NCBI RefSeq assembly: GCF_006494775.1
Contig: NZ_CP041146.1
Location: 3,224,001 to 3,288,000, forward strand
Origin: Nocardioides humi
Lineage (GTDB): Bacteria; Actinomycetota; Actinomycetes; Propionibacteriales; Nocardioidaceae
Reading direction: 5' to 3'
DNA length: 64,000 nucleotides
Below are positions 1 through 64,000 of the stretch, piece by piece. The first letter of the stretch is position 1; every line of letters starts with the position of its first letter. The notes below the pieces were generated by a model, which did not search any database, was not told the origin of the DNA, and saw only the letters and a program-made list of their open reading frames with translations. A program made the position numbers and the translations under genes.

Positions 1-1
1 G

Positions 2-295
2 GCGTCCGGGGGCACCATCCTGAGCCTCGCCCACTACCACGAGCCGGTGAGCCTGGACTTCAACGTCTGCCGCCGCAAGCGCCTGCGCTACCAGTTCCCG
101 CCGAGCGGCGGTGGCCCGCAGGACATGGCGCTCGCCGCATCGCTGGTGGGGTCGCGACGAGTCGACCTCTCCTCGATGATCACCCACCGCCTGGACGGCC
201 TCGAGAACCTGCCGGAGGCGATCGCGATCACCTCGGACAAGGCGCGCTACGGCGCCCTCAACCCCGCCCAGGTGCGCGTCTCCGGATCCGACTGA
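2..295 (+). CDS. Zinc-type medium-chain alcohol dehydrogenase, C-terminal 97 residues (5' end cut off)
   Basis: The reading frame is already open at the left edge, so only the last 97 residues are present. They resemble the end of the nucleotide-binding half of medium-chain (MDR) zinc alcohol/threonine dehydrogenases: a glycine-rich strand (ASGGTILSL), a region after it that changes metabolic enzymes' substrate loops, and the typical terminal helix before KARYGALNP. The catalytic zinc ligands would lie upstream of the window and cannot be checked. A CoxG-like gene follows after 38 bases with its own Shine-Dalgarno (AGGAAGGAAG), so this is probably the promoter-side part of the operon running to 3260. 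The substrate cannot be told. Confidence 0.65.
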   Translation, partial: ASGGTILSLAHYHEPVSLDFNVCRRKRLRYQFPPSGGGPQDMALAASLVGSRRVDLSSMITHRLDGLENLPEAIAITSDKARYGALNPAQVRVSGSD

Positions 296-333
296 CGAGC
301 GCGACGACCCGCGCACAGGAAGGAAGTAGCCAC

Positions 334-966
334 GTGAAGCTCGAGAACAGCTTCGAGATCCCCGTCGCGATCGACGAGGCCTGGCCCATTCTGCTGGACA
401 TCGAGCGCATCGCGGTCTGCCTGCCCGGCGCCGCCATCGACAGCTCGGAGAACGACGTCTACACCGGCCGCGTGAAGATCAAGGCCGGACCGGTCACGGT
501 CAGCTACGCCGGTGAGATGCAGATGCAGGACGTCGACCGGGTGAACCACAGCGTGAGGCTCGCCGCCCAGGGCAAGGAGCAGCGCGGATCCGGGACCGTC
601 AAGGCCGACATCGCGGCCCGGGTCCTCCCGGCCGGCGACAGCGCCGCACGCGTCGAGCTGGTCACCGACCTGGCGATCACCGGCAAGCCGGCACAGCTCG
701 GACGGGGGCTGATCGCCGACGTCGGGTCGAAGATCATCGCCCAGTTCGCCGACAACCTCGCCCGCGAGATGAGTGGCCCGCCGCCGGTCGAGGAGACCGC
801 CGCGGCGCCGGGCGCACCGCGGCCGGCGGCCGCACCGGCGGCGGCGCCGGTCGACGACAGCCTCGATCTGCTCGCCGTGCTCAAGCCGCACCTGCTCCGC
901 GCCGGCGGCGGCCTGCTGGGCCTGCTCGTGCTCGTCGCTCTCCTCAAGCGACTGCTGCGCCGGTGA
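334..966 (+). CDS. CoxG-like SRPBCC-domain protein with C-terminal membrane anchor
   Basis: 210 residues from a GTG start preceded by AGGAAGGAAG. Residues 1-145 have the pattern of the CoxG/SRPBCC family (MKLENSFEIPV start, then a PGA motif and a YAGEM strand). An Ala/Pro-rich linker follows (about 150-172), then a Leu/Val helix (about 188-206) ending in RLLRR, which should anchor the protein to the membrane with the domain in the cytoplasm. CoxG proteins usually accompany molybdenum hydroxylases (CO dehydrogenase, xanthine-dehydrogenase types) and recruit them to the membrane. No such enzyme lies in this window, though one could lie upstream. Its stop overlaps the next start (GTGA), so the two are translationally coupled. 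Confidence 0.8.
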   Translation: MKLENSFEIPVAIDEAWPILLDIERIAVCLPGAAIDSSENDVYTGRVKIKAGPVTVSYAGEMQMQDVDRVNHSVRLAAQGKEQRGSGTVKADIAARVLPAGDSAARVELVTDLAITGKPAQLGRGLIADVGSKIIAQFADNLAREMSGPPPVEETAAAPGAPRPAAAPAAAPVDDSLDLLAVLKPHLLRAGGGLLGLLVLVALLKRLLRR

Positions 967-1442
967 CCAAGATCCTCGTCGCCTCCACCCGGCTCGCGGT
1001 GCAGCGTCTGCTCGGTGGCGACGAGCTCGCCCGGCACCTCGATCACGCGATCGAGCTGATCACCACCGACCCAGACGGCCGAGCCCACGTCGCGATGCTC
1101 AGCGTCGGCGAGGCGCTGGTCCTCGGCCCGACGCAGTGGCGGCTCGGACTGCACGGATCGAGCTCGACCGCCGCGCGCCTGGCGGAGCCCGGCGCGGAGG
1201 CGCTGTGCACGGTGGTGGCCGACGGCGCCCTCCACGGTCACCGGCTCGTGGTGGGTCGCAGCTGGGAGTTCGCCGTCGCGGGGCAGCGCCTCCGCGGCAT
1301 CGCCGCGACCGTGCGCGAGGTCAGCATCGACGAGGCCGACTACGCCACGCTCACCGGCGGCCCCACCTTCGAGCTCACGGTCCCCACGGGGCCGGTTCTC
1401 CAGCGGTGGGCGGACACCCTGTCCGCCCTCCGCCTCGGCTGA
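963..1442 (+). CDS. Pyridoxamine-5'-phosphate oxidase-like split-barrel protein (putative flavin binder)
   Basis: 159 residues; the GTG start overlaps the stop of the CoxG-like gene by four bases. The pattern of short beta strands (HVAMLSVGEALVLG, then WRLGLHGSSSTAARL, then EALCTVVADG) matches small FMN-binding split-barrel proteins of the pyridoxamine phosphate oxidase/flavin reductase type. Assignment rests on this overall pattern, not on an invariant motif. There is no signal peptide. Position in a run of oxidoreductase genes suggests a redox helper, but substrate and cofactor are unproven. It could equally be a conserved protein of unknown role in this operon. Confidence 0.5.
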   Translation: MTKILVASTRLAVQRLLGGDELARHLDHAIELITTDPDGRAHVAMLSVGEALVLGPTQWRLGLHGSSSTAARLAEPGAEALCTVVADGALHGHRLVVGRSWEFAVAGQRLRGIAATVREVSIDEADYATLTGGPTFELTVPTGPVLQRWADTLSALRLG

Positions 1443-1459
1443 TACAGGAAGGAAATGAC

Positions 1460-2512
1460 ATGAGGCTCAGGCACGACGTACTCGAGGGCTTCCTCGGCGA
1501 GCTCTATCAGGCGTACGGCGTATCGCGCGAGGAGGCAGAGATCGTCGCCCGGAGCCAGGTCGAGTCCAACCTCGTCGGCCACGACTCGCACGGCGTGATC
1601 AAGACCGCCGACTACCTCGCTCGCATCGAGAAGGGACATATCGTTCCCGGCGCGCCGTTCGAGGTCGAGACGGAGGGGCCGACCACCGCCGTGGTCAACG
1701 GCAACTGGGGATTCGGCTTCGTCGTCACGGACCGCGCGATGAGGATGGCCATCGAGAAGGCCAGGGCGACCGGTGTCGCGGGCGTGACGATCCGGCACCA
1801 GGGGCACGTGGGCCGCCTCGGCGCCTACACCGCGATGGCCGCCGAGGCCGGCCTGATCGCGGTGATGACCGCCGACTCGGGGCTCGGACCGAAGTCCGTC
1901 ACGCCGTTCGGCGGCCGGGAGCGGCGCCTCGGGACGAACCCGATCTCCATCGCCGTGCCGTCCGGGCAGTCCGGCGTCGTCTGCATCGACATGGCGACCG
2001 CGGCGGTCGCCTCGGGCAAGCTGCAGGTCGCGAAGGCGCGTGGTGAGCAGGTGCCGGCGGGCTGGATCGTCGACAGCGAGGGCCGCGGGACCACCGACCC
2101 CAACGCCTTCTACGAGGGCGGGGCACTGCTGCCGGTCGGCGCCGACCAGGGGCACAAGGGCTACGGCCTGTCGTTCATGGTGGAGGTGCTCTCGGGGCTG
2201 CTCACCGGTCTGGGCTTCGGGATCGACCCGCAGGGCCGGCACAACGACGGCTGCTTCATCGCGCTGTTCGACGTCGAGCGGTTCCGGCCGCTGGCCGATC
2301 TCGCGGCCGACGTCGACGCCTTCATCGACTTCCTCAAGGCCACCGAGCCGGCCGAGGGCTTCACCGAGATCCTCTACCCGGGCGAGCTGGAGGAGCGGCG
2401 GCGCCGTGCCGGCAGTCTCGACGGCCTCGAGATCGACGAGCGCACCTGGGACGAGCTGGCCCGGCTCGCGGCGGACAAGGGCGTCGCGCTCCCGGCGGAG
2501 GTGAGCGCATGA
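1460..2512 (+). CDS. Ldh2/malate-lactate dehydrogenase family NAD(P)-dependent oxidoreductase
   Basis: 350 residues from an ATG with a clear AGGAAGGAAA Shine-Dalgarno just upstream. The frame stays open for 687 bases before this ATG, but those codons read antisense-like arginine-rich sequence, so the later start is preferred. The protein has the hallmarks of the Ldh2/Mdh2 family: N-terminal helical part with GHDSHG, a central RHQGHVGRLG loop where the catalytic His is expected, a SVTPFGGRERRLGTNP stretch, and DQGHKGYGLSFMVEVLSG near the cofactor site. Family members reduce or oxidise 2-hydroxy acids (malate, lactate, ureidoglycolate, diketogulonate). The substrate is not readable from sequence. 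The stop overlaps the next ATG (ATGA). Confidence 0.85.
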   Translation: MRLRHDVLEGFLGELYQAYGVSREEAEIVARSQVESNLVGHDSHGVIKTADYLARIEKGHIVPGAPFEVETEGPTTAVVNGNWGFGFVVTDRAMRMAIEKARATGVAGVTIRHQGHVGRLGAYTAMAAEAGLIAVMTADSGLGPKSVTPFGGRERRLGTNPISIAVPSGQSGVVCIDMATAAVASGKLQVAKARGEQVPAGWIVDSEGRGTTDPNAFYEGGALLPVGADQGHKGYGLSFMVEVLSGLLTGLGFGIDPQGRHNDGCFIALFDVERFRPLADLAADVDAFIDFLKATEPAEGFTEILYPGELEERRRRAGSLDGLEIDERTWDELARLAADKGVALPAEVSA

Positions 2513-3260
2513 GGACCGAGACCGACCTCGCGGGCAAGGTCGCCCTGGTCACCGGCGGCTCGTCGGGCATCGGCGCGGCGACCGCACGGGCGCTCGCGGG
2601 GAGGGCATGGCCGTCGCCGTGGCCGCCCGGCGGGACGCGGAGCTGGACGCCGTCGTCGCCGAGATCCGCGGCCAGGGCGGCCGAGCGATCGCCGTACCCA
2701 CCGATGTCGCGCGCTGGGAGGACTGCGCGACCGCCGTGCAGCGCACCGTGGACGAGCTCGGCGGTCTGGACGTCCTCGTCAACGGCGCCGGCGTCATGCT
2801 GATGGCGAGGATCGAGAACGCCGATCCGCAGGAGTGGGTCCAGATGATGGAGGTCAACGTCCTGGGCTCCATGTTCCTGGCCAAGCTCGCCCTCCCGCAC
2901 CTCCTCGAGCGACAGGGCGCGGTCGTGCAGCTGTCGTCGGCCGCCGGTCGCGTGGCGCGCGTCAACACGTCCGGCTACTGCGCGAGCAAGTACGCCATCA
3001 CCGCGTTCTGCGAGTCGCTGCGACAGGAGGTCGGCGACCGCGGAGTCCGCGTCATCGTCCTCGAGCCCGGCTCGACGAACACCGACCTGCGGTTCTCGAT
3101 CACCGACGAGGAGGTGCTCGCCGCGGTGAGCGCCCGCAGCGCCACGATCGAGCAGCTCGAGGCGGACGACATCGCGGACGTGGTGGTGTTCTCCCTGACC
3201 CGCCACCCCCGGGTCGCGATGAACGAGCTGCTCTTCCGGCCCACGCAGCAGAACTGGTGA
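2509..3260 (+). pseudogene. Short-chain dehydrogenase/reductase, broken by a 1-base deletion
   Basis: The gene begins with ATG overlapping the previous stop and reads a normal SDR cofactor motif (TGGSSGIGAA) before the frame is lost in the G-run at 2598-2601. The rest continues in another frame from 2607 (MAVAVAARRD..., NGAGVM, catalytic SGYCASK with Tyr and Lys). Adding one G to the run restores an uninterrupted 250-residue SDR of normal length. Both halves are well conserved, so a sequencing error or a very recent mutation is more likely than an old pseudogene. The restored enzyme would be a cytoplasmic NAD(P)-dependent alcohol/ketone oxidoreductase, co-transcribed with the Ldh2-type gene. 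Confidence 0.85.
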
Positions 3261-3298
3261 AGCTGCCCGGCGCTCGCCGCTGAGCCACGCTGAGGCGG

Positions 3299-5458
3299 TC
3301 ATCGGGCGAGCGCGGGCGCGGGCTCCGGCACCGCATCGGCGGCGCGCCGGGCCGGGCGCCGCGGCCAGGCCCGCTCACCGAGCAGCACCAGCACCGCGGG
3401 GAGCACGACGAGCCGGATCACCGTGGCGTCGATGAGGATCGCGGCGGAGAGGCCGACGCCCATCATCTTCATCTCCATCATCGACAGCGTCGCGAAGATG
3501 GCGAACACGGAGACCATCACGGCGGCCGCGCTGGTGATCACGCCGGCGGTGTCGGCGATGCCGCGGTGCACGGCGTCGCGGGCGGGCAGGCCGCGGTCGA
3601 TCAGCTCGCGGATCCGGCTCAGCACGAACACGTGGTAGTCCATGGACAGGCCGACCAGGACGACGAGGACGAAGATCGGGATCCAGTCGATCACGAAGCC
3701 CGGGCTGGTGAAGTCGAGGAGGCCCTCGCCGACGCCGTGCTGGAAGACGATGGACAGCAGGCCGAACGCGACGCCGACCGACGCCAGGTTGAGCACGGTC
3801 GAGACCAGGCCGAGCAGGACGCTGCGGAACGCGAGCACCATCATCACCATGGTCAGCAGCAGCACGAAGCCCAGCAGGAACGGCATCCGCTGGTCCCGCT
3901 TGTCGTTGTAGTCCAGCGAGTCGGCCGCGCCGCCGCCGACCGCCCATGCGCTGTCGCCGGGGAGGTCGTCGAGGGCGGCCGGGGCGAGGTCGGCGCGGAG
4001 CCGCTCGATGGCGTCGGCGGCCCGGTCGTCGGACTCCTCGAAGGGCAGCGCGAGGTCGACGACCGACGTACCGCCGTCGGCGGAGGTGCGCACCTGCGCG
4101 CCGTCGGTCACGAAGTCGCCGGAGCGCTCGGCGTCGGTGGCGAGTCGCTCCAGCGCGGCCTGCGCCGCGGCCGGGTCCGCGCCGGTCACGACGACCTGGG
4201 CGGAGGTGCCCTCGCCCGGGAACGCCCGGGTGATCTCGCGCAGGGTCTGCACGGCGGGGATGTCGGCGGGCAGCGTCTCGATGCTGGCCTGGTGCGTCTT
4301 CATCGTGAAGGCGGGTACGGCGAGCGCGGCGATGCCGATCGAGGAGACGACCAGCGCGGCGACGGGATGGCGGACCACCGGGCCGAGGACCCGGCCGCTG
4401 ATCGTGCCGGTCCGGACGCGGCGGGTGAGCCGCCACAGCAGGGGGATGCGGGGCCGGTCGACCCAGCGGCCGAGCTTGACCAGCAGCGCGGGGAGCACGG
4501 TGATCGAGCCGAGGACGGCGACCGCGACCACGAGGATCGCGCCGGTGGCCAGGGAGTTGAAGGTGACGTCGGTGAGCACGAACAGGCCCGCCAGCGAGGC
4601 GACCACGGCGGCGCCGGACACCAGGATCGCGTGGCCGGAGGTCTCCGCGGCGATCGCGACGGCGTCGAGCGTCGTACGTCCGGCGGCCCGCTCCTGGCGC
4701 TCCCGCTTGAGGTAGAACAGCGAGTAGTCGACGCCGACGGCCATGCCGATCAGCACGATCATGCTGTAGACGGTCGGCTCGGCCGGGACCAGCCACGAGA
4801 TCGGGGCGCTGATGCCGATCGTCGCGGCGACGCTGGTCGCGGCGAGCAGCACCGGCAGCCCGGCGGCGATGAGCGCGCCGAAGGCGAGCAGCATCAGCAC
4901 CAGCGTGATCGGGAGGCTGATGAACTCCGCCGACCGCAGGTCCTCGCCCACCCGCTCGTCGATCGCGTCGCCGATGGTGACGTCGCCGGCCTGCGCGACG
5001 ACCAGGTCGGGATGGTCGGCCTGGACCGCGGACGTCACGTCGAGCAGCGGCGCGGCGTCGACGTCCTCGGAGGTCAGCTCGACGGAGACGAGGAGGGCGC
5101 TGCCGTCCGCACTGGGGACGGCGTCGCCGACCCCCGCGACACCGGGGACGCTCCGCATCTGCTCGGCCAGCTCGGCGGCGGCCGCGCGGGCGGCGGCGGC
5201 GTCCAGGTCGCCCGAGCGGGCGCGCACCAGGACGCTCTCGTACGGCGCCTGGTCGAGCCCGGCGGCGTCGACCAGGTCGGCGGCGCGGCCGGACTCGCCG
5301 ACCCGGTAGTCGGCGTCCTCGACGTCGTTGGTGGGGACGGTGGCGGCCAGGCCGACCGCGATCACGACGAACGCCAGCCAGGCGCCGATCGCGCGCCAGG
5401 GATGGGTGGCGCTCCAGCGGGCGGCGCGCGTGGGCAGCGCGCTCAGGGCTGTGGACAT
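3299..5458 (-). CDS. MMPL-family RND-type membrane transporter
   Basis: 719 residues. There is one N-terminal membrane helix, a large extracytoplasmic loop (about 45-175), five to six helices, a second helix near 375, a second extracytoplasmic loop and a final helix bundle (about 525-700). This internal duplication is typical of actinobacterial MMPL exporters. The loop after helix 4 carries GMAVGVDYSLFYLKRERQE and the second half has GLSMDYHVFVLSRIRE, the GxxxDY motif of the proton relay in both halves. MMPL proteins export lipids, siderophores or drugs using the proton gradient. It is divergent from a kinase/regulator pair, which probably controls it. An 18-base palindrome lies between them. 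Confidence 0.9.
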   Translation of the reverse strand: MSTALSALPTRAARWSATHPWRAIGAWLAFVVIAVGLAATVPTNDVEDADYRVGESGRAADLVDAAGLDQAPYESVLVRARSGDLDAAAARAAAAELAEQMRSVPGVAGVGDAVPSADGSALLVSVELTSEDVDAAPLLDVTSAVQADHPDLVVAQAGDVTIGDAIDERVGEDLRSAEFISLPITLVLMLLAFGALIAAGLPVLLAATSVAATIGISAPISWLVPAEPTVYSMIVLIGMAVGVDYSLFYLKRERQERAAGRTTLDAVAIAAETSGHAILVSGAAVVASLAGLFVLTDVTFNSLATGAILVVAVAVLGSITVLPALLVKLGRWVDRPRIPLLWRLTRRVRTGTISGRVLGPVVRHPVAALVVSSIGIAALAVPAFTMKTHQASIETLPADIPAVQTLREITRAFPGEGTSAQVVVTGADPAAAQAALERLATDAERSGDFVTDGAQVRTSADGGTSVVDLALPFEESDDRAADAIERLRADLAPAALDDLPGDSAWAVGGGAADSLDYNDKRDQRMPFLLGFVLLLTMVMMVLAFRSVLLGLVSTVLNLASVGVAFGLLSIVFQHGVGEGLLDFTSPGFVIDWIPIFVLVVLVGLSMDYHVFVLSRIRELIDRGLPARDAVHRGIADTAGVITSAAAVMVSVFAIFATLSMMEMKMMGVGLSAAILIDATVIRLVVLPAVLVLLGERAWPRRPARRAADAVPEPAPALAR

Positions 5459-5543
5459 GGGAGCTCCTGGGAGAGAGAAGGGAGAGTGGCTCCAGCCTCC
5501 CGACGCCGAGGGGCGAGGTCAGGGGTGGAGCGTCCCGTCCGGG

Positions 5544-5561
5544 AGTGGTGCCTGCACCACT
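5544..5561. promoter_or_regulatory. 18-base palindrome in the MMPL / kinase divergent promoter region
   Basis: AGTGGTGC-CT-GCACCACT has perfect 8-base arms around two bases. It lies 86 bases upstream of the MMPL start and 34 bases upstream of the kinase start. This is the natural place for the response regulator encoded at 6743-7384 to bind and control both directions. Binding is inferred. Confidence 0.45.
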
Positions 5562-5594
5562 GCCCGTCCGGCCCGCGTCGGGGAGACTGGTGCG

Positions 5595-6779
5595 GTGAGC
5601 AGCAGCAGTCTCGACGACGTCCGTCCCGGCGACGTCAGCCCCGACGGTGGGGCGCGCGCCGGTCGCTGGACGGTGACCGGGTACGCCGCCCTGCACGTGC
5701 TGCTGTTCGCCCCGATCGTGGTGACCTTCGTGCTGGTGGTGGTCAGCTCGGTGCTGGTCGTGGTGTGGGTCGGGATCCTGCTGCTGGCCGGTCTCCTGCC
5801 CGCGATGCGCGGCCTGGCCGGGCTGCACCGCTCGATGGCCGGCCGGGTCCTCGGCACGCCCGTGCCGGCGCCGTACCTCCCCCTCACCGGCGGCCCGCTC
5901 GCCGATCTGCGCACCCGCGCCGCCGACCCGATGACCTGGCGCGACCTGCTCTGGATGCTGTGGGCGATGACCTTCGGGTTCGCGGTCTCGCTGCTCGCGG
6001 TGGTGCTCTTCCTCGCGGTGGTGACGCTCCCGATCTGGTGGTACGGCGTCGTCCCGCTCCTGCGCGGTCGCGCGGCCGTGGACCGCGCGATCCTCACCAT
6101 CGGCCGCACCGAGCGGCTGGAGCAGCGGGTGGAGGCGTTGACCGCGTCGCGGGCCGTGGTGGTCGACCACTCGGCGACCGAGCTGCGCCGGATCGAGCGC
6201 GACCTGCACGACGGGCCGCAGGCCCGGCTGGCCGCCGTCTCCCTCAGCCTGGGCCTCGCCGACGACCTCTTCGACTCCGACCCGGAGGCCGCACGCCGGC
6301 TGATCAACGAGGCCCGCGGCACGTCGTCCACGGCGCTCGGCGAGCTGCGCGACGTCGTCCGCGGCATCCACCCGCCGGTGCTCGCCGACCGCGGCCTCGC
6401 GGGCGCGGTGTCCGCGCTGGCCCTGGACATGGCGGTCCCGGTCGAGCTCGCCCTCGACGTACCCGACCGGCTGCCGGCGCCGGTCGAGTCGGCGGTCTAC
6501 TTCGCGGTGGCCGAGTGCCTCGCCAACACCGCCAAGCACGCCGGGGCCGCGCAGTCCTGGGTGAGCATCCGCCACGACGGCGCCGTGCTGCGCGGCGAGG
6601 TCGGGGACGACGGCCGCGGCGGCGCCGACCTCCGCGGGGGGACCGGGCTCCCGGGCGTGGCCGCCCGTCTGGCAGCCTTCGATGGAACCCTGTCGGTGTC
6701 GAGCCCCGTCGGCGGGCCCACCGTCGTGACCTGGGAGGTTCCGTGCGCATCGTCCTCGCCGAAGACCACGCGCTCCTGA
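5595..6779 (+). CDS. Two-component sensor histidine kinase (NarL-type partner)
   Basis: 394 residues from a GTG start at 5595. Longer frames exist upstream but run into the promoter palindrome and the MMPL leader. Residues 25-165 hold four hydrophobic segments, as in the 'putative sensor' domain of actinobacterial kinases. The HisKA_3 dimerisation helix has RIERDLHDGPQARL with the phospho-accepting His near residue 205. The ATPase domain follows (about 290-390), with AVAECLANTAKHAG as the N-box and GDDGRGG as a G-box. It should phosphorylate the regulator that overlaps its 3' end by 37 bases. The signal is unknown; the divergent exporter suggests an envelope-active compound. Confidence 0.88.
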   Translation: MSSSSLDDVRPGDVSPDGGARAGRWTVTGYAALHVLLFAPIVVTFVLVVVSSVLVVVWVGILLLAGLLPAMRGLAGLHRSMAGRVLGTPVPAPYLPLTGGPLADLRTRAADPMTWRDLLWMLWAMTFGFAVSLLAVVLFLAVVTLPIWWYGVVPLLRGRAAVDRAILTIGRTERLEQRVEALTASRAVVVDHSATELRRIERDLHDGPQARLAAVSLSLGLADDLFDSDPEAARRLINEARGTSSTALGELRDVVRGIHPPVLADRGLAGAVSALALDMAVPVELALDVPDRLPAPVESAVYFAVAECLANTAKHAGAAQSWVSIRHDGAVLRGEVGDDGRGGADLRGGTGLPGVAARLAAFDGTLSVSSPVGGPTVVTWEVPCASSSPKTTRS

Positions 6780-7384
6780 GAGCCGGGCTGACCCAGCTGC
6801 TCGAGGCCAAGGGCTTCGAGGTGGTCGCCGCGGTCGACAACCTCACCGAGCTGGAGCGGGCGCTCGACGACCCGAGCGCGGAGGCGGCCGTGGTCGACGT
6901 ACGGATGCCGCCGACCTTCACCGACGAGGGCCTGCGCGCCGCGATCGCCGCCCGCGAGCGCCGGCCGGGCTTCCCGGTCCTGGTGCTCTCGCAGTACGTC
7001 GAGCAGCTCTACGCCCGCGAGCTCCTGGCGAGCGGCGAGGGCGCGGTCGGCTACCTCCTCAAGGACCGGGTCTCCGACGTCGCCGAGTTCGTCGACGCCC
7101 TGCGCCGGGTCGCCGACGGCGGCACCGTCCTCGACCCCTCGGTCGTCGCCGCCGTCCTCGACCGCCGCAAGGACACCCCGGTCGACCGGCTCACCGAGCG
7201 GGAGCGCGAGGTGCTCGCCCTGATGGCCGAGGGCCGCGCCAACGCCGGCATCGCCCAGGCGCTGGTCGTCACCGAGAAGGCCGTCGCCAAGCACATCAAC
7301 AGCATCTTCGCGAAGCTCGACCTGCCCGCCGACACCGACGACCACCGCCGGGTGCGGGCGGTGCTGGAGTGGCTGCGGTTCTGA
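6743..7384 (+). CDS. NarL/LuxR-family response regulator
   Basis: 213 residues. The GTG start lies inside the 3' end of the kinase gene, so the two are translationally coupled. The receiver domain has the acidic pair in VLAEDHALLRAG, the phospho-accepting Asp in AVVDVRMPP (about residue 51) and the conserved Lys in YLLKDRV. The LuxR-type helix-turn-helix follows (LTEREREVLALMAEGRAN, then VTEKAVAKHINSIFAKL). It is expected to activate or repress the MMPL gene and perhaps its own operon through the palindrome at 5544-5561. The following 184 bases to 7568 separate convergent genes; I see no strong hairpin with a T-run there. Confidence 0.9.
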   Translation: MRIVLAEDHALLRAGLTQLLEAKGFEVVAAVDNLTELERALDDPSAEAAVVDVRMPPTFTDEGLRAAIAARERRPGFPVLVLSQYVEQLYARELLASGEGAVGYLLKDRVSDVAEFVDALRRVADGGTVLDPSVVAAVLDRRKDTPVDRLTEREREVLALMAEGRANAGIAQALVVTEKAVAKHINSIFAKLDLPADTDDHRRVRAVLEWLRF

Positions 7385-7568
7385 GCTGTCGGGCCGAGCG
7401 TGTCGCTCGTCGACCGCTCGCCCGGGCACTCGCAAGCTCGGCCCAGGCTTCGCGGTCGACGCCGCTTCGCGGCAAGCGCCACGCTGCCGGCCACGCAGTC
7501 CAGGCTCGGAGGGGCCAGGACGTCCTGGCGGCCAGACCTGCGCACATCCGGGCCGAGCGCGTCGGACG

Positions 7569-8519
7569 TCAACGCGAGCCCCGGGCTCCCGGCACGTCCT
7601 CCTCCGCGTCCAGCACCGCGCGGCGCATGAGCTGCTCGTCGCGCCAGGCGACCCGCGCCTCCCACTCCTCGAGCGGGACCAGCGCCCGGCGCTGCGCGGC
7701 GACGGTGGCGACGAGGTCGGGGGTCCACGGGTCGTGCTGGCCCCGCTCGCGCCCCATCCGCTCGTACGCCGGGCCCATCCGCTCCGCGTGCGCCGCGATG
7801 CCGCCGCGGGTGTTGAGGTCGACGGTCTCGAACGGCCCGACCACGCTCCACCGGCGGCCCAGGCCCAGGCGCACCACGGCGTCCAGGTCCGCCACGTCGA
7901 CGACGCCGTCGCGCACCAGGCAGTACGCCTCGCGCAGGACGGCGCCCTGGAGGCGGTTGAACACGAAGCCCTCGACCTCGCGGCGCAGGGCGATCGGCTG
8001 CAGCCCGGCCGCGGCGTACAGCTCGGTCGCACGGCGGGTGACCGCCGGCTTCGTCGCGACGCTCGGGACGACCTCGATCATCGGCAGCAGGTACGGCGGA
8101 TTGGCCGGGTGGGCGACGAGGACCCGGTGCTCCACGGTGCTGCCCTCGGCCAGCACGCCGGCGCGGAGGGCGGAGCTGGAGCTGGCCAGCGGGACGTCGT
8201 CCGCGGTGAGGTGGGCGAGGCGCCGGTAGAGGCCCTGCTTGACGTCGAGGCGCTCGGGCGCGCACTCCTGGACCAGCTCGACCTGCGCCACGGCGTCGTC
8301 GAGCTCGCCGACGAGCTCGACCCGGTCCGCGACCACGGCCGGCTCCTCCGCCAGCAGGCCGTGCCCGGCCAGCCGGTCCAGCCGGTCCCGGAGGTCGGCG
8401 CCCGCGCGGGTGCGGGCGTCCGGGTACGGGTCCCAGCAGCGGACGTCGTGTCCGGCGCGGGCGAACACGATCGCCATGGACACCCCGATCGAGCCGGCGC
8501 CCAGGACGCCGATCGTCAT
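7569..8519 (-). CDS. 3-hydroxyacyl-CoA dehydrogenase-family protein (lambda-crystallin / gulonate-dehydrogenase-like)
   Basis: 316 residues. The ATG at 8519 overlaps the stop of the iron alcohol dehydrogenase gene (ATGA), which favours it over a GTG six bases earlier. The N-terminal Rossmann motif is IGVLGAGSIGVSMA. The middle has the ASSSSALRAG loop, and VAHPANPPYLLPMIEVV has the catalytic His region of 3-hydroxyacyl-CoA dehydrogenases. The C-terminal domain carries EVEGFVFNRLQGAVLREA. The length fits the single-domain, non-CoA relatives (L-gulonate 3-dehydrogenase, carnitine dehydrogenase type) better than FadB. As the last gene of the six-gene operon it may oxidise a hydroxy-acid formed downstream of the monooxygenase route. 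Confidence 0.78.
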   Translation of the reverse strand: MTIGVLGAGSIGVSMAIVFARAGHDVRCWDPYPDARTRAGADLRDRLDRLAGHGLLAEEPAVVADRVELVGELDDAVAQVELVQECAPERLDVKQGLYRRLAHLTADDVPLASSSSALRAGVLAEGSTVEHRVLVAHPANPPYLLPMIEVVPSVATKPAVTRRATELYAAAGLQPIALRREVEGFVFNRLQGAVLREAYCLVRDGVVDVADLDAVVRLGLGRRWSVVGPFETVDLNTRGGIAAHAERMGPAYERMGRERGQHDPWTPDLVATVAAQRRALVPLEEWEARVAWRDEQLMRRAVLDAEEDVPGARGSR

Positions 8520-9757
8520 GACCACCAGCTCCGGTCGCCGGCGAGGCCGCGCTCGAGGATCCGGACGGCATCCTCCCGGTCGAGCTCCCGGGGGTTGTTG
8601 GCGGTGAGCCGGGTGGCCAGCAGGGCCTGGTCGGCGACCTGGTCGACGTGCTCGGGCCGCAGGCCGAGCGCCGCGAGGTCCGGCGGGCAGCCGATCGTGG
8701 CCAGCAGGTCCTCGACCGCGGTGATGCCGGCCCGCGCCGCGGCCTCGGCCGACCCGCCCCGCGGGACGACGCCGAGCAGCTCGGCGACCTCGGCGAATTC
8801 CTCGACCCGGGTCGGGAGGTTGAACCGCATCACGTACGGCAGGAGCGCGCCGACGCCGATGCCGTGCGCGGTGTGGGTCAGCGCGCCGATCGGGGACTGG
8901 AGCGCGTGCGCGGCGGCGGTCCCGGCGGTGTTGATCGCCATGCCCGCGGAGAAGGCGGCGAGCATGGTGTCGGAGCGGGCGCCCAGGTCGGCCGGGTCCG
9001 CGGCCAGCCGCGGGAACGCGTCGCGAACCAGGCGCAGGCCCTGCCGGGCCCAGGTGTCGGTGAGGAGGTTCTTGCCGACGTAGAGGTGCGCCTCGATCTC
9101 CGCGGGGCCGGGGTTCTTGGCGCGAGCGGTGAACGCCTCGACCAGGTGGGTGAGGGCGTCGGCCGCCGTCGCGGTCGTGAGCCCCGGCGGGCAGCTCAGC
9201 GTGAGCTCGGGGTCGACGACCGTCGCCACCGCCTCCAGCCAGGGACTGGCGATCCCCACCTTCATGCCGCGGGCGTCGTCGTACACCACCGAGATGCAGG
9301 TGGCCTCGGCGCCGGTGCCGCCGGTGGTCGGCACCGTCACCAGCGGCAGCCCGGGGCCGGGGACGACGTTCTCGCCGTACAGGGCGGCCACGTCGCCACC
9401 GCGGGCGAGGAGCACCGCGGCGACCTTCGCGAAGTCCAGCACGCTGCCGCCGCCGATCGCGACCACGACGTCGAACTCGGCGGCGTCGTGCGTGCGGGCG
9501 ACCGCCTCGAGGTCCTGGCGCGGGAGGTCCGGCTGGACCCGGCTGTAGGTGGTGACCTTCGTGCCCGCCTCCTCGACCTCGGCGACGAGCTCGCGGTAGA
9601 TCGGGTCGCCGGCCATCCGCTCGTCGGTGCAGAACAGCGCGCGGCCGCCCCAGGCGGGCAGCATCCGGGCGAGCTGGTGCCGCTGCCCGGGACCGAAGAG
9701 CACCGTGCCGGGCTGCCGGAGCAGCCCGAGGCGCAGGTCGTTGGCTGTCCGGGTCAT
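8516..9757 (-). CDS. Iron-containing (group III) alcohol dehydrogenase
   Basis: 413 residues with ATG and stop both overlapping the neighbouring genes by four bases. The NAD-binding half has VAIGGGSVLDFAKVAA and VPTTGGTGAE. The metal-binding half supplies Asp and His in ADALTHLVEAF and further His residues in ALQSPIGALTHTAHGIGVG. Together these give the usual Asp/His3 iron site. In this operon its likely job is oxidation of the primary hydroxyl group of a hydroxy-acid released by ester or lactone hydrolysis, giving the aldehyde for the enzyme encoded just upstream. In classical cyclohexanol degradation this step is done by a zinc enzyme, so an iron enzyme would be a substitution. That role is an inference. 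Confidence 0.85.
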   Translation of the reverse strand: MTRTANDLRLGLLRQPGTVLFGPGQRHQLARMLPAWGGRALFCTDERMAGDPIYRELVAEVEEAGTKVTTYSRVQPDLPRQDLEAVARTHDAAEFDVVVAIGGGSVLDFAKVAAVLLARGGDVAALYGENVVPGPGLPLVTVPTTGGTGAEATCISVVYDDARGMKVGIASPWLEAVATVVDPELTLSCPPGLTTATAADALTHLVEAFTARAKNPGPAEIEAHLYVGKNLLTDTWARQGLRLVRDAFPRLAADPADLGARSDTMLAAFSAGMAINTAGTAAAHALQSPIGALTHTAHGIGVGALLPYVMRFNLPTRVEEFAEVAELLGVVPRGGSAEAAARAGITAVEDLLATIGCPPDLAALGLRPEHVDQVADQALLATRLTANNPRELDREDAVRILERGLAGDRSWWS

Positions 9758-11250
9758 CGCAGGCCCGCCTTCGCCTCGTCCACCGTGATCGCGAGGTACT
9801 TGGGCTCCAGGAACTCGTGGATGCCGTCCGGACCTCCCTCCCGGCCCAGGCCGGAGGCCTTGATGCCGCCGAAGGACGCGACCGGGTCGGCCATGATCCC
9901 GCGGTTGATCCCGACCATGCCGAACTCCAGGCGCTCCGCGACGGCCACCGCGCGGTCCAGGTCGCGGGTGAAGACGTACGCCGCGAGTCCGTAGCTGGTG
10001 TCGTTGGCGAAGTCCAGCGCCTCCTGCACGTCGCCCACGCGGTAGAGCGCGGCGAGCGGCGCGAACAGCTCCTCGGTGCACAGCTCGTGGTCGCGGCTGT
10101 CGAGGGTCATCACGGTCGGCTCGTAGAAGTAGCCGTCCCCCGCGGCCGGCCGTCCGCCGGTGAGTACGTGCGCTCCGATGCCGCGGAACCGCTCGACCAG
10201 GTCGACCACCCGGTCGCGTTGCCGGCTGCTGATGATCGGGCCGACGTCGACGCCGTCCTCGAAGCCGTTGCCGACCCGCAGCTCCCGGGCGGCCGCGACG
10301 AACTTCGCGGTGAACTCGTCGGCGATCGCCTCGTGCAGGATGATCCGGTTCGCCGCGACGCAGGCCTGGCCCGCGTTGCGGAACTTGCAGATCACCGCCT
10401 GCTCGACCGCGAGGTCGACGTCGGCGTCGTCGAGCACCACGAACGGGCCGTCGCCGCCGAGCTCCATCGACGCGTTGACGATGTGGGGAGCGGCCTTCTG
10501 CAGCAGCAGGCTCCCGACGCCGGTGGAGCCGGTGAAGCTGATCTTCCGCAGTCGCGGGTCGGCGAGCGCGGTCTCCGAGATCGTCGCCGAGCTCGTGGTG
10601 TGCAGCAGGTTGACCACGCCGGCCGGGAAGCCGGCGTCCGCGAGGGTCTGGGTGAACAGCGCGCCGGTGAGCGGCGTCTCCTGCGCGGTCTTCATCACCA
10701 CCGTGCAGCCGGCGGCCAGGGCCGCGCCGGCCTTGCGGGCCGACATGAGCAGTGGGAAGTTCCACGGCGTGATCAGCAGGCACGGCCCGACCGGCTGGTG
10801 GGTCGTGACGACCCGGTAGCCCCCGTGCGACCCGTGCGCCCAGCCGCCGTGCAGGTGGGTGATCTGCTCGGCGTACCAGAGGAAGAAGCTGGCGGACAGG
10901 TCGAACTCCGCGCGCGACTCGCTCAGCGGCTTGCCGCTCTCCGCCGTCATCACCCGCGAGAACTGCTCGGCGCGCTCCCGCAGCAGGCCGTGCGCCCGGT
11001 GGAAGAGGTCGGCCCGGGCGCGCGGCGCCCAGCGGCCCCAGGCGTCCTGGGCCGCGACGGCGGCGTCGAGGGCGGCCCGGGTCTCGGCGGCCCCGGCGTC
11101 GGCCATCCGGGCGACGGCGTGCCCGGTCGCGGGGTCGATCACCTCGAAGGACGGGCCGGGGTCGGTCCAGACGCCGTCGATGTAGAGGCTCGTGCGGACG
11201 CCACCGGCCGCCGTCGATCCGGTCGGGGCGACGGTCTCAGCTGTGGTCAT
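9754..11250 (-). CDS. NAD(P)-dependent aldehyde dehydrogenase (succinate-semialdehyde dehydrogenase-like)
   Basis: 498 residues, normal for the superfamily, with AGGAAGG upstream of the ATG. Visible motifs are the oxyanion-hole Asn in ITPWNFPL, cofactor motif SFTGSTGVG, general-base Glu in MELGGDGPFVV, and the nucleophilic Cys in FRNAGQACVAANR. The C-terminal half has EELFAPLAALYRV and SFGGIKASGLGREGG, the latter typical of the GabD/succinate-semialdehyde group. In this operon it probably oxidises an omega-oxo-acid to a dicarboxylate, or a simple aldehyde to an acid. Asp instead of Asn or Ala in ELGGDGP is a small deviation from most family members. Confidence 0.88.
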   Translation of the reverse strand: MTTAETVAPTGSTAAGGVRTSLYIDGVWTDPGPSFEVIDPATGHAVARMADAGAAETRAALDAAVAAQDAWGRWAPRARADLFHRAHGLLRERAEQFSRVMTAESGKPLSESRAEFDLSASFFLWYAEQITHLHGGWAHGSHGGYRVVTTHQPVGPCLLITPWNFPLLMSARKAGAALAAGCTVVMKTAQETPLTGALFTQTLADAGFPAGVVNLLHTTSSATISETALADPRLRKISFTGSTGVGSLLLQKAAPHIVNASMELGGDGPFVVLDDADVDLAVEQAVICKFRNAGQACVAANRIILHEAIADEFTAKFVAAARELRVGNGFEDGVDVGPIISSRQRDRVVDLVERFRGIGAHVLTGGRPAAGDGYFYEPTVMTLDSRDHELCTEELFAPLAALYRVGDVQEALDFANDTSYGLAAYVFTRDLDRAVAVAERLEFGMVGINRGIMADPVASFGGIKASGLGREGGPDGIHEFLEPKYLAITVDEAKAGLR

Positions 11251-11305
11251 GGAGGTTCCTTCCTGGTGCGGGAGGTCCCGCGGGGTGCGATGGGGTGGGG
11301 GCGGT

Positions 11306-12121
11306 TCAGCGGGCGGTGTAGCCGCCGTCGATGGGCAGCGCGACGCCGGTGACCCAGGACGCCTCGTCGGAGGCGAGGTAGAGGACGCCGTACGCGACCT
11401 CCTCGGGACGGCCCAGCCGGCGCAGCGACTGATGGGTCGTGTTGACCTCCTCGTAGGCCGCGATCCCGCCCGGGAACTCGGCGGCGATGCCCTCGACCAG
11501 CGGCGTCAGCACGGTGCTGGGGTGCACGCTGTTCACCCGGATGCCGTGCCTGCCGTACGTCGCGGCGTCCTGCCGGGTCTGCATCGTCACCGCGCCCTTG
11601 GCGACGTGGTACGCCGAGAACTCGTCGTTGCCGCGCAGTCCGTAGATCGAGGAGAAGTTGACGATGCTGCCGCCGCCCTGCTCGATCATGTAGGGCACGG
11701 CGTGCTTGGTCCCCCACAGCACGCCCTTGACGTCGATCGCGAAGAGCGCGTCCCACTCCGCCTCGGTCACCTCGTGCGTCGGCTTGTCCGGACCGATCAC
11801 GCCCGCGCAGTTCACGAGGATGTCGATCCGGCCGTGCTCGGCGACGACCTCGGCCCAGACCCGGGCGACGGCGGCCTCGTCGCTGACGTCGAGCGGCCGG
11901 AACGCGGCCCGGCCACCGGCGTCCCGGATCGCCCGGGCCGCGGCCGCGCCCTCGGTCGTGTCGATGTCGGTCAGCGTCACCGCGGCGCCCTCCCGGGCGA
12001 GCAGCTCGGCGGTGGCGCGGCCCATGCCCATCGCGGCGCCGGTGACCACGGCGACCTTGCCGGCCACGCGCCCGGACCGCTCCGGTGCGCGGGCCCGCTC
12101 GCCGGCGACAGCAGCGCTCAC
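11306..12121 (-). CDS. Short-chain dehydrogenase/reductase, cyclic-alcohol dehydrogenase-like
   Basis: 271 residues from a GTG that overlaps the stop of the monooxygenase gene (GTGA). The first about 20 residues are an unconserved extension before the Rossmann motif TGAAMGMGRATA. LVNCAGV, the catalytic Ser in IVNFSSIYG and Tyr/Lys in SAYHVAKGAV are all present, and the end (LPIDGGYTAR) is normal. Coupling to a Baeyer-Villiger monooxygenase suggests it oxidises a secondary (possibly cyclic) alcohol to the ketone substrate of that enzyme, as cyclohexanol or cyclopentanol dehydrogenases do. A similar SDR sits in the divergent transporter operon at 16211. Confidence 0.85.
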   Translation of the reverse strand: MSAAVAGERARAPERSGRVAGKVAVVTGAAMGMGRATAELLAREGAAVTLTDIDTTEGAAAARAIRDAGGRAAFRPLDVSDEAAVARVWAEVVAEHGRIDILVNCAGVIGPDKPTHEVTEAEWDALFAIDVKGVLWGTKHAVPYMIEQGGGSIVNFSSIYGLRGNDEFSAYHVAKGAVTMQTRQDAATYGRHGIRVNSVHPSTVLTPLVEGIAAEFPGGIAAYEEVNTTHQSLRRLGRPEEVAYGVLYLASDEASWVTGVALPIDGGYTAR

Positions 12122-13770
12122 GCGGGCACCACCGCGGTGTCGTCGGCGGCCACCCGGTCGTTGAGGAAGGACGCGTAGCCCTCGGCCTCCACCTGGCGGC
12201 AGTACTCCTGGTAGACCTGCCCGCCGCCCATGTAGACCTGGAACGCACGACCCTTGCCGGGCACGTTGTGGCCGAGGAACCAGGCGCCGGCCTTCTCGCC
12301 CTCCGAGCACATCACCGTCGCCTCGCCGGCCCGGTTGGTCTCGTCGAGCCACCACTGCTCCGAGGCCGCGGTCGCCTCGATCCGAGGGACGTCGTTCTCC
12401 CGGGCCCAGACCAGCAGGCGCTGCAGCCACTGGGCGCCGAGCTGGATCGGCACCGGCAGGTTCGAGTACGGCGTCTGCGGGCCGAGCGACATGAAGAAGT
12501 TCGGGAACCCGTGGACCGAGATCCCGAGGTTGCTGCGCAGGCCCTCCCGCTCCCACTTCTCCCGCAGGACCAGGCCGTCGCGGCCGACGATGTCGATCGT
12601 CGTCAGCGTGCCGGTCATCGCGTCGAAGCCGGTGGCGAAGACGATGACGTCGAGGTCGTACTCGGTCCCACCCACCCGGATGCCCCGCTCGGTGATCTCC
12701 GAGATGGGGGTCGACTTCACGTCGACGAGGTGGACGTTGGCGCGGTTGAACGTGTCGTAGTAGTGGTGCCCGGTCGGGACGCGCTTGCCGTTGAACGAGT
12801 AGTCCTTCGGGCAGAGCAGCTCCGCGGTGGCGGGGTCCTCGACGATCTCGCGGATCTTGGAGCGGATGAACTCCGAGGCCAGCTCGCTGGACTCGTGGTT
12901 GGTCGCGAGGTCGTTGAAGCACTCGTTGGCGAAGTGGAAGCCGCCCTCCTGCCACTTGCTCTCGAACACCGCGCGCCGCTCCTCCGGCGACGCCTCGAGC
13001 GCGCTCTTCTCGGCGTACTCCATCGCGACGCCGAAGGGATGGGCGGCGGCCTGCTCGAAGATCTCGTCGTAGTGGTCGCGCACGTACTGCATCCACTCCG
13101 CGCCGACCTTCTCGTTGTTGGTCTCCACCACGTAGTTGGGCGTGCGCTGGAAGACGTAGAACTCCTCGGCCTGCTCGGCGATGACCGGCACCGCCTGGAT
13201 GCCGGAGGCGCCCAGGCCGATGATGCCGACCCGCTTGCCCCGCAGGTCCACGCCCTCCCGCGGCCAGGCCGCCGTGTGGTAGGTCGTGCCCGCGAAGCCG
13301 TCGATGCCCGGGATGTCCGGGAGGATCGGCTGGGAGAGGACGCCCATCCCGCTGACGAGGTAGCGCGCGGTCTGCCGGCTGCCGTCCTCGAAGTCGACGA
13401 CCCACCGGTTGCCCGCCTCGTCGTACGCCGCTCGGCTGACCCGCATGCCCAGCTCGATGTCCTTGCGCAGGTCGAGCCGGTCGGCGATGAAGTTCAGGTA
13501 GGCCAGCACCTCCTTGCCGCTGGGGTAGCGCTCGGTCCAGGTCCACTCCTCGCGCACCTCCTTGGAGAAGGAGAAGGAGTAGTAGTGGAACTCGCTGTCC
13601 GTGCGCACGCCCGGGTAGTTGTTGATCCACCAGGTGCCGCCGATGCCGTCGGTCGCGTCCACGACGTGGGTCGAGAGACCGGCTTCGCGCAGGTGGTGGA
13701 GCAGGGCCAGGCCGGAGAAGCCGGCGCCGATGACGAGGGCGTCGTGGTCGACGGGGAGGTCGGTGCTCAT
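12118..13770 (-). CDS. Type I Baeyer-Villiger monooxygenase (cyclohexanone monooxygenase-like)
   Basis: 550 residues, close to cyclohexanone monooxygenase in length and layout. The N-terminal FAD motif is VIGAGFSGLALL, followed by IGGTWWINNYPGVRTDSE. The Baeyer-Villiger fingerprint FxGxxxHxxxWP is present in FAGTTYHTAAWP at about residue 165. The NADPH motif is GIIGLGASGIQ, ATGFD is in the second half (FATGFDAMTG), and the C-terminal PNFFMSLGPQTPYSN and GHNVPGKG stretches match cyclic-ketone enzymes. It should convert a ketone to an ester or lactone with O2 and NADPH. The stop overlaps the SDR start, and an esterase gene lies 59 bases upstream. I recognise the family securely but not the exact ketone. 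Confidence 0.9.
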   Translation of the reverse strand: MSTDLPVDHDALVIGAGFSGLALLHHLREAGLSTHVVDATDGIGGTWWINNYPGVRTDSEFHYYSFSFSKEVREEWTWTERYPSGKEVLAYLNFIADRLDLRKDIELGMRVSRAAYDEAGNRWVVDFEDGSRQTARYLVSGMGVLSQPILPDIPGIDGFAGTTYHTAAWPREGVDLRGKRVGIIGLGASGIQAVPVIAEQAEEFYVFQRTPNYVVETNNEKVGAEWMQYVRDHYDEIFEQAAAHPFGVAMEYAEKSALEASPEERRAVFESKWQEGGFHFANECFNDLATNHESSELASEFIRSKIREIVEDPATAELLCPKDYSFNGKRVPTGHHYYDTFNRANVHLVDVKSTPISEITERGIRVGGTEYDLDVIVFATGFDAMTGTLTTIDIVGRDGLVLREKWEREGLRSNLGISVHGFPNFFMSLGPQTPYSNLPVPIQLGAQWLQRLLVWARENDVPRIEATAASEQWWLDETNRAGEATVMCSEGEKAGAWFLGHNVPGKGRAFQVYMGGGQVYQEYCRQVEAEGYASFLNDRVAADDTAVVPA

Positions 13771-13829
13771 GGGTGGTGTCCTCTTCTGGTTCGGGGTGGC
13801 TCGGGGTGGCTCGGGTGGTTCGGTCGGGG

Positions 13830-14741
13830 TCAGCGGGAGAGGCCGGCGCGGTACCAGTCGGCGATGGCGGCGATCTCCTGGTCGGCGCGCTCGGTCCGCC
13901 CGGCGAGGAAGGGGTAGACGTGCTGCTGGCCCTGCCCGACGGAGAAGGTCACGTCGACGTCGTGCTTCTGCGCGAGCTCGTGCAGCCGGACGCTGTCGTC
14001 GAAGAGCGACTCGACCGAGCCGGCGCAGATGTAGAGCCGCGGGAAGCCGGTCAGGTCCGCGTACAGCGGGTTGGCGAACGGCTCGGTCGGGTCGCAGGCG
14101 CCGCCGATGTACCGGTCGATATTGGCCTGGAGACCCTCCCGCGTGATGAGGAAGTCGGTGGCGTCGTTGCTGTCCAGGGTGGCGCCGGTGTTCTCCATGT
14201 TCAGCCACGGAGACATGGTGATCACCTGGCGCGGCAGGGGGTCCTCGGAGGCGAGGAGCCGCAGGGTCGTCGCGATCGCCAGGTTGCCGCCGGCGGAGTC
14301 GCCGACCAGGGTGGTGCGGGCGGGGTCGCGGCCCTCCGCCCGCCACGCGGCCAGGACGGCGAGGGCGTCCTCGATCGCGGCGGGGTAGGGGTGCTCGGGC
14401 GCCAGGCGGAAGTCGGCGACGAAGACCGGGGCGGCGCACGCCCGGGCGAGGTGCCCGCCGAGCTTGCGGTGCGAGGCGGACGATCCCAGCGCGAACCCGC
14501 CGCCGTGGAGCAGCAGCACCACCTCGTCGCCGTCCGCGCCGAGCGGCTCGGCCCACACCCCGGGCACTCCGGCGACGTCGGCGTGACGGTAGGTCACCCC
14601 GGCGGGCTCGGCGGTCGCCCGCTGCCAGTCGTCGAACATGATCCGCAGCAGCTGCAGCGACATGTCGGGATGGGCCTGCATCTCCACGGCCCACTGGGCG
14701 TAGATCTCGCCGAGGAGGTCCTGCGGCACCGGTTGCGTCAT
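13830..14741 (-). CDS. Alpha/beta hydrolase of the hormone-sensitive-lipase type (ester or lactone hydrolase)
   Basis: 303 residues; the ATG at 14741 has AGGAGA upstream and is preferred over earlier in-frame starts that fall in the regulatory region. The oxyanion motif is LLHGGGFALGS, the nucleophile elbow is GDSAGGN (Ser), and the C-terminal GQGQQHVYPF supplies the His; Asp/Glu lies near AGSVESLFDD. This is family IV (HSL-like). As the first gene of the operon beside a Baeyer-Villiger monooxygenase, it would open the lactone or ester product to a hydroxy-acid or alcohol plus acid. This matches the role of ChnC in cyclohexanone degradation and of AcmB-type esterases in ketone degradation. 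Confidence 0.87.
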   Translation of the reverse strand: MTQPVPQDLLGEIYAQWAVEMQAHPDMSLQLLRIMFDDWQRATAEPAGVTYRHADVAGVPGVWAEPLGADGDEVVLLLHGGGFALGSSASHRKLGGHLARACAAPVFVADFRLAPEHPYPAAIEDALAVLAAWRAEGRDPARTTLVGDSAGGNLAIATTLRLLASEDPLPRQVITMSPWLNMENTGATLDSNDATDFLITREGLQANIDRYIGGACDPTEPFANPLYADLTGFPRLYICAGSVESLFDDSVRLHELAQKHDVDVTFSVGQGQQHVYPFLAGRTERADQEIAAIADWYRAGLSR

Positions 14742-14861
14742 CGCTGACGTCTCCTTCCGAGCGGGGAACCCTCGACCGGTGGGGCCCGCGTCGCGGGGCC
14801 GGGAGGGTGTGGCGGGGAGCCACGCCCTCACCTTGAACCGGGCGGTTCGGCGATGCGAGGG

Positions 14862-14880
14862 CTGTCGCAGATTGCGACAG
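14862..14880. promoter_or_regulatory. Palindrome CTGTCGCA-N3-TGCGACAG in the divergent catabolic/transport promoter
   Basis: Perfect 8-base arms around GAT lie 121 bases upstream of the hydrolase start and 107 bases upstream of the binding-protein start. A second, imperfect copy of the half-site (GTCGCA, then TGACGC) follows at about 14884-14898. This spaced repeat is what an enhancer-type regulator would bind; the AcoR-like protein encoded at 20470-22239 is the best local candidate. Inferred, no binding data. Confidence 0.5.
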
Positions 14881-14940
14881 TCCCGTCGCAGAGTGACGCA
14901 GCTCACCACCCCGGGAGGTCGAAGACTCGCCGTCCAAGGA

Positions 14941-14961
14941 GGTGCTGTGACGGACAGCACC
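14941..14961. promoter_or_regulatory. Palindrome GGTGCTGT-N5-ACAGCACC before the binding-protein gene
   Basis: Perfect 8-base arms around five bases, 26 bases upstream of the ATG at 14987. It could be an operator for one of the three local regulators, or a hairpin in the leader of the transporter mRNA. Its sequence is unrelated to the palindrome at 14862. Confidence 0.4.
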
Positions 14962-14986
14962 CATCGACAGGGCGGACAGATCACAG

Positions 14987-16129
14987 ATGCAGGTGAGCAA
15001 GAAGGGAGTCGTCGCGCTGGTTGCGGCGACGGCACTGGCGAGCGCGGTCAGCGCGTGCTCGACGGGCGCCCCGTCCGGCGACGGCGGCGCGAAGGACACG
15101 GTCGAGGGCCAGCAGGTCGGCGTCGTCGGGACCCAGGACCAGATCGAGGACATCGACCGGTTCTGCGGTGACGACGAGATCACCGTCGCGCTCGCCGACG
15201 GCTTCGGCGGCAACTCGTGGCGCAAGATCACCCGCGCCGTGTTCGAGGCCGAGGCGGCCCGGTGCGACAACATCACCAAGGTCCTCTACACCGACGCGCA
15301 GGGCGACACGCAGAAGGCGATCGCCGACATCAACTCGCTCGTCGCGCAGGGCGTGGACGTCATCGTCACCTTCGTCGACGGTGGTGAGGCACTGCTGCCG
15401 ACCATCAAGAAGGCGACCGCGGCCGGCGTGAAGGTCGTGCCGTTCGTCGGGTCGCCGGGCGGGGAGCCGGGCAAGGACTACGTCGACTTCGTCTCCGAGG
15501 ACATCACGACCTACGGCGAGAACCTCGCCCGCTGGACCATCGAGAAGATGGGCGGCAAGGGCAACCTCGTCATGCTCGGCGGCCTGCCGGGCAACTCCTA
15601 CTCCCAGGGCGTGTACGACGGCGTGGTGAAGGCCGCGCAGGAGAGCCCGGGCGTCACGCTGCTCAACACCGACGGTCCCGTCAGCACCGACTGGGAGCCG
15701 GGCAAGACCCAGCAGGTGGTGGCCGGCCTGCTGACCAAGTACGACGCGATCGACGGCATCGTCGCCGACTACGGCGGCGGCTCCGTGGGCGGCATCCGCG
15801 CCTTCCTGGCCGCGGGCCAGCCGCTCCCGGTGTGGTCGGCCAACGACTCCAACGAGTTCGCGTGCCTGTGGTACGAGCACGCCGAGAAGAACCCGACCTT
15901 CCAGGTGGCGACGGAGTCGTCGCGCAACTGGGTGGTCAAGGTCGCGCTCCACAAGGGCCTGGCGGCCCACAACGGCATCCGCAACGACGAGCCGTCGACG
16001 TACAACCTCGACATCATCGAGGACTCGACGGATGCCGCGAAGGCGCCGAAGTGCGAGGAGTCGCTGCCGCCCGACGCGATCCTCTCCTCCGGCCTCACCG
16101 TCGAGGAGCTCCAGGCGCTCTTCGACTGA
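14987..16129 (+). CDS. Sugar-type (CUT2) ABC transporter substrate-binding lipoprotein
   Basis: 380 residues. A positively charged start and hydrophobic helix end in a lipobox (AVSAC, acylated Cys24). The mature part has the periplasmic-binding-protein type 1 fold of the ribose/xylose group (ITVALADGFGGNSWRK, then DINSLVAQGVDVIVTF, TAAGVKVVPF and VMLGGLPGNSYSQG). The protein would be tethered outside the membrane and deliver ligand to the permeases encoded downstream. CUT2 systems mostly import pentoses, inositol or related polyols. The divergent ketone-degrading operon suggests the ligand here could be a cyclic polyol or alcohol, which is an inference from context only. Confidence 0.87.
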   Translation: MQVSKKGVVALVAATALASAVSACSTGAPSGDGGAKDTVEGQQVGVVGTQDQIEDIDRFCGDDEITVALADGFGGNSWRKITRAVFEAEAARCDNITKVLYTDAQGDTQKAIADINSLVAQGVDVIVTFVDGGEALLPTIKKATAAGVKVVPFVGSPGGEPGKDYVDFVSEDITTYGENLARWTIEKMGGKGNLVMLGGLPGNSYSQGVYDGVVKAAQESPGVTLLNTDGPVSTDWEPGKTQQVVAGLLTKYDAIDGIVADYGGGSVGGIRAFLAAGQPLPVWSANDSNEFACLWYEHAEKNPTFQVATESSRNWVVKVALHKGLAAHNGIRNDEPSTYNLDIIEDSTDAAKAPKCEESLPPDAILSSGLTVEELQALFD

Positions 16130-16210
16130 CCCCGACCCCTCCCGTTCCACCGTCGGCCCGGTCGGAGACCCGGCCGGGCCGACGGGTCCCGCACCCCAAG
16201 GAGCAACCCC

Positions 16211-16939
16211 ATGTCCCGACTCACCGGCAAGGTCGCCATCGTCACCGGCGCCGGACGCGGCATCGGCCAGTCCATCGCCGAGGTGTTCGCCCGCGAGGGC
16301 GCCACCGTGATCGCCACCAGCCGCGGCAGCGACGTCGACTACCTCGACGGCCGCCCCGGCCTGGAGTACCAGCAGCTCGACGTCTCCAGCGACGACGACT
16401 GGCAGCGCGTCGTCGGCGACGTCGTGGCGCGCCACGGGCGCGTCGACGTCCTGGTCAACAACGCGGGCATCATCACCTACGAGCCGGTCCACGAGCTCAG
16501 CGTCGAGGACTGGCAGCGGGTCGTCGCGATCAACCAGACCGGCACCTGGCTCGGCATGCGCGCCGTCGTGCCCGCCATGCTCGCCCAGGGCGCCGGATCC
16601 ATCGTCAACGTGTCCTCGATCTGGGGCTCCGCCGCGGTCGCGGGCGGGCACGCTTACCACGCCACGAAGGGCGCGGTGCGCAATATGTCGAAGAACGCCG
16701 CGATCACCTACGCCCGGGACGGCATCCGGGTGAACTCGCTGCATCCCGGCTTCATCAGCACACCGCTCACCGACGCCCAAGCGCCCGACGTCAACGAGTA
16801 CGTCGTCGGCCAGACGCCGATGGGACGGGCCGGCAAGCCCGAGGAGATCGCCCAGGGCGCGGTCTTCCTCGCCAGTGACGACTCCGGCTTCATGACGGGC
16901 GCGGAGCTCGTCATCGACGGCGGGTACCTGGCGCAGTGA
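16211..16939 (+). CDS. Short-chain dehydrogenase/reductase (cyclopentanol-dehydrogenase-like)
   Basis: 242 residues with AAGGAG upstream of the ATG. Cofactor motif TGAGRGIGQ, LVNNAGI, IVNVSSIWG with the catalytic Ser, and HAYHATKGAV with Tyr/Lys are all present; it ends in LVIDGGYLAQ as classical SDRs do. It is similar in layout to the SDR of the divergent operon. Position between the binding protein and the transporter ATPase, with a GTGA overlap to the latter, indicates that the imported compound is its substrate. A typical reaction would be secondary alcohol to ketone with NAD+. Enzymes inside CUT2 operons commonly act first on the imported molecule. Confidence 0.85.
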   Translation: MSRLTGKVAIVTGAGRGIGQSIAEVFAREGATVIATSRGSDVDYLDGRPGLEYQQLDVSSDDDWQRVVGDVVARHGRVDVLVNNAGIITYEPVHELSVEDWQRVVAINQTGTWLGMRAVVPAMLAQGAGSIVNVSSIWGSAAVAGGHAYHATKGAVRNMSKNAAITYARDGIRVNSLHPGFISTPLTDAQAPDVNEYVVGQTPMGRAGKPEEIAQGAVFLASDDSGFMTGAELVIDGGYLAQ

Positions 16940-19458
16940 GCGTGACGCACACGGACGCGGCGGCCGCCGCGGGGGTGAGCACCACCGCCGGGCACGCCCT
17001 GGAGCTGCGCGGCATCGGCCGGCGCTTCGGTGCCGTGCAGGCGCTCGCGGACGTCGACCTGGTCGTCGAGCGCGGCGAGGTGCATGCCCTCGTGGGCGAG
17101 AACGGCGCCGGGAAGTCGACGCTCATGGCCATCGCCTCCGGCGCGCTGGCCGCGGACGAGGGCGAGGTGGTCATCGTCGGCGAGACGCTGGCCCACGCCT
17201 CGCCCGAGCGGGCGCGCGCCCTGGGGCTGGCCATCGTCCGCCAGCACCCCGCCCTCCTGCCCGATCTCACCGTCGCCGAGAACATGGCCGTCGGCGTCGG
17301 CTTCGCCCCCGCGGGCGGCGTCCGCGGATCCGTGGCCTGGACCCGGGAGCAGCTGGCCCCCTGGGGGATGGACATCGACCCGCGCGCCCGGGTGGGCGAC
17401 CTGCCGATCGAGCAGTGGTTCGTCATCGAGATCGCCAAGGCGCTCGCGCTGCGGCCCCGGGTGCTGGTGCTCGACGAGCCGACCGAGCACCTCAGCCTGG
17501 AGGAGGTGCGGCTGCTCTTCCGCCGGCTGCGCGAGATCGTCGCGGACGGCACGGCCGTCGTCTACATCTCCCACCGCATCCCGGAGGTGAAGGAGGTCGC
17601 GGACCGGATCACCGTGCTGCGCGACGGGCGCACCCGCGGCGTGCACGCCGCCGCCGAGGTCTCGGAGGACCAGGTCGTCGAGCTCGTCGTCGGCCGGGCC
17701 CTGGACGCGGTCTTCCCACCGAAGGGATCGGTCGCCGGATCCGTCGGCACCCACGAGCAGCTCGTCGTGGAAGGCCTCTCGGGCGAGGGCTTCCACGACG
17801 TCGCCTTCACGGTCCGGGCGGGGGAGGTCGTGGGCCTCGCCGGCGTGCAGGGCAACGGGCAGACCGAGCTGCTGCACGCCCTCGCCGGCCTGGAGCCCAG
17901 CAGGGGCGACGTGCTCGTCGACGGCCGGCGGCTCGCCCGCGGCAGCACGGCGTACGCCCGACGGGCCGGTGTCGTCCACGTCCCCGCGGACCGTCACGAG
18001 GACGGCGTCTTCCTGCCGCTGTCGGTCGCCGAGAACATCGCGGCCGCCACGCTCGACGAGGTCAGCACCGCCGGACTGGTGCGCACCCGCGCGGTCGCCG
18101 CGCGCGCCGAGGAGCAGCGCGCCGAGCTCGGCATCAAGACGCCCTCGGTGGACACGCCGGTCGCCGCGCTCTCGGGCGGCAACCAGCAGAAGGTGGTGAT
18201 GGCGCGCACGGTGCTCGCCCACCCCGGCGTGCTGCTCGCCGAGGAGCCCACGCAGGGCGTGGACGCCGGCGCCCGGGTCGACATCTACCGGATCATCCGC
18301 TCGGTCGCGGACGGCGGCGCGGCCGTCGTCCTCCTCTCCTCCGACGGCGTCGAGCTGGAGGGACTGTGCGACCGGGTGCTGATCGTCTCGCGCGGCACGG
18401 TCGTCAAGGAGCTCGCCGGCGACGAGGTCACGGAGGAGGCGATCGCGCACGCCGCGCTCACCGCCACCACCGTCCGCGAGCGCGGGACGGAGGAGGCCCC
18501 GCGTCGTCGCGGCCTGCGCCGGCTGCTCGCCGGCGACCACGCCCCGGCGGCGGTCCTGGTCGGCGTGATGGCGCTGCTGGGCCTGGTGGTCGGCGCGCAG
18601 AACCCGTCGTACTTCTCCTCCTTCAACATCTACAACCTGCTGTTCATGGCGGCCCCGCTGGTGCTGGTCGGCGCGGCGCAGCACCTCGTCGTCCTCACCG
18701 GCGGCATCGACCTGTCCGTGGGACCGCTGATGGGCCTGCTCGTGGTGGTCGGCTCGTTCTGGTTCGTCGACGGCGGCAGCCCGGCCGTCGGCCTGCTGCT
18801 CATGGCGCTGACCGCGCTCGCCGTGGGCCTGGTCAACGGCGTCCTGGTCGCCGTGGTCGGCGTCGACGCGGTGGTCGCGACCCTCGCCGTCTTCATGGCG
18901 CTGCAGGGCATCTCCCTGACCCTGCGGGAGGTGCCGGCCGGCGTCGTCGCGGAGTCGGTCTCGACCCAGGTCATGGCCCGGGTCGGGCCCCTGCCGGTGG
19001 CGATCATCGCCGCCGCCGCGGTCGCCGTCGTGCTGGAGGTCGCGCTGCGTCGTACCCGATGGGGCGTGGCGCTGCGGGCGACCGGCTCCCGCCGGGACGC
19101 CGCGGAGAAGATCGGCGTCCGTACGACGCGTGCGCAGCTCGGCGCCTACCTCCTGGCGGGCGCGCTCACCTGCGGCGCCGCGGTGCTGCTGATGGCGCAG
19201 ATCGGCATCGGCGACGGGCGTCCCGGCGTCGGCTACACGCTCTCGTCGATCACCGTCGTCGTCCTCGCCGGCGCCAGCGTCTTCGGCGGCCGCGGCTCGT
19301 TCCTCGGTGTGCTGGTCGCCGGCCTGCTGGTGCAGCAGCTGCTGTCGGCCTCGCCGTTCCTCCAGCTCCCCCAGGCCTGGAGCTACCTGCTCCCCGGCCT
19401 GGTCATCCTCGTGGCGGCCGTGCTCTTCGGCCGCCTCCAGCGCACCCGGAAGGCCTGA
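16936..19458 (+). CDS. CUT2 ABC transporter ATPase-permease fusion (RbsA-RbsC type)
   Basis: 840 residues in one unbroken frame, starting with GTG overlapping the SDR stop. Residues 20-245 are the first ATPase domain (Walker A GENGAGKST, Walker B RVLVLDEPTE, an altered signature LPIEQWFVIEIAKAL). Residues 265-500 are the second (degenerate P-loop GVQGNGQTE, signature LSGGNQQKVVMA, LLAEEPTQGVDAG). From about 530 a full permease follows, with eight or more hydrophobic segments and the GGIDLSVGPLMG motif of RbsC. RbsA and RbsC are normally separate proteins of about 500 and 320 residues; here they are joined. It energises and forms half of the import channel. Confidence 0.9.
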   Translation: MSVTHTDAAAAAGVSTTAGHALELRGIGRRFGAVQALADVDLVVERGEVHALVGENGAGKSTLMAIASGALAADEGEVVIVGETLAHASPERARALGLAIVRQHPALLPDLTVAENMAVGVGFAPAGGVRGSVAWTREQLAPWGMDIDPRARVGDLPIEQWFVIEIAKALALRPRVLVLDEPTEHLSLEEVRLLFRRLREIVADGTAVVYISHRIPEVKEVADRITVLRDGRTRGVHAAAEVSEDQVVELVVGRALDAVFPPKGSVAGSVGTHEQLVVEGLSGEGFHDVAFTVRAGEVVGLAGVQGNGQTELLHALAGLEPSRGDVLVDGRRLARGSTAYARRAGVVHVPADRHEDGVFLPLSVAENIAAATLDEVSTAGLVRTRAVAARAEEQRAELGIKTPSVDTPVAALSGGNQQKVVMARTVLAHPGVLLAEEPTQGVDAGARVDIYRIIRSVADGGAAVVLLSSDGVELEGLCDRVLIVSRGTVVKELAGDEVTEEAIAHAALTATTVRERGTEEAPRRRGLRRLLAGDHAPAAVLVGVMALLGLVVGAQNPSYFSSFNIYNLLFMAAPLVLVGAAQHLVVLTGGIDLSVGPLMGLLVVVGSFWFVDGGSPAVGLLLMALTALAVGLVNGVLVAVVGVDAVVATLAVFMALQGISLTLREVPAGVVAESVSTQVMARVGPLPVAIIAAAAVAVVLEVALRRTRWGVALRATGSRRDAAEKIGVRTTRAQLGAYLLAGALTCGAAVLLMAQIGIGDGRPGVGYTLSSITVVVLAGASVFGGRGSFLGVLVAGLLVQQLLSASPFLQLPQAWSYLLPGLVILVAAVLFGRLQRTRKA

Positions 19459-19460
19459 GC

Positions 19461-20488
19461 ATGGACACGACCACCGCCACCACCACCCTGGTGCGCCGGC
19501 TGCTGACGGCGGGACCGGCCACGATCGTCGTCGCCACCGTGCTGCTGTTCGCGGCCTCGCCCTGGTGGCGCCCGGCAGCCTGGGCAGGGCGCCGTTGCTG
19601 AGCATGCTGCCGTTCGCGGCGGTCCTGGCCATCGCCGCCGCCGGCCAGACCCTCGTCGTGCAGCAGCGCGGCCTCGACCTGTCGGTGCCCGGCATGCTCG
19701 CCCTCGGCGCCGTGCTCTGCACCGCCCTTCCCCAGCAGCACGGCTGGCCGCTGGTCGTCGCCGTGGCGGCCGGCGTGCTCGGCCCGGCGCTCGCGGGCGT
19801 CGTGACCGGGGTGCTGGTCACCCGGTTCGGCGTCATCCCGCTGATCGCGACCCTCGGCATGAACGCCGTGCTGCTCGGGCTGGTGTTCGCCGTGGCGGAC
19901 GGCACCCCGGCCGGCGCCGCCCGGGCGCTCAACCAGTTCGCGCTGGACCGCACCCTCGGCGTCCCTCACACGGTCGTCGTCGCCGTGGTTGTCGTCGGGA
20001 TCGCCGGCCTGGCCGTCGGCCGGGCGACGAGCGGGCGGCGGCTGACCGCGGTCGGGGTCAGCCCGCGCGCCGCCGAGGTCGTCGGGATCCGGGTGGAGCG
20101 CTACCAGGTCCTCGCGTACGCCGCCGCCGGAGCCTGCTACGGCATCGCCGGCGTGCTGCTCGCGGGCTACACGAAGACGCCGCCGCTGTTCCTGGGCGAC
20201 TCCTACCTGCTGCCGACCGTGGCCGCCGTCGTCCTCGGCGGGACCGCCCTGAGCGGTGGCGTGGCGAGCGTCGTGGCGTCCGGGGTCGCCGCGCTCTTCC
20301 TCACCCAGCTCGGCCAGCTGCTGCGGGCGCTCGGCTGGTCGGACTCGCGGCAGCTGATCGCCCAGGCCGCGGTGCTGGTCCTGGTCGTGCTCGGCCGCGT
20401 GCTGGTCCCGTGGCTGGTCGCCGCGGCCCGCCGGCGTGCGGCGGAGACGGCCGCCGGCGTCCGGGCGGCTCAGCCGATCAGCCGGTAG
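19461..20488 (+). pseudogene. Second CUT2 ABC transporter permease, broken by a 1-base deletion
   Basis: An ATG two bases after the fusion gene opens a frame with a first membrane helix (TIVVATVLLFAAS) that is lost after SPWWRP. The next frame continues as SLGRAPLLSMLPFAAVLAI and then a complete permease with GLDLSVPGMLALG, the RbsC-type signature. One extra G in the CCCGG at 19571-19575 joins both parts into a 342-residue protein of usual length. Without correction translation would need to restart at the ATG at 19604, losing the first helix. Its 3' end overlaps the convergent AcoR-like gene by 19 bases. With the fused permease it would make a heterodimeric channel. Confidence 0.82.
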
Positions 20489-22239
20489 GACTTCATCTTG
20501 CGGTAGACCGTGGCCCGCGAGACGCCGAGGATCTCGGCGGCGCGGGCCCGGTTGCCGCCGGCCTCCTGCAGCGCCTGGCGGATCGCACGGACCTCGACCT
20601 GCTCGATCAGGGTCAGGCCCGGCGCGCTGTCGCGCAGCGACGACGGCAGGTCGGCGAGGCCGACCGGCCCGGTCCGGCCGGACTGCGCGAGGCGCGACAC
20701 CAGGAGCCGCAGCTCGGTGAGATTACCGCTCCACTGGTGGCCCCGCAGCAGGCTCAGGGCCTCGGGCCGCAGCACCATGCCGGCGCCCGGCGCGAGGACC
20801 CGGGCGAAGGAGTTCCACAGCTCGGGCAGATCCGCGGCCCGCTCGCGCAGCGGGGGCACCCACACCACGCGGCCGCCGCCGAGCCGGACGGCGAGCTCCT
20901 CGGCCTCGGCCGGATCGGTCGCGGAGACGGTGACCACGACCGACGGCGCCGCCGCGGCGTGCGCCAGCAGCGTGCGCAGTCCGGCGAGGGCCGCGCGGTC
21001 GAGCGTGTCGGCTCCACGGACCACGAGGCGCCGGTCGCCGGTGAGGTGCTGCGCGATCCCCGCGAGCCAGGCCTGGGTGCCGACGACATGGCTCTCCGCG
21101 GCGTCGACCACCACGTCGGAGGCGTCGGAGGCGTCCGGTGCCTCGGCCGCGCTCCAGGGGCGGCCGACGGCCACGGAGAGCTTGCCGGTGCCCGGCTCGC
21201 CGGCGATCACCAGCGGCCCGTCCTCCTCGCGGGCCCGCGCGACCTGCTGCAGCACGGCCAGCCACTCCGGGGTGCGCCCGACCAGGCCGAGGCCGGCGAC
21301 CGGCGCGAGCCGGCGCGCCGTCCCCGCCGTCCCCGTCGTCCCCGTCGTCCGGCGGGGCGCGTCGAGGACGACGGCGACGTGGTTGTCGTCGGCGAGCGTG
21401 GTGAGCTCCAGCTGGAGGCTGGCGGTGTGCACCCGGGTGGGCCGGCCCTCGGGCGCGCCGGCCTCGCGGCACGCCTCCTGGATCTCCTGCAGCTGGGCCG
21501 GGCTGAGCTTGCTGGCCAGGGCGTTCTGGATGACCAGCCCGTTGTGGCCCACGGCGACCACGGGCTCGGCGTAGCGTCGGACGGCCTGGATGAAGCCCTC
21601 CAGCGCCTGCCGGGAGGCCGGCGTCTCGACGTCCAGGATGTGCTGGCGCAGCCGCTCGACGATGGTCTGCAGCAGCGGCCGGAGCAGCTCGGTCCCGGGG
21701 CTGATGTCGGAGGAGAGGGTCACCGAGCCCAGCAGCGAGCCGGTGATCGGGTGCAGCAGCGGCGAGCCCGTGCAGACCGCGCGCTGGTAGAAGTCGGCGA
21801 AGTGCTCGGCGCCCCGGACCTGGACCAGGCTGCGGGTCACCAGGGCGGTGCCGACGCCGTTGGTGCCGACCGACTCCTCCGAGAGGACCGAGCCGCGGAA
21901 GGTGCCGACCTTGTCGAAGTGGGCGCTGGCGGCGCGGTCGCCCACCCAGCGCTCGAGGATGCGCCCGTTCGCGTCCGAGAGCAGCAGGCCCAGGCCGGTG
22001 CCGTCGAGGGTGTCGGCGAAGCGCTGCAGCGGGCTGCGCATCATCTCCAGCAGGTGGGCGTCGAGCAGCTCCTCGCCGACGTGGGGGACGTCGCGGACGT
22101 TGGACGGCTGGCCCAGGGCGTCGCGGGAGCGGCGCCACGAGTCGACCAGCGCCGGCGCGGGCGCCCCGGGCCCGGTGTCCTCGTTGAGCACGGCCGCCTT
22201 GGCAGCGTCCAGCGCATCGCGTGCGGACTGGTCCGGCAC
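20470..22239 (-). CDS. AcoR/MimR-like GAF-Fis transcriptional regulator with degenerate ATPase domain
   Basis: 589 residues from GTG at 22239 with GAGGAGGAGG upstream; a longer frame to 22341 exists but lacks a ribosome site. The N-terminus has the ALVDSWRRSRD signature of AcoR-type regulators, then a GAF sensor domain (about 60-210, VGTNGVGTALV). A reduced AAA+ domain follows with a P-loop (GEPGTGK) but no GAFTGA sigma-54 contact motif and no clear Walker B DE. The C-terminal Fis-type helix-turn-helix has GGNRARAAEILGVSRATVYRK. Such proteins control alcohol, ketone and acetoin catabolism in actinobacteria that lack sigma-54. It probably senses a substrate of the adjacent operons. Confidence 0.85.
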   Translation of the reverse strand: MPDQSARDALDAAKAAVLNEDTGPGAPAPALVDSWRRSRDALGQPSNVRDVPHVGEELLDAHLLEMMRSPLQRFADTLDGTGLGLLLSDANGRILERWVGDRAASAHFDKVGTFRGSVLSEESVGTNGVGTALVTRSLVQVRGAEHFADFYQRAVCTGSPLLHPITGSLLGSVTLSSDISPGTELLRPLLQTIVERLRQHILDVETPASRQALEGFIQAVRRYAEPVVAVGHNGLVIQNALASKLSPAQLQEIQEACREAGAPEGRPTRVHTASLQLELTTLADDNHVAVVLDAPRRTTGTTGTAGTARRLAPVAGLGLVGRTPEWLAVLQQVARAREEDGPLVIAGEPGTGKLSVAVGRPWSAAEAPDASDASDVVVDAAESHVVGTQAWLAGIAQHLTGDRRLVVRGADTLDRAALAGLRTLLAHAAAAPSVVVTVSATDPAEAEELAVRLGGGRVVWVPPLRERAADLPELWNSFARVLAPGAGMVLRPEALSLLRGHQWSGNLTELRLLVSRLAQSGRTGPVGLADLPSSLRDSAPGLTLIEQVEVRAIRQALQEAGGNRARAAEILGVSRATVYRKMKSYRLIG

Positions 22240-22333
22240 GACAGCCTCCTCCTCGCCGTGTCCAGGCCGTCGGTCCCCCGGCTCGAGCGGGTGACCACGC
22301 CCGAGATGGACAGCCGTGACATCGGTCACCATA

Positions 22334-22354
22334 ATCGTCATACCGTCATACGAT
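22334..22354. promoter_or_regulatory. GTCATAC direct repeat inside an ATCGT/ACGAT inverted repeat between AcoR-like and GntR genes
   Basis: Two GTCATAC heptamers (22337-22343 and 22345-22351) are one base apart and flanked by ATCGT and ACGAT. The site is 39 bases upstream of the GntR start and is AT-rich against its surroundings. Auto-regulation by the GntR protein is the likeliest use; control of the AcoR-like gene on the other side is also possible. Confidence 0.45.
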
Positions 22355-22392
22355 CAAGGCCTGCCCGCGCAGGCCGGCACAGGGAGCAGGCG

Positions 22393-23085
22393 ATGATCAC
22401 GGTTCCGGCCGCGCCGGTACGTCAGGAGGTCGTCCGCGCGCTGCGCAACGACATCCTCCAGCTCGAGCTCGCGCCGGGGCAGCGGCTCGTGGAGCCGATG
22501 CTCTGCGAGCGCTACGGCGTGTCCCGCACCGTCGTGCGCGAGGCCCTGCGGCAGCTGGAGTCCGAGGGCCTGATCACGCTGCTGCCCAACCGCGGCGCGA
22601 TCGTCACCGTGCTCACGCGCTGCGACATCATCGCGATGTACGAGGTGCGGGCCTGCCTCGAGGGGCTGATGGGCGAGCGCTTCGCCGTCCGTGCGAGCGC
22701 CGAGGAGGCGACCGGGCTGATCGAGCACCTGACGCGGATGGAGCGCGACTTCGTCCCCGGCGACCTCGCCACCCGGGCCGCCCTCAAGAACGAGTTCTAC
22801 GAGCGGATGCTCACCGGTGCCGCCAACGACGTGCTGCGCGAGAGCATCGAGCGGATCCACCTGCGGATCGGGATGTTCCGTCACTTCGCCTTCACCGACG
22901 ACGAGCGCGTCCGGCTCTCGCTCGAGGAGCTGGTGCGGATCGTCGACGCCGCCGCCCGCCGCCGCGACCCGGTCGCGGCCCGCGAGGCCTGCGCCGCCCA
23001 CATCACCCGCGCCGGCGAGCTGGCCGTGGCCGAGTACGAAGCGCGGACGCCGGTCGCGACGGCGCACCGGTCGTCGGCGCGCTGA
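22393..23085 (+). CDS. GntR-family transcriptional regulator (FadR/FCD subgroup)
   Basis: 230 residues; ATG preceded by AGGGAGCAGG. The winged helix-turn-helix fills residues 1-75 (LRNDILQLELAPGQRLVEP, YGVSRTVVREALRQLESEGL). The all-helical FCD ligand domain (about 90-215) follows with Asp/His positions that could bind a metal (RHFAFTDDE, CAAHITRAGEL). FCD regulators respond to organic acids, often intermediates of the pathway they repress. Divergent from the AcoR-like gene and near the transporter, it may repress the catabolic operon until an acid intermediate appears. The target is unproven. Confidence 0.88.
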   Translation: MITVPAAPVRQEVVRALRNDILQLELAPGQRLVEPMLCERYGVSRTVVREALRQLESEGLITLLPNRGAIVTVLTRCDIIAMYEVRACLEGLMGERFAVRASAEEATGLIEHLTRMERDFVPGDLATRAALKNEFYERMLTGAANDVLRESIERIHLRIGMFRHFAFTDDERVRLSLEELVRIVDAAARRRDPVAAREACAAHITRAGELAVAEYEARTPVATAHRSSAR

Positions 23086-23094
23086 GCCGGGGGC

Positions 23095-23757
23095 TCAGGC
23101 GTCCAGCTGCTCCAGCTCGTCGGCCCAGGGCGTGCCGGCGTCCCTGAGCAGCCGGTCCGCCTGCCGGCGGATGGCGGGGATCCGGCCGGGCCGGGCGATG
23201 ACCAGCCGCAGGGCCAGCACCGCCACGTCGTCCGGCACCGACGGGTCGTGCTGGGTGCCGGACCACCGGACCGCCTGATTGATGGTCGCGTCGAGCATCT
23301 CGATCACGACGTCGGCCCGCGTGGTCACGAACTCGCCGTCGGCCACGCCCTGCTCGATGACGGCACGCGAGCGCGCCATCGCCGCGTCGTACGCCGTGCG
23401 CCAGGGCAGGAACTCGGGCTCGTCGATCAGCGCGCTGAGGTAGAGGCCGCGGAGGTCGTAGGCGCTGGTCATCTCGACCAGGATCTCCCGCCGGACCGAC
23501 TGGTAGAACTCGACGGACGCCGGTGTGCCCTCGGGCAGCTCGCGCCGCCCCTGCAGGCCGGGAGAGCGCTCGTGGTCGTATTCGTAGAGCGCGCGGGCGA
23601 TGTCGTGCTTCGAGGCGAAGTGGTGGAAGAGCGAGGGCTGGCGCACGCCCACGGCCTCGGCGATCTCGCGGGTCGAGGTGCCGTGGAAGCCCTTGATCGC
23701 GAACAGTCGCGCCGCCTCGCGCAGGATCTGCTCCCGGGAGACCTTCGCACGCGCCAT
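23095..23757 (-). CDS. TetR-family transcriptional repressor of the permease/amidase operon
   Basis: 220 residues. N-terminal helix-turn-helix REIAEAVGVRQPSLFHHFASKHDIA is a textbook TetR recognition region; the ligand-binding C-terminal part is unassigned. The gene is divergent from the permease operon, and the 97-base gap holds two related palindromes that should be its operators, so it likely represses both itself and the operon until an inducer binds. Three bases of GC content difference or transfer signs are not visible; codon use matches the neighbours. Confidence 0.88.
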   Translation of the reverse strand: MARAKVSREQILREAARLFAIKGFHGTSTREIAEAVGVRQPSLFHHFASKHDIARALYEYDHERSPGLQGRRELPEGTPASVEFYQSVRREILVEMTSAYDLRGLYLSALIDEPEFLPWRTAYDAAMARSRAVIEQGVADGEFVTTRADVVIEMLDATINQAVRWSGTQHDPSVPDDVAVLALRLVIARPGRIPAIRRQADRLLRDAGTPWADELEQLDA

Positions 23758-23764
23758 GACGGCA

Positions 23765-23782
23765 GTCTATCGAGTGATAGAC
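23765..23782. promoter_or_regulatory. TetR operator 1, GTCTATC-GAGT-GATAGAC
   Basis: Perfect 7-base arms around four bases, only eight bases from the TetR start codon. The core CTATCGANNGATAG is shared with the second palindrome at 23816. Two matching sites in a TetR divergent region are strong support for operator function. Confidence 0.75.
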
Positions 23783-23815
23783 AAACGGCGCACGCGGTCC
23801 TACAGTGACGCCGTC

Positions 23816-23833
23816 GCCTATCGATCGATAGGC
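23816..23833. promoter_or_regulatory. TetR operator 2, GCCTATCGA-TCGATAGGC
   Basis: A perfect 18-base palindrome located 22 bases upstream of the permease ATG, where a bound repressor would block the promoter or early transcription. It is AT-richer than its surroundings and shares CTATCGANNGATAG with the site at 23765. Confidence 0.75.
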
Positions 23834-23854
23834 AAATGTGTGCGAGGAGAACCG

Positions 23855-25246
23855 ATGTCACAGACCGATCTGGAGCCGGCCGCCGGAGCGCTCCGCAGCG
23901 ATGCCGTCGGCGCGCGGCACCTCGTGTTCTTCGTGGTGTCCGCCGCGGCGCCGCTGACCGTGATGGCCGGCTTCGCGCCGCTCGCCTTCCTCGTCGGCGG
24001 CCAGACCGCCCCCGTCGGCTATCTCGCCGCCGGCCTGGTCTACGCGCTCTTCGCCGTGGGCTTCTGCGCGATGTCGCGCCACGTCCGCAACGCCGGCGCG
24101 TTCTACGCCTATGTCACCCGCGGGCTCGGTCCCACCGTGGGCGCGGGCTCGGCCCTGGTCGCGTACGTCGCGTACACCCTCGGCGAGATCGGCTTCTGCG
24201 CCGCGGCCGGCCTGTTCGCATCGATCACGCTGGAGGACCTCGCCGGGGTCGACCTGCCGTGGGGCGTGTGCGCCGTCGCCCTCGGGATCATCGTGTCGGT
24301 CGTCTCCTACTGCCGCGTCGACGTCGGCGCGCGCGTGCTCGCGCTGCTGCTCGTCGGCGAGCTCGGCCTGCTCCTCGCGCTGGCGGTCGCGATCCTCGCC
24401 CAGGGCGCGCCCGAGGGACTCACGCTCGCGGGCTTCGACCCGTCCGGCTGGGACGCCGGCGCGCTGGGCTCGCTGTTCGTGATCACCTTCGTCGTCTACA
24501 TCGGCTTCGAGCAGACCGCGGTCTACGCCGAGGAGGCCCGCGACCCGCGCCGGACGGTGCCGCGCGCGACGTACCTCGCCGTCGGGCTGCTCGCCGTCAC
24601 CTACACCTTCGTCTCGTGGATCCTGCTGATGGCGATCGGGCCGGGCGCTCTCCAGGCCGCCCTGGCCGGCGACCCGTCGCAGCTGGTGTTCGCGATCAAC
24701 CAGGCCTACCTCGGCGGGTTCATGACCGACGTGATGCAGGTCCTCATCGTCACCAGCTTCGTCGCCGGCGTCCTCGCCCTGCACAACGCAGGCGCCCGCT
24801 ACCTGTTCGCGCTCGGCAGGGACCGGCTGCTCCCCGCCTCCCTCGGCACGACGGGCGGCAACGGCAGCCCGTCGCGGGCCGTCGTCGTCCAGTCCGTGCT
24901 CGTCGTCGTGGCGCTCGCCGGCTTCGGCCTCTCCGACCTCGACCCGTACACGCAGGTCGTCATCTGGACCAACACCCCCACCCTGGTGGGCGTCCTGTGC
25001 CTGCAGATCCTCACCTCGGTCGCCGTGATCCGCTTCTTCGCGCGCAACCGGAGCGACGAGGGCCGCTGGCAGCGGCTGGTCGCGCCGGCGCTCGCCACCG
25101 TCGCCCTGGCCGTCGTGCTCTACCTCGTCTGCTCCAAGATGGGCCTGCTGACCGGCCTCGGCGCTCGCGACAACGTGCTCATCAACCTGCCGCTGGCGCT
25201 CGCCTTCGTCGCCGGCGTCGTCCGGGAGAGGGCGGCCGCCCGGTGA
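23855..25246 (+). CDS. APC-superfamily amino-acid/amine permease
   Basis: 463 residues; ATG with GAGGAG upstream and just after the second operator. About twelve hydrophobic segments are visible. The first carries FFVVSAAAPLTVMAGFAP and the sixth to seventh region has YIGFEQTAVYAEEARDPRRTVPRAT, the Glu-rich loop typical of amino-acid permeases. It probably imports an amino acid, amine or amide across the cytoplasmic membrane. The stop overlaps the next start (GTGA), so the imported compound is likely handled by the dimethylformamidase-like protein that follows. Confidence 0.87.
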   Translation: MSQTDLEPAAGALRSDAVGARHLVFFVVSAAAPLTVMAGFAPLAFLVGGQTAPVGYLAAGLVYALFAVGFCAMSRHVRNAGAFYAYVTRGLGPTVGAGSALVAYVAYTLGEIGFCAAAGLFASITLEDLAGVDLPWGVCAVALGIIVSVVSYCRVDVGARVLALLLVGELGLLLALAVAILAQGAPEGLTLAGFDPSGWDAGALGSLFVITFVVYIGFEQTAVYAEEARDPRRTVPRATYLAVGLLAVTYTFVSWILLMAIGPGALQAALAGDPSQLVFAINQAYLGGFMTDVMQVLIVTSFVAGVLALHNAGARYLFALGRDRLLPASLGTTGGNGSPSRAVVVQSVLVVVALAGFGLSDLDPYTQVVIWTNTPTLVGVLCLQILTSVAVIRFFARNRSDEGRWQRLVAPALATVALAVVLYLVCSKMGLLTGLGARDNVLINLPLALAFVAGVVRERAAAR

Positions 25247-26841
25247 GCACCGCCCGCTACGCCTGGTCCATCCCCGGCTTCCCCGTCGAGCGTCCCGGCG
25301 CCGACCCCGCGAACCCCGAGATCTGGTGCTACGCCGACCGCTACAGCTACCTCCCCGGCGAGGAGGTCGCGCTCAGCGTCCACACCACCGCACCGTCGTA
25401 CGACGTCCGCGTGGTGCGCGACGGCGCCGAGCCCGTCGAGGTGTGGTCGGCGGCGGACCTGCCCGGCGTCGCGCACCCGACGCCCGAGGACGCCTACGCG
25501 GTCGGGTGCGGCTGGCCGGTCGCGGTGCGGATCCCGGTCGGCCCGGACTGGCCCAGTGGGTTCTACCTCGTCGTCGTGGGGATCGAGGTCGACGGCCGCA
25601 GGCACGAGCGGGAGGGCTTCTTCGTGGTCCGCGCACCCCGGCCGAGCGCCGACATCGCGCTGGTGCTGACGACCGGCACCCTGGCGGCGTACAACGACTG
25701 GGGCGGCGCCAACCACTACCGCGGCCTCGGCGACGACCCCTACGCCGACATCCCGGCGCCGGTGCTCTCGAGCCGGCGGCCGGTCGCGCGCGGCATGCTC
25801 CGGCTGCCTCCCGGCGCGCCCCGCAACGCGAACCCCGCCACGCCGGGGCCGGGCTACCGGCCGCGCCACCCGACGTACGAGTGGGCGATCACGCACGGCT
25901 ACTCCCGCCACCACAGCGACGCCTTCTGGGCGACCTACGAGCGGCACTTCGTGGTGTGGGCGGAGCGCCACGGCTACCGGCTCGACTTCCTCACCCAGCA
26001 GGACCTGCACGACGACCCTGCGGCCCTCGAGGGCTATCGCTGCGCGGTGTTCGTCGGGCACGACGAGTACTGGACCTGGGAGATGCGCGACGTCGTCGAC
26101 CGCTTCGTCGACGCCGGCGGCGGGGTGGCGCGCTTCGCCGGCAACTACGTGTGGCAGGTGCGGCTCGACGACGAGGGCCGGCAGACCTGCTACAAGGACC
26201 CGCGCCTCGACCCGCTGCTGGCCACCGACCCGACCCGGGTCACCACGACCTGGGACGCGCCGTTCGTCGGGCGTCCCGGCGCGCGGACCATGGGCCTGAC
26301 CGGGCTCGGCGGCGCCTACGCCCGCTACGGCGCGACGACGCCGCGCAGCAGCGGCGGCTACACGGTCTACCGCCCCGAGCACTGGGCGTTGGCCGGGACC
26401 GACCTCTTCTACGGCGACGTGTTCGGCGCGGCTCCGGTCTGTGTGGCGGCGTTCGAGGTCGACGGCGTCGACTACACCTTCCGCCACGGCCTGCCCTACG
26501 CCACCGGGACCGACGGCGCGCCGGAGGACCTGACCATCGTGGCGATGGCGCCCGCCGTCCTCGGCGAGACGGACCGGTGGGACGGCGAGGTCCCCATCGG
26601 CGCACCTCTCGCGGAGATGCGCGACCTGGTCGCGGCCGTGTGGGGCGACGACGTCCCGGAGCGGTTCGCGACCGGGTACGGCGCCGGCATGGTCGCCAGC
26701 TTCCGGCGCGGTGCCGGTGAGGTCTTCAACGCCGGCACCACCGAGTGGGTCAGCGGCCTGGTCCACCACGACCCCTTCACCGAGCAGATCACCCACAACG
26801 TGCTGCGCCGCTTCACCGGGCAGCAGGAGGAGTCCCGATGA
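25243..26841 (+). CDS. N,N-dimethylformamidase large-subunit-like protein
   Basis: 532 residues from a GTG overlapping the permease stop. An N-terminal beta-rich part (about 1-135, YSYLPGEEVALSVHTTA) is followed by the domain characteristic of the dimethylformamidase beta subunit (AYNDWGGANHY, then HPTYEWAITHGY, VGHDEYWTWEMRDVVDRF with His and Glu near residues 273-275, and RFAGNYVWQVR). Characterised dimethylformamidases hydrolyse the amide to dimethylamine and formate with an iron centre, and use a larger subunit plus a small alpha subunit. No alpha subunit is present and this protein is shorter. Amide hydrolysis is the best guess, but the substrate is unknown. Confidence 0.75.
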   Translation: MSTARYAWSIPGFPVERPGADPANPEIWCYADRYSYLPGEEVALSVHTTAPSYDVRVVRDGAEPVEVWSAADLPGVAHPTPEDAYAVGCGWPVAVRIPVGPDWPSGFYLVVVGIEVDGRRHEREGFFVVRAPRPSADIALVLTTGTLAAYNDWGGANHYRGLGDDPYADIPAPVLSSRRPVARGMLRLPPGAPRNANPATPGPGYRPRHPTYEWAITHGYSRHHSDAFWATYERHFVVWAERHGYRLDFLTQQDLHDDPAALEGYRCAVFVGHDEYWTWEMRDVVDRFVDAGGGVARFAGNYVWQVRLDDEGRQTCYKDPRLDPLLATDPTRVTTTWDAPFVGRPGARTMGLTGLGGAYARYGATTPRSSGGYTVYRPEHWALAGTDLFYGDVFGAAPVCVAAFEVDGVDYTFRHGLPYATGTDGAPEDLTIVAMAPAVLGETDRWDGEVPIGAPLAEMRDLVAAVWGDDVPERFATGYGAGMVASFRRGAGEVFNAGTTEWVSGLVHHDPFTEQITHNVLRRFTGQQEESR

Positions 26842-27197
26842 GCGCCACCGTGGCCGACGTCCGCACGATCGAGATCGGCGCCGGCACCGCCGTCGTACCC
26901 GTCTGGGAGCCGGGCACCGCCTCGCCCGGCTGGCAGGAGACCGAGTGGCGGGTCTTCGGCGCCGACGAGTCGCGGCCGTACGGCGGCGCGTGGTCCGGGC
27001 GGCCGGGCTCGCTGCGCCTCGACGACTACCCCTACGACGAGGTGTGCGTGATGCTCACCGGCGTCGTGGCGCTCGTCGACGACACCGGCGCGCGGCGGGA
27101 GTTCCGGGCGGGGGAGGCGTTCTTCGTGCCGAGGGGGTTCTCCGGCACCTGGGAGACGGTCGAGCCGGCCACCAAGGTCTTCATCGCCCTGCCCTGA
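26838..27197 (+). CDS. Small cupin (Cupin_3 / DUF861 type)
   Basis: 119 residues; ATG overlaps the stop of the dimethylformamidase-like gene (ATGA). The single cupin barrel has DDYPYDEVCVMLTGVVALVDD and GEAFFVPRGFSGTWET, which closely match the Cupin_3 group (EutQ- and ureidoglycine-aminohydrolase-related). The usual metal His residues are largely replaced, so it may be a ligand-binding or structural subunit. Being coupled to the amidase-like gene, it may act on or bind the same compound, and it occupies the place where a small partner subunit might be expected. That idea is inference. Confidence 0.75.
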   Translation: MSATVADVRTIEIGAGTAVVPVWEPGTASPGWQETEWRVFGADESRPYGGAWSGRPGSLRLDDYPYDEVCVMLTGVVALVDDTGARREFRAGEAFFVPRGFSGTWETVEPATKVFIALP

Positions 27198-27284
27198 GGG
27201 GGCCGTGGCGCCGGAGGTCGGCCGCCACCGGAGCCGGCGCGGCCCGCGTGCCGGGTGCGACGCTCCCCCGCGATACTCGACCCC

Positions 27285-27914
27285 ATGAACCCGGTCGACA
27301 TCGCCGAGCCGCTGCACTCCCGCTGGAGCCCGAGCGTCTTCGACGCCGGCCACGTGCTCACCGACGAGCAGCTCAGCCGGCTGCTCGAGGCGGCGCAGTG
27401 GGCGCCGAGCGCGGGGAACCGCCAGCCGTGGCGCTACCTCGTCGCCGTCCGCGGCAGCGCCACCCACGACGTCCTGGTGCGGCACCTGTCGCGCGGCAAC
27501 TCCGGCTGGGTGCCGCGCGCCGCCGCGGTCCTCGTCTCCGTCGCCGTCGTGGCGGAGGAGGGCGAGGAGCCGGGCGACCCGACCATCCCGGCGCACGACG
27601 TCGGCCAGGCGTCCGCGCACGTCTCCCTGCAGGCGCGGGCGATGGGCCTGCACGCCCACCAGTTCGCGGGATTCGACCACGACGCGGTCGCCGCCGAGCT
27701 CGGCGTACCTCCGCACGCGAAGGTGGTCGCGGCGATCGCCGTCGGCCGCCGCGGGAACCCGGCCGAGGTCCCCGAACGGGACGCCGAGCGCGACCACCGG
27801 GTACGCCGCCGCCGGCCGCTCGAGGAGACCGCGTTCACCCGCTGGGGCGAGGCGTGGGCCGGGCTGGTGCCGTCGGGCCCGACCGTCGCGCCCGATCCCG
27901 GCGTCGCGGACTGA
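27285..27914 (+). CDS. Nitroreductase-family flavoprotein
   Basis: 209 residues from an ATG at 27285. RWSPSVFDAGHVLTDEQLSRLLEAA and WAPSAGNRQPWRYLV form the FMN-binding start of nitroreductases, and GQASAHVSLQARAMGLHAHQ is the mid-region helix. It is expected to be a dimeric cytoplasmic FMN oxidoreductase; substrates in the family range from nitroaromatics to quinones. The 87 bases before it show no clear operator. It is probably a separate unit from the cupin operon. Confidence 0.85.
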   Translation: MNPVDIAEPLHSRWSPSVFDAGHVLTDEQLSRLLEAAQWAPSAGNRQPWRYLVAVRGSATHDVLVRHLSRGNSGWVPRAAAVLVSVAVVAEEGEEPGDPTIPAHDVGQASAHVSLQARAMGLHAHQFAGFDHDAVAAELGVPPHAKVVAAIAVGRRGNPAEVPERDAERDHRVRRRRPLEETAFTRWGEAWAGLVPSGPTVAPDPGVAD

Positions 27915-28001
27915 CGGCCGCAGCATGACCCCGGAGGTCATGGCCGGGTGACCCGCGGCAGGGCGAGGGTTCGGGTACCGAACCCCACCGAGGAGGACAC
28001 C

Positions 28002-28418
28002 ATGACCACCACCCTCAACCGTCCCGCCGCCCGTCCCGCAGCCCTGGCGGCCCGCCGCCTCTGGTTCGCTGCCGACGCCCTGGTCACCGGCGCCAACGCG
28101 GTCGTCTACCTCGCCGCCGCCGGTCCGCTGGCCGACCTCCTCGGCGGCGACGCCGGCACCTGGCGGGTCGTCGGCGCCCTCCTGCTGGCCTACGCCGCCC
28201 TCGTCGGGCTCTACGCGCGCTCGCCCCGCTCGCGCCGGATCGGCTGGGCGCTCGTCGCCGCCAACCTGGCCTGGGTGGTCGCCTCGCTGGACGTGGCCGT
28301 CACCGGCGCGCTCGACCTCGACCCGCTCGGCCGGGCCTGGGTCGTGGCCCAGGCGCTCGTCGTGGCGGGCTTCGCTGGCCTGCAGACGCGGGTGCTGCGT
28401 GCCACACTGCAGGCATGA
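28002..28418 (+). CDS. Small integral membrane protein, four predicted helices
   Basis: 138 residues with a strong GAGGAGG site before the ATG. Four hydrophobic stretches are seen (LVTGANAVVYLAAAGPL, VVGALLLAYAALVGLYA, IGWALVAANLAWVVASL, VVAQALVVAGFAGL) separated by short Arg-rich or acidic loops. The sequence is a conserved actinobacterial membrane protein type with no known function that I can name. It overlaps the glutathione peroxidase start by four bases, which suggests coupled expression. Confidence 0.7.
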   Translation: MTTTLNRPAARPAALAARRLWFAADALVTGANAVVYLAAAGPLADLLGGDAGTWRVVGALLLAYAALVGLYARSPRSRRIGWALVAANLAWVVASLDVAVTGALDLDPLGRAWVVAQALVVAGFAGLQTRVLRATLQA

Positions 28419-28894
28419 CCTCCCTCCATGACTTCAAGGCCACCGCGATCGACGGCCAGGAGATCGACCTGTCGTCGTACGACGGCTCGGTCGTGCTCGT
28501 CGTCAACACGGCCTCGAAGTGCGGCTTCACGCCGCAGTACCAGGGCCTGCAGGAGCTCTACGACTCCTACGGCGACCGCGGCTTCACCGTGCTCGGCTTC
28601 CCGTGCGACCAGTTCGCCCACCAGGAGCCCGGCTCGGAGGAGGAGATCGCCGCCTTCTGCGAGCGCAACTACGGCGTCTCCTTCCCGATGTTCGCCAAGG
28701 TCGACGTCAACGGGAAGGACGCGCACCCGCTCTACCAGTGGCTGAAGAAGGAGCAGGGCGGCCTGATCGGCGGCGCCATCAAGTGGAACTTCACCAAGTT
28801 CCTGGTCGGCCGCGACGGCCGGGTCCTCGACCGCTACGCCCCCACCACCGAGCCCGCCAAGATCTCCGGCGACATCGAGTCCGCCCTCGCCTGA
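28415..28894 (+). CDS. Glutathione peroxidase-family (thiol) peroxidase
   Basis: 159 residues starting in an ATGA overlap. The family signatures are clear: NTASKCGFTPQYQGLQ with Cys in place of selenocysteine, GFPCDQFAHQEPG and KWNFTKFLV with the Trp and Asn of the active site. Actinobacteria generally use mycothiol/thioredoxin rather than glutathione, so it is probably a thioredoxin-dependent peroxidase that removes organic hydroperoxides. This would suit the nearby oxygenases, but no shared regulation is visible. Confidence 0.9.
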   Translation: MTSLHDFKATAIDGQEIDLSSYDGSVVLVVNTASKCGFTPQYQGLQELYDSYGDRGFTVLGFPCDQFAHQEPGSEEEIAAFCERNYGVSFPMFAKVDVNGKDAHPLYQWLKKEQGGLIGGAIKWNFTKFLVGRDGRVLDRYAPTTEPAKISGDIESALA

Positions 28895-28900
28895 CTCCGC

Positions 28901-29010
28901 GACCCGGCTCATCCTGACCTGGAAATTGCACCGACCCGGCGCATCCTTACCTTGCGCAAGGTAAGGATGCGCCGGGTCGGCGTTCTTACGGGGTCAGGAT
29001 GAGCCGGGTC
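28901..29010. repeat. Nested inverted repeat around a perfect 50-base palindrome (convergent terminator region)
   Basis: Bases 28931-28980 read identically on both strands, with 25-base arms and no loop. Outside it lie two further 19-base arms (28901-28919 and 28992-29010) that are also exact inverse copies and differ from the inner arms by only two bases (GACCCGGCKCATCCTKACC). Four copies of one unit are thus arranged head-to-head. It sits between the convergent glutathione peroxidase and MMPL genes and can act as a two-way terminator, though no T-run follows. It may also be a dispersed repeat element. Confidence 0.85.
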
Positions 29011-29012
29011 GG

Positions 29013-31322
29013 TCAGACGCCGGCGAGCTCCTTGTCCAGGTCGTCGTCGCGGTCGTCGCCGGAGGCGCCGACGTGGACCGGGGCGGAGTCGCGCTCGAGG
29101 GACTCGCCCTCGACGTCGACGTTCGGAAGGATCCGGTCCAGCCACTTCGGCAGCCACCAGGCCTTCTCGCCGAGCAGGTAGAGCACCGACGGGATGAGGA
29201 CCATCCGGACCACGAAGGCGTCGAAGATGATCGACGCGGCCAGCGCGAAGCCCATCGACTTCACGATGGCGTCGTCCTCGAGGATGAAGCCGGCGAACAC
29301 CGCGATCATGATCGTGGCGGCCGCGGTGACCACCCGGGCGCTGTTGCGGAAGCCGTCGATGACCGCCTCGTGGGTGGGCAGCCCGTGGACGTGCGCCTCC
29401 CGCATCCGGGTCACCAGGAAGACCTGGTAGTCCATCGCGAGGCCGAACACCACGCCGATCAGGAAGATCGGCATGAAGCTCACGATCGGCTGGCCCTCGA
29501 ACAGGCCGAGCGCGCCCTCCTGGAAGATCGCGACCGTCGCGCCCAGCGTCGCCAGCACCGAGAGCAGGAAGCCCAGGGTGGCGGTCAGCGGGACCAGGAT
29601 CGAGCGGAACACCAGGACGAGGAGCACGAACGCCAGGCCGATGACGACGGCGAGGTACACCGGGAGCGCGCCGTTGAGCCGGTCCGAGACGTCGGTGGTG
29701 ATCGCGGTGAGGCCGGTGACGCCGACGACGGTGTCGGTCTGGCTCTCGATCGCGCCCTGGCCGTCGCGCAGCGCCTGCAGCAGGTCGAGCGTCTCCGGCT
29801 CGTCCGGGCCGGACGACGGGACGATCTGGATCATCGCGCCGGTACCGGTCCCGGTGGGGGTGCCGTCCTCGCCCACCGGTGCGTTGGTGGCGACCAGGTC
29901 GGCGCTCGCGACGTCGTCCTGTCCGGCGGCCCAGTCGACGACCTTGTCGAACGCCGCCTGCCGCTCCTCGTCCGAGGTGATGGCGCGGCCGTCGACGACG
30001 ACCAGCAGCGGGCCCTCGCGGCCGGGCCCGAAAGCCTCGGTCATCAGGTCCGACGCCTGGCGCTGCGTGGTGCTGCTCGCGGCGGTGCTGTCGGTCGGGA
30101 ACGCCAGGTACATCTGCGTGATCGGCGCAGCCAGCGCACCGAGCAGGACCACGACGCCGAGCACCCAGGCGACCGGCGCCTTGGCGAGGACCCGCGCCCA
30201 GCGCACGCCGTTGTTGAGGATCCGGCCGTGCTCGTCGCGCTTCGGGTCGTACTTCCGCACCCGTCCGCGGAACGCCCACGACTTGGTCATGCCGAGCAGC
30301 GCGGGCAGCAGGGTCAGCGCGACCATCACCGCGATGAAGACCGTGGCGGCGGCCGCGAGGCCCATCGCCGTCAGGAACGGGATCCGTACGACGGCCAGCG
30401 CGGAGAGCGCGATGAGGACCGTGAGGCCGGCGAAGACGACGGCGGAGCCCGCCGTACCCACGGCGATGCCGGCCGCGTGGGCGCGGTCGTCGGTGTGGTG
30501 CAGCTCGGTGCGGTAGCGGGCGAGGATGAAGAGCGTGTAGTCGATGCCGACCGCGAGGCCGATCATCGTGGCCAGCATCGGGGTGCTGGAGCCGATGTCC
30601 ATGAAGGCGGTCATCGCGGTGATGCCGGTCATGCCGAGCCCGACGCCGAAGACGGCGTTCAGCAGCGGCATGCCCGCGGCCATCAGCGAGCCGAAGGTGA
30701 GCACCAGGACGACCAGCGCGATGCCGAGGCCGATCAGCTCCGCCGAGCCGCCCGGCGGCTCCATCACGGCCATGCCGGGGCCGTTGGCCTCGGCGACCAG
30801 GCCGGTCTCGTCGGTGGTGTCGGCCAGCAGCTCCTTGAGCTCGTCGACCGACGACGTCTCCAGGTCGGCGGGGGAGTCGACGTCCCACTCGAACGACATC
30901 GTGCCGATCCGGCCGTCGTCGGACAGGGTCGAGAACGCGGCCGGCACGCCCTCGGGCGCCTCGGCGGGCGCGACCAGGCCGGGGTTCTCCTCGCCCGTCT
31001 GCGGCAGTCCGGGCACGCCATCGATCAGCTGCTGGATCGCGGTCTGGTAGCGCGGCTCGGAGAGGGTGTGCCCCTCGGGCGCCGCGACGACGATATTGAC
31101 CGACGCGTCGTCGAAGGCGTCGCCCGCCTGCGGGAACAGCTCCTGCTGGATGTCGGCGGCCTTCTCCGACGGGATGCCGGGGATGGTGAACTGGTCGGAC
31201 ATCGGCTTGGAGAAGGCGGCGGCGATGCTGCCGACGAGGACGGCGAGCAGCAGCCATCCGGCGATGAAGAACGGCCACCGCCGGTAGGCGGTCGAGCCGA
31301 TGCGGTAGAGCAGGCGGGCCAT
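29013..31322 (-). CDS. MMPL-family RND-type membrane transporter (second copy)
   Basis: 769 residues; ATG at 31322 chosen because AGGAG precedes it; a start 39 bases earlier lacks one. The N-terminal helix (WPFFIAGWLLLAVLVG) is followed by a long extracytoplasmic loop, a five-helix block with GLAVGIDYTLFILARYRTE, a second loop and a final block with GVVFGLAMDYQVFLVTRMRE. The GxxxDY motif of proton-driven MMPL exporters is thus present twice. The C-terminus is a short acidic tail (DDRDDDLDKELAGV). Only 60 bases separate it from the TetR gene upstream on the same strand, which probably represses both. Confidence 0.9.
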   Translation of the reverse strand: MARLLYRIGSTAYRRWPFFIAGWLLLAVLVGSIAAAFSKPMSDQFTIPGIPSEKAADIQQELFPQAGDAFDDASVNIVVAAPEGHTLSEPRYQTAIQQLIDGVPGLPQTGEENPGLVAPAEAPEGVPAAFSTLSDDGRIGTMSFEWDVDSPADLETSSVDELKELLADTTDETGLVAEANGPGMAVMEPPGGSAELIGLGIALVVLVLTFGSLMAAGMPLLNAVFGVGLGMTGITAMTAFMDIGSSTPMLATMIGLAVGIDYTLFILARYRTELHHTDDRAHAAGIAVGTAGSAVVFAGLTVLIALSALAVVRIPFLTAMGLAAAATVFIAVMVALTLLPALLGMTKSWAFRGRVRKYDPKRDEHGRILNNGVRWARVLAKAPVAWVLGVVVLLGALAAPITQMYLAFPTDSTAASSTTQRQASDLMTEAFGPGREGPLLVVVDGRAITSDEERQAAFDKVVDWAAGQDDVASADLVATNAPVGEDGTPTGTGTGAMIQIVPSSGPDEPETLDLLQALRDGQGAIESQTDTVVGVTGLTAITTDVSDRLNGALPVYLAVVIGLAFVLLVLVFRSILVPLTATLGFLLSVLATLGATVAIFQEGALGLFEGQPIVSFMPIFLIGVVFGLAMDYQVFLVTRMREAHVHGLPTHEAVIDGFRNSARVVTAAATIMIAVFAGFILEDDAIVKSMGFALAASIIFDAFVVRMVLIPSVLYLLGEKAWWLPKWLDRILPNVDVEGESLERDSAPVHVGASGDDRDDDLDKELAGV

Positions 31323-31382
31323 GGTGAGGTCTCCTGGTGGATGGGCGCGCGGGGTCTCCACGCGGTCGGGGTGGGGAAGGGG

Positions 31383-31958
31383 TCAGGCGAGGCAGGCGCG
31401 GATGTCGACGACCGTCGCGTCGAAGTGGTCGGTGAAGGTGGTGCTGGCGTCCTCGCCCAGGCGCGCGAGGGCGTGGTCGAAGCAGGTCATCAGGAGCCGG
31501 AGCAGGAGCCGGACCTTCTCGTCGGGGAAGTCGTCGCCCTCGCGCCGACGGATGCAGTCGCCCAGCAGGGCGGCGGCCATCTCGAACCGCTCGTGGACCA
31601 GGCGCAGCAGGTGGGGGTCGTTCATGATCGCGTCGCGCACGGCCGCGATGTGCCGCTCGGAGTCGGCCTTCTCGCGGGTCGCCTCGTGGGCGAGGACGAG
31701 CAGGTCGTCGAACAGCCGGCCGGTAGGCCCGCCGGACACGAAGGCCGCCATGGCCTCCTCGTCGACGTCCGGCTCAGGACCGAGGATCACCTCGGCCTTG
31801 CCGTCGAAGTAGTTGAACACCGTTCGCCGGGACACGTCGGCCGCGGCGGCCAGGTCGTCGATGGTCCAGCCGTCGAAGCCGCGGTCGATGGTGAGCCGCA
31901 CTGCGCACTCCTGGAGGCGCAGCGCGGTCTGGTGCCGCTTGGCCTCCCGACGATTCAT
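31383..31958 (-). CDS. TetR-family regulator of the second MMPL exporter
   Basis: 191 residues from the ATG at 31958; an alternative GTG at 31973 would add five residues and neither has a convincing Shine-Dalgarno. The N-terminal helix-turn-helix is TIDDLAAAADVSRRTVFNYFDGK, typical of TetR repressors in front of exporters. The ligand domain is unassigned. Repeats of TGCAWCTTTGYR just upstream are the probable operator, giving autoregulation and control of the MMPL gene on the same transcript. Confidence 0.87.
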   Translation of the reverse strand: MNRREAKRHQTALRLQECAVRLTIDRGFDGWTIDDLAAAADVSRRTVFNYFDGKAEVILGPEPDVDEEAMAAFVSGGPTGRLFDDLLVLAHEATREKADSERHIAAVRDAIMNDPHLLRLVHERFEMAAALLGDCIRRREGDDFPDEKVRLLLRLLMTCFDHALARLGEDASTTFTDHFDATVVDIRACLA

Positions 31959-31976
31959 GCACAGTTGACTCACGGG

Positions 31977-32016
31977 TGCATCTTTGCATCATCTTAGGAT
32001 CGAGTGCAACTTTGTG
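31977..32016. promoter_or_regulatory. Two TGCAWCTTTGYR direct repeats upstream of the TetR/MMPL operon
   Basis: TGCATCTTTGCA at 31977-31988 and TGCAACTTTGTG at 32005-32016 lie in an AT-rich patch in front of the TetR gene. The first is a near-palindrome (TGCA-N4-TGCA). They are the probable TetR operator pair and include the promoter. Inferred. Confidence 0.5.
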
Positions 32017-32023
32017 ACGGTCG

Positions 32024-32700
<677 letters not shown>

Positions 32701-32710
<10 letters not shown>

Positions 32711-32748
32711 GTAAGGGACGGTAGCACCCGGACTTACACCTGTAAAGT
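32701..32748. promoter_or_regulatory. Two CTTACNNNTGTAARG operators between the NAD(P)-binding and TetR genes
   Basis: CCTTAC-GCAT-GTAAGG (32701-32716) overlaps the start codon of the NAD(P)-binding gene; ACTTAC-ACCT-GTAAAGT (32732-32748) ends seven bases before the TetR start. Both share CTTAC-N4-GTAAG-like halves in a 44-base gap. Two matched sites in a divergent TetR region are good operator candidates. Confidence 0.7.
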
Positions 32749-32754
32749 GCCGCC

Positions 32755-33405
32755 ATGCCCAAGCCCCGGACGCCGCTGACCCCCGAGCGCATCGTCCTCG
32801 CCGCGGTGGAGGTCGCCGACCGCAGCGGCCTGCCCGCGGTGAGCATGCGCAATGTCGGCAAGGCGCTCGGCGTCGAGGCGATGTCGCTCTACCACCACGT
32901 CGCCGGCAAGGAGGCGCTGCTCGACGCCCTCGTCGACTGGATCTTCGCCGGCATCGACCTGCCCGAGCCGGACGAGCCCTGGCGGCAGGCGATGCGCCGG
33001 CGGGCCGCCTCCGCGCGCGACCGGCTGGCGGCGCACCCGTGGGCGGTGGGCCTGATCGAGTCCCGTCGTACCCCGCTGCCGGCGCTGCTGCGCCACCACG
33101 ACGCCGTGCTCGGGAGCCTGCGCGGGGGCGGCTTCTCCGTCGCCGACGCCGCGCACGCCTTCTCGGTGATCGACGCCTACGTCTACGGCTTCGTGGTCAC
33201 CGAGGTGAACCTGCCGTTCGACTCCGAGGCCGAGGTCGAGGACGTCACTGCCGGGCTGATGGCCGACATGGCCGAGGGCGCGTACCCCCACCTCACCGAG
33301 CTGGTCGTCGAGCACGCCCTGCAGCCGGGCTACGACTACGCCGAGGAGTTCGGCTTCGGCCTGGACCTCGTCCTGGACGGCCTGGCCCGGCTGGTCGAGA
33401 GGTGA
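32755..33405 (+). CDS. TetR-family transcriptional regulator (TetR_C type)
   Basis: 216 residues, ATG with no strong ribosome site, close behind the second operator. The helix-turn-helix [31 protein letters not shown] is the form seen in regulators with the TetR_C (tetracycline-repressor-like) ligand domain, and the C-terminal part ([24 protein letters not shown]) fits. It should repress the divergent NAD(P)-binding gene. The ligand is unknown. Confidence 0.87.
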
Positions 33406-33493
33406 GCGTCGAGGGCGGATCGCGGCGATCCCGGTTTGGCGCAGGATCGGCCGGATACGATCCAAGCCCGCCCCTGCTTCCCCGGAGAGCCCC

Positions 33494-33991
33494 GTGACCG
33501 TCTTCCTCGTCCTCGGCATCGCCGGGCTCGTCCTGCTCGCGGTGTCCCTGGTCGCCGGTGACCTCCTCGACGGAGCCTTCGACGCCCTCGAGGCCGACTG
33601 GATCTCCTCCGCGGTGATCGGCGGCTTCGTCTCCGCCTTCGGCTTCGGCGGAGCCGCCAGCGACGGCGCCGGGCTCCCGCTCCCGGTCTCGCTCGCCATC
33701 GGCGCGGGCTGTGGCGTGGTGGTCGGCTGGTTCGCCTGGTGGCTGACCCGCCTGCTCAAGGACAGCCCGAGCGACGGCACGGTCGCGATCGCCGACAGCG
33801 TCGGCCTGGTCGCGAAGGTCGTCACCGACATCCCCGGGGAGGGGTACGGCGTGGTGCGGGTCGTCGTCGGCGGCCATCCGCTGCGCCTCAACGCCAGCGC
33901 CCACCAGCCCATCCCGGCCGGCACCGAGGTCAACGTGACCGGGGTGCTCTCCCCGACCGCTGTCCGCGTCACCGAGATCTGGCAACCCTGA
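33494..33991 (+). CDS. NfeD-like membrane protein partnered with flotillin
   Basis: 165 residues from a GTG after the sequence CCCCGGAGAGCC. Two or three hydrophobic helices fill residues 1-80 (LVLGIAGLVLLAVSLVAG, VSLAIGAGCGVVVGWFAWWL). The rest forms a small OB-like beta domain (GTVAIADSVGLVAKVV ... VRVVVGGHPLRLNA ... VTGVLSPTAVRVTEIW), the typical NfeD C-terminal domain. It is 55 bases upstream of the flotillin gene; NfeD and flotillin form membrane-domain scaffolds in many bacteria. Confidence 0.8.
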   Translation: MTVFLVLGIAGLVLLAVSLVAGDLLDGAFDALEADWISSAVIGGFVSAFGFGGAASDGAGLPLPVSLAIGAGCGVVVGWFAWWLTRLLKDSPSDGTVAIADSVGLVAKVVTDIPGEGYGVVRVVVGGHPLRLNASAHQPIPAGTEVNVTGVLSPTAVRVTEIWQP

Positions 33992-34046
33992 TCCGGCCAC
34001 TCCGAACGTCCGCCCCCACCTGTCGAAGAGAACGGAAGTCATCGCT

Positions 34047-35564
34047 GTGAACACAGACGTCCTGGTGCCCATCGCCGGCATCGTCGTCCTGCTGGTCCTC
34101 CTGGTGCTGCTGGTCACCAGCCGCTACAAGGTGGCCGGTCCCAACCAGGCGTTCATCATCACCGGACGCAAGGGCAAGGCGGTGATCAACCCCGAGACGG
34201 GTGAGCTCACCACCGACCTCTCCGGCCAGAAGGTCGTGCTCGGCGGCGGTGTCTTCGTGATCCCGTTCGTCCAGAAGCAGGCCACGATGGACCTGTCCAG
34301 CCGCCGGATCTCGGTGCAGATCCGCGGGGCCGTGTCCGGCCAGGGCATCAAGCTCAACCTCGACGGCGTCGCGATCGTGAAGGTCGGCGGCAACGCCGAC
34401 CAGATCCGGCTCGCCGCGCAGCGCTTCCTCTCCCAGCAGCACGACATCGAGCCGTTCACCCAGGAGGTGCTCGCGGGCGCGCTGCGCTCGATCGTCGGCG
34501 GCCTGACCGTCGAGCAGATCATCCGCGACCGGGCGGCGTTCGCCCAGCGCGTCGCCGACGAGTCGGAGTCCTCGCTCACCGGCCAGGGCCTGATCCTCGA
34601 CGCCTTCCAGATCCAGGACGTCACCGACGACGGCAGCTACCTCGCCGACCTCGGCCGCCCGGAGGCCGCTCGCGCCAGCCAGGCCGCGCGGATCGCCGAG
34701 GCCAACGCCCGCCAGGCCGCCGAGCAGGCCCAGATCGCCGCCGAGCAGGAGATCGCGGTCTCCCAGCGCACGCTGGCGCTGAAGCAGGCCGAGATCAAGG
34801 CCGAGACCGACGCCGCGGCCGCGCAGGCCGCCGCGTCCGGGCCGCTCGCCCAGGCCGACCGGGACCAGGCGATCCTCGCCGAGCAGGAGAAGGTCGCCGT
34901 CCAGCAGGCCGCGCTGACCGAGCGCCAGCTCGAGACGCAGGTCCGCAAGCCGGCCGACGCCGAGCGGTACCGGGTCGAGCAGGAGGCCGAGGCGCGGCGT
35001 ACGTCGGAGATCGCGGCCGCCGACGCCCGCAAGGCCGCGACCATCGCCGCCGCGCAGGCACAGGCCGAGGAGACCAGGCTCAGCGGTGAGGCGGAGAAGG
35101 CGCGGCGTGCGGCGCTCGCCGAGGCCGAGGCGATCGAGGGCGCCCGGCGCGGTGAGGCCGAGAAGGCCCGCCGTGTCGCCGAGGCGGAGGCGGTCCGGGC
35201 CGAGGGTGAGGCGCAGGCCGCCGCCACCCTCGCCGTCGGCCAGGCCGAGGCGGAGGCGATGGACAAGCGGGCCGAGGCGTTCGCCCACTACAACGACGCC
35301 GCGGTGCTGCAGATGCTCGTCGAGGTGCTGCCGCAGATCGCCAAGGAGGTCGCCGCCCCGATCAGCGCGATCGACCAGCTCACCGTGCTCTCGACCGACG
35401 GCGCCGGCGCCCTGCCCAAGCAGGTCACCGACAACGTCGCGCAGACGCTGCAGATGCTGAAGACCTCCACCGGCCTCGACCTCGAGGCGTTGATCAAGAA
35501 GTCGGTGGGCAAGGCCGCCGACGGCGCGGTCGCGGGCGAGCTGGACGGGACCCCTCCCGCCTGA
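34047..35564 (+). CDS. Flotillin / SPFH-domain membrane scaffold protein
   Basis: 505 residues from GTG. An N-terminal membrane helix (VLVPIAGIVVLLVLLVLLV) is followed by the SPFH domain (about 30-200, TSRYKVAGPNQAFIITGRKG to QVTDDGSYLADLG) and a long, Ala/Glu/Lys/Arg-rich coiled coil (about 205-430) with many EA repeats, as in flotillins. The tail (about 430-500) is conserved in the family (VLQMLVEVLPQIAKEVA). It should oligomerise at the cytoplasmic membrane and organise lipid domains or transporters, with the NfeD-like protein encoded just before. Confidence 0.92.
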   Translation: MNTDVLVPIAGIVVLLVLLVLLVTSRYKVAGPNQAFIITGRKGKAVINPETGELTTDLSGQKVVLGGGVFVIPFVQKQATMDLSSRRISVQIRGAVSGQGIKLNLDGVAIVKVGGNADQIRLAAQRFLSQQHDIEPFTQEVLAGALRSIVGGLTVEQIIRDRAAFAQRVADESESSLTGQGLILDAFQIQDVTDDGSYLADLGRPEAARASQAARIAEANARQAAEQAQIAAEQEIAVSQRTLALKQAEIKAETDAAAAQAAASGPLAQADRDQAILAEQEKVAVQQAALTERQLETQVRKPADAERYRVEQEAEARRTSEIAAADARKAATIAAAQAQAEETRLSGEAEKARRAALAEAEAIEGARRGEAEKARRVAEAEAVRAEGEAQAAATLAVGQAEAEAMDKRAEAFAHYNDAAVLQMLVEVLPQIAKEVAAPISAIDQLTVLSTDGAGALPKQVTDNVAQTLQMLKTSTGLDLEALIKKSVGKAADGAVAGELDGTPPA

Positions 35565-35569
35565 GCGGG

Positions 35570-35615
35570 GTCGTGTGCCTGAGAACCCGGATATCCGCGG
35601 TCTCAGGCACACGAC
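35570..35615. terminator. Convergent terminator hairpin, 15-base perfect arms
   Basis: GTCGTGTGCCTGAGA (35570-35584) pairs exactly with 35601-35615 across a 16-base loop that contains a second small palindrome (CGGATATCCG). It begins six bases after the flotillin stop and its right arm ends next to the stop of the response regulator on the other strand. It therefore serves both directions, without a classical T-run. Confidence 0.8.
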
Positions 35616-36293
35616 TCATCTGCCCGGCGAGACCAGCCCGTGGTCGTACGCGTAGACGATCGCGGCCGGCCGGTCCCGGAGGCCGAGCTTGGTGAAGATC
35701 CGGCCGACGTGGCTCTTCACGGTGAGCTCGGAGATCACCAGCTCGGCGGCGATCTCGCCGTTGCTGCGGCCCAGCGCGATGGCGCGGAGCACCTCGAGCT
35801 CGCGGGCGGTGAGCGGGTCGGCGGCGCCGTTCGTCGCGGTGGCGGGGACGGCGGCGAAGGTGCGGAACCGGTCGAGCACCCGCCCGGTCACGGCGGGGTC
35901 CAGCCAGCTGCCGCCCTCGGCGACGGTCCGCACGGCGCGGATCAGGTCGTCGGCGGAGGAGTCCTTGAGCAGGAAGCCCGCAGCGCCGGCCCGCAGCGCG
36001 CCGGAGAGCATCTCGTCGTCGTCGAAGGTCGTGAGCACCAGCACCGGCGGGCCGTCGGCCTCGACGACCGCTCGGGTGGCGGTGATGCCGTCGACGGTCC
36101 GCATCCGCAGGTCCATGACGACCACGTCGACGCCGTCGCAGCCCAGTCCCGCCAGGGTCGCGGGCAGCTCGCCGCCGTCGGCGCACTCCGCGACGATCTC
36201 GAACCCGTCGCGCCGGCGCAGGATCCGGCGCAGGCCGGAGCGCACCAGCTCCTGGTCGTCGACGAGCACGACCCTCACCACCATGTCGCTCAC
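35616..36293 (-). CDS. NarL/LuxR-family response regulator
   Basis: 225 residues from a GTG overlapping the kinase stop (GTGA); an ATG nine bases later is an alternative. Receiver motifs are VVLVDDQELVRSGL (acidic pair), VVMDLRMRTVDG (phospho-accepting Asp near residue 60) and FLLKDSSADDL (Lys). The LuxR-type helix-turn-helix is LTARELEVLRAIALGRSN and ISELTVKSHVGRIFTKLGL. With the kinase it forms a NarL-class system. Its regulon is not apparent: no exporter or other usual target is adjacent. Confidence 0.9.
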   Translation of the reverse strand: MSDMVVRVVLVDDQELVRSGLRRILRRRDGFEIVAECADGGELPATLAGLGCDGVDVVVMDLRMRTVDGITATRAVVEADGPPVLVLTTFDDDEMLSGALRAGAAGFLLKDSSADDLIRAVRTVAEGGSWLDPAVTGRVLDRFRTFAAVPATATNGAADPLTARELEVLRAIALGRSNGEIAAELVISELTVKSHVGRIFTKLGLRDRPAAIVYAYDHGLVSPGR

Positions 36294-37561
36294 GCCGGCT
36301 CCGCCTTCCACAGGGTGCGGCCGCACGGCAGCTCCAGGCCGCCACGCGCACTCGTCGCCCCCAGTCGTACGTCGACCACCCACTCGCCGTCCGCCTGGCC
36401 GGCGTCGAGCCGGGCACCGAGCTGGGTGGCCCGGGCCTGCATCCCGGCCAGGCCGGAGCCGATCCCGTCGGGCCGCGGCCGGCCGCCGTTCGGCAGCGGG
36501 TTGGCGACCCGCAGCCGGGCCCGCGCGCCGGTGACCGAGAGCTGCACCCGCACCCGCGGATCGGCGCCGCCGTGCTTGACCACATTGGCCAGCGACTCCT
36601 GCGCGATCCGGTAGAGGCCGAGCCCGGCGGCGTCCGGCAGCGCGGCGGGGTCGCCCTGCTCGTCGTACTCCACCGCGAGGCCGGCGCCCGCCATCTCCCG
36701 CACCAGCGCGGCGATGTCGCCCGCGCCGGGGAGGGCGTGCCGCTCGGCGCCGCCGTCGGCCATCGCGCTGACGGCCCGGCGGATGTCGCCCATGGCGCGG
36801 CGGCCCACCTGCTCGGCGTCCGCGAGCGCCGCGTCGACCTCGGCGACCGCCTCGGCCGTCTCTCCCGGCCCGGACGCCTCGCGTACGTCGCGCAGCGCGT
36901 GCCGGGCGCCGGTGATCTGCAGCAGCGAGACGCTCAGCGAGTGCGCCACGAGGTCGTGGATCTCGCGGGCGATCCGCTCCCGCTCGGCGGTCGTGGCCCG
37001 CGCCCACGCACTCGCCCGGGCGTTCCGCTCCGCCGTGAGCGCGCGCATCTGCCACCACAGCATGGCGCCGACCATGCCGCCCAGCAGCACCTCGAGGAGG
37101 TACACGCCGTAGCTGTCCATCCCCACCGTCAGCCGGGTCAGCACGATGAGACCGCTCGCGGCGAGACCGACCACACCGCCCGGGAGTACGCCGTCGCGCG
37201 CGACGATCTCGGCCGTGACGAGCGCCAGCAGGGCCGGGGCGAGATCGATGCCGCTCGCCACCGGGGAGAGCATCAGCAGGGCGGCCGCGCCGAGCGTGCC
37301 GAGGCTGTCGATCCACCAGGGGAGCCAGCCGCCGAACACGAAGTGGATGGTGGGGGAGACCAGCACGAGGAGCAGGACGGCCGTCAGCGGCTGCAGCGGC
37401 CAGAGCGCGTCCCGTTGCGCGAGGGCCAGCAGCACGCAGCACACCTGGCCGGTGAAGCTCGTGGTCGGGATCCACCACGGGTAGAGGATGCCGCGGCGCT
37501 CCATCGTCGCCTCGATCCGGGCGTGCATCGCCGCATCGAGGTCGCGGATCAGGCGCAGCAT
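36290..37561 (-). CDS. Two-component sensor histidine kinase
   Basis: 423 residues, ATG at 37561 with no strong Shine-Dalgarno; longer in-frame upstream sequence is not kinase-like. Five or six hydrophobic helices occupy about residues 30-200 without a recognisable extracellular sensor. The HisKA_3 motif is RIAREIHDLVAHSLSVSLLQ with the phospho-accepting His, and the ATP-binding domain has YRIAQESLANVVKHGG and GIGSGLAGMQARA. It should autophosphorylate and activate the regulator overlapping its 3' end. The 171-base gap to the divergent gene at 37733 holds no clear palindrome. Confidence 0.88.
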   Translation of the reverse strand: MLRLIRDLDAAMHARIEATMERRGILYPWWIPTTSFTGQVCCVLLALAQRDALWPLQPLTAVLLLVLVSPTIHFVFGGWLPWWIDSLGTLGAAALLMLSPVASGIDLAPALLALVTAEIVARDGVLPGGVVGLAASGLIVLTRLTVGMDSYGVYLLEVLLGGMVGAMLWWQMRALTAERNARASAWARATTAERERIAREIHDLVAHSLSVSLLQITGARHALRDVREASGPGETAEAVAEVDAALADAEQVGRRAMGDIRRAVSAMADGGAERHALPGAGDIAALVREMAGAGLAVEYDEQGDPAALPDAAGLGLYRIAQESLANVVKHGGADPRVRVQLSVTGARARLRVANPLPNGGRPRPDGIGSGLAGMQARATQLGARLDAGQADGEWVVDVRLGATSARGGLELPCGRTLWKAEPA

Positions 37562-37732
37562 GCCCCTCAGCCTAGGGAGGTCGGCGGCCCCGGTCATCCC
37601 GCTGGGGGAGGCCGGCCGACTCCTCCCCAGGTAGGACGCCGAGTGCCTGCCGTCGGCCGATGCCCGCGCCCGGCGCCCGCCCGTAGGTTCGTCGTATCGC
37701 CCCGCACACGAGTCGAGAGGTCGGTGAGGACG

Positions 37733-38041
37733 ATGACCTGGACCGAGACGCACCGCCGCTGGCAGGCACTGCGGGCGGTCGAGCAGGAGCTGTGGGCCGC
37801 CGAGCGGCCCGAGCTGCCCTGGAACGACGAGCTCGCCGACATCTTCGGCGACCGCGACGGCCTGCGCGCCGCCCTCCGCTACCGCTGGCGGCTGGCCGTC
37901 AGCACCCAGCTCGACACCCACCTGCCCGAGCGGGTCCTCGAGGAGCAGCGCCGGCGCCTGGCCGACCGTTCCCGCGGTGTGCTGCGGGTGCTGGACAACG
38001 ACGTCGACGGGGAGTTGGGTACGACGCATGCGGTCGCCTGA
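37733..38041 (+). CDS. Conserved hypothetical protein, about 102 residues
   Basis: A small soluble, helix-rich protein (MTWTETHRRWQALRAVEQEL ... NDELADIFGDRDGLRAALRYRWRLAVSTQLDTH). I recognise it as a type of actinobacterial protein of unknown function but can name no domain. No signal peptide or membrane segment is present. The ATG follows GTGAGGA. It overlaps the start of the cytochrome P450 gene by 14 bases, so it is likely co-translated with it. Confidence 0.65.
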   Translation: MTWTETHRRWQALRAVEQELWAAERPELPWNDELADIFGDRDGLRAALRYRWRLAVSTQLDTHLPERVLEEQRRRLADRSRGVLRVLDNDVDGELGTTHAVA

Positions 38042-39358
38042 TCTGGCGCGGGCCGTCGACCTCCCGCGCTCCTTCACCTCCTGGGTGCTGGCGCACGGGC
38101 TCCAGCGCTCGCTGATCCAGCGGGGTGCCCGCAAGGGCGACCTGATCAGTCGGATGGTGATGGACGTAGGCCTGCGCCTGGACCCGTTCCCGGCGTACGA
38201 GGAGCTGCGCGGCCGCGGCCCGATCAGTGCCAACGACCTGATCTCGGCCAGCGTCGACCATGCGGTGTGCAACGAGGTGCTGCGCAGCGACGCCTTCGGC
38301 ACCGCCGGCGGGCAGGGCGAGCTGCCCCGGCCGCTGCAGTGGCTGCACCACAAGGTGATCGACCCCGACGCCCTCGGGCCGGTCGACCCGCCGTCGATGC
38401 TGGCGGTCGACCCGCCGCTGCACACGCGCTACCGCAAGCAGGTCGCGCGCGCCTTCACCGCCCGCAAGGTCGGCCGGATGGGCGACCGCGTCACCGACGT
38501 CGCCGGCCACCTGCTCGACGAGCTGGCCGGGGTCGAGGACTTCGACCTCATCGAGCGCTACGCCTCCCAGCTGCCGGTCACCGTGATCGCCGACCTGCTC
38601 GGCGTACCGGAGCAGGACCGCGACCGGCTGCTCGCGCTCGGCAACGAGGCCGCGGTGACCCTCGACCCCGGTCTCTCCTGGCGGCAGTTCCGTCGCGCCG
38701 AGGACGCGCTGCGCGAGATGCACACGTGGTTCCGCGGCCACGTCGAGCGGATCTCCGCGAACCCCGGCGACGACCTGATCAGCCAGCTCACCCTGCTCGA
38801 GGGGAGGACCGGCTCGACCCGGTCGAGCTGCACCAGGTCGGCCTGCTCGTCCTCGCCGCCGGCTTCGAGACGACCGTCAACCTGATCGGCAACGCCGTCG
38901 CGATGCTCGACGGGCACCCCGACCAGCTCCGCTGGCTGCAGGAGAACCCCGACGGCTGGGGCAATGCGGTCGACGAGGTGCTGCGCCACCAGTCGCCGGT
39001 GCAGCTCACCCTGCGGATCGCGCTGCGCGAGACCGAGGTCGCCGGCAAGAGGTTCCTGCCGGGCCACGGGATCCTGCTCTACCTCGGCGGCGCCAACCGC
39101 GATCCCGCCGTCTTCACCGACCCCGGCGCCTTCGACGTGACCCGCCCCAACGCCGACCAGCACCTCGCGTTCTCCGCCGGCGTGCACTTCTGCCTGGGCG
39201 CCAGCCTGGCCCGGCTGGAGACCGCCGTCGCGCTGCGGACGCTGTACGAGCGCCACCCCGGCCTGCACGTCGCCGGCCGGCCCGAGCGGCGGGAGACCCG
39301 GGTGCTGCGCGGGTTCGAGCGGCTGCCGGTGCGGACGACGGCGCGGGTCGCGGCCTGA
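38028..39358 (+). pseudogene. Cytochrome P450, broken by a 1-base deletion
   Basis: The first frame starts with ATG at 38028 and reads a P450 N-terminal half up to about residue 257 (HTRYRKQVARAFTARKV, QLPVTVIADLLGVPEQD). It is lost in the G-run at 38801-38804. The next frame continues the I-helix (LVLAAGFETTVNL), the ExxR helix (DEVLRHQSP) and the heme Cys motif (FSAGVHFCLGASLARLE). One extra G gives a continuous 443-residue P450 of normal length. A soluble bacterial P450 of this kind needs a ferredoxin and reductase; the [3Fe-4S] ferredoxin at 43269 is the nearest candidate. Substrate is unknown. Confidence 0.88.
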
Positions 39359-39388
39359 CCGCCCGGTCCGGCATCTCCGTCCGGCATC

Positions 39389-40123
39389 TCAGTCCGGCAT
39401 CGCCGAGAAGTGCTGGTGGTCGACCGGGTCGCGCCACCGTCCGCCCCAGTGCCACCCGGCGTCGTCGAACGCCGTCACCGCCGGGTCGCCCTCCAGCAGC
39501 ACGCCGGGACGGGCGCGGGTGCGGTCGAGATAGGGCACCGATCGCTCGTGGCTCGTCCGCCCGTGGAGCACGTACGGGTTCTCGAGCGGGTTGATGTCGA
39601 TCGCGCGGCCGTAGGCGTGGTGCGACCACTCCGTCGCCGACCCGGTCTTCGGCCGGCAGTTGAAGGCCGAGGTGTTGTCGGCCTCGATCGAGGCGAAGTC
39701 GTCGCCGTCGTAGGCCTCGATCGGGCGCATCCTGCGGATCGGGAACCCGATGTCCCACAGGCGCTCGAAGATCCGCCGTACGTCGGCGACGACGTCGCGA
39801 TGCACCACGAGCCGTCCGGTACGCCGCCGCCCGGCGAAGTCGTGGAACGCCAGCCGGACCACCCGCAGGTCGGCGAGCGGCACGGGGCAGCCGGGCTGCC
39901 AGGTCACCCCGCGCATCGCGGCCTGCTCCGCGTCGGTCAGCCGGCGGCCGGCCGAGGTGAAGCCGGTGGGCTCGGCCGTGGCCGTGGTCGCCGCTGTCGT
40001 GGGTGCGGCGCTCGGGGCGTCCCTGCTGCTGGCCTCCGATGGCGGGGACGGCGCGGGCGCCGGGTCCGCGGCGCACCCGGCGACGAGGACCAGCGCGGTC
40101 GCGGCGACCGCACGTCTCAGCAC
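39389..40123 (-). CDS. M15-family D-Ala-D-Ala-type carboxypeptidase, lipoprotein
   Basis: 244 residues; the GTG start overlaps the kinase stop by seven bases. A short signal peptide ends in a lipobox (LVAGC, Cys17), then an Ala/Thr/Ser/Pro-rich linker (about 20-60). The M15 domain carries HHAYGRAIDINP (zinc His and Asp) and DHQHFSAMPD (catalytic Glu-substitute region and zinc His). Family members trim the D-Ala from peptidoglycan stem peptides outside the membrane. Translation coupled to a membrane Ser/Thr kinase suggests that both act in cell-wall control. Confidence 0.82.
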   Translation of the reverse strand: MLRRAVAATALVLVAGCAADPAPAPSPPSEASSRDAPSAAPTTAATTATAEPTGFTSAGRRLTDAEQAAMRGVTWQPGCPVPLADLRVVRLAFHDFAGRRRTGRLVVHRDVVADVRRIFERLWDIGFPIRRMRPIEAYDGDDFASIEADNTSAFNCRPKTGSATEWSHHAYGRAIDINPLENPYVLHGRTSHERSVPYLDRTRARPGVLLEGDPAVTAFDDAGWHWGGRWRDPVDHQHFSAMPD

Positions 40124-41613
40124 GGCGGGATCGCCGGATCGACGTCGTCGGGACCGGTGAGGTGGAGCAGCGCCACCCAGTGGCCGTCGACGGTGCGCGC
40201 CCACCGGTCCGAGCTGGCGCCGAGGCTCTGCGACGACACCTTCTCGCCCTGCCTCCAGCAGACCACCTCGTGCACGGTGCCGTCCTCCCACCGCTCGCTC
40301 CGGCCGCTGTCGTCGCGTGCCTCGGCGTCGTCGGTGGACGGCCCGGTCCGGACCTGGAGGAAGCAGCTGCCGTCGCCGCAGGTGCCGCGGACCAGCACCT
40401 CGACGGTGGCCGGCTCCTCCGGCCGGGTGGTCGCGACCCCGCCGACCTCGCCGGTCTCCCCGGTGGTGCCGGTCTCCCCGCTCTCGCCGGTCGCGGACCC
40501 GGCCGGCGTGCTCGGGGTGGCGCGCGGGTCCTCGTCGTCGCCCGGCGACCACGGCCGCAGCGCCGCGAGCAGGATCCCGATCGCGAGCAGCGCCGCCACG
40601 CCGACGCCCAGCGTGATCCACCCGGCCCGCCGGGGCGGCGCCGCCACGGGCAGCGGCGGTGTCGACGGCGGCGTCGCAGGCGGCGTGGAGGGCGGCGGGG
40701 GAGCGACCGCCACCGGAGCAGGCGCCACCGGAGCGGGCGGGCCGGCGGGGCGGACCGCGAGCCGTCGTACGTCCATCGGCACCGCCGCCAGCACGTGGTC
40801 GAGCGCCACCCGCATCGCGTCGACCGAGGCGAACCGCTGCGCCGGGTCCTTGGCCATCGCCTGCAACAGCACCCCGTTGAGATCCTCGACCCACGCGGCG
40901 TCGACGGCGAGCTGCCGGACGGGCGCCTCGAGGTGCTCGCGGGCCAGCGCGAACTGCGTCCCCGCGTACGGCGGCGCGCCGGTCAGCATCGCCCAGAGGA
41001 GACAGCCCAGGGCGTAGACGTCGGTGGTCCGGGCCGCCGGGGCGCCGGTGAAGCGCTCGGGCGCGAGATAGGGGAAGGTGCCGATCACCGCGCCGGTCAC
41101 GGTGAGCCCCTGCTCGGGCTCGGCGTCGCGGGCGATGCCGAAGTCGCACAGATAGGCGAAGGGCGCGTCCGCGGTCCCGGTGACCAGCACGTTGCTGGGC
41201 TTGATGTCGCGATGGAGTACGCCGGCGCGGTGGGCGTCCGCGACGCCGGAGGTGACCTGGACGGCCAGCGTGAGCGCCGTACCCACAGGCAGCGGCCCGT
41301 CCTCGAGCCGCTGGGCGAGATCGGCGCCGGTGACGAGCTGGGTCGCGATGAAGAGCGCGCCGTCGACCTCGCCGTGGTCGAGCACCTGGATGATGTGCGG
41401 GCTGTCGAGGCGGACCAGGGTGGCGGCCTCGTTGAGGAAGCGGACGCGGTACTCCTCGGTGCCGGCGAGCTCCGGCGCGATCACCTTGAGCGCCACCCGC
41501 CGTCCGATCCGGGTGTGGGTGGCGGCGTACACGACGCCCATGCCGCCCCGGCCGAGGACGCCCTCGACCCGGTAGTCGCCGAAGGTCTCGCCCTCGCGCG
41601 GGTAGCCCGTCAT
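40117..41613 (-). CDS. Membrane Ser/Thr protein kinase (PknB-like) with extracellular domain
   Basis: 498 residues from ATG at 41613, with GAGGGAG upstream; the frame could extend 22 residues further but without a ribosome site. The kinase domain (about 12-275) has the Gly loop GRGGMGVVY, catalytic Lys43, HRDIKPSNV and CDFGIA with the APE-like LAPERF. A Pro/Val-rich linker leads to a single helix (GWITLGVGVAALLAIGILLAAL, about 330-352). The outside part is Thr/Gly-rich and then has a Cys-containing fold (VRGTCGDGSCFLQVRTGPS), reminiscent of an SH3-like sensor. There are no PASTA repeats. It is overlapped by the M15 gene. Confidence 0.9.
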   Translation of the reverse strand: MTGYPREGETFGDYRVEGVLGRGGMGVVYAATHTRIGRRVALKVIAPELAGTEEYRVRFLNEAATLVRLDSPHIIQVLDHGEVDGALFIATQLVTGADLAQRLEDGPLPVGTALTLAVQVTSGVADAHRAGVLHRDIKPSNVLVTGTADAPFAYLCDFGIARDAEPEQGLTVTGAVIGTFPYLAPERFTGAPAARTTDVYALGCLLWAMLTGAPPYAGTQFALAREHLEAPVRQLAVDAAWVEDLNGVLLQAMAKDPAQRFASVDAMRVALDHVLAAVPMDVRRLAVRPAGPPAPVAPAPVAVAPPPPSTPPATPPSTPPLPVAAPPRRAGWITLGVGVAALLAIGILLAALRPWSPGDDEDPRATPSTPAGSATGESGETGTTGETGEVGGVATTRPEEPATVEVLVRGTCGDGSCFLQVRTGPSTDDAEARDDSGRSERWEDGTVHEVVCWRQGEKVSSQSLGASSDRWARTVDGHWVALLHLTGPDDVDPAIPPC

Positions 41614-41679
41614 CACGCTCCCTCTCTGCCCGGCGGACCGACGGCCTATTCTCCCGCGCCGGAGTGTGACGGCGCGCAC

Positions 41680-41735
41680 TTGACAACGTCGCCCCTCTTG
41701 TCAAACGGGATTTACAAGTCATATGCTTTTGTCAA
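41680..41735. promoter_or_regulatory. Promoter/operator region of the alkB operon with three TTGTCAA half-sites
   Basis: TTGACAA (41680-41686) and TTGTCAA (41698-41704) form a pair with inverted arms 11 bases apart, and a third TTGTCAA sits at 41729-41735. TTGTCA at 41698 can serve as -35 and TATGCT at 41722 as -10, with an 18-base spacing. The alkB ATG is 34 bases after the last half-site. The TetR gene at the end of the operon is the likely binder. Confidence 0.5.
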
Positions 41736-41769
41736 GCGGCAGTGAGGCCGATCGCGAGGAGGCGAGACG

Positions 41770-43272
41770 ATGACCGGACCGACCGTCGGTGCGACCGTTC
41801 CCGAGGGATCCACCGAGAGGTGGAAGGACAAGAAGCGCTACCTGTGGCTGCTCGGGCTGTTGATCCCGGGCTTCGCCCTCATCGCGTTCGTCGTCTACGC
41901 CGAGCTCGGCTGGCAGTGGGTCCTGTGGATCGGCCCGATCCTCGTGTTCGGCGTCATCCCCGTCCTCGACCTGCTCGCGGGCCTCGACCCGACCAATCCG
42001 CCGGACGACGTGATCGAGGAGCTCGAGAACGACAAGTACTACCGGTGGGTCGTGTTCATGTACCTGCCGATCCAGTACCTCGCGTTCTTCGGCGTGATGG
42101 CGATGGTCGTCGACATCAACCCGATCCAGGCGGTCGCGTCCCTGCTCGGCGTCGAGGACTGGATCGCCACGAACGTCAGCGCCGACCTGGTGCGCGACTT
42201 CGACCTCTCGGTCCTCGACAAGATCGGCATCGCGATCTCGCTCGGCATGATCAGCGGCATCGGCATCAACACCGCCCACGAGCTGGGCCACAAGAAGGAG
42301 TCGGTCGAGCGCTGGCTGTCCAAGATCGCGCTGGCGCCGTCGTTCTACGGTCACTTCTACATCGAGCACAACCGCGGCCACCACGTCCGCGTCGCCACCC
42401 CCGAGGACCCCGCGTCCAGCCGGCTCGGCGAGAGCTTCTACACCTTCTGGCTCCGCACCGTCTCGGGCTCGCTGAAGAGCGCCTGGGAGCTGGAGGCCAA
42501 GCGCTACAAGCGCAAGAAGACCCACCCCTTCCACCTCGGCAACGACGTGCTCAACGCCTGGCTGATGTCCGTCGTGCTGTTCGGTGCCGTGATCGCGCTC
42601 TTCGGGCCGGCGACCATCCCCTACCTGCTCATCCAGATGGTCCTCGGCTTCTCGCTGCTGGAGATCGTCAACTACCTCGAGCACTACGGCATGAAGCGGC
42701 AGAAGGTCGGAGAGAAGCAGCGCTACGAGCGGGTCCTCCCGATGCACTCGTGGAACAGCAACAACATCGTCACCAACGTCTTCCTCTACCACCTGCAGCG
42801 CCACAGCGACCACCACGCCAACCCGACCCGGCGCTACCAGACCCTGCGCGACTTCAAGGAGTCCCCGGCCCTGCCGACCGGCTACGCCGGCATGATCGAC
42901 CTCGCCCTCATCCCGCCGCTGTGGCGCAGGGTGATGGACCGGCGCGTGGTCGACCACCTCGACGGCGACGTGACCCTGGCCAACATCAAGCCGGGCAAGG
43001 AGGAGAAGTACCTCCGCCGGTTCCCGGCGCCGGTCGAGCACAACCTCAAGACCGACGACCTCTTCGCCCAGAAGTACGTCGGCGAGGTGCTCGCCGCGAA
43101 GTGCCCCGGCTGCTCCTACGTCTACGAGGTCGCCGCCGGCGACGAGCACGAGGGCTTCGCCGCCGGCACGGCCTGGGCGGACATCCCCGACGACTGGTGC
43201 TGCCCCGACTGCGGCGTACGGGAGAAGATCGACTTCATCCCGTTCGACCCGGAGAAGGTGGACGCATCGTGA
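41770..43272 (+). CDS. alkB: Alkane 1-monooxygenase (AlkB) fused to a C-terminal rubredoxin
   Basis: 500 residues; the ATG follows AGGAGGCGAG. Residues 1-400 are the membrane diiron hydroxylase, with helices at about 30-75, 90-115, 165-185 and 270-300. All His motifs are present: HELGHKK (about 168), HNRGHH (about 199), NYLEHYG and LQRHSDHHANP (about 340). A rubredoxin domain follows (about 440-490), with CPGC and CPDC binding one iron. It hydroxylates the terminal carbon of alkanes with electrons delivered through its own rubredoxin. Such fusions are known from actinobacteria such as Dietzia and Nocardioides. The stop overlaps the ferredoxin start. Confidence 0.93.
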   Translation: MTGPTVGATVPEGSTERWKDKKRYLWLLGLLIPGFALIAFVVYAELGWQWVLWIGPILVFGVIPVLDLLAGLDPTNPPDDVIEELENDKYYRWVVFMYLPIQYLAFFGVMAMVVDINPIQAVASLLGVEDWIATNVSADLVRDFDLSVLDKIGIAISLGMISGIGINTAHELGHKKESVERWLSKIALAPSFYGHFYIEHNRGHHVRVATPEDPASSRLGESFYTFWLRTVSGSLKSAWELEAKRYKRKKTHPFHLGNDVLNAWLMSVVLFGAVIALFGPATIPYLLIQMVLGFSLLEIVNYLEHYGMKRQKVGEKQRYERVLPMHSWNSNNIVTNVFLYHLQRHSDHHANPTRRYQTLRDFKESPALPTGYAGMIDLALIPPLWRRVMDRRVVDHLDGDVTLANIKPGKEEKYLRRFPAPVEHNLKTDDLFAQKYVGEVLAAKCPGCSYVYEVAAGDEHEGFAAGTAWADIPDDWCCPDCGVREKIDFIPFDPEKVDAS

Positions 43273-43463
43273 AGATCACCGTCGACATCGACAAGTGCGA
43301 GGGCCTCGGCATGTGCGAGGCCATGGCCAACGACTACTTCGAGGTGGACGAGGACGAGGACAAGGTCGTCGTCCTCGACGACGCGCCGCCGGAGGACGAC
43401 CGCCCCCACGTGTACGCCGCCGTCCAGGCGTGCCCGGTGCTCGCGCTCACCCTCGACGGGTGA
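43269..43463 (+). CDS. [3Fe-4S]-type ferredoxin
   Basis: 64 residues from GTG overlapping the alkB stop. Cysteines are in CEGLGMCEAM (C-x5-C) and QACPVLAL. This is the three-cysteine pattern of small [3Fe-4S] ferredoxins that feed P450s. The rest is strongly acidic, as usual. It may pass electrons from a reductase to the rubredoxin domain of AlkB or to the P450 at 38028. Both options are inference; no ferredoxin reductase is in the window. Confidence 0.88.
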   Translation: MKITVDIDKCEGLGMCEAMANDYFEVDEDEDKVVVLDDAPPEDDRPHVYAAVQACPVLALTLDG

Positions 43464-44113
43464 GCCGGGCCCCGATGTCCCTCCTCGCCGATCGGTCGCG
43501 GGCGCTGGCGGCCCGGGTGGCTACGCTCACGGGCGTGGCCACCCTGACCCTGCGCGAGCGCCTGATCGAGGCGGCCGTGGACCTCACCACCACGGCCGGG
43601 TGGGCGAAGGTCACCATGGCCCGCCTGGCCGACGAGGTGGGGGTGAGCCGGCAGACGGTCTACAACGAGATCGGCACCAAGAACGACCTCGCCGAGGCGA
43701 TGGTGCTGCGCGAGCTGGACCGCTTCCTCGCCGGCGTGACCCGCTCCTTCGACGAGAACCCCGACGACCTGATCGCCGCGATCCGCGACTCGGCGCGGCG
43801 GGTGCTGAAGTACGCCCAGGACAACGCGCTGCTGCACGCCGTCGTGTCCGCGACCCACGGCGCCGACACCGAGCTGCTGCCGCTGCTGACCACCCACTCG
43901 GAGTACCTCCTCGAGGGCGCCAAGCTCGTCGTCGCCGAGCGCGTCGCGGCGTACGACGTCGACGTTCCCCCCGACCGTCTGGAGGCGAGTATCGACATGG
44001 TGGTCCGGCTGGTGCTGAGCCACGTCATGCAGCCCTCGGCCGATCCGTCGCGCACCGGCGACGACATCGCGTGGATCGCCGAACGCGTCCTGCGCCAGTC
44101 GCCCATGCCTTAA
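43460..44113 (+). CDS. TetR-family regulator of the alkane operon
   Basis: 217 residues if translation begins at GTG 43460, which overlaps the ferredoxin stop; an ATG at 43475 is an alternative. The helix-turn-helix is MARLADEVGVSRQTVYNEIGTKNDLAEAMV, and the C-terminal domain is a typical all-helical ligand domain. As the third gene of the alkB operon it corresponds in position to the TetR regulators that close alkB-rubredoxin operons in Rhodococcus. It likely acts on the TTGTCAA sites upstream of alkB, responding to an alkane or fatty-acid derivative. Confidence 0.85.
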   Translation: MSRAPMSLLADRSRALAARVATLTGVATLTLRERLIEAAVDLTTTAGWAKVTMARLADEVGVSRQTVYNEIGTKNDLAEAMVLRELDRFLAGVTRSFDENPDDLIAAIRDSARRVLKYAQDNALLHAVVSATHGADTELLPLLTTHSEYLLEGAKLVVAERVAAYDVDVPPDRLEASIDMVVRLVLSHVMQPSADPSRTGDDIAWIAERVLRQSPMP

Positions 44114-44173
44114 CCTCACTGTGGGAGGACCGCCGGCGCGACCGGCGGTGGGAGGCGACCGAGGGAAGGGACC

Positions 44174-45415
44174 ATGGGGTTGGTGCGACGCGCCCTGCGT
44201 TCCCGGCTGACGGCCGGGATCGCGGCCGGTGCCGCCGTCCTCGTGGTCACCGCCTGCGGCGCCCCCGACAAGGGCACCGCCGAGAAGGACGCCAAGGCCG
44301 ACCCGAGCGAGGCGGCCGCCTCGACGACCGACGCCCCGGCCGGCGTGGCCGACCCCACGCACGCCGTACCGCTGCCGGGGCCCTTCGACGGCAAGCAGTA
44401 CGGCGACGACCTGCTCCTCGTCTCCGAGGACACCATCTCCGAGGAGGACCTCGCCACGATCACCGGCGTCACGGTGCGGGGCAAGAAGGGCGTGGCGGCG
44501 TACACCCGGCTCTCCTACGGCCAGTTCACGGTGGAGAGCAAGGTGTTCAACATCGCCGCCGTCGACCCCGGCGAGTACCGCCGGTTCACCGGCCCGAGCG
44601 CCGCGGCCTTCCAGCCGCAGTGGGACCGGGTCGCGGGCGGCGAGATCGCCGTCGCCGACCGGCTGCAGAAGGACCTGCCGCTCGACAGCAAGGGCTACCT
44701 CGCGATCGACGACCAGCGGATCCACGTCGGCTCCTGGTCGCCCGGCGGCGTCGACGGCATCGACGCCGTGGTCAACGCCAAGTGGGGCGGCGAGCTCGAC
44801 CTGCCCGAGGCCAACGCGGTGCTGATCAACACCGGCATCACCTCCCCCCAGGCGGTCCGGAGGAAGATCGAGAAGGCCGCCGGCAAGACGACGTACTCCA
44901 TCACGGCGCTCGACGCCGTCGAGCAGAACGGCCTCGACCTCGACACCTTCCAGACGGTGGTGCCCGTCGGGTCCTTCCGCGACGCCGTCGGCGTCTTCCG
45001 CTACACGCCGATCGGCGGCGGCCGGATCGCGCCCGACCCGGCCTGGGTGAAGGCCCACATCGTCACCGAGGTGGTGCCGATCCTCGGGTCGGTCACCTGC
45101 AACAGGCACATGATGCCGCAGCTCAAGGCGGCGCTCGGCGAGATCCAGACCAGCGGCCTGGCCGACAAGATCCACCCCGGCGAGTACGCCGGCTGCTACT
45201 ACCCGCGCTTCATCGCCGGCTCCACCCAGCTCTCCAACCACTCCTTCGGGCTCGCGCTCGACCTCAACGTGCCCGGCAACCAGCGCGGAACCGTCGGGCA
45301 GATGGACCGCGTGGTCGTGGCGATCTTCAAGAAGTGGGGCTTCGCCTGGGGCGGCGACTGGGCCTACACGGACCCGATGCACTTCGAGCTGGCCCGCATC
45401 GTGAGCCCGGGCTGA
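44174..45415 (+). CDS. M15-family D-Ala-D-Ala carboxypeptidase, lipoprotein
   Basis: 413 residues with GAAGGGA upstream of the ATG. A signal peptide with lipobox (VVTAC, Cys28) is followed by a low-complexity linker. The middle (about 60-270) is a domain I do not recognise. The C-terminal M15 domain has SNHSFGLALDLNV (zinc His and Asp) and DPMHFELARI (Glu/His). It should act on peptidoglycan peptides outside the membrane. It is 60 bases after the TetR gene and may be in its own unit. It differs from the other M15 gene in having the long middle domain. Confidence 0.82.
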   Translation: MGLVRRALRSRLTAGIAAGAAVLVVTACGAPDKGTAEKDAKADPSEAAASTTDAPAGVADPTHAVPLPGPFDGKQYGDDLLLVSEDTISEEDLATITGVTVRGKKGVAAYTRLSYGQFTVESKVFNIAAVDPGEYRRFTGPSAAAFQPQWDRVAGGEIAVADRLQKDLPLDSKGYLAIDDQRIHVGSWSPGGVDGIDAVVNAKWGGELDLPEANAVLINTGITSPQAVRRKIEKAAGKTTYSITALDAVEQNGLDLDTFQTVVPVGSFRDAVGVFRYTPIGGGRIAPDPAWVKAHIVTEVVPILGSVTCNRHMMPQLKAALGEIQTSGLADKIHPGEYAGCYYPRFIAGSTQLSNHSFGLALDLNVPGNQRGTVGQMDRVVVAIFKKWGFAWGGDWAYTDPMHFELARIVSPG

Positions 45416-45417
45416 CG

Positions 45418-45476
45418 GCGCCCCATGCGAATCTGTCGTGATTCGTGACGATCGAGAGCGAATCCGGATGGGGCGC
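45418..45476. terminator. Inverted repeat after the M15 gene, GCGCCCCAT / ATGGGGCGC
   Basis: Nine-base perfect arms (45418-45426 and 45468-45476) enclose 41 bases that hold further GCGAATC/GATTCG inverted elements. It begins two bases after the stop codon region of the M15 gene. It is a probable terminator, though no T-run follows. Confidence 0.6.
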
Positions 45477-45504
45477 GGTACGGGAGCCGCCCGGGCATTG
45501 AAGC

Positions 45505-45521
45505 TGACAACATCACTGTCA
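45505..45521. promoter_or_regulatory. TGACA-N7-TGTCA site upstream of the racemase gene
   Basis: TGACAACATCACTGTCA is 23 bases before the ATG and is followed by CGATC. The same arms, spacing and a very similar right flank occur at 49235-49251 at the start of the MerR gene. This is a candidate MerR binding site. Inferred from the match alone. Confidence 0.6.
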
Positions 45522-45543
45522 CGATCCGTGCCATGATGCGCGC

Positions 45544-46707
45544 ATGACGTTCGCGCTGGGTCAGGGAACCGGTCCGCTCAAGGGGCTCAAGGTCGTCGAG
45601 ATCGCGGGGATCGGGCCGAGCCCGCACGCCTGCATGATCCTGGCCGACCTGGGGGCCGACGTGATCCGGGTCGAGCGGCCCGGCGGGCAGATGCTGACCG
45701 GCGGGTCGCACGACCTGCTCAACCGCGGCCGGCCGAGCGCGGCGCTGAACCTCAAGGACCCCGAGGCCGTGGCCACGGTGCTCGACCTGGTCGAGCAGGC
45801 CGACGTGCTGGTCGAGGGCATGCGGCCCGGCGTCGCCGAGCGGCTCGGCTTCGGCCCGGAGGCCTGCCACGAGCGGAACCCGCGGCTGGTCTACAGCCGG
45901 ATGACCGGCTGGGGCCAGGACGGTCCCTGGGCGCAGGCCGCCGGGCACGACATGAACTACATCGCGATCACCGGGACCCTCCACGGGCTCGGGCAGGTCA
46001 AGGACAAGCCCCAGTTCCCGGCCAACCTGGTCGGCGACTTCGGCGGTGGGTCGACGTACCTCGTCATCGGGATCCTCGCCGCCGTCCTCGAGGCGCGTAC
46101 GTCGGGGCTCGGGCAGGTCGTCGACGCGGCGATCGTCGACGGCACCGCCAGCCTCAACGCGATGACGTCGGCGTTCCTGGCGGGCGGCGGGTTCAAGGAG
46201 GAGCGGGCGTCGAACCTGCTCGACGGCGGCGCGCCGTACTACGACATCTACGAGACCGCCGACGGCGAGCACATGTCCGTGGGCGCGCTGGAGCCGCAGT
46301 TCTACGACCTGTTCGTGGAGCTGCTCGGGATCAAGGAGACCGCGCCCGACCGCTTCGACCTGGCCAAGAGCGGCGAGCTGCGCGAGCTCATCACGACGAC
46401 CTTCAAGCAGAGGACTCGCGACGAGTGGTGCGCGGTCTTCGACGGCACCGACGCCTGCGTGGCGCCCGTGCTGCGGATGAGCGAGGCGCCCGAGCACCCG
46501 CACATCAAGGGCCGTCAGGTGTTCGTCGAGCACGAGGGGATCGTGCAGCCCCAGCCGGCGCCGCGGTTCTCCCGGACGAGAGCAACGCTCTCGCACCCGC
46601 CGGCCCCCGGCGCCGGCGCGCACACCCGCGAGGCGCTCGAGGCCTGGGGCGTCAAGGACGTCGACGGGCTGCTCGAGCGCGGCGCTGCGGTGCAGATCAC
46701 GGAGTGA
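45544..46707 (+). CDS. CaiB/BaiF-family alpha-methylacyl-CoA racemase
   Basis: 387 residues. The N-terminal stretch LKGLKVVEIAGIGPSPHACMILADLGADVIRVERPGG is the family signature (shown here in parts: VVEIAGIGPSPH and ADVIRVERPGG). The racemase group is marked by WGQDGPWAQAAGHDMNYIA (His/Asp region) and VGDFGGGS. It should epimerise 2-methyl-branched acyl-CoAs so that beta-oxidation can proceed, for example of pristane, phytanate or sterol side chains. It shares an operator-like site with the MerR/FadAB region. Confidence 0.88.
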   Translation: MTFALGQGTGPLKGLKVVEIAGIGPSPHACMILADLGADVIRVERPGGQMLTGGSHDLLNRGRPSAALNLKDPEAVATVLDLVEQADVLVEGMRPGVAERLGFGPEACHERNPRLVYSRMTGWGQDGPWAQAAGHDMNYIAITGTLHGLGQVKDKPQFPANLVGDFGGGSTYLVIGILAAVLEARTSGLGQVVDAAIVDGTASLNAMTSAFLAGGGFKEERASNLLDGGAPYYDIYETADGEHMSVGALEPQFYDLFVELLGIKETAPDRFDLAKSGELRELITTTFKQRTRDEWCAVFDGTDACVAPVLRMSEAPEHPHIKGRQVFVEHEGIVQPQPAPRFSRTRATLSHPPAPGAGAHTREALEAWGVKDVDGLLERGAAVQITE

Positions 46708-46742
46708 ACCGACGGCGCGCCGAGGCGGCGGGCCGCGGACGC

Positions 46743-46852
46743 TGTAACACGTTGTTCGCTGCTCTACCATCCCCAAGACGTCGCGAAACAGGGCCTGCAC
46801 GGGGCTGGTAGAGCAGTCATGCGGCTGCTAGGCACGCGAACAACGTGTTACA
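46743..46852. repeat. AT-richer long inverted repeat between the racemase and helicase genes
   Basis: TGTAACACGTTGTTCGC (46743-46759) pairs perfectly with 46836-46852 and a second pair TGCTCTACCA/TGGTAGAGCA (46760-46769, 46806-46815) is nested inside. The left arms are adjacent and the right arms are 20 bases apart. The 17-base arms are far longer than an operator and AT-richer than the neighbourhood. It may be a terminator, a repeat element or a structured leader. The remaining gap to 46988 shows no gene. Confidence 0.75.
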
Positions 46853-46988
46853 AGCCACGCTCGCCATCCGCGCGCGGATTCCTCTTCCCGGCCGCCGTGC
46901 CCCTAGGGTGAGTACCGGTCCGGCCAGTCTTGCCCCGGGCCCTCGGGACCCGTGAACTGTTCGGCGAGACGTCGACGGAAGAGTTCCC

Positions 46989-48482
46989 GTGACCCGCACC
47001 TTCGCCGATCTCGGCGTGCCCACTGCCCTGCTCGATGTCCTGACGGCCGACCGGATCACCGTCCCGACGCCGATCCAGGCCGCCACCCTGCCCGACTCGC
47101 TGAAGGGCCGCGACGTGCTCGGCCGCGGTCGTACCGGCTCCGGCAAGACCTACGCCTTCGGCCTGCCCCTGGTGGCTCGCCTGGTCGCGCAGCCGTCCGC
47201 CGGCGGTACGCCGCGCCGCCCCGCCCCCAAGCGCCCCCGGGCCCTCGTCCTGGCGCCCACCCGCGAGCTCGCGACCCAGATCGCGGCGACCGCCGCCCCG
47301 CTGGCGAAGGCGGTCGGGCTGCGCACCACGACCGTCTTCGGCGGCGTCGGCCAGCAGCCGCAGGTGAACGCTCTTCGCAACGGTGTCGACATCCTCATCG
47401 CCTGCCCCGGCCGGCTCGAGGACCTGATCGGTCAGGGCCACTGCAGCCTCGCGGACGTCGAGGTCACCGTGCTCGACGAGGCCGACCACATGGCGGATCT
47501 CGGCTTCCTGCCCGCCGTACGACGGCTCCTGGACCAGACGCCCAAGGGCGGCCAGCGGATGCTGTTCTCGGCGACCCTCGACAACGCGATCGACGTCCTC
47601 GTGAAGCGCTACCTGCGCGACCCGGCCGTGCACCAGGCCGACTCGGCGCAGTCGCCGGTCACGAAGATGGACCACCACGTGCTCCACGTCGAGCGCGAGC
47701 AGCGGCTCCCGGTCCTGCTCGACCTGGTCAGCGCGCCCGGTCGCACGGTGGTGTTCACCCGCACCAAGCACGGCGCCAAGGCGCTGGCCCGCCAGCTCAA
47801 CAAGAACGGCGTCCCCGCCGTCGACCTCCACGGCAACCTCAGCCAGGGCGCGCGCACGCGCAACATGGAGGCCTTCCACAGCGGTACGGCGACCACGCTG
47901 GTCGCGACCGACATCGCCGCCCGCGGCATCCACGTCGACGACGTCTCCCTCGTCGTCCACGCCGACCCGCCGGCCGAGCACAAGGCCTACCTGCACCGCT
48001 CCGGTCGTACGGCGCGCGCCGGCGCGGCCGGCACGGTCGTCACCCTGATGACCAGCGAGCAGCGTGGCGACGTCCGGGCGCTCACCCGGGCCGCCGGCAT
48101 CACGCCGACCACGACCAAGGTCTCCGACCCCGGCCACCCGGTCCTGCAGGACCTCGCCCCGGGCGAGCGCAGCCGTCCTGGCGGCATCGACCTGGCCCCG
48201 GCCCAGTCGCAGGGCGGCAGCAGGGGCGGTGGCACCGGCGGCGGCAACGGCGGCGGTGGCCGTCGTCGGGGCGGCGGCGCCAAGAAGCCGGCCGCGAAGA
48301 AGTCCGGCGGCCAGGGCCACGGCGGCCAGGGCAAGGGCCAGCAGCGCTCCGGCCAGGGTGCGGGCAAGCCCGCCGGCCAGCGCTCGGGCGGCGGCAACCG
48401 CAACCGGTCCCGCTCGCGCGGCGCGGGCAGCGCCTCCGGCGGCGGGCACAGCGCCGCGGGCTTCAGCTCCGGGCGCCGCTGA
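46989..48482 (+). CDS. DEAD-box ATP-dependent RNA helicase
   Basis: 497 residues from GTG. Motifs in order are the Q-motif region (FADLGVPTALLD), GRTGSGKTYAF (Walker A), PTRELATQIAA, VLDEADHMAD (DEAD), SATLD, ATDIAARGIHVDDV and HRSGRTARAG. The C-terminal 120 residues are a flexible Gly/Arg/Lys/Gln-rich tail (for example GGKNNGGG-like GGGNGGGGRR), probably for RNA binding. It unwinds RNA in ribosome assembly, decay or cold adaptation. Four bases separate its stop from the convergent MerR stop. Confidence 0.92.
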   Translation: MTRTFADLGVPTALLDVLTADRITVPTPIQAATLPDSLKGRDVLGRGRTGSGKTYAFGLPLVARLVAQPSAGGTPRRPAPKRPRALVLAPTRELATQIAATAAPLAKAVGLRTTTVFGGVGQQPQVNALRNGVDILIACPGRLEDLIGQGHCSLADVEVTVLDEADHMADLGFLPAVRRLLDQTPKGGQRMLFSATLDNAIDVLVKRYLRDPAVHQADSAQSPVTKMDHHVLHVEREQRLPVLLDLVSAPGRTVVFTRTKHGAKALARQLNKNGVPAVDLHGNLSQGARTRNMEAFHSGTATTLVATDIAARGIHVDDVSLVVHADPPAEHKAYLHRSGRTARAGAAGTVVTLMTSEQRGDVRALTRAAGITPTTTKVSDPGHPVLQDLAPGERSRPGGIDLAPAQSQGGSRGGGTGGGNGGGGRRRGGGAKKPAAKKSGGQGHGGQGKGQQRSGQGAGKPAGQRSGGGNRNRSRSRGAGSASGGGHSAAGFSSGRR

Positions 48483-48486
48483 GAGG

Positions 48487-49235
48487 CTAGCGGCGGCGCG
48501 GGTTGCGCGCGGCCCGCGCGACCGCGGACTCGTACGCCGTGACCAGGCCGCCGACGGAGAGCGGCTTGAGCCGCTCCATGATCTCGCGGAAGTGCTCCGA
48601 GGTGGCGGCGTCGTCGTACAGCGGCGCGAGCTGGTCGTTGATGACCTCGTAGAGCTCCTTGGCCATCTGCTCGCCGTGCTCCTGGTAGACCGCGGCGGCG
48701 GCGACCGCGACCTCGCGCGGGAACCCGAGCTCGAGCAGCCGGATGCCGATCGCGAGCTGGTTGCTCGCGACGAGGTACGACGCCCCGCGGATCCGTAGCA
48801 CGCCGAGCGCCTGCAGCGTGGCGACGTCCTCGGCCGAGAGCGCGCGGCCGGCCTTCCGCTCGAGCTGCTCGCGGTCCATCTCGACGGGCAGGTCGGACTG
48901 CCAGGGGGCGAGCATGGTGCGGGCCAGGGCGATGTCCTCGGGGTGGCGTCCGCGGGGATGCCGGCGACGTACCGCTCGATCGCGGAGAGCGTGAACCCGT
49001 GGCTCTGCAGCTCCAGGACGAGCTCGATCCGGGCGATGTGGACGGCCGAGTAGTAGCCGGACCGGCCGCGGCGGATCGGCGGCGGCACCAGGCCGCGGGA
49101 GGTGTAGAACCGCACGGTCCGCACGGTCAGCCCGACCCGGGAGGTGAGCTCGTCGAGGGTGAGCAGGCCGTCCTGCGGATCCGCGCCGGATGCGTCGTGC
49201 GTCACACCGTCCACCGGACCCTCGCTCTTGACCAT
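48487..49235 (-). pseudogene. MerR-family transcriptional regulator, broken by a 1-base deletion
   Basis: From ATG 49235 the frame reads a MerR helix-turn-helix (LLTLDELTSRVGLTVRTVRFY, TSRGLVPPPIRRGRSGYYS) to about residue 100 (AGIPADATP), then is lost at the CTCGGGG at 48938-48943. The second frame continues MLAPWQSDLPVEMDREQLERK and the helical C-terminal domain to 48487. One extra C on the plus strand makes ATPEDIALARTMLAPW, a motif of this MerR group, and a 249-residue protein. It is divergent from the fadA-fadB genes and overlaps a TGACA-N7-TGTCA site, so it probably controls beta-oxidation genes. Confidence 0.85.
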
Positions 49236-49251
49236 GACAGTAATAGTGTCA
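49235..49251. promoter_or_regulatory. TGACA-N7-TGTCA site at the MerR/fadA divergent promoter
   Basis: TGACAGTAATAGTGTCA lies 56 bases upstream of the fadA start and touches the MerR start codon. It matches the site before the racemase gene (same arms and spacing, followed by CAATC against CGATC). MerR proteins bind such dyads between promoter boxes. Inferred. Confidence 0.62.
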
Positions 49252-49306
49252 CAATCGTCGGAGGGATACCGCTTCCCGTACATCCAGGCACGACACAAGG
49301 ACGGTC

Positions 49307-50518
<1,212 letters not shown>

Positions 50519-50563
50519 GCGCCGTACTCCCTCGAACCTCTCGAACTCCCTCAAGGAACGACA

Positions 50564-52753
50564 TTGAGCACCGACACTGCAACCGCGGTCCGCTACGACC
50601 GTGACGCCGACGGCATCGTCACCCTCACCCTCGACGACCCCAACCAGAGCGCGAACACCATGAACGAGCTCTACCGCGAGTCCATGGCGGCCGCGGTCGA
50701 GCGCCTGTACGCCGAGCAGGACGACATCACCGGCGTCGTCATCACCTCCGCGAAGAAGACCTTCTTCGCCGGCGGCGACCTCAAGCTGATGGTCCAGACC
50801 ACCAAGGAGAACGCCGGCGACGTGTTCGCCCAGTGCGAGAGCATCAAGCAGGCCCTGCGCCGGCTCGAGCTCTTCCCGAAGCCGGTCGTGGCCGCCATCA
50901 ACGGCGCCGCGCTCGGCGGCGGCTACGAGATCACCCTCGCCACCCAGCACCGCATCCTGGTCGACGACCCGAGGATCAAGATCGGGCTGCCCGAGGCCAC
51001 CCTCGGCCTGCTCCCCGGCGGCGGCGGCGTCACCCGCGCCGTCCGGAAGTGGGGCCTGCAGACCGCGCTGATGGACGTGCTGCTCCAGGGCACCCAGTTC
51101 AACCCGACCAAGGCGCTGGAGAAGGGCGTCGTCGACGAGCTGGTCGCCACCCAGGAGGAGCTGGTCCCGGCCGCGAAGGCGTGGATCAAGGCCAACCCCG
51201 AGGCCGCGCTGTCGCCGTGGGACGCTCCCGGCTACAAGATGCCCGGCGGTACGCCGAAGTCGCCCGCGCTGGCCGGCTTCCTCCCGGCCTTCCCGGCCCT
51301 GCTGCGCAAGCAGCTCAAGGGTGCCGACTACCCGGCGCCGCGCGCGATCCTGTCCGCCGCGGTCGAGGGCGCGCAGGTCGACTTCGACACCGCCTCGCGG
51401 ATCGAGTCGCGCTACCTGGCCAACCTGGTCGTCAACCAGGGCTCGAAGAACATGATCCAGGCGTTCTTCTTCGACCTGCAGGCGATCAACTCCGGCTCGC
51501 TCCGCCCGCAGGGCATCGAGCCCTACAAGGCCACGAAGGCCGTCGTGCTGGGTGCGGGCATGATGGGCGCGGGCATCGCCTACGTGCTGGCCAAGGCCGG
51601 CGCCGAGGTCGTCCTCAAGGACATCTCGGTCGAGGCGGCCGAGAAGGGCAAGGCGTACTCCGAGGGCCTGCTCGACAAGGCGATCTCGCGGGGACGCTCG
51701 ACCGACGAGAAGAAGGCCGAGCTGCTCGGCCGGATCACCGCGACCGACGACCCGGCCGCCGCGGCCGGCGCCGACCTCGTGGTCGAGGCGGTCTTCGAGG
51801 ACCCGGCCCTCAAGGCCAAGGTCTTCGCCGAGATCCTGCCGCACCTCGCGCCCGACGCGCTGCTGTGCTCGAACACCTCGACGCTGCCGATCACCGAGCT
51901 CGCCGCGGGCCTGGAGAACGCCGAGGACCAGAAGCGGTTCATCGGCCTGCACTTCTTCTCGCCCGTCGACAAGATGCCCCTGGTCGAGATCATCGCCGGC
52001 AAGGAGACCTCCGACGAGGCGCTGGCCAAGGCGTACGACGTCGTCCTGCAGATCCGCAAGACGCCGATCGTGGTCAACGACAGCCGCGGCTTCTACACCT
52101 CGCGGGTCATCGGGTTCATGGTCAACGAGGGCATGGCGATGCTCGCGGAGGGCGTGGCGCCGTACTCCATCGAGCGGGCCACCACCTCGGCCGGCTACCC
52201 GGCGCCGGTGCTGCAGCTCTCCGACGAGCTCAACCTCGAGCTGATGGCCAAGATCGCGAAGGCCACCAAGGAGGCCAACCCGGACTACCCGGTCCACCCG
52301 GGCAGCCTGGTGGTCGAGAAGATGCTGGAGGCCGGCCGCGCGGGCCGCCTGCGCGGTGCCGGCTTCTACGACTACGAGGACGGCAAGCGCGGCTCCATCT
52401 GGGCCGGCCTCGCCGACCTGTTCCCCGTCGCCGAGGAGCAGCCGCCGATCCAGGACATCCGCGACCGGATGCTCGTCGCCGAGGCCCTCGAGACCGCGAA
52501 GACCTTCGAGGAGGGCGTCATCACCTCGGCGGCCGCCGCGAACATCGGCTCGATCATGGGCATCGGCTTCCCGCCCAACACCGGTGGCGCCGCCCAGTTC
52601 ATGACCGGCTACGAGAACAAGGCCACCGGCGAGATCGGGCTCGACGCCTTCCTCGCCCGCGCCGACGAGCTGGCCGCGAAGTACGGCGACCGGTTCGAGG
52701 CCACCCCGTGGCTGCGCGAGCTGGCCGCCTCGGGCAAGGGCTTCCCCGCCTGA
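50564..52753 (+). CDS. fadB: Multifunctional enoyl-CoA hydratase / 3-hydroxyacyl-CoA dehydrogenase
   Basis: 729 residues beginning at TTG 50564 with AAGGAAC upstream; no earlier ATG or GTG with a ribosome site gives the conserved N-terminus. The crotonase domain (about 1-190) has FFAGGDLKLM and AALGGGYEI. After a linker, the Rossmann domain (about 320-500) has VLGAGMMGAGIAYVL, and HFFSPVDKMPLVEI with the catalytic His. The C-terminal dehydrogenase repeats end the protein. It carries out the second and third steps of beta-oxidation and hands 3-ketoacyl-CoA to the thiolase. Confidence 0.92.
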   Translation: MSTDTATAVRYDRDADGIVTLTLDDPNQSANTMNELYRESMAAAVERLYAEQDDITGVVITSAKKTFFAGGDLKLMVQTTKENAGDVFAQCESIKQALRRLELFPKPVVAAINGAALGGGYEITLATQHRILVDDPRIKIGLPEATLGLLPGGGGVTRAVRKWGLQTALMDVLLQGTQFNPTKALEKGVVDELVATQEELVPAAKAWIKANPEAALSPWDAPGYKMPGGTPKSPALAGFLPAFPALLRKQLKGADYPAPRAILSAAVEGAQVDFDTASRIESRYLANLVVNQGSKNMIQAFFFDLQAINSGSLRPQGIEPYKATKAVVLGAGMMGAGIAYVLAKAGAEVVLKDISVEAAEKGKAYSEGLLDKAISRGRSTDEKKAELLGRITATDDPAAAAGADLVVEAVFEDPALKAKVFAEILPHLAPDALLCSNTSTLPITELAAGLENAEDQKRFIGLHFFSPVDKMPLVEIIAGKETSDEALAKAYDVVLQIRKTPIVVNDSRGFYTSRVIGFMVNEGMAMLAEGVAPYSIERATTSAGYPAPVLQLSDELNLELMAKIAKATKEANPDYPVHPGSLVVEKMLEAGRAGRLRGAGFYDYEDGKRGSIWAGLADLFPVAEEQPPIQDIRDRMLVAEALETAKTFEEGVITSAAAANIGSIMGIGFPPNTGGAAQFMTGYENKATGEIGLDAFLARADELAAKYGDRFEATPWLRELAASGKGFPA

Positions 52754-52762
52754 CCCGACCCG

Positions 52763-52828
52763 GCGCAGGAATCACCGCTTCGGCGGTGATTCCTGCGCTT
52801 GTCGCCCGTTGCAACGGGCGACAAGCGC
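52763..52828. terminator. Two consecutive hairpins after fadB (TTCG tetraloop stem, then a perfect 34-base palindrome)
   Basis: The first stem is 16 bases (52763-52778 with 52783-52798) closed by TTCG. The second is a perfect 34-base palindrome (52795-52828) with no loop, overlapping the first by four bases. The first stem is preceded by CCGACCCGGCGCA, the same 13 bases that start the 50-base palindrome at 28931. Strong transcription stop or repeat element; no T-run. Confidence 0.8.
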
Positions 52829-52893
52829 GAGAAGCGGGCAAGAAGTCCGGTCGGCTGCGCCGCCGGTAGCGGGCGGCCCGGTACCTTTCCGGC

Positions 52894-54081
52894 ATGCGTG
52901 GACGACGGCGGGTTGCCCGGCCGGAGCGGACCGTGCTCCGGGTGGTCGTCGCCAGCCTGGTCGCGCTCGGGCTGCTGACCGGCCTGGGCGTGGTGCTGGT
53001 CTACGACCACTGGAACGGCAACCTGCGGCACCCGCCGATCGTGGTCAAGAACCGGCCGGAGAAGCAGACCGACGCCGTTGACATCCTCGTCATGGGGGAC
53101 GACACCCGCTCGGGCGAGGGCAACGACATCGACGGCGAGGAGGGCGGCGGCGGGTCGGACACCACCATCCTGTTCCACCTCTCGGCGAACCGGGAGTTCG
53201 CCTACGGCATCTCGATCCCGCGCGACACCGCGGTGATGCGGCCGACCTGCTACCGCGCCGACGGCAGCGAGATCGCCGCCGCGACGACGTACCAGAAGTG
53301 GAACGCGGCGTACGCCGTGGGCGGGCCCGGCTGCACGCAGCAGCAGCTCGAGCAGCTCACCGGCATCCACGTCGACCACTACGTCGTGGTCGACTTCAAG
53401 CACTTCAAGGACATGGTGAACGCGCTCGACGGCGTCGAGGTGTGCCTGCCGCAGGCCATCGACGATCCGGAGCACGACATCCACCTGAAGGCCGGGACCC
53501 GCGAGGTCGACGGCGACGAGGCGCTCGCCTACTCGCGGGTGCGCTACGGCATCAGCGGCGGCATCGACCCGTACCGCACCCGCCGGCAGCAGGCGCTGAT
53601 CGGCGCGATGATCGACAAGGCGCTCACCCGTGGGATGCTGGCCCGCCCGGACCGGCTGATCGGCTTCATGAACGCCGCGACGTCGTCGCTGCAGACCGAC
53701 TTCGAGAACGTCGCGGCGATGGCGGACCTGGCGCTCAGCGCGCAGGGGATCGGCGCCGGCGACATCAGGTTCGTCACCACGCCGTGGACCCTCGACACCG
53801 ACAAGGTGAGCGGCGGCGTCGAGTGGCTCCCGGAGGTCGAGGAGCTGTGGGAGCTGGTCCGCACCGACCAGCCGCTGACGCCGCGGTTCCTGCGGCAGTC
53901 GCTCCGCGCCGACGACGGCCCGAGCGGGCATGCGACGGGCACGCCCTCCGCCGACCCCTCCGCGTCCGCCGACCCCTCCGCCGACCCCTCCGCCGACCCC
54001 TCCGCCGACCCCTCCGCCACCGGTCCGGAGAGCGACAGCCTCTCCGACGACGACCGGGCGGCCGCGGGCCTGTGCAGCTGA
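52894..54081 (+). CDS. LytR-CpsA-Psr (LCP) family cell-wall glycopolymer ligase
   Basis: 395 residues. One N-terminal helix (VLRVVVASLVALGLLTGLGVVLVY, about 14-37) anchors the extracytoplasmic LCP domain (about 60-290). Key features are ILVMGDDTRSGEGND (Asp and Arg for pyrophosphate/metal), SIPRDTAV (conserved Arg-Asp), VVVDFKHFKDMVNALDGVEV and ALAYSRVRYG. LCP proteins transfer teichoic-acid, arabinogalactan-like or other polymers to peptidoglycan. The C-terminal 65 residues hold Ala-Asp-Pro-Ser repeats from a DNA tandem repeat and are probably disordered. Confidence 0.92.
   Translation: MRGRRRVARPERTVLRVVVASLVALGLLTGLGVVLVYDHWNGNLRHPPIVVKNRPEKQTDAVDILVMGDDTRSGEGNDIDGEEGGGGSDTTILFHLSANREFAYGISIPRDTAVMRPTCYRADGSEIAAATTYQKWNAAYAVGGPGCTQQQLEQLTGIHVDHYVVVDFKHFKDMVNALDGVEVCLPQAIDDPEHDIHLKAGTREVDGDEALAYSRVRYGISGGIDPYRTRRQQALIGAMIDKALTRGMLARPDRLIGFMNAATSSLQTDFENVAAMADLALSAQGIGAGDIRFVTTPWTLDTDKVSGGVEWLPEVEELWELVRTDQPLTPRFLRQSLRADDGPSGHATGTPSADPSASADPSADPSADPSADPSATGPESDSLSDDDRAAAGLCS
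53951..54016 (+). repeat. 12-base tandem repeat coding for Ala-Asp-Pro-Ser in the LCP gene
   Basis: CCGACCCCTCCG occurs four times without a gap at 53969-54016 and once more at 53951-53962, split off by six bases. It keeps the reading frame, so copy-number change would only lengthen or shorten the wall-exposed tail. Such repeats often vary between strains. Confidence 0.88.
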
Positions 54082-54101
54082 GCGCTGGGTAGGGTCGGCG
54101 G

Positions 54102-54890
54102 GTGACCGATCAGCCTCCGCAGCCGCTCCGTGTCCTGATCACCGGCGCCGCCTCCGGGCTCGGCGCCGCCCTCGCCCGGGCGTGGGAGGCCCGGGGTGCC
54201 GACGTGCTCCGCACCGACCGCGCGGCCGGCGACGGCATCCGCCTCCTCGACATCACCAGCGACGACGACTGGGCCGCGGTTCGCGCGTACGTCGAGCAGG
54301 CCTGGGGCGGCCTCGACGTCCTGGTCAACAACGCCGGCATCGCCGGCGGCGGGCGGCTCGACGTGTCCGGGCTCGACGAGTGGCAGCGGCTGGTCGACGT
54401 CAACCTGCTCGGCGCGGTGCGCGGCACGGCGGCGTTCACGCCGGTGTTCAAGCGCCAGGGCGGCGGCCGGATCGTCAACGTCGCCTCGCTCGCGGGCCTG
54501 GTCCACCCGGCCGGGATGGCCGGCTACAACGCGACCAAGGCCGCGGTCGTCGCCCTCACCGAGACCACCGGCCACGAGCTGGCCGCCCACGGGGTGAGCG
54601 CCCACGTGGTGTGTCCGTCGTACTTCCGTACCAACCTGATGGCCGGCGTCGAGGGCCGGGACGCCGCGCTGCAGCAGGTGATGACGCGGCTGGTCGAGGA
54701 CAGCCCGGTCAGCGCCGACGACATCGCCGCCGCGGTGCTCGACGCGATCGACGCGGGCACCGAGCTGATCGTCCCGGACGAGGCGGCACGGGCGGCGTAC
54801 CGGCTCAAGCAGACCGACCGGGCGTCGTACGACGCGGTGATGCGCGCGCAGGCCCGCAAACTGGGTCAGGCGCCAGTGAGCCCGGCCTGA
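54102..54890 (+). CDS. Short-chain dehydrogenase/reductase
   Basis: 262 residues from GTG. ITGAASGLGAALA is the cofactor motif, LVNNAGIAGGG and VNVASLAG with the Ser follow, and AGYNATKAAV supplies Tyr and Lys. The C-terminal 60 residues extend past the usual core (VIVPDEAARAAYRLKQTDR), as in some SDRs of actinobacterial lipid metabolism. The stop overlaps the start of the phosphatase gene (TGATG). The substrate is not identifiable. Confidence 0.85.
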   Translation: MTDQPPQPLRVLITGAASGLGAALARAWEARGADVLRTDRAAGDGIRLLDITSDDDWAAVRAYVEQAWGGLDVLVNNAGIAGGGRLDVSGLDEWQRLVDVNLLGAVRGTAAFTPVFKRQGGGRIVNVASLAGLVHPAGMAGYNATKAAVVALTETTGHELAAHGVSAHVVCPSYFRTNLMAGVEGRDAALQQVMTRLVEDSPVSADDIAAAVLDAIDAGTELIVPDEAARAAYRLKQTDRASYDAVMRAQARKLGQAPVSPA

Positions 54891-55567
54891 TGGGCGTCCT
54901 GCTGCTGGTCCGCCACGGCCAGGCGTCCTTCGGCGCGGACGACTACGACGTGCTCTCCGCGAACGGCTGGGAGCAGGGCCGGGTGCTCGGCCGCTGGCTC
55001 GCCGAGCAGGGGCCCGCGCCGGCGTCGGTGGTGCACGGCGGGATGCGCCGGCACCGCGAGACCTGGGAGGCGATCGCCGACGGCGCCGGTCTCGGCGCCG
55101 GCCTGGCCGAGACCGACGCCGACTGGGCGGAGTTCGACCACACCGCCGTCCTGGCCCGGTACGCCGAGCTGACCGGCTCCGTCGTCGACCACGGAGCCGA
55201 CCGCCGCGCCTTCCAGGAGCAGTTCGAGGTCTCCACCGCCCACTGGAGCGCTGCCGGCCCCGACGGCGGCTACCCCGAGCCGTACGACGACTTCGTCGGC
55301 CGCGCGCGGGCCGCCCTCGACGCCGCGGCGGCGCGCCCCGGACCCGCCCTGGTGGTCACGTCCGGGGGAGTGATCGCGGCGCTGGCCGCCCTGCTCGTCG
55401 TACCGGAAGCCTCGGCGGGTGCGGCCCTCGGCCCGGTGTGGGCGCGGTTCAACACCGTCATCGCCAACACCTCCGTCACCCGCGTGATCGCCGGCGCGAC
55501 CGGTGCGCGACTGCTGACGTTCAACGAGCACCCGCACCTGCCGCGGACGCTGCTGACCTACCGGTGA
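54890..55567 (+). CDS. Histidine phosphatase-superfamily (phosphoglycerate mutase-like) protein
   Basis: 225 residues; ATG overlaps the SDR stop. LLLVRHGQASFG is the RHG motif with the phospho-accepting His; MRRHRETWEAIAD supplies the second conserved Arg, and VVTSGGVIAALAALL replaces the usual HG pair with SGG, which may weaken catalysis. The family covers phosphatases and mutases. A metabolite phosphatase is likely, but altered active-site residues leave the activity open. Confidence 0.8.
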   Translation: MGVLLLVRHGQASFGADDYDVLSANGWEQGRVLGRWLAEQGPAPASVVHGGMRRHRETWEAIADGAGLGAGLAETDADWAEFDHTAVLARYAELTGSVVDHGADRRAFQEQFEVSTAHWSAAGPDGGYPEPYDDFVGRARAALDAAAARPGPALVVTSGGVIAALAALLVVPEASAGAALGPVWARFNTVIANTSVTRVIAGATGARLLTFNEHPHLPRTLLTYR

Positions 55568-55582
55568 TCCGGAGCCGGAGCG

Positions 55583-56686
55583 ATGTCCGACCAGATGCTG
55601 AACGCCGTCGTCGCGACGGTGCTGGGCAGCGTCGTCGCGGTGGTGCTGCTGCTCCCGGTCGCGGCGGTGGAGTACCGCCGCGACGGGCGGCTCGGCCCGC
55701 GCGACCTCGCGGTGCTGCTGTCCGGCGCGGTCTACGGGCTGGCGCTGTGGACGTACACGCTGCTCCCGATGCCCGCCTCGGATGACTACACGTGCGTGGG
55801 CAGGCAGACCGTCCCCTTCGACACGATCCGCGGGATCGACTGGGGCGACCTCGGGTCGCGGGCCGGGCTCTCGGCGCTGGTGCACGACCCGGCGTTCCTG
55901 CAGGCGGCGCTCAACGTGCTGCTGTTCGTGCCCCTCGGCTGGTTCGTGCGACGGATCGCGCGGCGCGGCGTCGTCGTCGCCACCGCGCTGGGCTTCGGGA
56001 TCTCGCTGCTGATCGAGACCACCCAGGCCACCGGCGTGTGGCACCTCTACGACTGCGCCTACCGGCTCTTCGACGTCGACGACCTGATGATCAACACCCT
56101 CGGCGCCACCCTGGGCTCGCTGGTCGCGGCGATCTTCATCCGGCGCCGGCGCCCGGAGGTGGTCTGGCCGACGACGATCACCTACGGCCGCCGCCTGGTC
56201 GGGATGGTCTGCGACGGGCTGTTCGTCCTCCTGCTCGGCTCGGCGCTCGCCGTCGCCTACCGCGCCGTGCAGCTCTACGTCCTCGACGTCGCGTACGACG
56301 AGCTCCCCACCACGCCGCAGCGCCTGCTGCAGTGGGGCGTCCCGGCGCTGGTCGAGGTCTGCTCCGTGCTGCTGGCCGGCCGGACCGTGGGCGAGTGGGT
56401 GGTGTCGGTGCGAACGGTCGCGCGGCGCGGCGGCCGGGTCCCGGTGGTCGCCCGGCCGGTCAAGCTCGCCACCGGCGTCGGGCCGTTCCTCGTGCTGGTG
56501 GCGGTGCCCGGATCCTGGGCGGGCCCGGTGCTGCTCCTCTTCGTCGTGGTCACCGTGGCGGCGGCGATCCCCGGCCGCGAGCACCGCGGCCTCTCCCACG
56601 CCGCCGCGGGCCTGGACCTGGAGATCGTGCTCCCGCGAGCGGTCGCCCGTCAGCGCGGTGGGCAGGTGCCAGCCGGCGGCGGCTGA
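55583..56686 (+). CDS. VanZ-like / RDD two-part membrane protein
   Basis: 367 residues. The first half (about 1-190) is a VanZ-like region with helices at 8-28, 45-65, 105-125, 135-155 and 170-190 and the FDVDDLMINTLGATLG motif. The second half (about 195-345) is RDD-like (YGRRLVGMVCDGLFVLLLG, Arg-Asp pattern) with three to four helices. VanZ domains are tied to glycopeptide resistance and envelope lipids, RDD to small transport or assembly proteins. The joined layout is known in actinobacteria but has no assigned function. It overlaps the convergent lipase gene by 37 bases. Confidence 0.78.
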   Translation: MSDQMLNAVVATVLGSVVAVVLLLPVAAVEYRRDGRLGPRDLAVLLSGAVYGLALWTYTLLPMPASDDYTCVGRQTVPFDTIRGIDWGDLGSRAGLSALVHDPAFLQAALNVLLFVPLGWFVRRIARRGVVVATALGFGISLLIETTQATGVWHLYDCAYRLFDVDDLMINTLGATLGSLVAAIFIRRRRPEVVWPTTITYGRRLVGMVCDGLFVLLLGSALAVAYRAVQLYVLDVAYDELPTTPQRLLQWGVPALVEVCSVLLAGRTVGEWVVSVRTVARRGGRVPVVARPVKLATGVGPFLVLVAVPGSWAGPVLLLFVVVTVAAAIPGREHRGLSHAAAGLDLEIVLPRAVARQRGGQVPAGGG

Positions 56687-58347
56687 GCCGGGAGCCCACC
56701 GGACGGCCCGGCGAGCCGGTCCGCGGTCCACGCGAGCAGGTCGGCGATGGCCGGGGAGTCGGCCTCGACGAGCGAGACGTGCTCCCGGCCGGCGTACTCG
56801 CGGTAGTCGATCGCCTGTCCCGCCGCGCACCGCGCAGCCACCCACGCCTCCTGGGCGGCCGGGCGGATCAGGTCGTCGTCGAGCCCCTGCGCGACCAGCA
56901 GCGGCGCCGGGATGACGCCGGCGGGGATGTTCTCGGCCAGCCGCCGGGCGAGCGGGCCGCGAGTGGGATCGCCGTTCCAGATCGGCTTGTCGAGGGACAG
57001 CAGGGTCGCGACCGAGACGAGGGTGCTGGGCTCGGCCAGGCAGCGGGCCGCGATCTCCTCGACGATCGCCCGCGCGGCCGGCCGGACGTAGGAGCGCAGC
57101 CGCACGTCGTCGTACGCCCGGGCGTAGGCGGCGATCACGTACGACCCGAACAGCTCGCCGCCGGTCATCTCGCCGAGCCCGTCGACCAGCGCGGTCAGGT
57201 CGCTGGCCGGCGCCAGCGCGGCGACGCCGTCGAGCGGCACGTCCGGTGCGTACGACGGCGCGAGCGCGCCCGCCCACAGCGCGGCGTGCCCGCCCTGGCT
57301 GTGCCCCCACAGCACGGTGCGCTCGCCGAGCCCGGCGTCGGTCAGCTGCCGGGCGGCGCGCACGGCGTCGAGGACGGAGCGGCCCTCGCCCTGCCCGATG
57401 AGGTACGGGTGCGGGCCGTCGGTGCCGAGCCCGACGTAGTCGGTGGCGACCAGCGCCCAGCCGCGGTCCACGACGTCGTCGAGGGCGAAGAGGGCGCCGG
57501 ACGTGAACGGCTCGCCGAGGCTGGGGGCGCAGCCGCGCGCGATGCCGGTGGTGCCGTGCGCCCACGCGACGACGGGGAGGTCCGCCGCCCGCTCCCGGGG
57601 GACGACGACCAGTCCGCTCGCCACCGCCGGCACCCCGTCGTCGCGGGTCGTCGTGTAGAGGATCCGCCACGCCCGCGCGTCGGAGGGGACCGACCGGGTG
57701 AACGGCTGGCTGCGGATCAGCACGCCCGGCGCGTCGGGGACAGAGGCCGGCGCGGTGTAGAACGCGTCGGGCCGCGGCGCCGCCCGGTCGAGGGCGAGGC
57801 CGACGACGAGCAGCACGAGCGCGAGGACCGCGACCAGGGCGCTGCCGAGGACGGTGCGGGCGTGCCGCCGCCGGCGGCCCGCCAGCAGGCGGGCGCCGAG
57901 CAGCAGCAGCCGGACCCCGAAGAGGACGCCGATCAGCACCACGCTCACGTCCGGCCAGGCCAGGGCCAGCAGGCCGAACGCGATCGCGGCGACGCCGCCG
58001 AGGAGCGCGTTCCAGCGGTCCGTGCCCCGCAGCCGCCGCGCGGTCCACACGTCCAGCGCGCCGTGGCCGAGCAGGGTCAGCCCGACGACCACGACGACGG
58101 CGGCGACGCCCGCCGCGGTCCACCCGACCAGGACCACGGCGGCCAGCAGCGCGAGTCCGGCCCGCGCCAGCGCGAGCCGCCGGGGCAGCCCGGCCTCGGG
58201 GAGGTCGAGCAGCTCCGCGACGGCCGTGACCAGCAGGCCGGCGAGCACGAGCAGGAGCAGCACGGCCAGCGACGCGAACGGCCGCACCGCCAGGCCGGCC
58301 CCGAGGGCGACCAGCGCGACGCCGGTCGTCGTCCGGAGGACAACCAC
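56650..58347 (-). CDS. Membrane-anchored secretory lipase (LIP family) with N-terminal multi-helix domain
   Basis: 565 residues from GTG 58347, overlapping the SDR stop by one base. Residues 1-190 form six or so hydrophobic helices (for example LLLLVLAGLLVTAVAELL and VVLVGWTAAGVAAVVVVVG), similar to HdeD/DUF308-type membrane proteins. The rest is a secretory-lipase domain (ILYTTTRDDGVPAVAS, PVVAWAHGTTGIARGCAPS, nucleophile elbow GHSQGGHAALW, Asp in APLLVAQGLDDDLIRP, final His in GREHVSL). Lipase domains of this family are usually free secreted proteins, so fusion to a membrane block is unusual. Confidence 0.82.
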   Translation of the reverse strand: MVVLRTTTGVALVALGAGLAVRPFASLAVLLLLVLAGLLVTAVAELLDLPEAGLPRRLALARAGLALLAAVVLVGWTAAGVAAVVVVVGLTLLGHGALDVWTARRLRGTDRWNALLGGVAAIAFGLLALAWPDVSVVLIGVLFGVRLLLLGARLLAGRRRRHARTVLGSALVAVLALVLLVVGLALDRAAPRPDAFYTAPASVPDAPGVLIRSQPFTRSVPSDARAWRILYTTTRDDGVPAVASGLVVVPRERAADLPVVAWAHGTTGIARGCAPSLGEPFTSGALFALDDVVDRGWALVATDYVGLGTDGPHPYLIGQGEGRSVLDAVRAARQLTDAGLGERTVLWGHSQGGHAALWAGALAPSYAPDVPLDGVAALAPASDLTALVDGLGEMTGGELFGSYVIAAYARAYDDVRLRSYVRPAARAIVEEIAARCLAEPSTLVSVATLLSLDKPIWNGDPTRGPLARRLAENIPAGVIPAPLLVAQGLDDDLIRPAAQEAWVAARCAAGQAIDYREYAGREHVSLVEADSPAIADLLAWTADRLAGPSGGLPAQPPPAGTCPPR

Positions 58348-59129
58348 TAGATCAGCCTCTTGAGGAGGCCGAGCGGAGCATGCCTCATCACCGGCGCCAT
58401 CGCCGCCCACGGCAACGGCGGCACGCAGGCGTCGGCGACCTCCTTCTCGATCGCGGAAACCATCGCCCGCACGCCCTTCTCGGTCGACGACATCAGGGGC
58501 GTGGCCTGGTCGACCTGGTCGTTCATCTCCGAGCGGATGTAGCCGGGGTAGAGCACGCTCACCTTGATCCGCTTCTGCAGCCGGGTGCCGTGCAGCTCGG
58601 TGCGGATCCCCTCGGCCAGGTGCGCGACGCCGGCCTTCGTGGCGGCGTAGGTCGTCATCGACGACGGCATCCCGCGCAGCGCCGACATCGACGACACCAT
58701 CACCAGGTGCCCGGCCTCCTGGGCGCGGAAGACCTCCATCGCGGCCTCCGTCTGCGCGAGCGCGCCGACGAAATTGGTCATCGCCGTCTCCAGGTTGGCG
58801 TCGAAGCGCCCGGTGCCGAGCCGGGCGCCCTTGCCGAGGCCGGCGTTGACCACGACCCGGTCGAGCCGCCCGAGCTCCTCGCGCAGCTCGCCGAAGACCC
58901 GGAACACCGCGGCGTGGTCGGTCACGTCGAGCGGCCGGAGCGCGACCCGCCGGCCGGGGTGCGCCGCCCGGATCTCGGCCTCGAGCTCCGCCAGGCGCTC
59001 GGTACGCCGGGCGGCCAGCCCCACGTCGTACCCGAGGGCTGCGAACTGCCGGGCCATCTCCGCCCCCAGGCCGCTGGACGCGCCGGTGATGAGGATCGTC
59101 CTGTTCTCAGGGCTCGATGCCGTCGTCAT
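58347..59129 (-). CDS. Short-chain dehydrogenase/reductase
   Basis: 260 residues. ITGASSGLGAEMAR (cofactor motif), VVNAGLGKGA, VMVSSMSALRG with the Ser and TTYAATKAGVAH with Tyr/Lys are present. YPGYIRSEMNDQ and the longer C-terminus (PWAAMAPVMRHAPLG) resemble SDRs of the short-chain fatty/steroid group in actinobacteria. It abuts the lipase gene (TAGTG overlap), so the pair may handle one lipid substrate. The assignment of substrate is speculative. Confidence 0.85.
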   Translation of the reverse strand: MTTASSPENRTILITGASSGLGAEMARQFAALGYDVGLAARRTERLAELEAEIRAAHPGRRVALRPLDVTDHAAVFRVFGELREELGRLDRVVVNAGLGKGARLGTGRFDANLETAMTNFVGALAQTEAAMEVFRAQEAGHLVMVSSMSALRGMPSSMTTYAATKAGVAHLAEGIRTELHGTRLQKRIKVSVLYPGYIRSEMNDQVDQATPLMSSTEKGVRAMVSAIEKEVADACVPPLPWAAMAPVMRHAPLGLLKRLI

Positions 59130-59166
59130 GGGGGCAGTGTTGCGTACCCGTCCGATGGCACAAGCG

Positions 59167-59184
59167 ATGGTATTCTCCTACCAT
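59167..59184. promoter_or_regulatory. ATGGTA-N6-TACCAT palindrome over the antitoxin start
   Basis: Perfect 6-base arms, the right one covering the ATG of the antitoxin gene, with a TATTCT -10-like hexamer in the left half. This is the usual place for autorepression by an AbrB/VapB-type antitoxin. Inferred. Confidence 0.6.
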
Positions 59185-59455
59185 GACTGCTGCCATCCAG
59201 ACCACCGTCGACGCGGCGGGGCGGATCGTGATCCCGAAGGCGATCCGCGAGGCGATGGGGCTGACCGGCGGGGCGAAGGTCGACCTGTTCTTCGCCGACG
59301 GCCGGATCGAGATCGAGGTCGCGCCGGCGGAGGTCGAGGTGGAGTTCCCCGAAGGGGGATTCCCGCGGATCGTCTACAAGGACGAGGACCTGCCCCCGCT
59401 CACCGACGAGATGATCCGCGAGACCCTGGAGGCGGTCCGTGACCGCCGCCTGTGA
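59183..59455 (+). CDS. vapB: AbrB/VapB-type antitoxin
   Basis: 90 residues. The swapped-hairpin DNA-binding fold is seen in TVDAAGRIVIPKAIREAMGL and GGAKVDLFFADGRIEIEVAP. A C-terminal tail rich in acidic and hydrophobic residues (EFPEGGFPRIVYKDEDLPP) should wrap and block the toxin. It overlaps the PIN-domain toxin gene by 17 bases, the standard VapBC arrangement, and probably represses the pair through the palindrome at 59167-59184. Confidence 0.87.
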   Translation: MTAAIQTTVDAAGRIVIPKAIREAMGLTGGAKVDLFFADGRIEIEVAPAEVEVEFPEGGFPRIVYKDEDLPPLTDEMIRETLEAVRDRRL

Positions 59456-59840
59456 CAGCAGCGTCCTGATCCCGGCGCTCAACCCCCGCCACCCCGACCA
59501 CGCCACAGTGCGGGACCTCAGATCGCAGGTGACCGCCGTACCGGCCCATGTCCTCCTGGAGACCTACAGTGCGCTGACCCGGATGCCCCTGCCGTTCCGG
59601 ATGCCTGGGGCCGCGGTGGCGCGCGCGCTCGACGGGCTCGGCCTCGACATCGTCGGTCTCCCGGAGTCCGGGCAGGCCGCACTGGTCTCCACCTGCGCCG
59701 CCGCGGGCGTGGACGGGGGCGCGGTCTACGACGGCCTGGTCGGGCTGACCGCGCTCCACCACGACCTGACCCTGCTCACCCGCGACCGGCGGGCCCGGGC
59801 GACCTACGACGCGCTGGGCGTGAGGTACACGCTCGTCTGA
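59439..59840 (+). CDS. vapC: PIN-domain ribonuclease toxin (VapC-type)
   Basis: 133 residues from GTG inside the antitoxin gene. The PIN acidic residues are visible: Asp6 in ACDSSVLIPAL, Glu in LLETYSALTRM, Asp in GGAVYDGLVGLTAL and the late Asp in LLTRDRRARATY. VapC toxins cleave tRNA or rRNA when released from VapB. The small size and overlap are typical of the family. Transfer signs (different GC, flanking repeats) are not seen. Confidence 0.88.
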   Translation: MTAACDSSVLIPALNPRHPDHATVRDLRSQVTAVPAHVLLETYSALTRMPLPFRMPGAAVARALDGLGLDIVGLPESGQAALVSTCAAAGVDGGAVYDGLVGLTALHHDLTLLTRDRRARATYDALGVRYTLV

Positions 59841-59863
59841 CCCGCTGCTGGCATCCTGCCCTG

Positions 59864-60594
59864 GTGCGCCGGATCGCCCTGACCGTGACCGTCCTGCTCG
59901 CCGGCGGGCCGACCTTCCTCGGGACGATCGCGCCCGCCCCCGCGAAGCCGGCGGTGCCGACCTGCGCGGGCAAGCGCGCCACGATCGTGGACCCGTCGAA
60001 GGGCGACGACCGCATCGTCGGCACGAACGGGCGCGACGTCATCGTGGCCGGAAGGGGCAAGGGCAGGGACGTCGTCCTCGGTCTGGACGGCGACGACCTG
60101 ATCTGCGGCAACGCCCGGACCAAGGTCTTCGGGGCAGGGGGGACGACGTCATCTACGGCGCCGGCCGCGCGGACGGCGGCCGCGGCGCCGACCGCTTCTA
60201 CGGCGTGGGCGTCGCGCGAGGCGGCAAGGGGGCCGACTCCTACTGGGCGCCGCTGGCCGACGGCTCCTTCGACGGCGGGCCCGGTCACGACCGGGTGATC
60301 TTCTACTACGGGTACGTCGCCGGCATGACCTCCGGCGTCTACGTCAACCTCGCGACCGGCCAGGCCACCGCCGAGTCCGAGACCACCAGCCTGCGGATCC
60401 GCACCGGGCTCGCCCGGGTCGAGGAGGTCCGCGGCACCCCCGACGACGACCTGATCCTGGGCGACGCCTTCGACAACGTGCTGCGCGGCGGCGCCGGGCG
60501 GGACGTGCTCAACGGCAAGGGCGGGTACGACGTCGTGATCGGCGGGCGCGGCAAGGACTCCTGCACGGGGGAGGTTCGCAAGGGCTGCGAGTAG
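59864..60594 (+). pseudogene. Secreted RTX-like (hemolysin-type calcium-binding repeat) protein, broken by a 1-base deletion
   Basis: From GTG 59864 a signal peptide (RRIALTVTVLLAGGPTFLG) leads to calcium-binding repeat units (DDRIVGTNGRDVIVAGRGKGRD, LDGDDLICG). The frame is lost at the GGGG at 60131-60134 and resumes as DDVIYGAGRADGGRGADRF, then DNVLRGGAGRDVLNGKGGYD and IGGRGKDSC. One extra G gives a continuous 243-residue secreted protein with nonapeptide-like GGxGxD repeats and two terminal Cys. The role is unknown; such short RTX-like proteins are common in Nocardioides-type genomes. Confidence 0.8.
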
Positions 60595-60620
60595 CGGGCA
60601 CGAGTTGGACGGGCCGACGT

Positions 60621-60650
60621 ATACCGGGTATACATCTCTATACCCGGTAT
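60621..60650. promoter_or_regulatory. PadR operator, ATACCGGGTAT-N8-ATACCCGGTAT
   Basis: Perfect 11-base arms around eight bases, ending 24 bases before the PadR start codon. Such long ATAC...GTAT dyads are typical PadR-family sites. Autoregulation together with the ABC/FtsX genes is the natural reading. Confidence 0.72.
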
Positions 60651-60674
60651 GCACCCGTCCTCCGAGGAGTCCCG

Positions 60675-61264
60675 ATGTCCGTCAAGCACGCCCTGCTGGC
60701 GCTGCTGGAGCAGCAGCCGATGTACGGCTACCAGCTGCGCGCCGAGTTCGAGCAGCGCACCGGGACGACCTGGCCGCTCAACGTCGGGCAGGTCTACACG
60801 ACGCTGACCCGCCTGGAGCGCGACGGCCTCACCAGCGCCGACGGCGAGGACGGCGAGGGCCACGTGATCTACCGGATCACCGACGCCGGGCGCGACGAGG
60901 TCGCCACCTGGTTCACCACCCCGGTCGCCCGCACCCAGCCGCCGCGCGACGAGCTCGCCATCAAGCTCGCGCTGGCCGTGACCGTGCCCGGCGTCGACGT
61001 CGGCACCGTGATCCAGCAGCAGCGCAGCGCCACCATGGCCGCCCTCCAGGACTACACCCGGCTCAAGCGCCGGGCGGCCGGCTCCGCGGAGCCCGCCGAC
61101 CTCGCCTGGAGCCTGGTCCTCGACTCGCTGGTGTTCGGGGCCGAGGCCGAGATCCGCTGGCTCGACCACTGCGAGGCCCGGCTCCGGCGGGCGGCGGTGG
61201 AGCGCTCGTCCGGTACGGCGGCCCCGGCGGCCGAGGCGGCCGCCGCGCAGCGGAAGCCGGTCCG

Positions 61265-61268
<4 letters not shown>
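60675..61268 (+). CDS. PadR-family transcriptional regulator
   Basis: 197 residues; GAGGAGT before the ATG. The winged helix begins at once (KHALLALLEQQPMYGYQLRAEFEQRTG, then VYTTLTRLERDGL and IYRITDAGRDEVATW), followed by a helical dimer domain and an Ala/Glu-rich tail. PadR proteins commonly repress exporters until a drug-like ligand binds. It overlaps the ABC ATPase start by four bases. Confidence 0.9.
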
Positions 61269-61980
<712 letters not shown>

Positions 61981-61984
<4 letters not shown>

Positions 61985-64000
61985 GCGCCTCCCGCGGCGC
62001 GCGGCTCGCCGGCTGGCGGATCGCGCTGCGGCTCGCCCGCCGGGAGGCGGTACGCCGCCGGGCGCAGACCGCCCTCATGCTGGTCCTCGTCTGCCTGCCC
62101 GTGCTCGCGGTCGCCGCGGCCGCGGTGGTGTGGCGCACCGCGAACGTGTCCGGCGCCGAGGGCGTCGACCGGCGGATGGGGACGGCGGCCGCGCTGGTCA
62201 CCGGCAGCGGCACCACCGAGGTCCGGCAGGTCTTCGACCCCGAGCAGGCCACGTCCTGGGTCGGCGAGGAGGAGCACCGCGCGACGGAGGAGGAGGTCCG
62301 GGAGGTGCTCGGGTCCGGCCGGCCGCTCCTCCCCGTCGCCCAGGAGTACCTCTCCTACGCCACCGACCGCGGCGTCGGCGACGTCGTCGTCACCCAGGCC
62401 GATCTCGCCGACCCGCTGACCGACGGGCTGTTCCGGCTCGAGGAGGGCCGCTATCCGCGGACGACGGACGAGGTCGTCGTGAACCCGGCGCTGGTCGAGC
62501 GCGGCCCGGGCCTGGGGGAGACCCTCGCCGTGCTGCGTCGTACCGACGACGGGGAGACCCGGACCGAGCTGACGGTCGTGGGGATCGTCGAGAGCGCGAC
62601 GACCCGCGACAGCCCGGTGGCCGCGGTGCTGCCCGGCGCGGTCGGGACGCCCGACACCCAGCCGCGGTGGCTGGTCGGCGGCGGTCCGGTCACCTGGGAC
62701 GACGTCCGCGCGCTCAACGCCGTCGGCCTGCTCGCCGCCTCCCGGCAGGTGCTGTCCGACCCGCCGCCGGCCGCGGAGCTGCCGCCCGAGCTGGTCGGCG
62801 ACGAGCCGGTCGACGAGACCACGCTCACCGCGCTGGTGCTGGTCGTGACCATGGTGCTGCTCGAGGTGGTGCTGCTCGCCGGGCCGGCCTTCGCGGTCCG
62901 TGCCCGCGCGCAGGCGCGCACGCTCGCGCTGGTCGCGGCCGCCGGGGGTACGCCGGCCCAGGCGCGTCGTACCGTCCTCGCCTCGGGAGTCGTGGTCGGT
63001 GTCCTCGGCGGCGTCGCCGGGACGGTGCTCGGCATCGGGCTCGGTGCGCTGCTCGTGCCGGTGGCGCAGCGCTGGCAGGGCACCTGGTTCGGGCCGTTCG
63101 AGGTGCCGTGGCCGCTGCTGCTGGTGGTGGCCGCCTTCGGTCTCGCGGCCGCGGTCCTCGCCGCCGTGGTGCCGGCCCGGTCGGCGTCCCGGCAGGATGT
63201 CGTCGCCGTCCTCGCCGGCCGCCGCGGGGAGGGGCGGGCGTCGCGGCGCTCGCCCGTGCTCGGCCTCGTGCTCATCGCGGCGGGCGTCGGGTCCGGCCTG
63301 GCCGGCTCACGGGCGAGCGGCGCCTCGCCCGCGCTCGTCGGGGCGTCGGCCCTCCTCGCCGTCGTCGGCATGATCCTGCTCGTCCCGAGCGCCGTGGTGC
63401 TGGTGGGCCGCCTGGCCCGGCGGTTCCCGCTGGCGCTGCGCTTCGCCGCCCGCGACGCCGCCCGGCACCGCACCCGCACGGTGCCCGCGGTCGCCGCCGT
63501 CGGCGCCACGGTCGCGGGCGTCATCACGCTCGGCATCGCACTGAGCAGCCAGCAGGCCGCCGACGAGCGGGACTACGACCCCCGGCTCGCCCACGGGTAC
63601 GCCGCCGTCCCCGTCGAGCCCACCGCCGACACCGCCGCCGTCCGCCGGGTCCTCGGCAAGCGGCTGCCCGGCGCCGAGGTCGCGGAGGTCGCCGGCGTCA
63701 GATCCGACACCCCGCAGGGGTGGACCGACCTGTCCTTCGCGTCCGGCGGGGAGGAGCTGGTGCTGCCGACCTCCGGCGCCCTCGGCACCGGCCACCTGGT
63801 CGGCACCGCCGTCCCCGACGCCGTCGGGCTCACCGCCGCCGACCGGGCGCGGGCCGACCGTGCCCTGGCCGCGGGCCGCGTCGTGCTGGTGCGGGGATCC
63901 GCTGCCTTCGGCCCCGAGCCGGCCGACCAGATGCACGTGACGGTGCGGGTCTCCGACGACACCGGCGAGGTGCGCGACGAGCGCGGCCTCGACGTCGGCG
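61981..64000 (+). CDS. FtsX/MacB-type ABC transporter permease (3' end beyond the window)
   Basis: 673 residues are present and the frame is still open at the edge. The ATG overlaps the ATPase stop. An N-terminal helix (TALMLVLVCLPVLAVAAAAVVW) is followed by an extracytoplasmic domain of about 200 residues, a block of three to four helices (about 275-400), further helices near 430-475 and again 500-520, then a second outside loop. This duplicated FtsX layout is typical of actinobacterial MacB-like permeases of 800 or more residues, so about a fifth is missing. It forms the membrane part of the PadR-controlled exporter. Confidence 0.88.

Follow-up and report, generated by a model that had tools for sequence, protein, structure and literature searches.

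Which compound might Nocardioides humi break down with a gene set that combines a Baeyer-Villiger monooxygenase, an iron-type alcohol dehydrogenase and a lambda-crystallin-like dehydrogenase? The set lies in a 64,000-nucleotide stretch of contig NZ_CP041146.1 (positions 3,224,001 to 3,288,000; the window), in which positions 7569-14741 hold six minus-strand genes:

13830-14741, minus strand: HSL-type alpha/beta hydrolase (303 aa) with a GDSAG serine motif (Abhydrolase_3, E 1.6e-48).
12118-13770, minus strand: type I Baeyer-Villiger monooxygenase (BVMO; 550 aa) with the fingerprint FAGTTYHTAAWP and matches to PAMO, STMO and CHMO.
11306-12121, minus strand: SDR 1 (adh_short_C2, E 8.6e-64), found in 41 of 60 related loci.
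9754-11250, minus strand: aldehyde dehydrogenase (ALDH; 498 aa), succinate-semialdehyde-dehydrogenase-like, with SSADHs as best PDB matches.
8516-9757, minus strand: iron-type (group III) alcohol dehydrogenase (413 aa; Fe-ADH, E 1.1e-39; ADH_Fe_C, E 5.4e-41).
7569-8519, minus strand: lambda-crystallin-like 3-hydroxyacid dehydrogenase (316 aa; alternative start at 8525; NF004783, 412 bits).

Coordinates, strand and family scans agree with every family assignment of the original prediction, which had also called the operon mostly overlapping. That wording proved slightly generous: at most three of the five junctions overlap, by 4 bases each, the start of SDR 1 being uncertain (GTG at 12121 or GTG at 12067), and there are gaps of 59 bases between the hydrolase and BVMO genes and of 55 bases between the SDR 1 and ALDH genes. 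A simple promoter and terminator scan returned no match.

The predicted extent contained the six genes but turned out too narrow, since the segments 14987-20488 and 20470-22341 are parts of the same conserved system. The region beyond the hydrolase gene is organised as follows:

14863-14879, no strand: perfect palindrome TGTCGCA-GAT-TGCGACA, a candidate operator, with a second, weaker match at 14884-14900.
14987-16129, plus strand: CUT2-type solute-binding protein (Peripla_BP_4, E 2e-36) with a lipobox-like AVSAC read by eye.
16211-16939, plus strand: SDR 2, assigned by family scans and found in 48 of 60 loci, more than SDR 1.
16936-19458, plus strand: fused ABC ATPase and permease (840 aa; ABC_tran in two stretches, BPD_transp_2), found in 34 of 60 loci.
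19461-20488, plus strand: second permease, in two frames in the N. humi genome and in one frame in loci L001 and L003.
20470-22341, minus strand: AcoR/DhaR-like protein, a putative regulator with a degenerate AAA part and a Fis-type HTH (HTH_8, E 2e-15), found in 44 of 60 loci.
22393-23085, plus strand: GntR-family regulator adjoining the putative activator (cluster C07, in 22 of 60 loci).

A scan with the BVMO confirmed 114 stretches, the best 80 of which (79 loci) were kept, and 60 BVMO orthologues with 61-94% identity served as the comparison set, in which gene presence was called with thresholds of our own choosing. The regulator, SDR 2 and the esterase lie near the BVMO in 42 of the 60 loci, and because the same gene neighbourhood recurs in several families of Actinobacteria (from soil, plant-associated and freshwater sources, judging by record titles), chance is excluded. 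The six genes, the divergent CUT2-type importer, SDR 2 and the AcoR/DhaR-like regulator belong to one larger conserved system. We rejected a flanking MmpL gene as a further member, its high identity being confined to the three nearest loci (L001-L003). Two-component genes sit beside this MmpL gene.

Of 52 related loci, 49 have a relaxed form of the palindrome upstream of the hydrolase gene and none has the reversed pattern, the relaxed pattern having been derived from the same sites that it counts and the reversed form serving as control; with at most one mismatch, the palindrome occurs at only four places in the 6.2-Mb genome. The protein at 20470-22341, which we take to be AcoR-like (103 bits against the DhaR model, below its cutoff of 551), would be the partner of this candidate operator, switching on expression from the palindrome between the two arms.

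Turning to the enzymes, the fingerprint FxGxxxHxxxWP reported for the BVMO is indeed present, at residues 159-170. In the 59 of 60 orthologues in which it is covered, G, H, W and P are invariant and the F is kept in 58 and replaced by Y in one; GAGFSG and GLGASG motifs, read from the sequence, flank it, as in a type I BVMO. The predicted active-site residues R330 (60/60 orthologues) and D58 (59/59 covering the position) are presumably the counterparts of PAMO R337 and D66, and the clade has support of 100/99 in a tree built without four of the 60 orthologues (L012, L015, L043 and L057, with coverage below 80%, a stop or unread letters). The label cyclohexanone-monooxygenase-like calls for revision, since among PDB entries the cyclohexanone monooxygenases (408-445 bits) rank behind both phenylacetone monooxygenase, with 491-501 bits, and steroid monooxygenase, with 466-469 bits. 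Among the best 120 matches, relatives of the BVMO bear automatic names only ("flavin-containing monooxygenase", "steroid monooxygenase" and, once, "cyclohexanone 1,2-monooxygenase"), and, given its overall closeness to PAMO and STMO, the substrate might also be an aryl or a linear ketone.

SDR 1 is a proposed secondary alcohol dehydrogenase, of a family too promiscuous for naming the substrate, and the hydrolase, whose nucleophile S149 is kept in 52/52 orthologues (212 bits against the GESAG-HSL model, below the cutoff of 430), a proposed lactone or ester hydrolase. More can be read from the ALDH, in which R172, R291 and the catalytic C297 are kept in 22/22 orthologues. R172 and R291 align with R165 and R283 of GabD, the only one of six E. 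coli ALDHs to have both; together with S446, whose position is Ala in the ALDH and in all 19 of the 22 orthologues covering it, these are the residues that we take to hold the distal carboxylate in SSADH. The ALDH scores 486.8 bits against the curated SSADH model TIGR01780, below the cutoff of 646.35, and 346 bits against phenylacetaldehyde dehydrogenase models. Since two carboxylate-contact arginines are present, the aldehyde is probably one with a carboxylate group, which would be expected of a semialdehyde formed from a ring.

The metal ligands of the iron-type alcohol dehydrogenase (D200, H204, H284 and H298) are kept in 20/20 orthologues, as in group III enzymes, and the position of an extra histidine, FucO H266, is Ser in all 20, residue roles and numbering for FucO being assumed here. 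The prediction of a Baeyer-Villiger operon for catabolism that includes an iron-type alcohol dehydrogenase is supported.

The last enzyme, whose best PDB match is lambda-crystallin, scores 412 bits against the curated model NF004783, above its cutoff of 347. We looked for it in 28 further cluster genomes whose BVMO stretch showed neither an iron-type alcohol dehydrogenase nor a lambda-crystallin gene, and in five genomes with a lone BVMO. Orthologues with 56-75% identity were found in 28/28 of the former (a stop codon lying in or at the edge of four matches and two being partial) and in 0/5 of the latter; for the iron-type alcohol dehydrogenase the counts were 27/28 (52-64% identity) and 1/5 (50%). 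The dehydrogenase described as an addition is therefore present, but as a constant part of the pathway and not as a stray extra. Since a 3-hydroxyacid dehydrogenase of this type is so constant a companion, the dicarboxylate should bear a 3-hydroxyl and the substrate ring an extra hydroxyl, as the final steps suggest.

From gene content, catalytic residues, neighbourhood, co-occurrence and palindrome conservation we infer the individual reactions, the pairing of regulator and operator, and the substrate. The divergent CUT2-type ABC system would import a small cyclic alcohol or ketone, which an SDR would convert to a cyclic ketone, the BVMO to a lactone and the hydrolase to an omega-hydroxy acid; the iron-type alcohol dehydrogenase would then yield an omega-semialdehyde, the SSADH-like ALDH a 3-hydroxy dicarboxylate and the lambda-crystallin-type enzyme a 3-oxo acid. 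The simplest fit would be 1,4- or 1,3-cyclohexanediol (via 4- or 3-hydroxycyclohexanone), leading through 3-hydroxyadipate to 3-oxoadipate, from which a PcaIJ/PcaF-type CoA-transferase and thiolase would produce succinyl-CoA and acetyl-CoA. Every enzyme would have a role if the substrate were a cycloalkanediol, for instance 1,4-cyclohexanediol.

Genes for such a final stage, a 3-oxoadipate-like CoA-transferase and thiolase, lie near the cluster in 8 of the 60 loci. In one of them, L012, genes for ALDH, iron-type alcohol dehydrogenase, lambda-crystallin enzyme, CoA-transferase A and B, thiolase and BVMO all run in one direction, with the CoA-transferase directly after the lambda-crystallin gene. 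Across the eight loci, N. humi's own PcaIJF-like module is the nearest relative (CoA-transferase 62-81%, thiolase 57-78%), compared with 44-53% to other 3-oxoacid CoA-transferases and 38-41% to another thiolase of N. humi. At 406-479 bits, the PcaF-like thiolases stay below the cutoffs of 597-605 in the curated models for 3-oxoadipyl-CoA thiolase; for TIGR02430 (cutoff 597), five copies (L007, L012, L015, L058 and N. humi's own) reach 406-470 bits. Near the mycobacterial loci no CoA-transferase genes were seen, and a nearby thiolase there, if any, is of another type.

That the locus encodes a Baeyer-Villiger catabolic pathway we regard as highly probable, and that its substrate is cyclic and not linear as somewhat favoured; the version with a hydroxylated ring and a 3-oxo dicarboxylate is put forward tentatively. 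The same ALDH arginines would suit a linear substrate, either a hydroxyketone or a keto acid such as 5-oxohexanoate or one of its homologues; here the BVMO would yield an omega-hydroxy acid esterified with acetate, the hydrolase would cleave off the acetate, and the iron-type alcohol dehydrogenase and ALDH would form a dicarboxylate such as succinate. Acetyl esterases occur among the relatives of the hydrolase, and the iron-type enzyme matches a 4-hydroxybutyrate dehydrogenase model (156 bits, below the cutoff of 500), but the constant 3-hydroxyacid dehydrogenase and the PcaIJF-like genes would have no clear role and we know of no BVMOs that take short keto acids, so that this route is unlikely. 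A low probability likewise attaches to a linear methyl ketone or aryl ketone, handled as in alkanone and phenylacetone routes from secondary alcohol through ketone and ester to primary alcohol and acid, followed by alcohol oxidation. The order SDR, BVMO, esterase, alcohol dehydrogenase and ALDH fits it equally well, and phenylacetone and steroid monooxygenases are nearest to the BVMO; however, the two-residue insertion of PAMO (1w4x) is absent, a simple aldehyde would not lead one to expect the carboxylate-contact arginines, the ALDH scores higher against the SSADH model than against phenylacetaldehyde dehydrogenase models, and a non-systematic look at neighbouring genes recognised no hydroxylase for secondary alcohols.

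For the importer, the positions of RbsB D89, R90 and R141, presumably sugar-contact residues, are occupied by V or I, by G, A or S, and by V, respectively, in 39/39 binding proteins, in an alignment with 21-22% identity and a gap nearby. Since these residues are gone throughout, the ligand is probably something other than an ordinary sugar. No importer was seen in the retrieved stretches of mycobacterial loci and of three pseudonocardial loci (L004, L054 and L055). A sugar-like cyclic polyol (deoxy-inositol or anhydro-sugar), imported by the CUT2 system and processed as a polyhydroxy acid in an L-gulonate-3-dehydrogenase-like step, is very unlikely: ribose and xylose importers belong to the same transporter family, and among solved structures lambda-crystallin matches the last enzyme best, but the replaced contacts, the mycobacterial loci and the nearby CoA-transferase and thiolase, which point to an unsubstituted 3-oxo acid, argue against it.

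Returning to a hydroxylated cycloalkane, we set aside a pathway dedicated to cyclohexanone: PAMO and STMO are closer to the BVMO, and conversion of cyclohexanone to adipate would leave the lambda-crystallin enzyme idle. The earlier suggestion that the substrate may not belong to the known cyclohexanol set is supported. Chemical reasoning also led us to set aside rings with a substituent next to the carbonyl (menthone, carvone and camphor): opening of the corresponding lactones gives a secondary or tertiary alcohol, from which an ALDH of the semialdehyde type could not take over. The full proposal, a new actinobacterial pathway in which a non-sugar CUT2 importer supplies a hydroxylated cycloalkane and ring opening joins the 3-oxoadipate pathway via a lambda-crystallin-family dehydrogenase acting on the free 3-hydroxydicarboxylic acid, is tentative, with a probability of perhaps one in three. 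Searches of the open-licence literature for a gene cluster of Baeyer-Villiger monooxygenase and iron-containing alcohol dehydrogenase, and for 4-hydroxycyclohexanone with monooxygenase, returned no paper, which is weak evidence of novelty, subscription papers lying mostly outside the search. If true, the proposal would name a substrate class and route for a BVMO family with automatic names only, connect the 3-oxoadipate pathway with ring opening of the Baeyer-Villiger type, assign a task on free acids to a bacterial lambda-crystallin-type dehydrogenase, provide an example of a CUT2 importer that has adapted to something other than a sugar, and imply a natural substrate so far unrecognised in the habitats of these Actinobacteria. 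The binding protein, the palindrome and deletion of the importer make the substrate question directly testable.

Among known systems, the chn (cyclohexanol) and cpn (cyclopentanol) clusters of Acinetobacter, Comamonas, Rhodococcus and Brevibacterium share the plan of SDR, BVMO, lactone hydrolase, alcohol dehydrogenase and ALDH, all five of which are present in N. humi. In the chn cluster ChnD is a zinc-type alcohol dehydrogenase and the regulator is AraC-type, whereas the N. humi cluster has an iron-type and not a zinc-type enzyme, an AcoR/DhaR-like regulator and a BVMO nearer to PAMO and STMO, and adds the 3-hydroxyacid dehydrogenase, a second SDR and a dedicated CUT2 importer. The secondary-alcohol/alkanone operon of Pseudomonas fluorescens DSM 50106 likewise unites alcohol dehydrogenase, BVMO and esterase; to our knowledge it has no semialdehyde-type ALDH, lambda-crystallin enzyme or importer. 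In the mymA operon of Mycobacterium tuberculosis, the BVMO, the HSL-type LipR and an SDR adjoin, as in N. humi, alongside a zinc alcohol dehydrogenase, an acyl-CoA synthetase and an AraC-type regulator, in place of which N. humi has the iron-type alcohol dehydrogenase, ALDH and lambda-crystallin enzyme. With the 3-oxoadipate pathway (pcaIJF) the shared elements are the PcaIJ- and PcaF-like CoA-transferase and thiolase (the thiolases below curated cutoff), but entry would be via a 3-hydroxydicarboxylate and not via aromatic ring cleavage. Finally, the CUT2 sugar importers (rbs and xyl) have the same domains in binding protein, double ATPase and permease, whereas in N. humi the ATPase and permease are fused and the sugar-contact residues of the binding protein are, by a low-identity alignment, lost.

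Six genes run on the minus strand from position 14741 down to 7569, exactly the operon put forward in the original prediction, which was right both about the kind of pathway, a Baeyer-Villiger ketone route, and about its odd iron-type alcohol dehydrogenase (FeADH). The extent given was too narrow, as a divergent importer, a second SDR (SDR2) and regulators lie outside it. The features are as follows.

14741 down to 7569, minus strand (Pfam and NCBIfam): HSL-type hydrolase (HSL), flavin monooxygenase (BVMO), SDR (SDR1), ALDH, iron-type ADH, and a member of the 3-hydroxyacyl-CoA-dehydrogenase family, with lambda-crystallin as its closest relative of solved structure
14987-16129, plus strand: CUT2-type solute-binding protein
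16211-16939, plus strand: SDR2
16936-19458, plus strand: ATPase-permease fusion
19461-20488, plus strand: second permease
20470-22341, minus strand: AcoR/DhaR-like regulator, facing the importer arm
22393-23085: GntR regulator

Four-base overlaps join ALDH to FeADH and FeADH to the lambda-crystallin-type gene; BVMO and SDR1 overlap by 4 bases only if SDR1, whose start is uncertain, begins at the GTG at 12121, and gaps of 59 and 55 bases separate HSL from BVMO and SDR1 from ALDH. The second permease gene is broken into two reading frames in the window and is a single frame in loci L001 and L003 from other genomes, reflecting either a sequencing error or recent permease loss in this strain. The operon is flanked at 3299-7384 by genes named by eye, a minus-strand MmpL-type transporter and, on the plus strand, a histidine kinase/response regulator pair; only the three nearest relatives retain the MmpL neighbour at high identity.

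A BVMO scan of 84,980 species genomes confirmed 114 stretches, the best 80 of which (79 loci) were kept. Among these, 60 loci carry BVMO orthologues at 61-94% identity, the next best match reaching 44%; the nearest relatives, of the Nocardioides/Pimelobacter kind, share 94%, and the orthologue clade, which takes in 56 of these loci as well as the window, has tree support of 100/99. With partner thresholds that we set ourselves, and with many loci cut by contig ends or the 10-kb flank, the 60 loci contain HSL in 52 cases, SDR2 in 48, the regulator in 44, SDR1 in 41, the binding protein in 38, the ABC fusion in 34, ALDH in 31, FeADH in 20 and the lambda-crystallin enzyme in 17; regulator, SDR2 and HSL occur jointly in 42/60. 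The two lowest counts stem largely from the flank limit. Searches of 28 genomes whose locus stretch did not show these two genes recovered an FeADH orthologue in 27 (52-64% identity, two partial), and contig coordinates put 25 of these no more than about 3 kb from the fetched stretch; the lambda-crystallin enzyme was recovered in all 28 (56-75% identity; two matches are partial, and four contain a stop codon or have one at their edge). At the set thresholds partners were not found in six of the 60 loci, namely L046 and L048-L051, of the Cellulosimicrobium kind, and the short contig L053, which still carries a member of the regulator's gene family. Where the BVMO stands alone, a lambda-crystallin orthologue is present in 0/5 genomes and FeADH in 1/5 (50% identity), and in an even draw of 394 genomes of the class only that of the window has an orthologue at E <= 1e-190. 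The cluster is therefore rare, patchy and well conserved where present.

The BVMO of L046 and L048-L051 shows 64-65% identity, and the fetched stretches contain no partner gene; the BVMO of a record named Sphaerisporangium cinnabarinum, possibly a mislabelled genome, groups inside Cellulosimicrobium. These enzymes belong to the same clade and perhaps serve a different role.

Between the divergent arms, at 14863-14879, lies a perfect palindrome, TGTCGCA-GAT-TGCGACA. A relaxed form of it occurs within 300 bases upstream of HSL in 49/52 loci (missing in L016, L037 and L054), against 0/52 for the reversed pattern, and the 1.16 Mb of all 60 loci together hold 65 relaxed sites versus 1 reversed. L012 gave no HSL gene, and a site lies directly upstream of its BVMO. 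The AcoR/DhaR-like protein is proposed to bind this palindrome; it need not control itself, since a site precedes the regulator gene in only 4/42 loci. The own genome is a single contig of 6.22 Mb; in it the strict pattern, one mismatch allowed, appears at four places (the cluster, two other importer loci and one inside an ORF), so the motif may be common to several regulators of this type. At the second place (3466-9667 of L090, C1:2668000-2684000), a one-mismatch palindrome separates a 3-oxoacid CoA-transferase from another CUT2 importer, divergent and likewise with ATPase and permease fused (47% identity for the ABC protein, 36% for the binding protein); nearby are SDRs and a luciferase-like monooxygenase. 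At the third (L092, C1:2684001-2698000), a one-mismatch palindrome stands upstream of a further CUT2-type importer, accompanied by an AcoR-like regulator paralogue and by genes that, by eye, resemble a molybdenum hydroxylase.

The BVMO, of type I, carries the fingerprint together with the two Rossmann motifs and, in the active site, the Asp/Arg pair. Calling it cyclohexanone-monooxygenase-like had set it too close to that enzyme (CHMO): by sequence, phenylacetone (PAMO) and steroid (STMO) monooxygenases are nearest, followed by CHMOs. It does not have the two-residue insertion that limits PAMO with cyclohexanones. FeADH keeps its four metal ligands in 20/20 sequences, all of which have a serine in place of one FucO histidine. 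The nearest matches to ALDH are succinate-semialdehyde dehydrogenases, and its two arginines aligned with GabD R165 and R283 are kept in 22/22 orthologues; in a control set of six E. coli ALDHs, both are present in GabD, a single one in AldA and Sad, and neither in PuuC, BetB and FeaB. Given these arginines, the substrate is likely an aldehyde with a distal carboxylate, as from a lactone opening that releases a primary alcohol.

For the substrate and function that we infer for the cluster, the lambda-crystallin-type 3-hydroxyacid dehydrogenase offers a hint. Plain cyclohexanone would lead to adipate and leave this enzyme idle; a ring with a further hydroxyl would give it a task, 4-hydroxycyclohexanone yielding 3-hydroxyadipate and then 3-oxoadipate, a route that 3-hydroxycyclohexanone could also supply. 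Near 8/60 loci there are genes for a PcaF-like thiolase and for one or both recognisable subunits of a 3-oxoacid CoA-transferase, placed directly behind the lambda-crystallin gene in L012; five more loci have a different type of thiolase nearby. In the eight loci the CoA-transferase subunits share 62-81% identity with the PcaIJ-like pair of the window's genome versus 44-53% with its two other 3-oxoacid pairs, and the thiolases 57-78% with the own PcaF-like copy versus 38-41% with a second copy, the only other one in the comparison; the five thiolases of the different type, from mycobacterial and related loci, share 37-41% with either. The own PcaIJF-like module, at 1.71 Mb, adjoins a LysR-like gene (read by eye), an arrangement also found near the cluster in Streptomyces L015 and L058. 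All thiolases scanned scored below the curated cutoff for 3-oxoadipyl-CoA thiolase, which makes 3-oxoadipate a best guess as the product.

The C24 gene family adjoins the cluster in L012, L036, L037 and L047; the member in L012 is a flavin oxidoreductase of the old-yellow-enzyme type, and unsaturated ketones may be additional substrates. The C28 family, by eye HyuA hydantoinase/acetone carboxylase-like, lies near the cluster in Leucobacter L032, L034 and L037.

In the binding protein, positions aligned with RbsB D89, R90 and R141 are lost in 39/39 sequences, and W, N and D are invariant at three other pocket positions (RbsB 164, 214 and 215); XylF retains D and R at the first two of the lost positions. 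The pattern would fit a ligand less polar than a sugar, which is suggestive only, because the alignment to RbsB has 21-22% identity and a gap nearby.

Among the best 120 of 7596 BVMO relatives only automatic names occur, and the literature searched, with partial coverage, yielded no description of the cluster. Enzymes of the cyclohexanol and cyclopentanol clusters (chn/cpn) are mentioned in PMC8203775 and PMC9477822. The cluster is a real and conserved catabolic system, undescribed as far as our searches show, and a variant of the Baeyer-Villiger ketone pathway. It follows the general scheme of cyclohexanol and cyclopentanol degradation. The zinc ADH and AraC-type regulator that characterise chn are both absent, and the lambda-crystallin enzyme, the importer and the second SDR go beyond it; the cluster works like the chn pathway in its upper half but should not be filed as chn.
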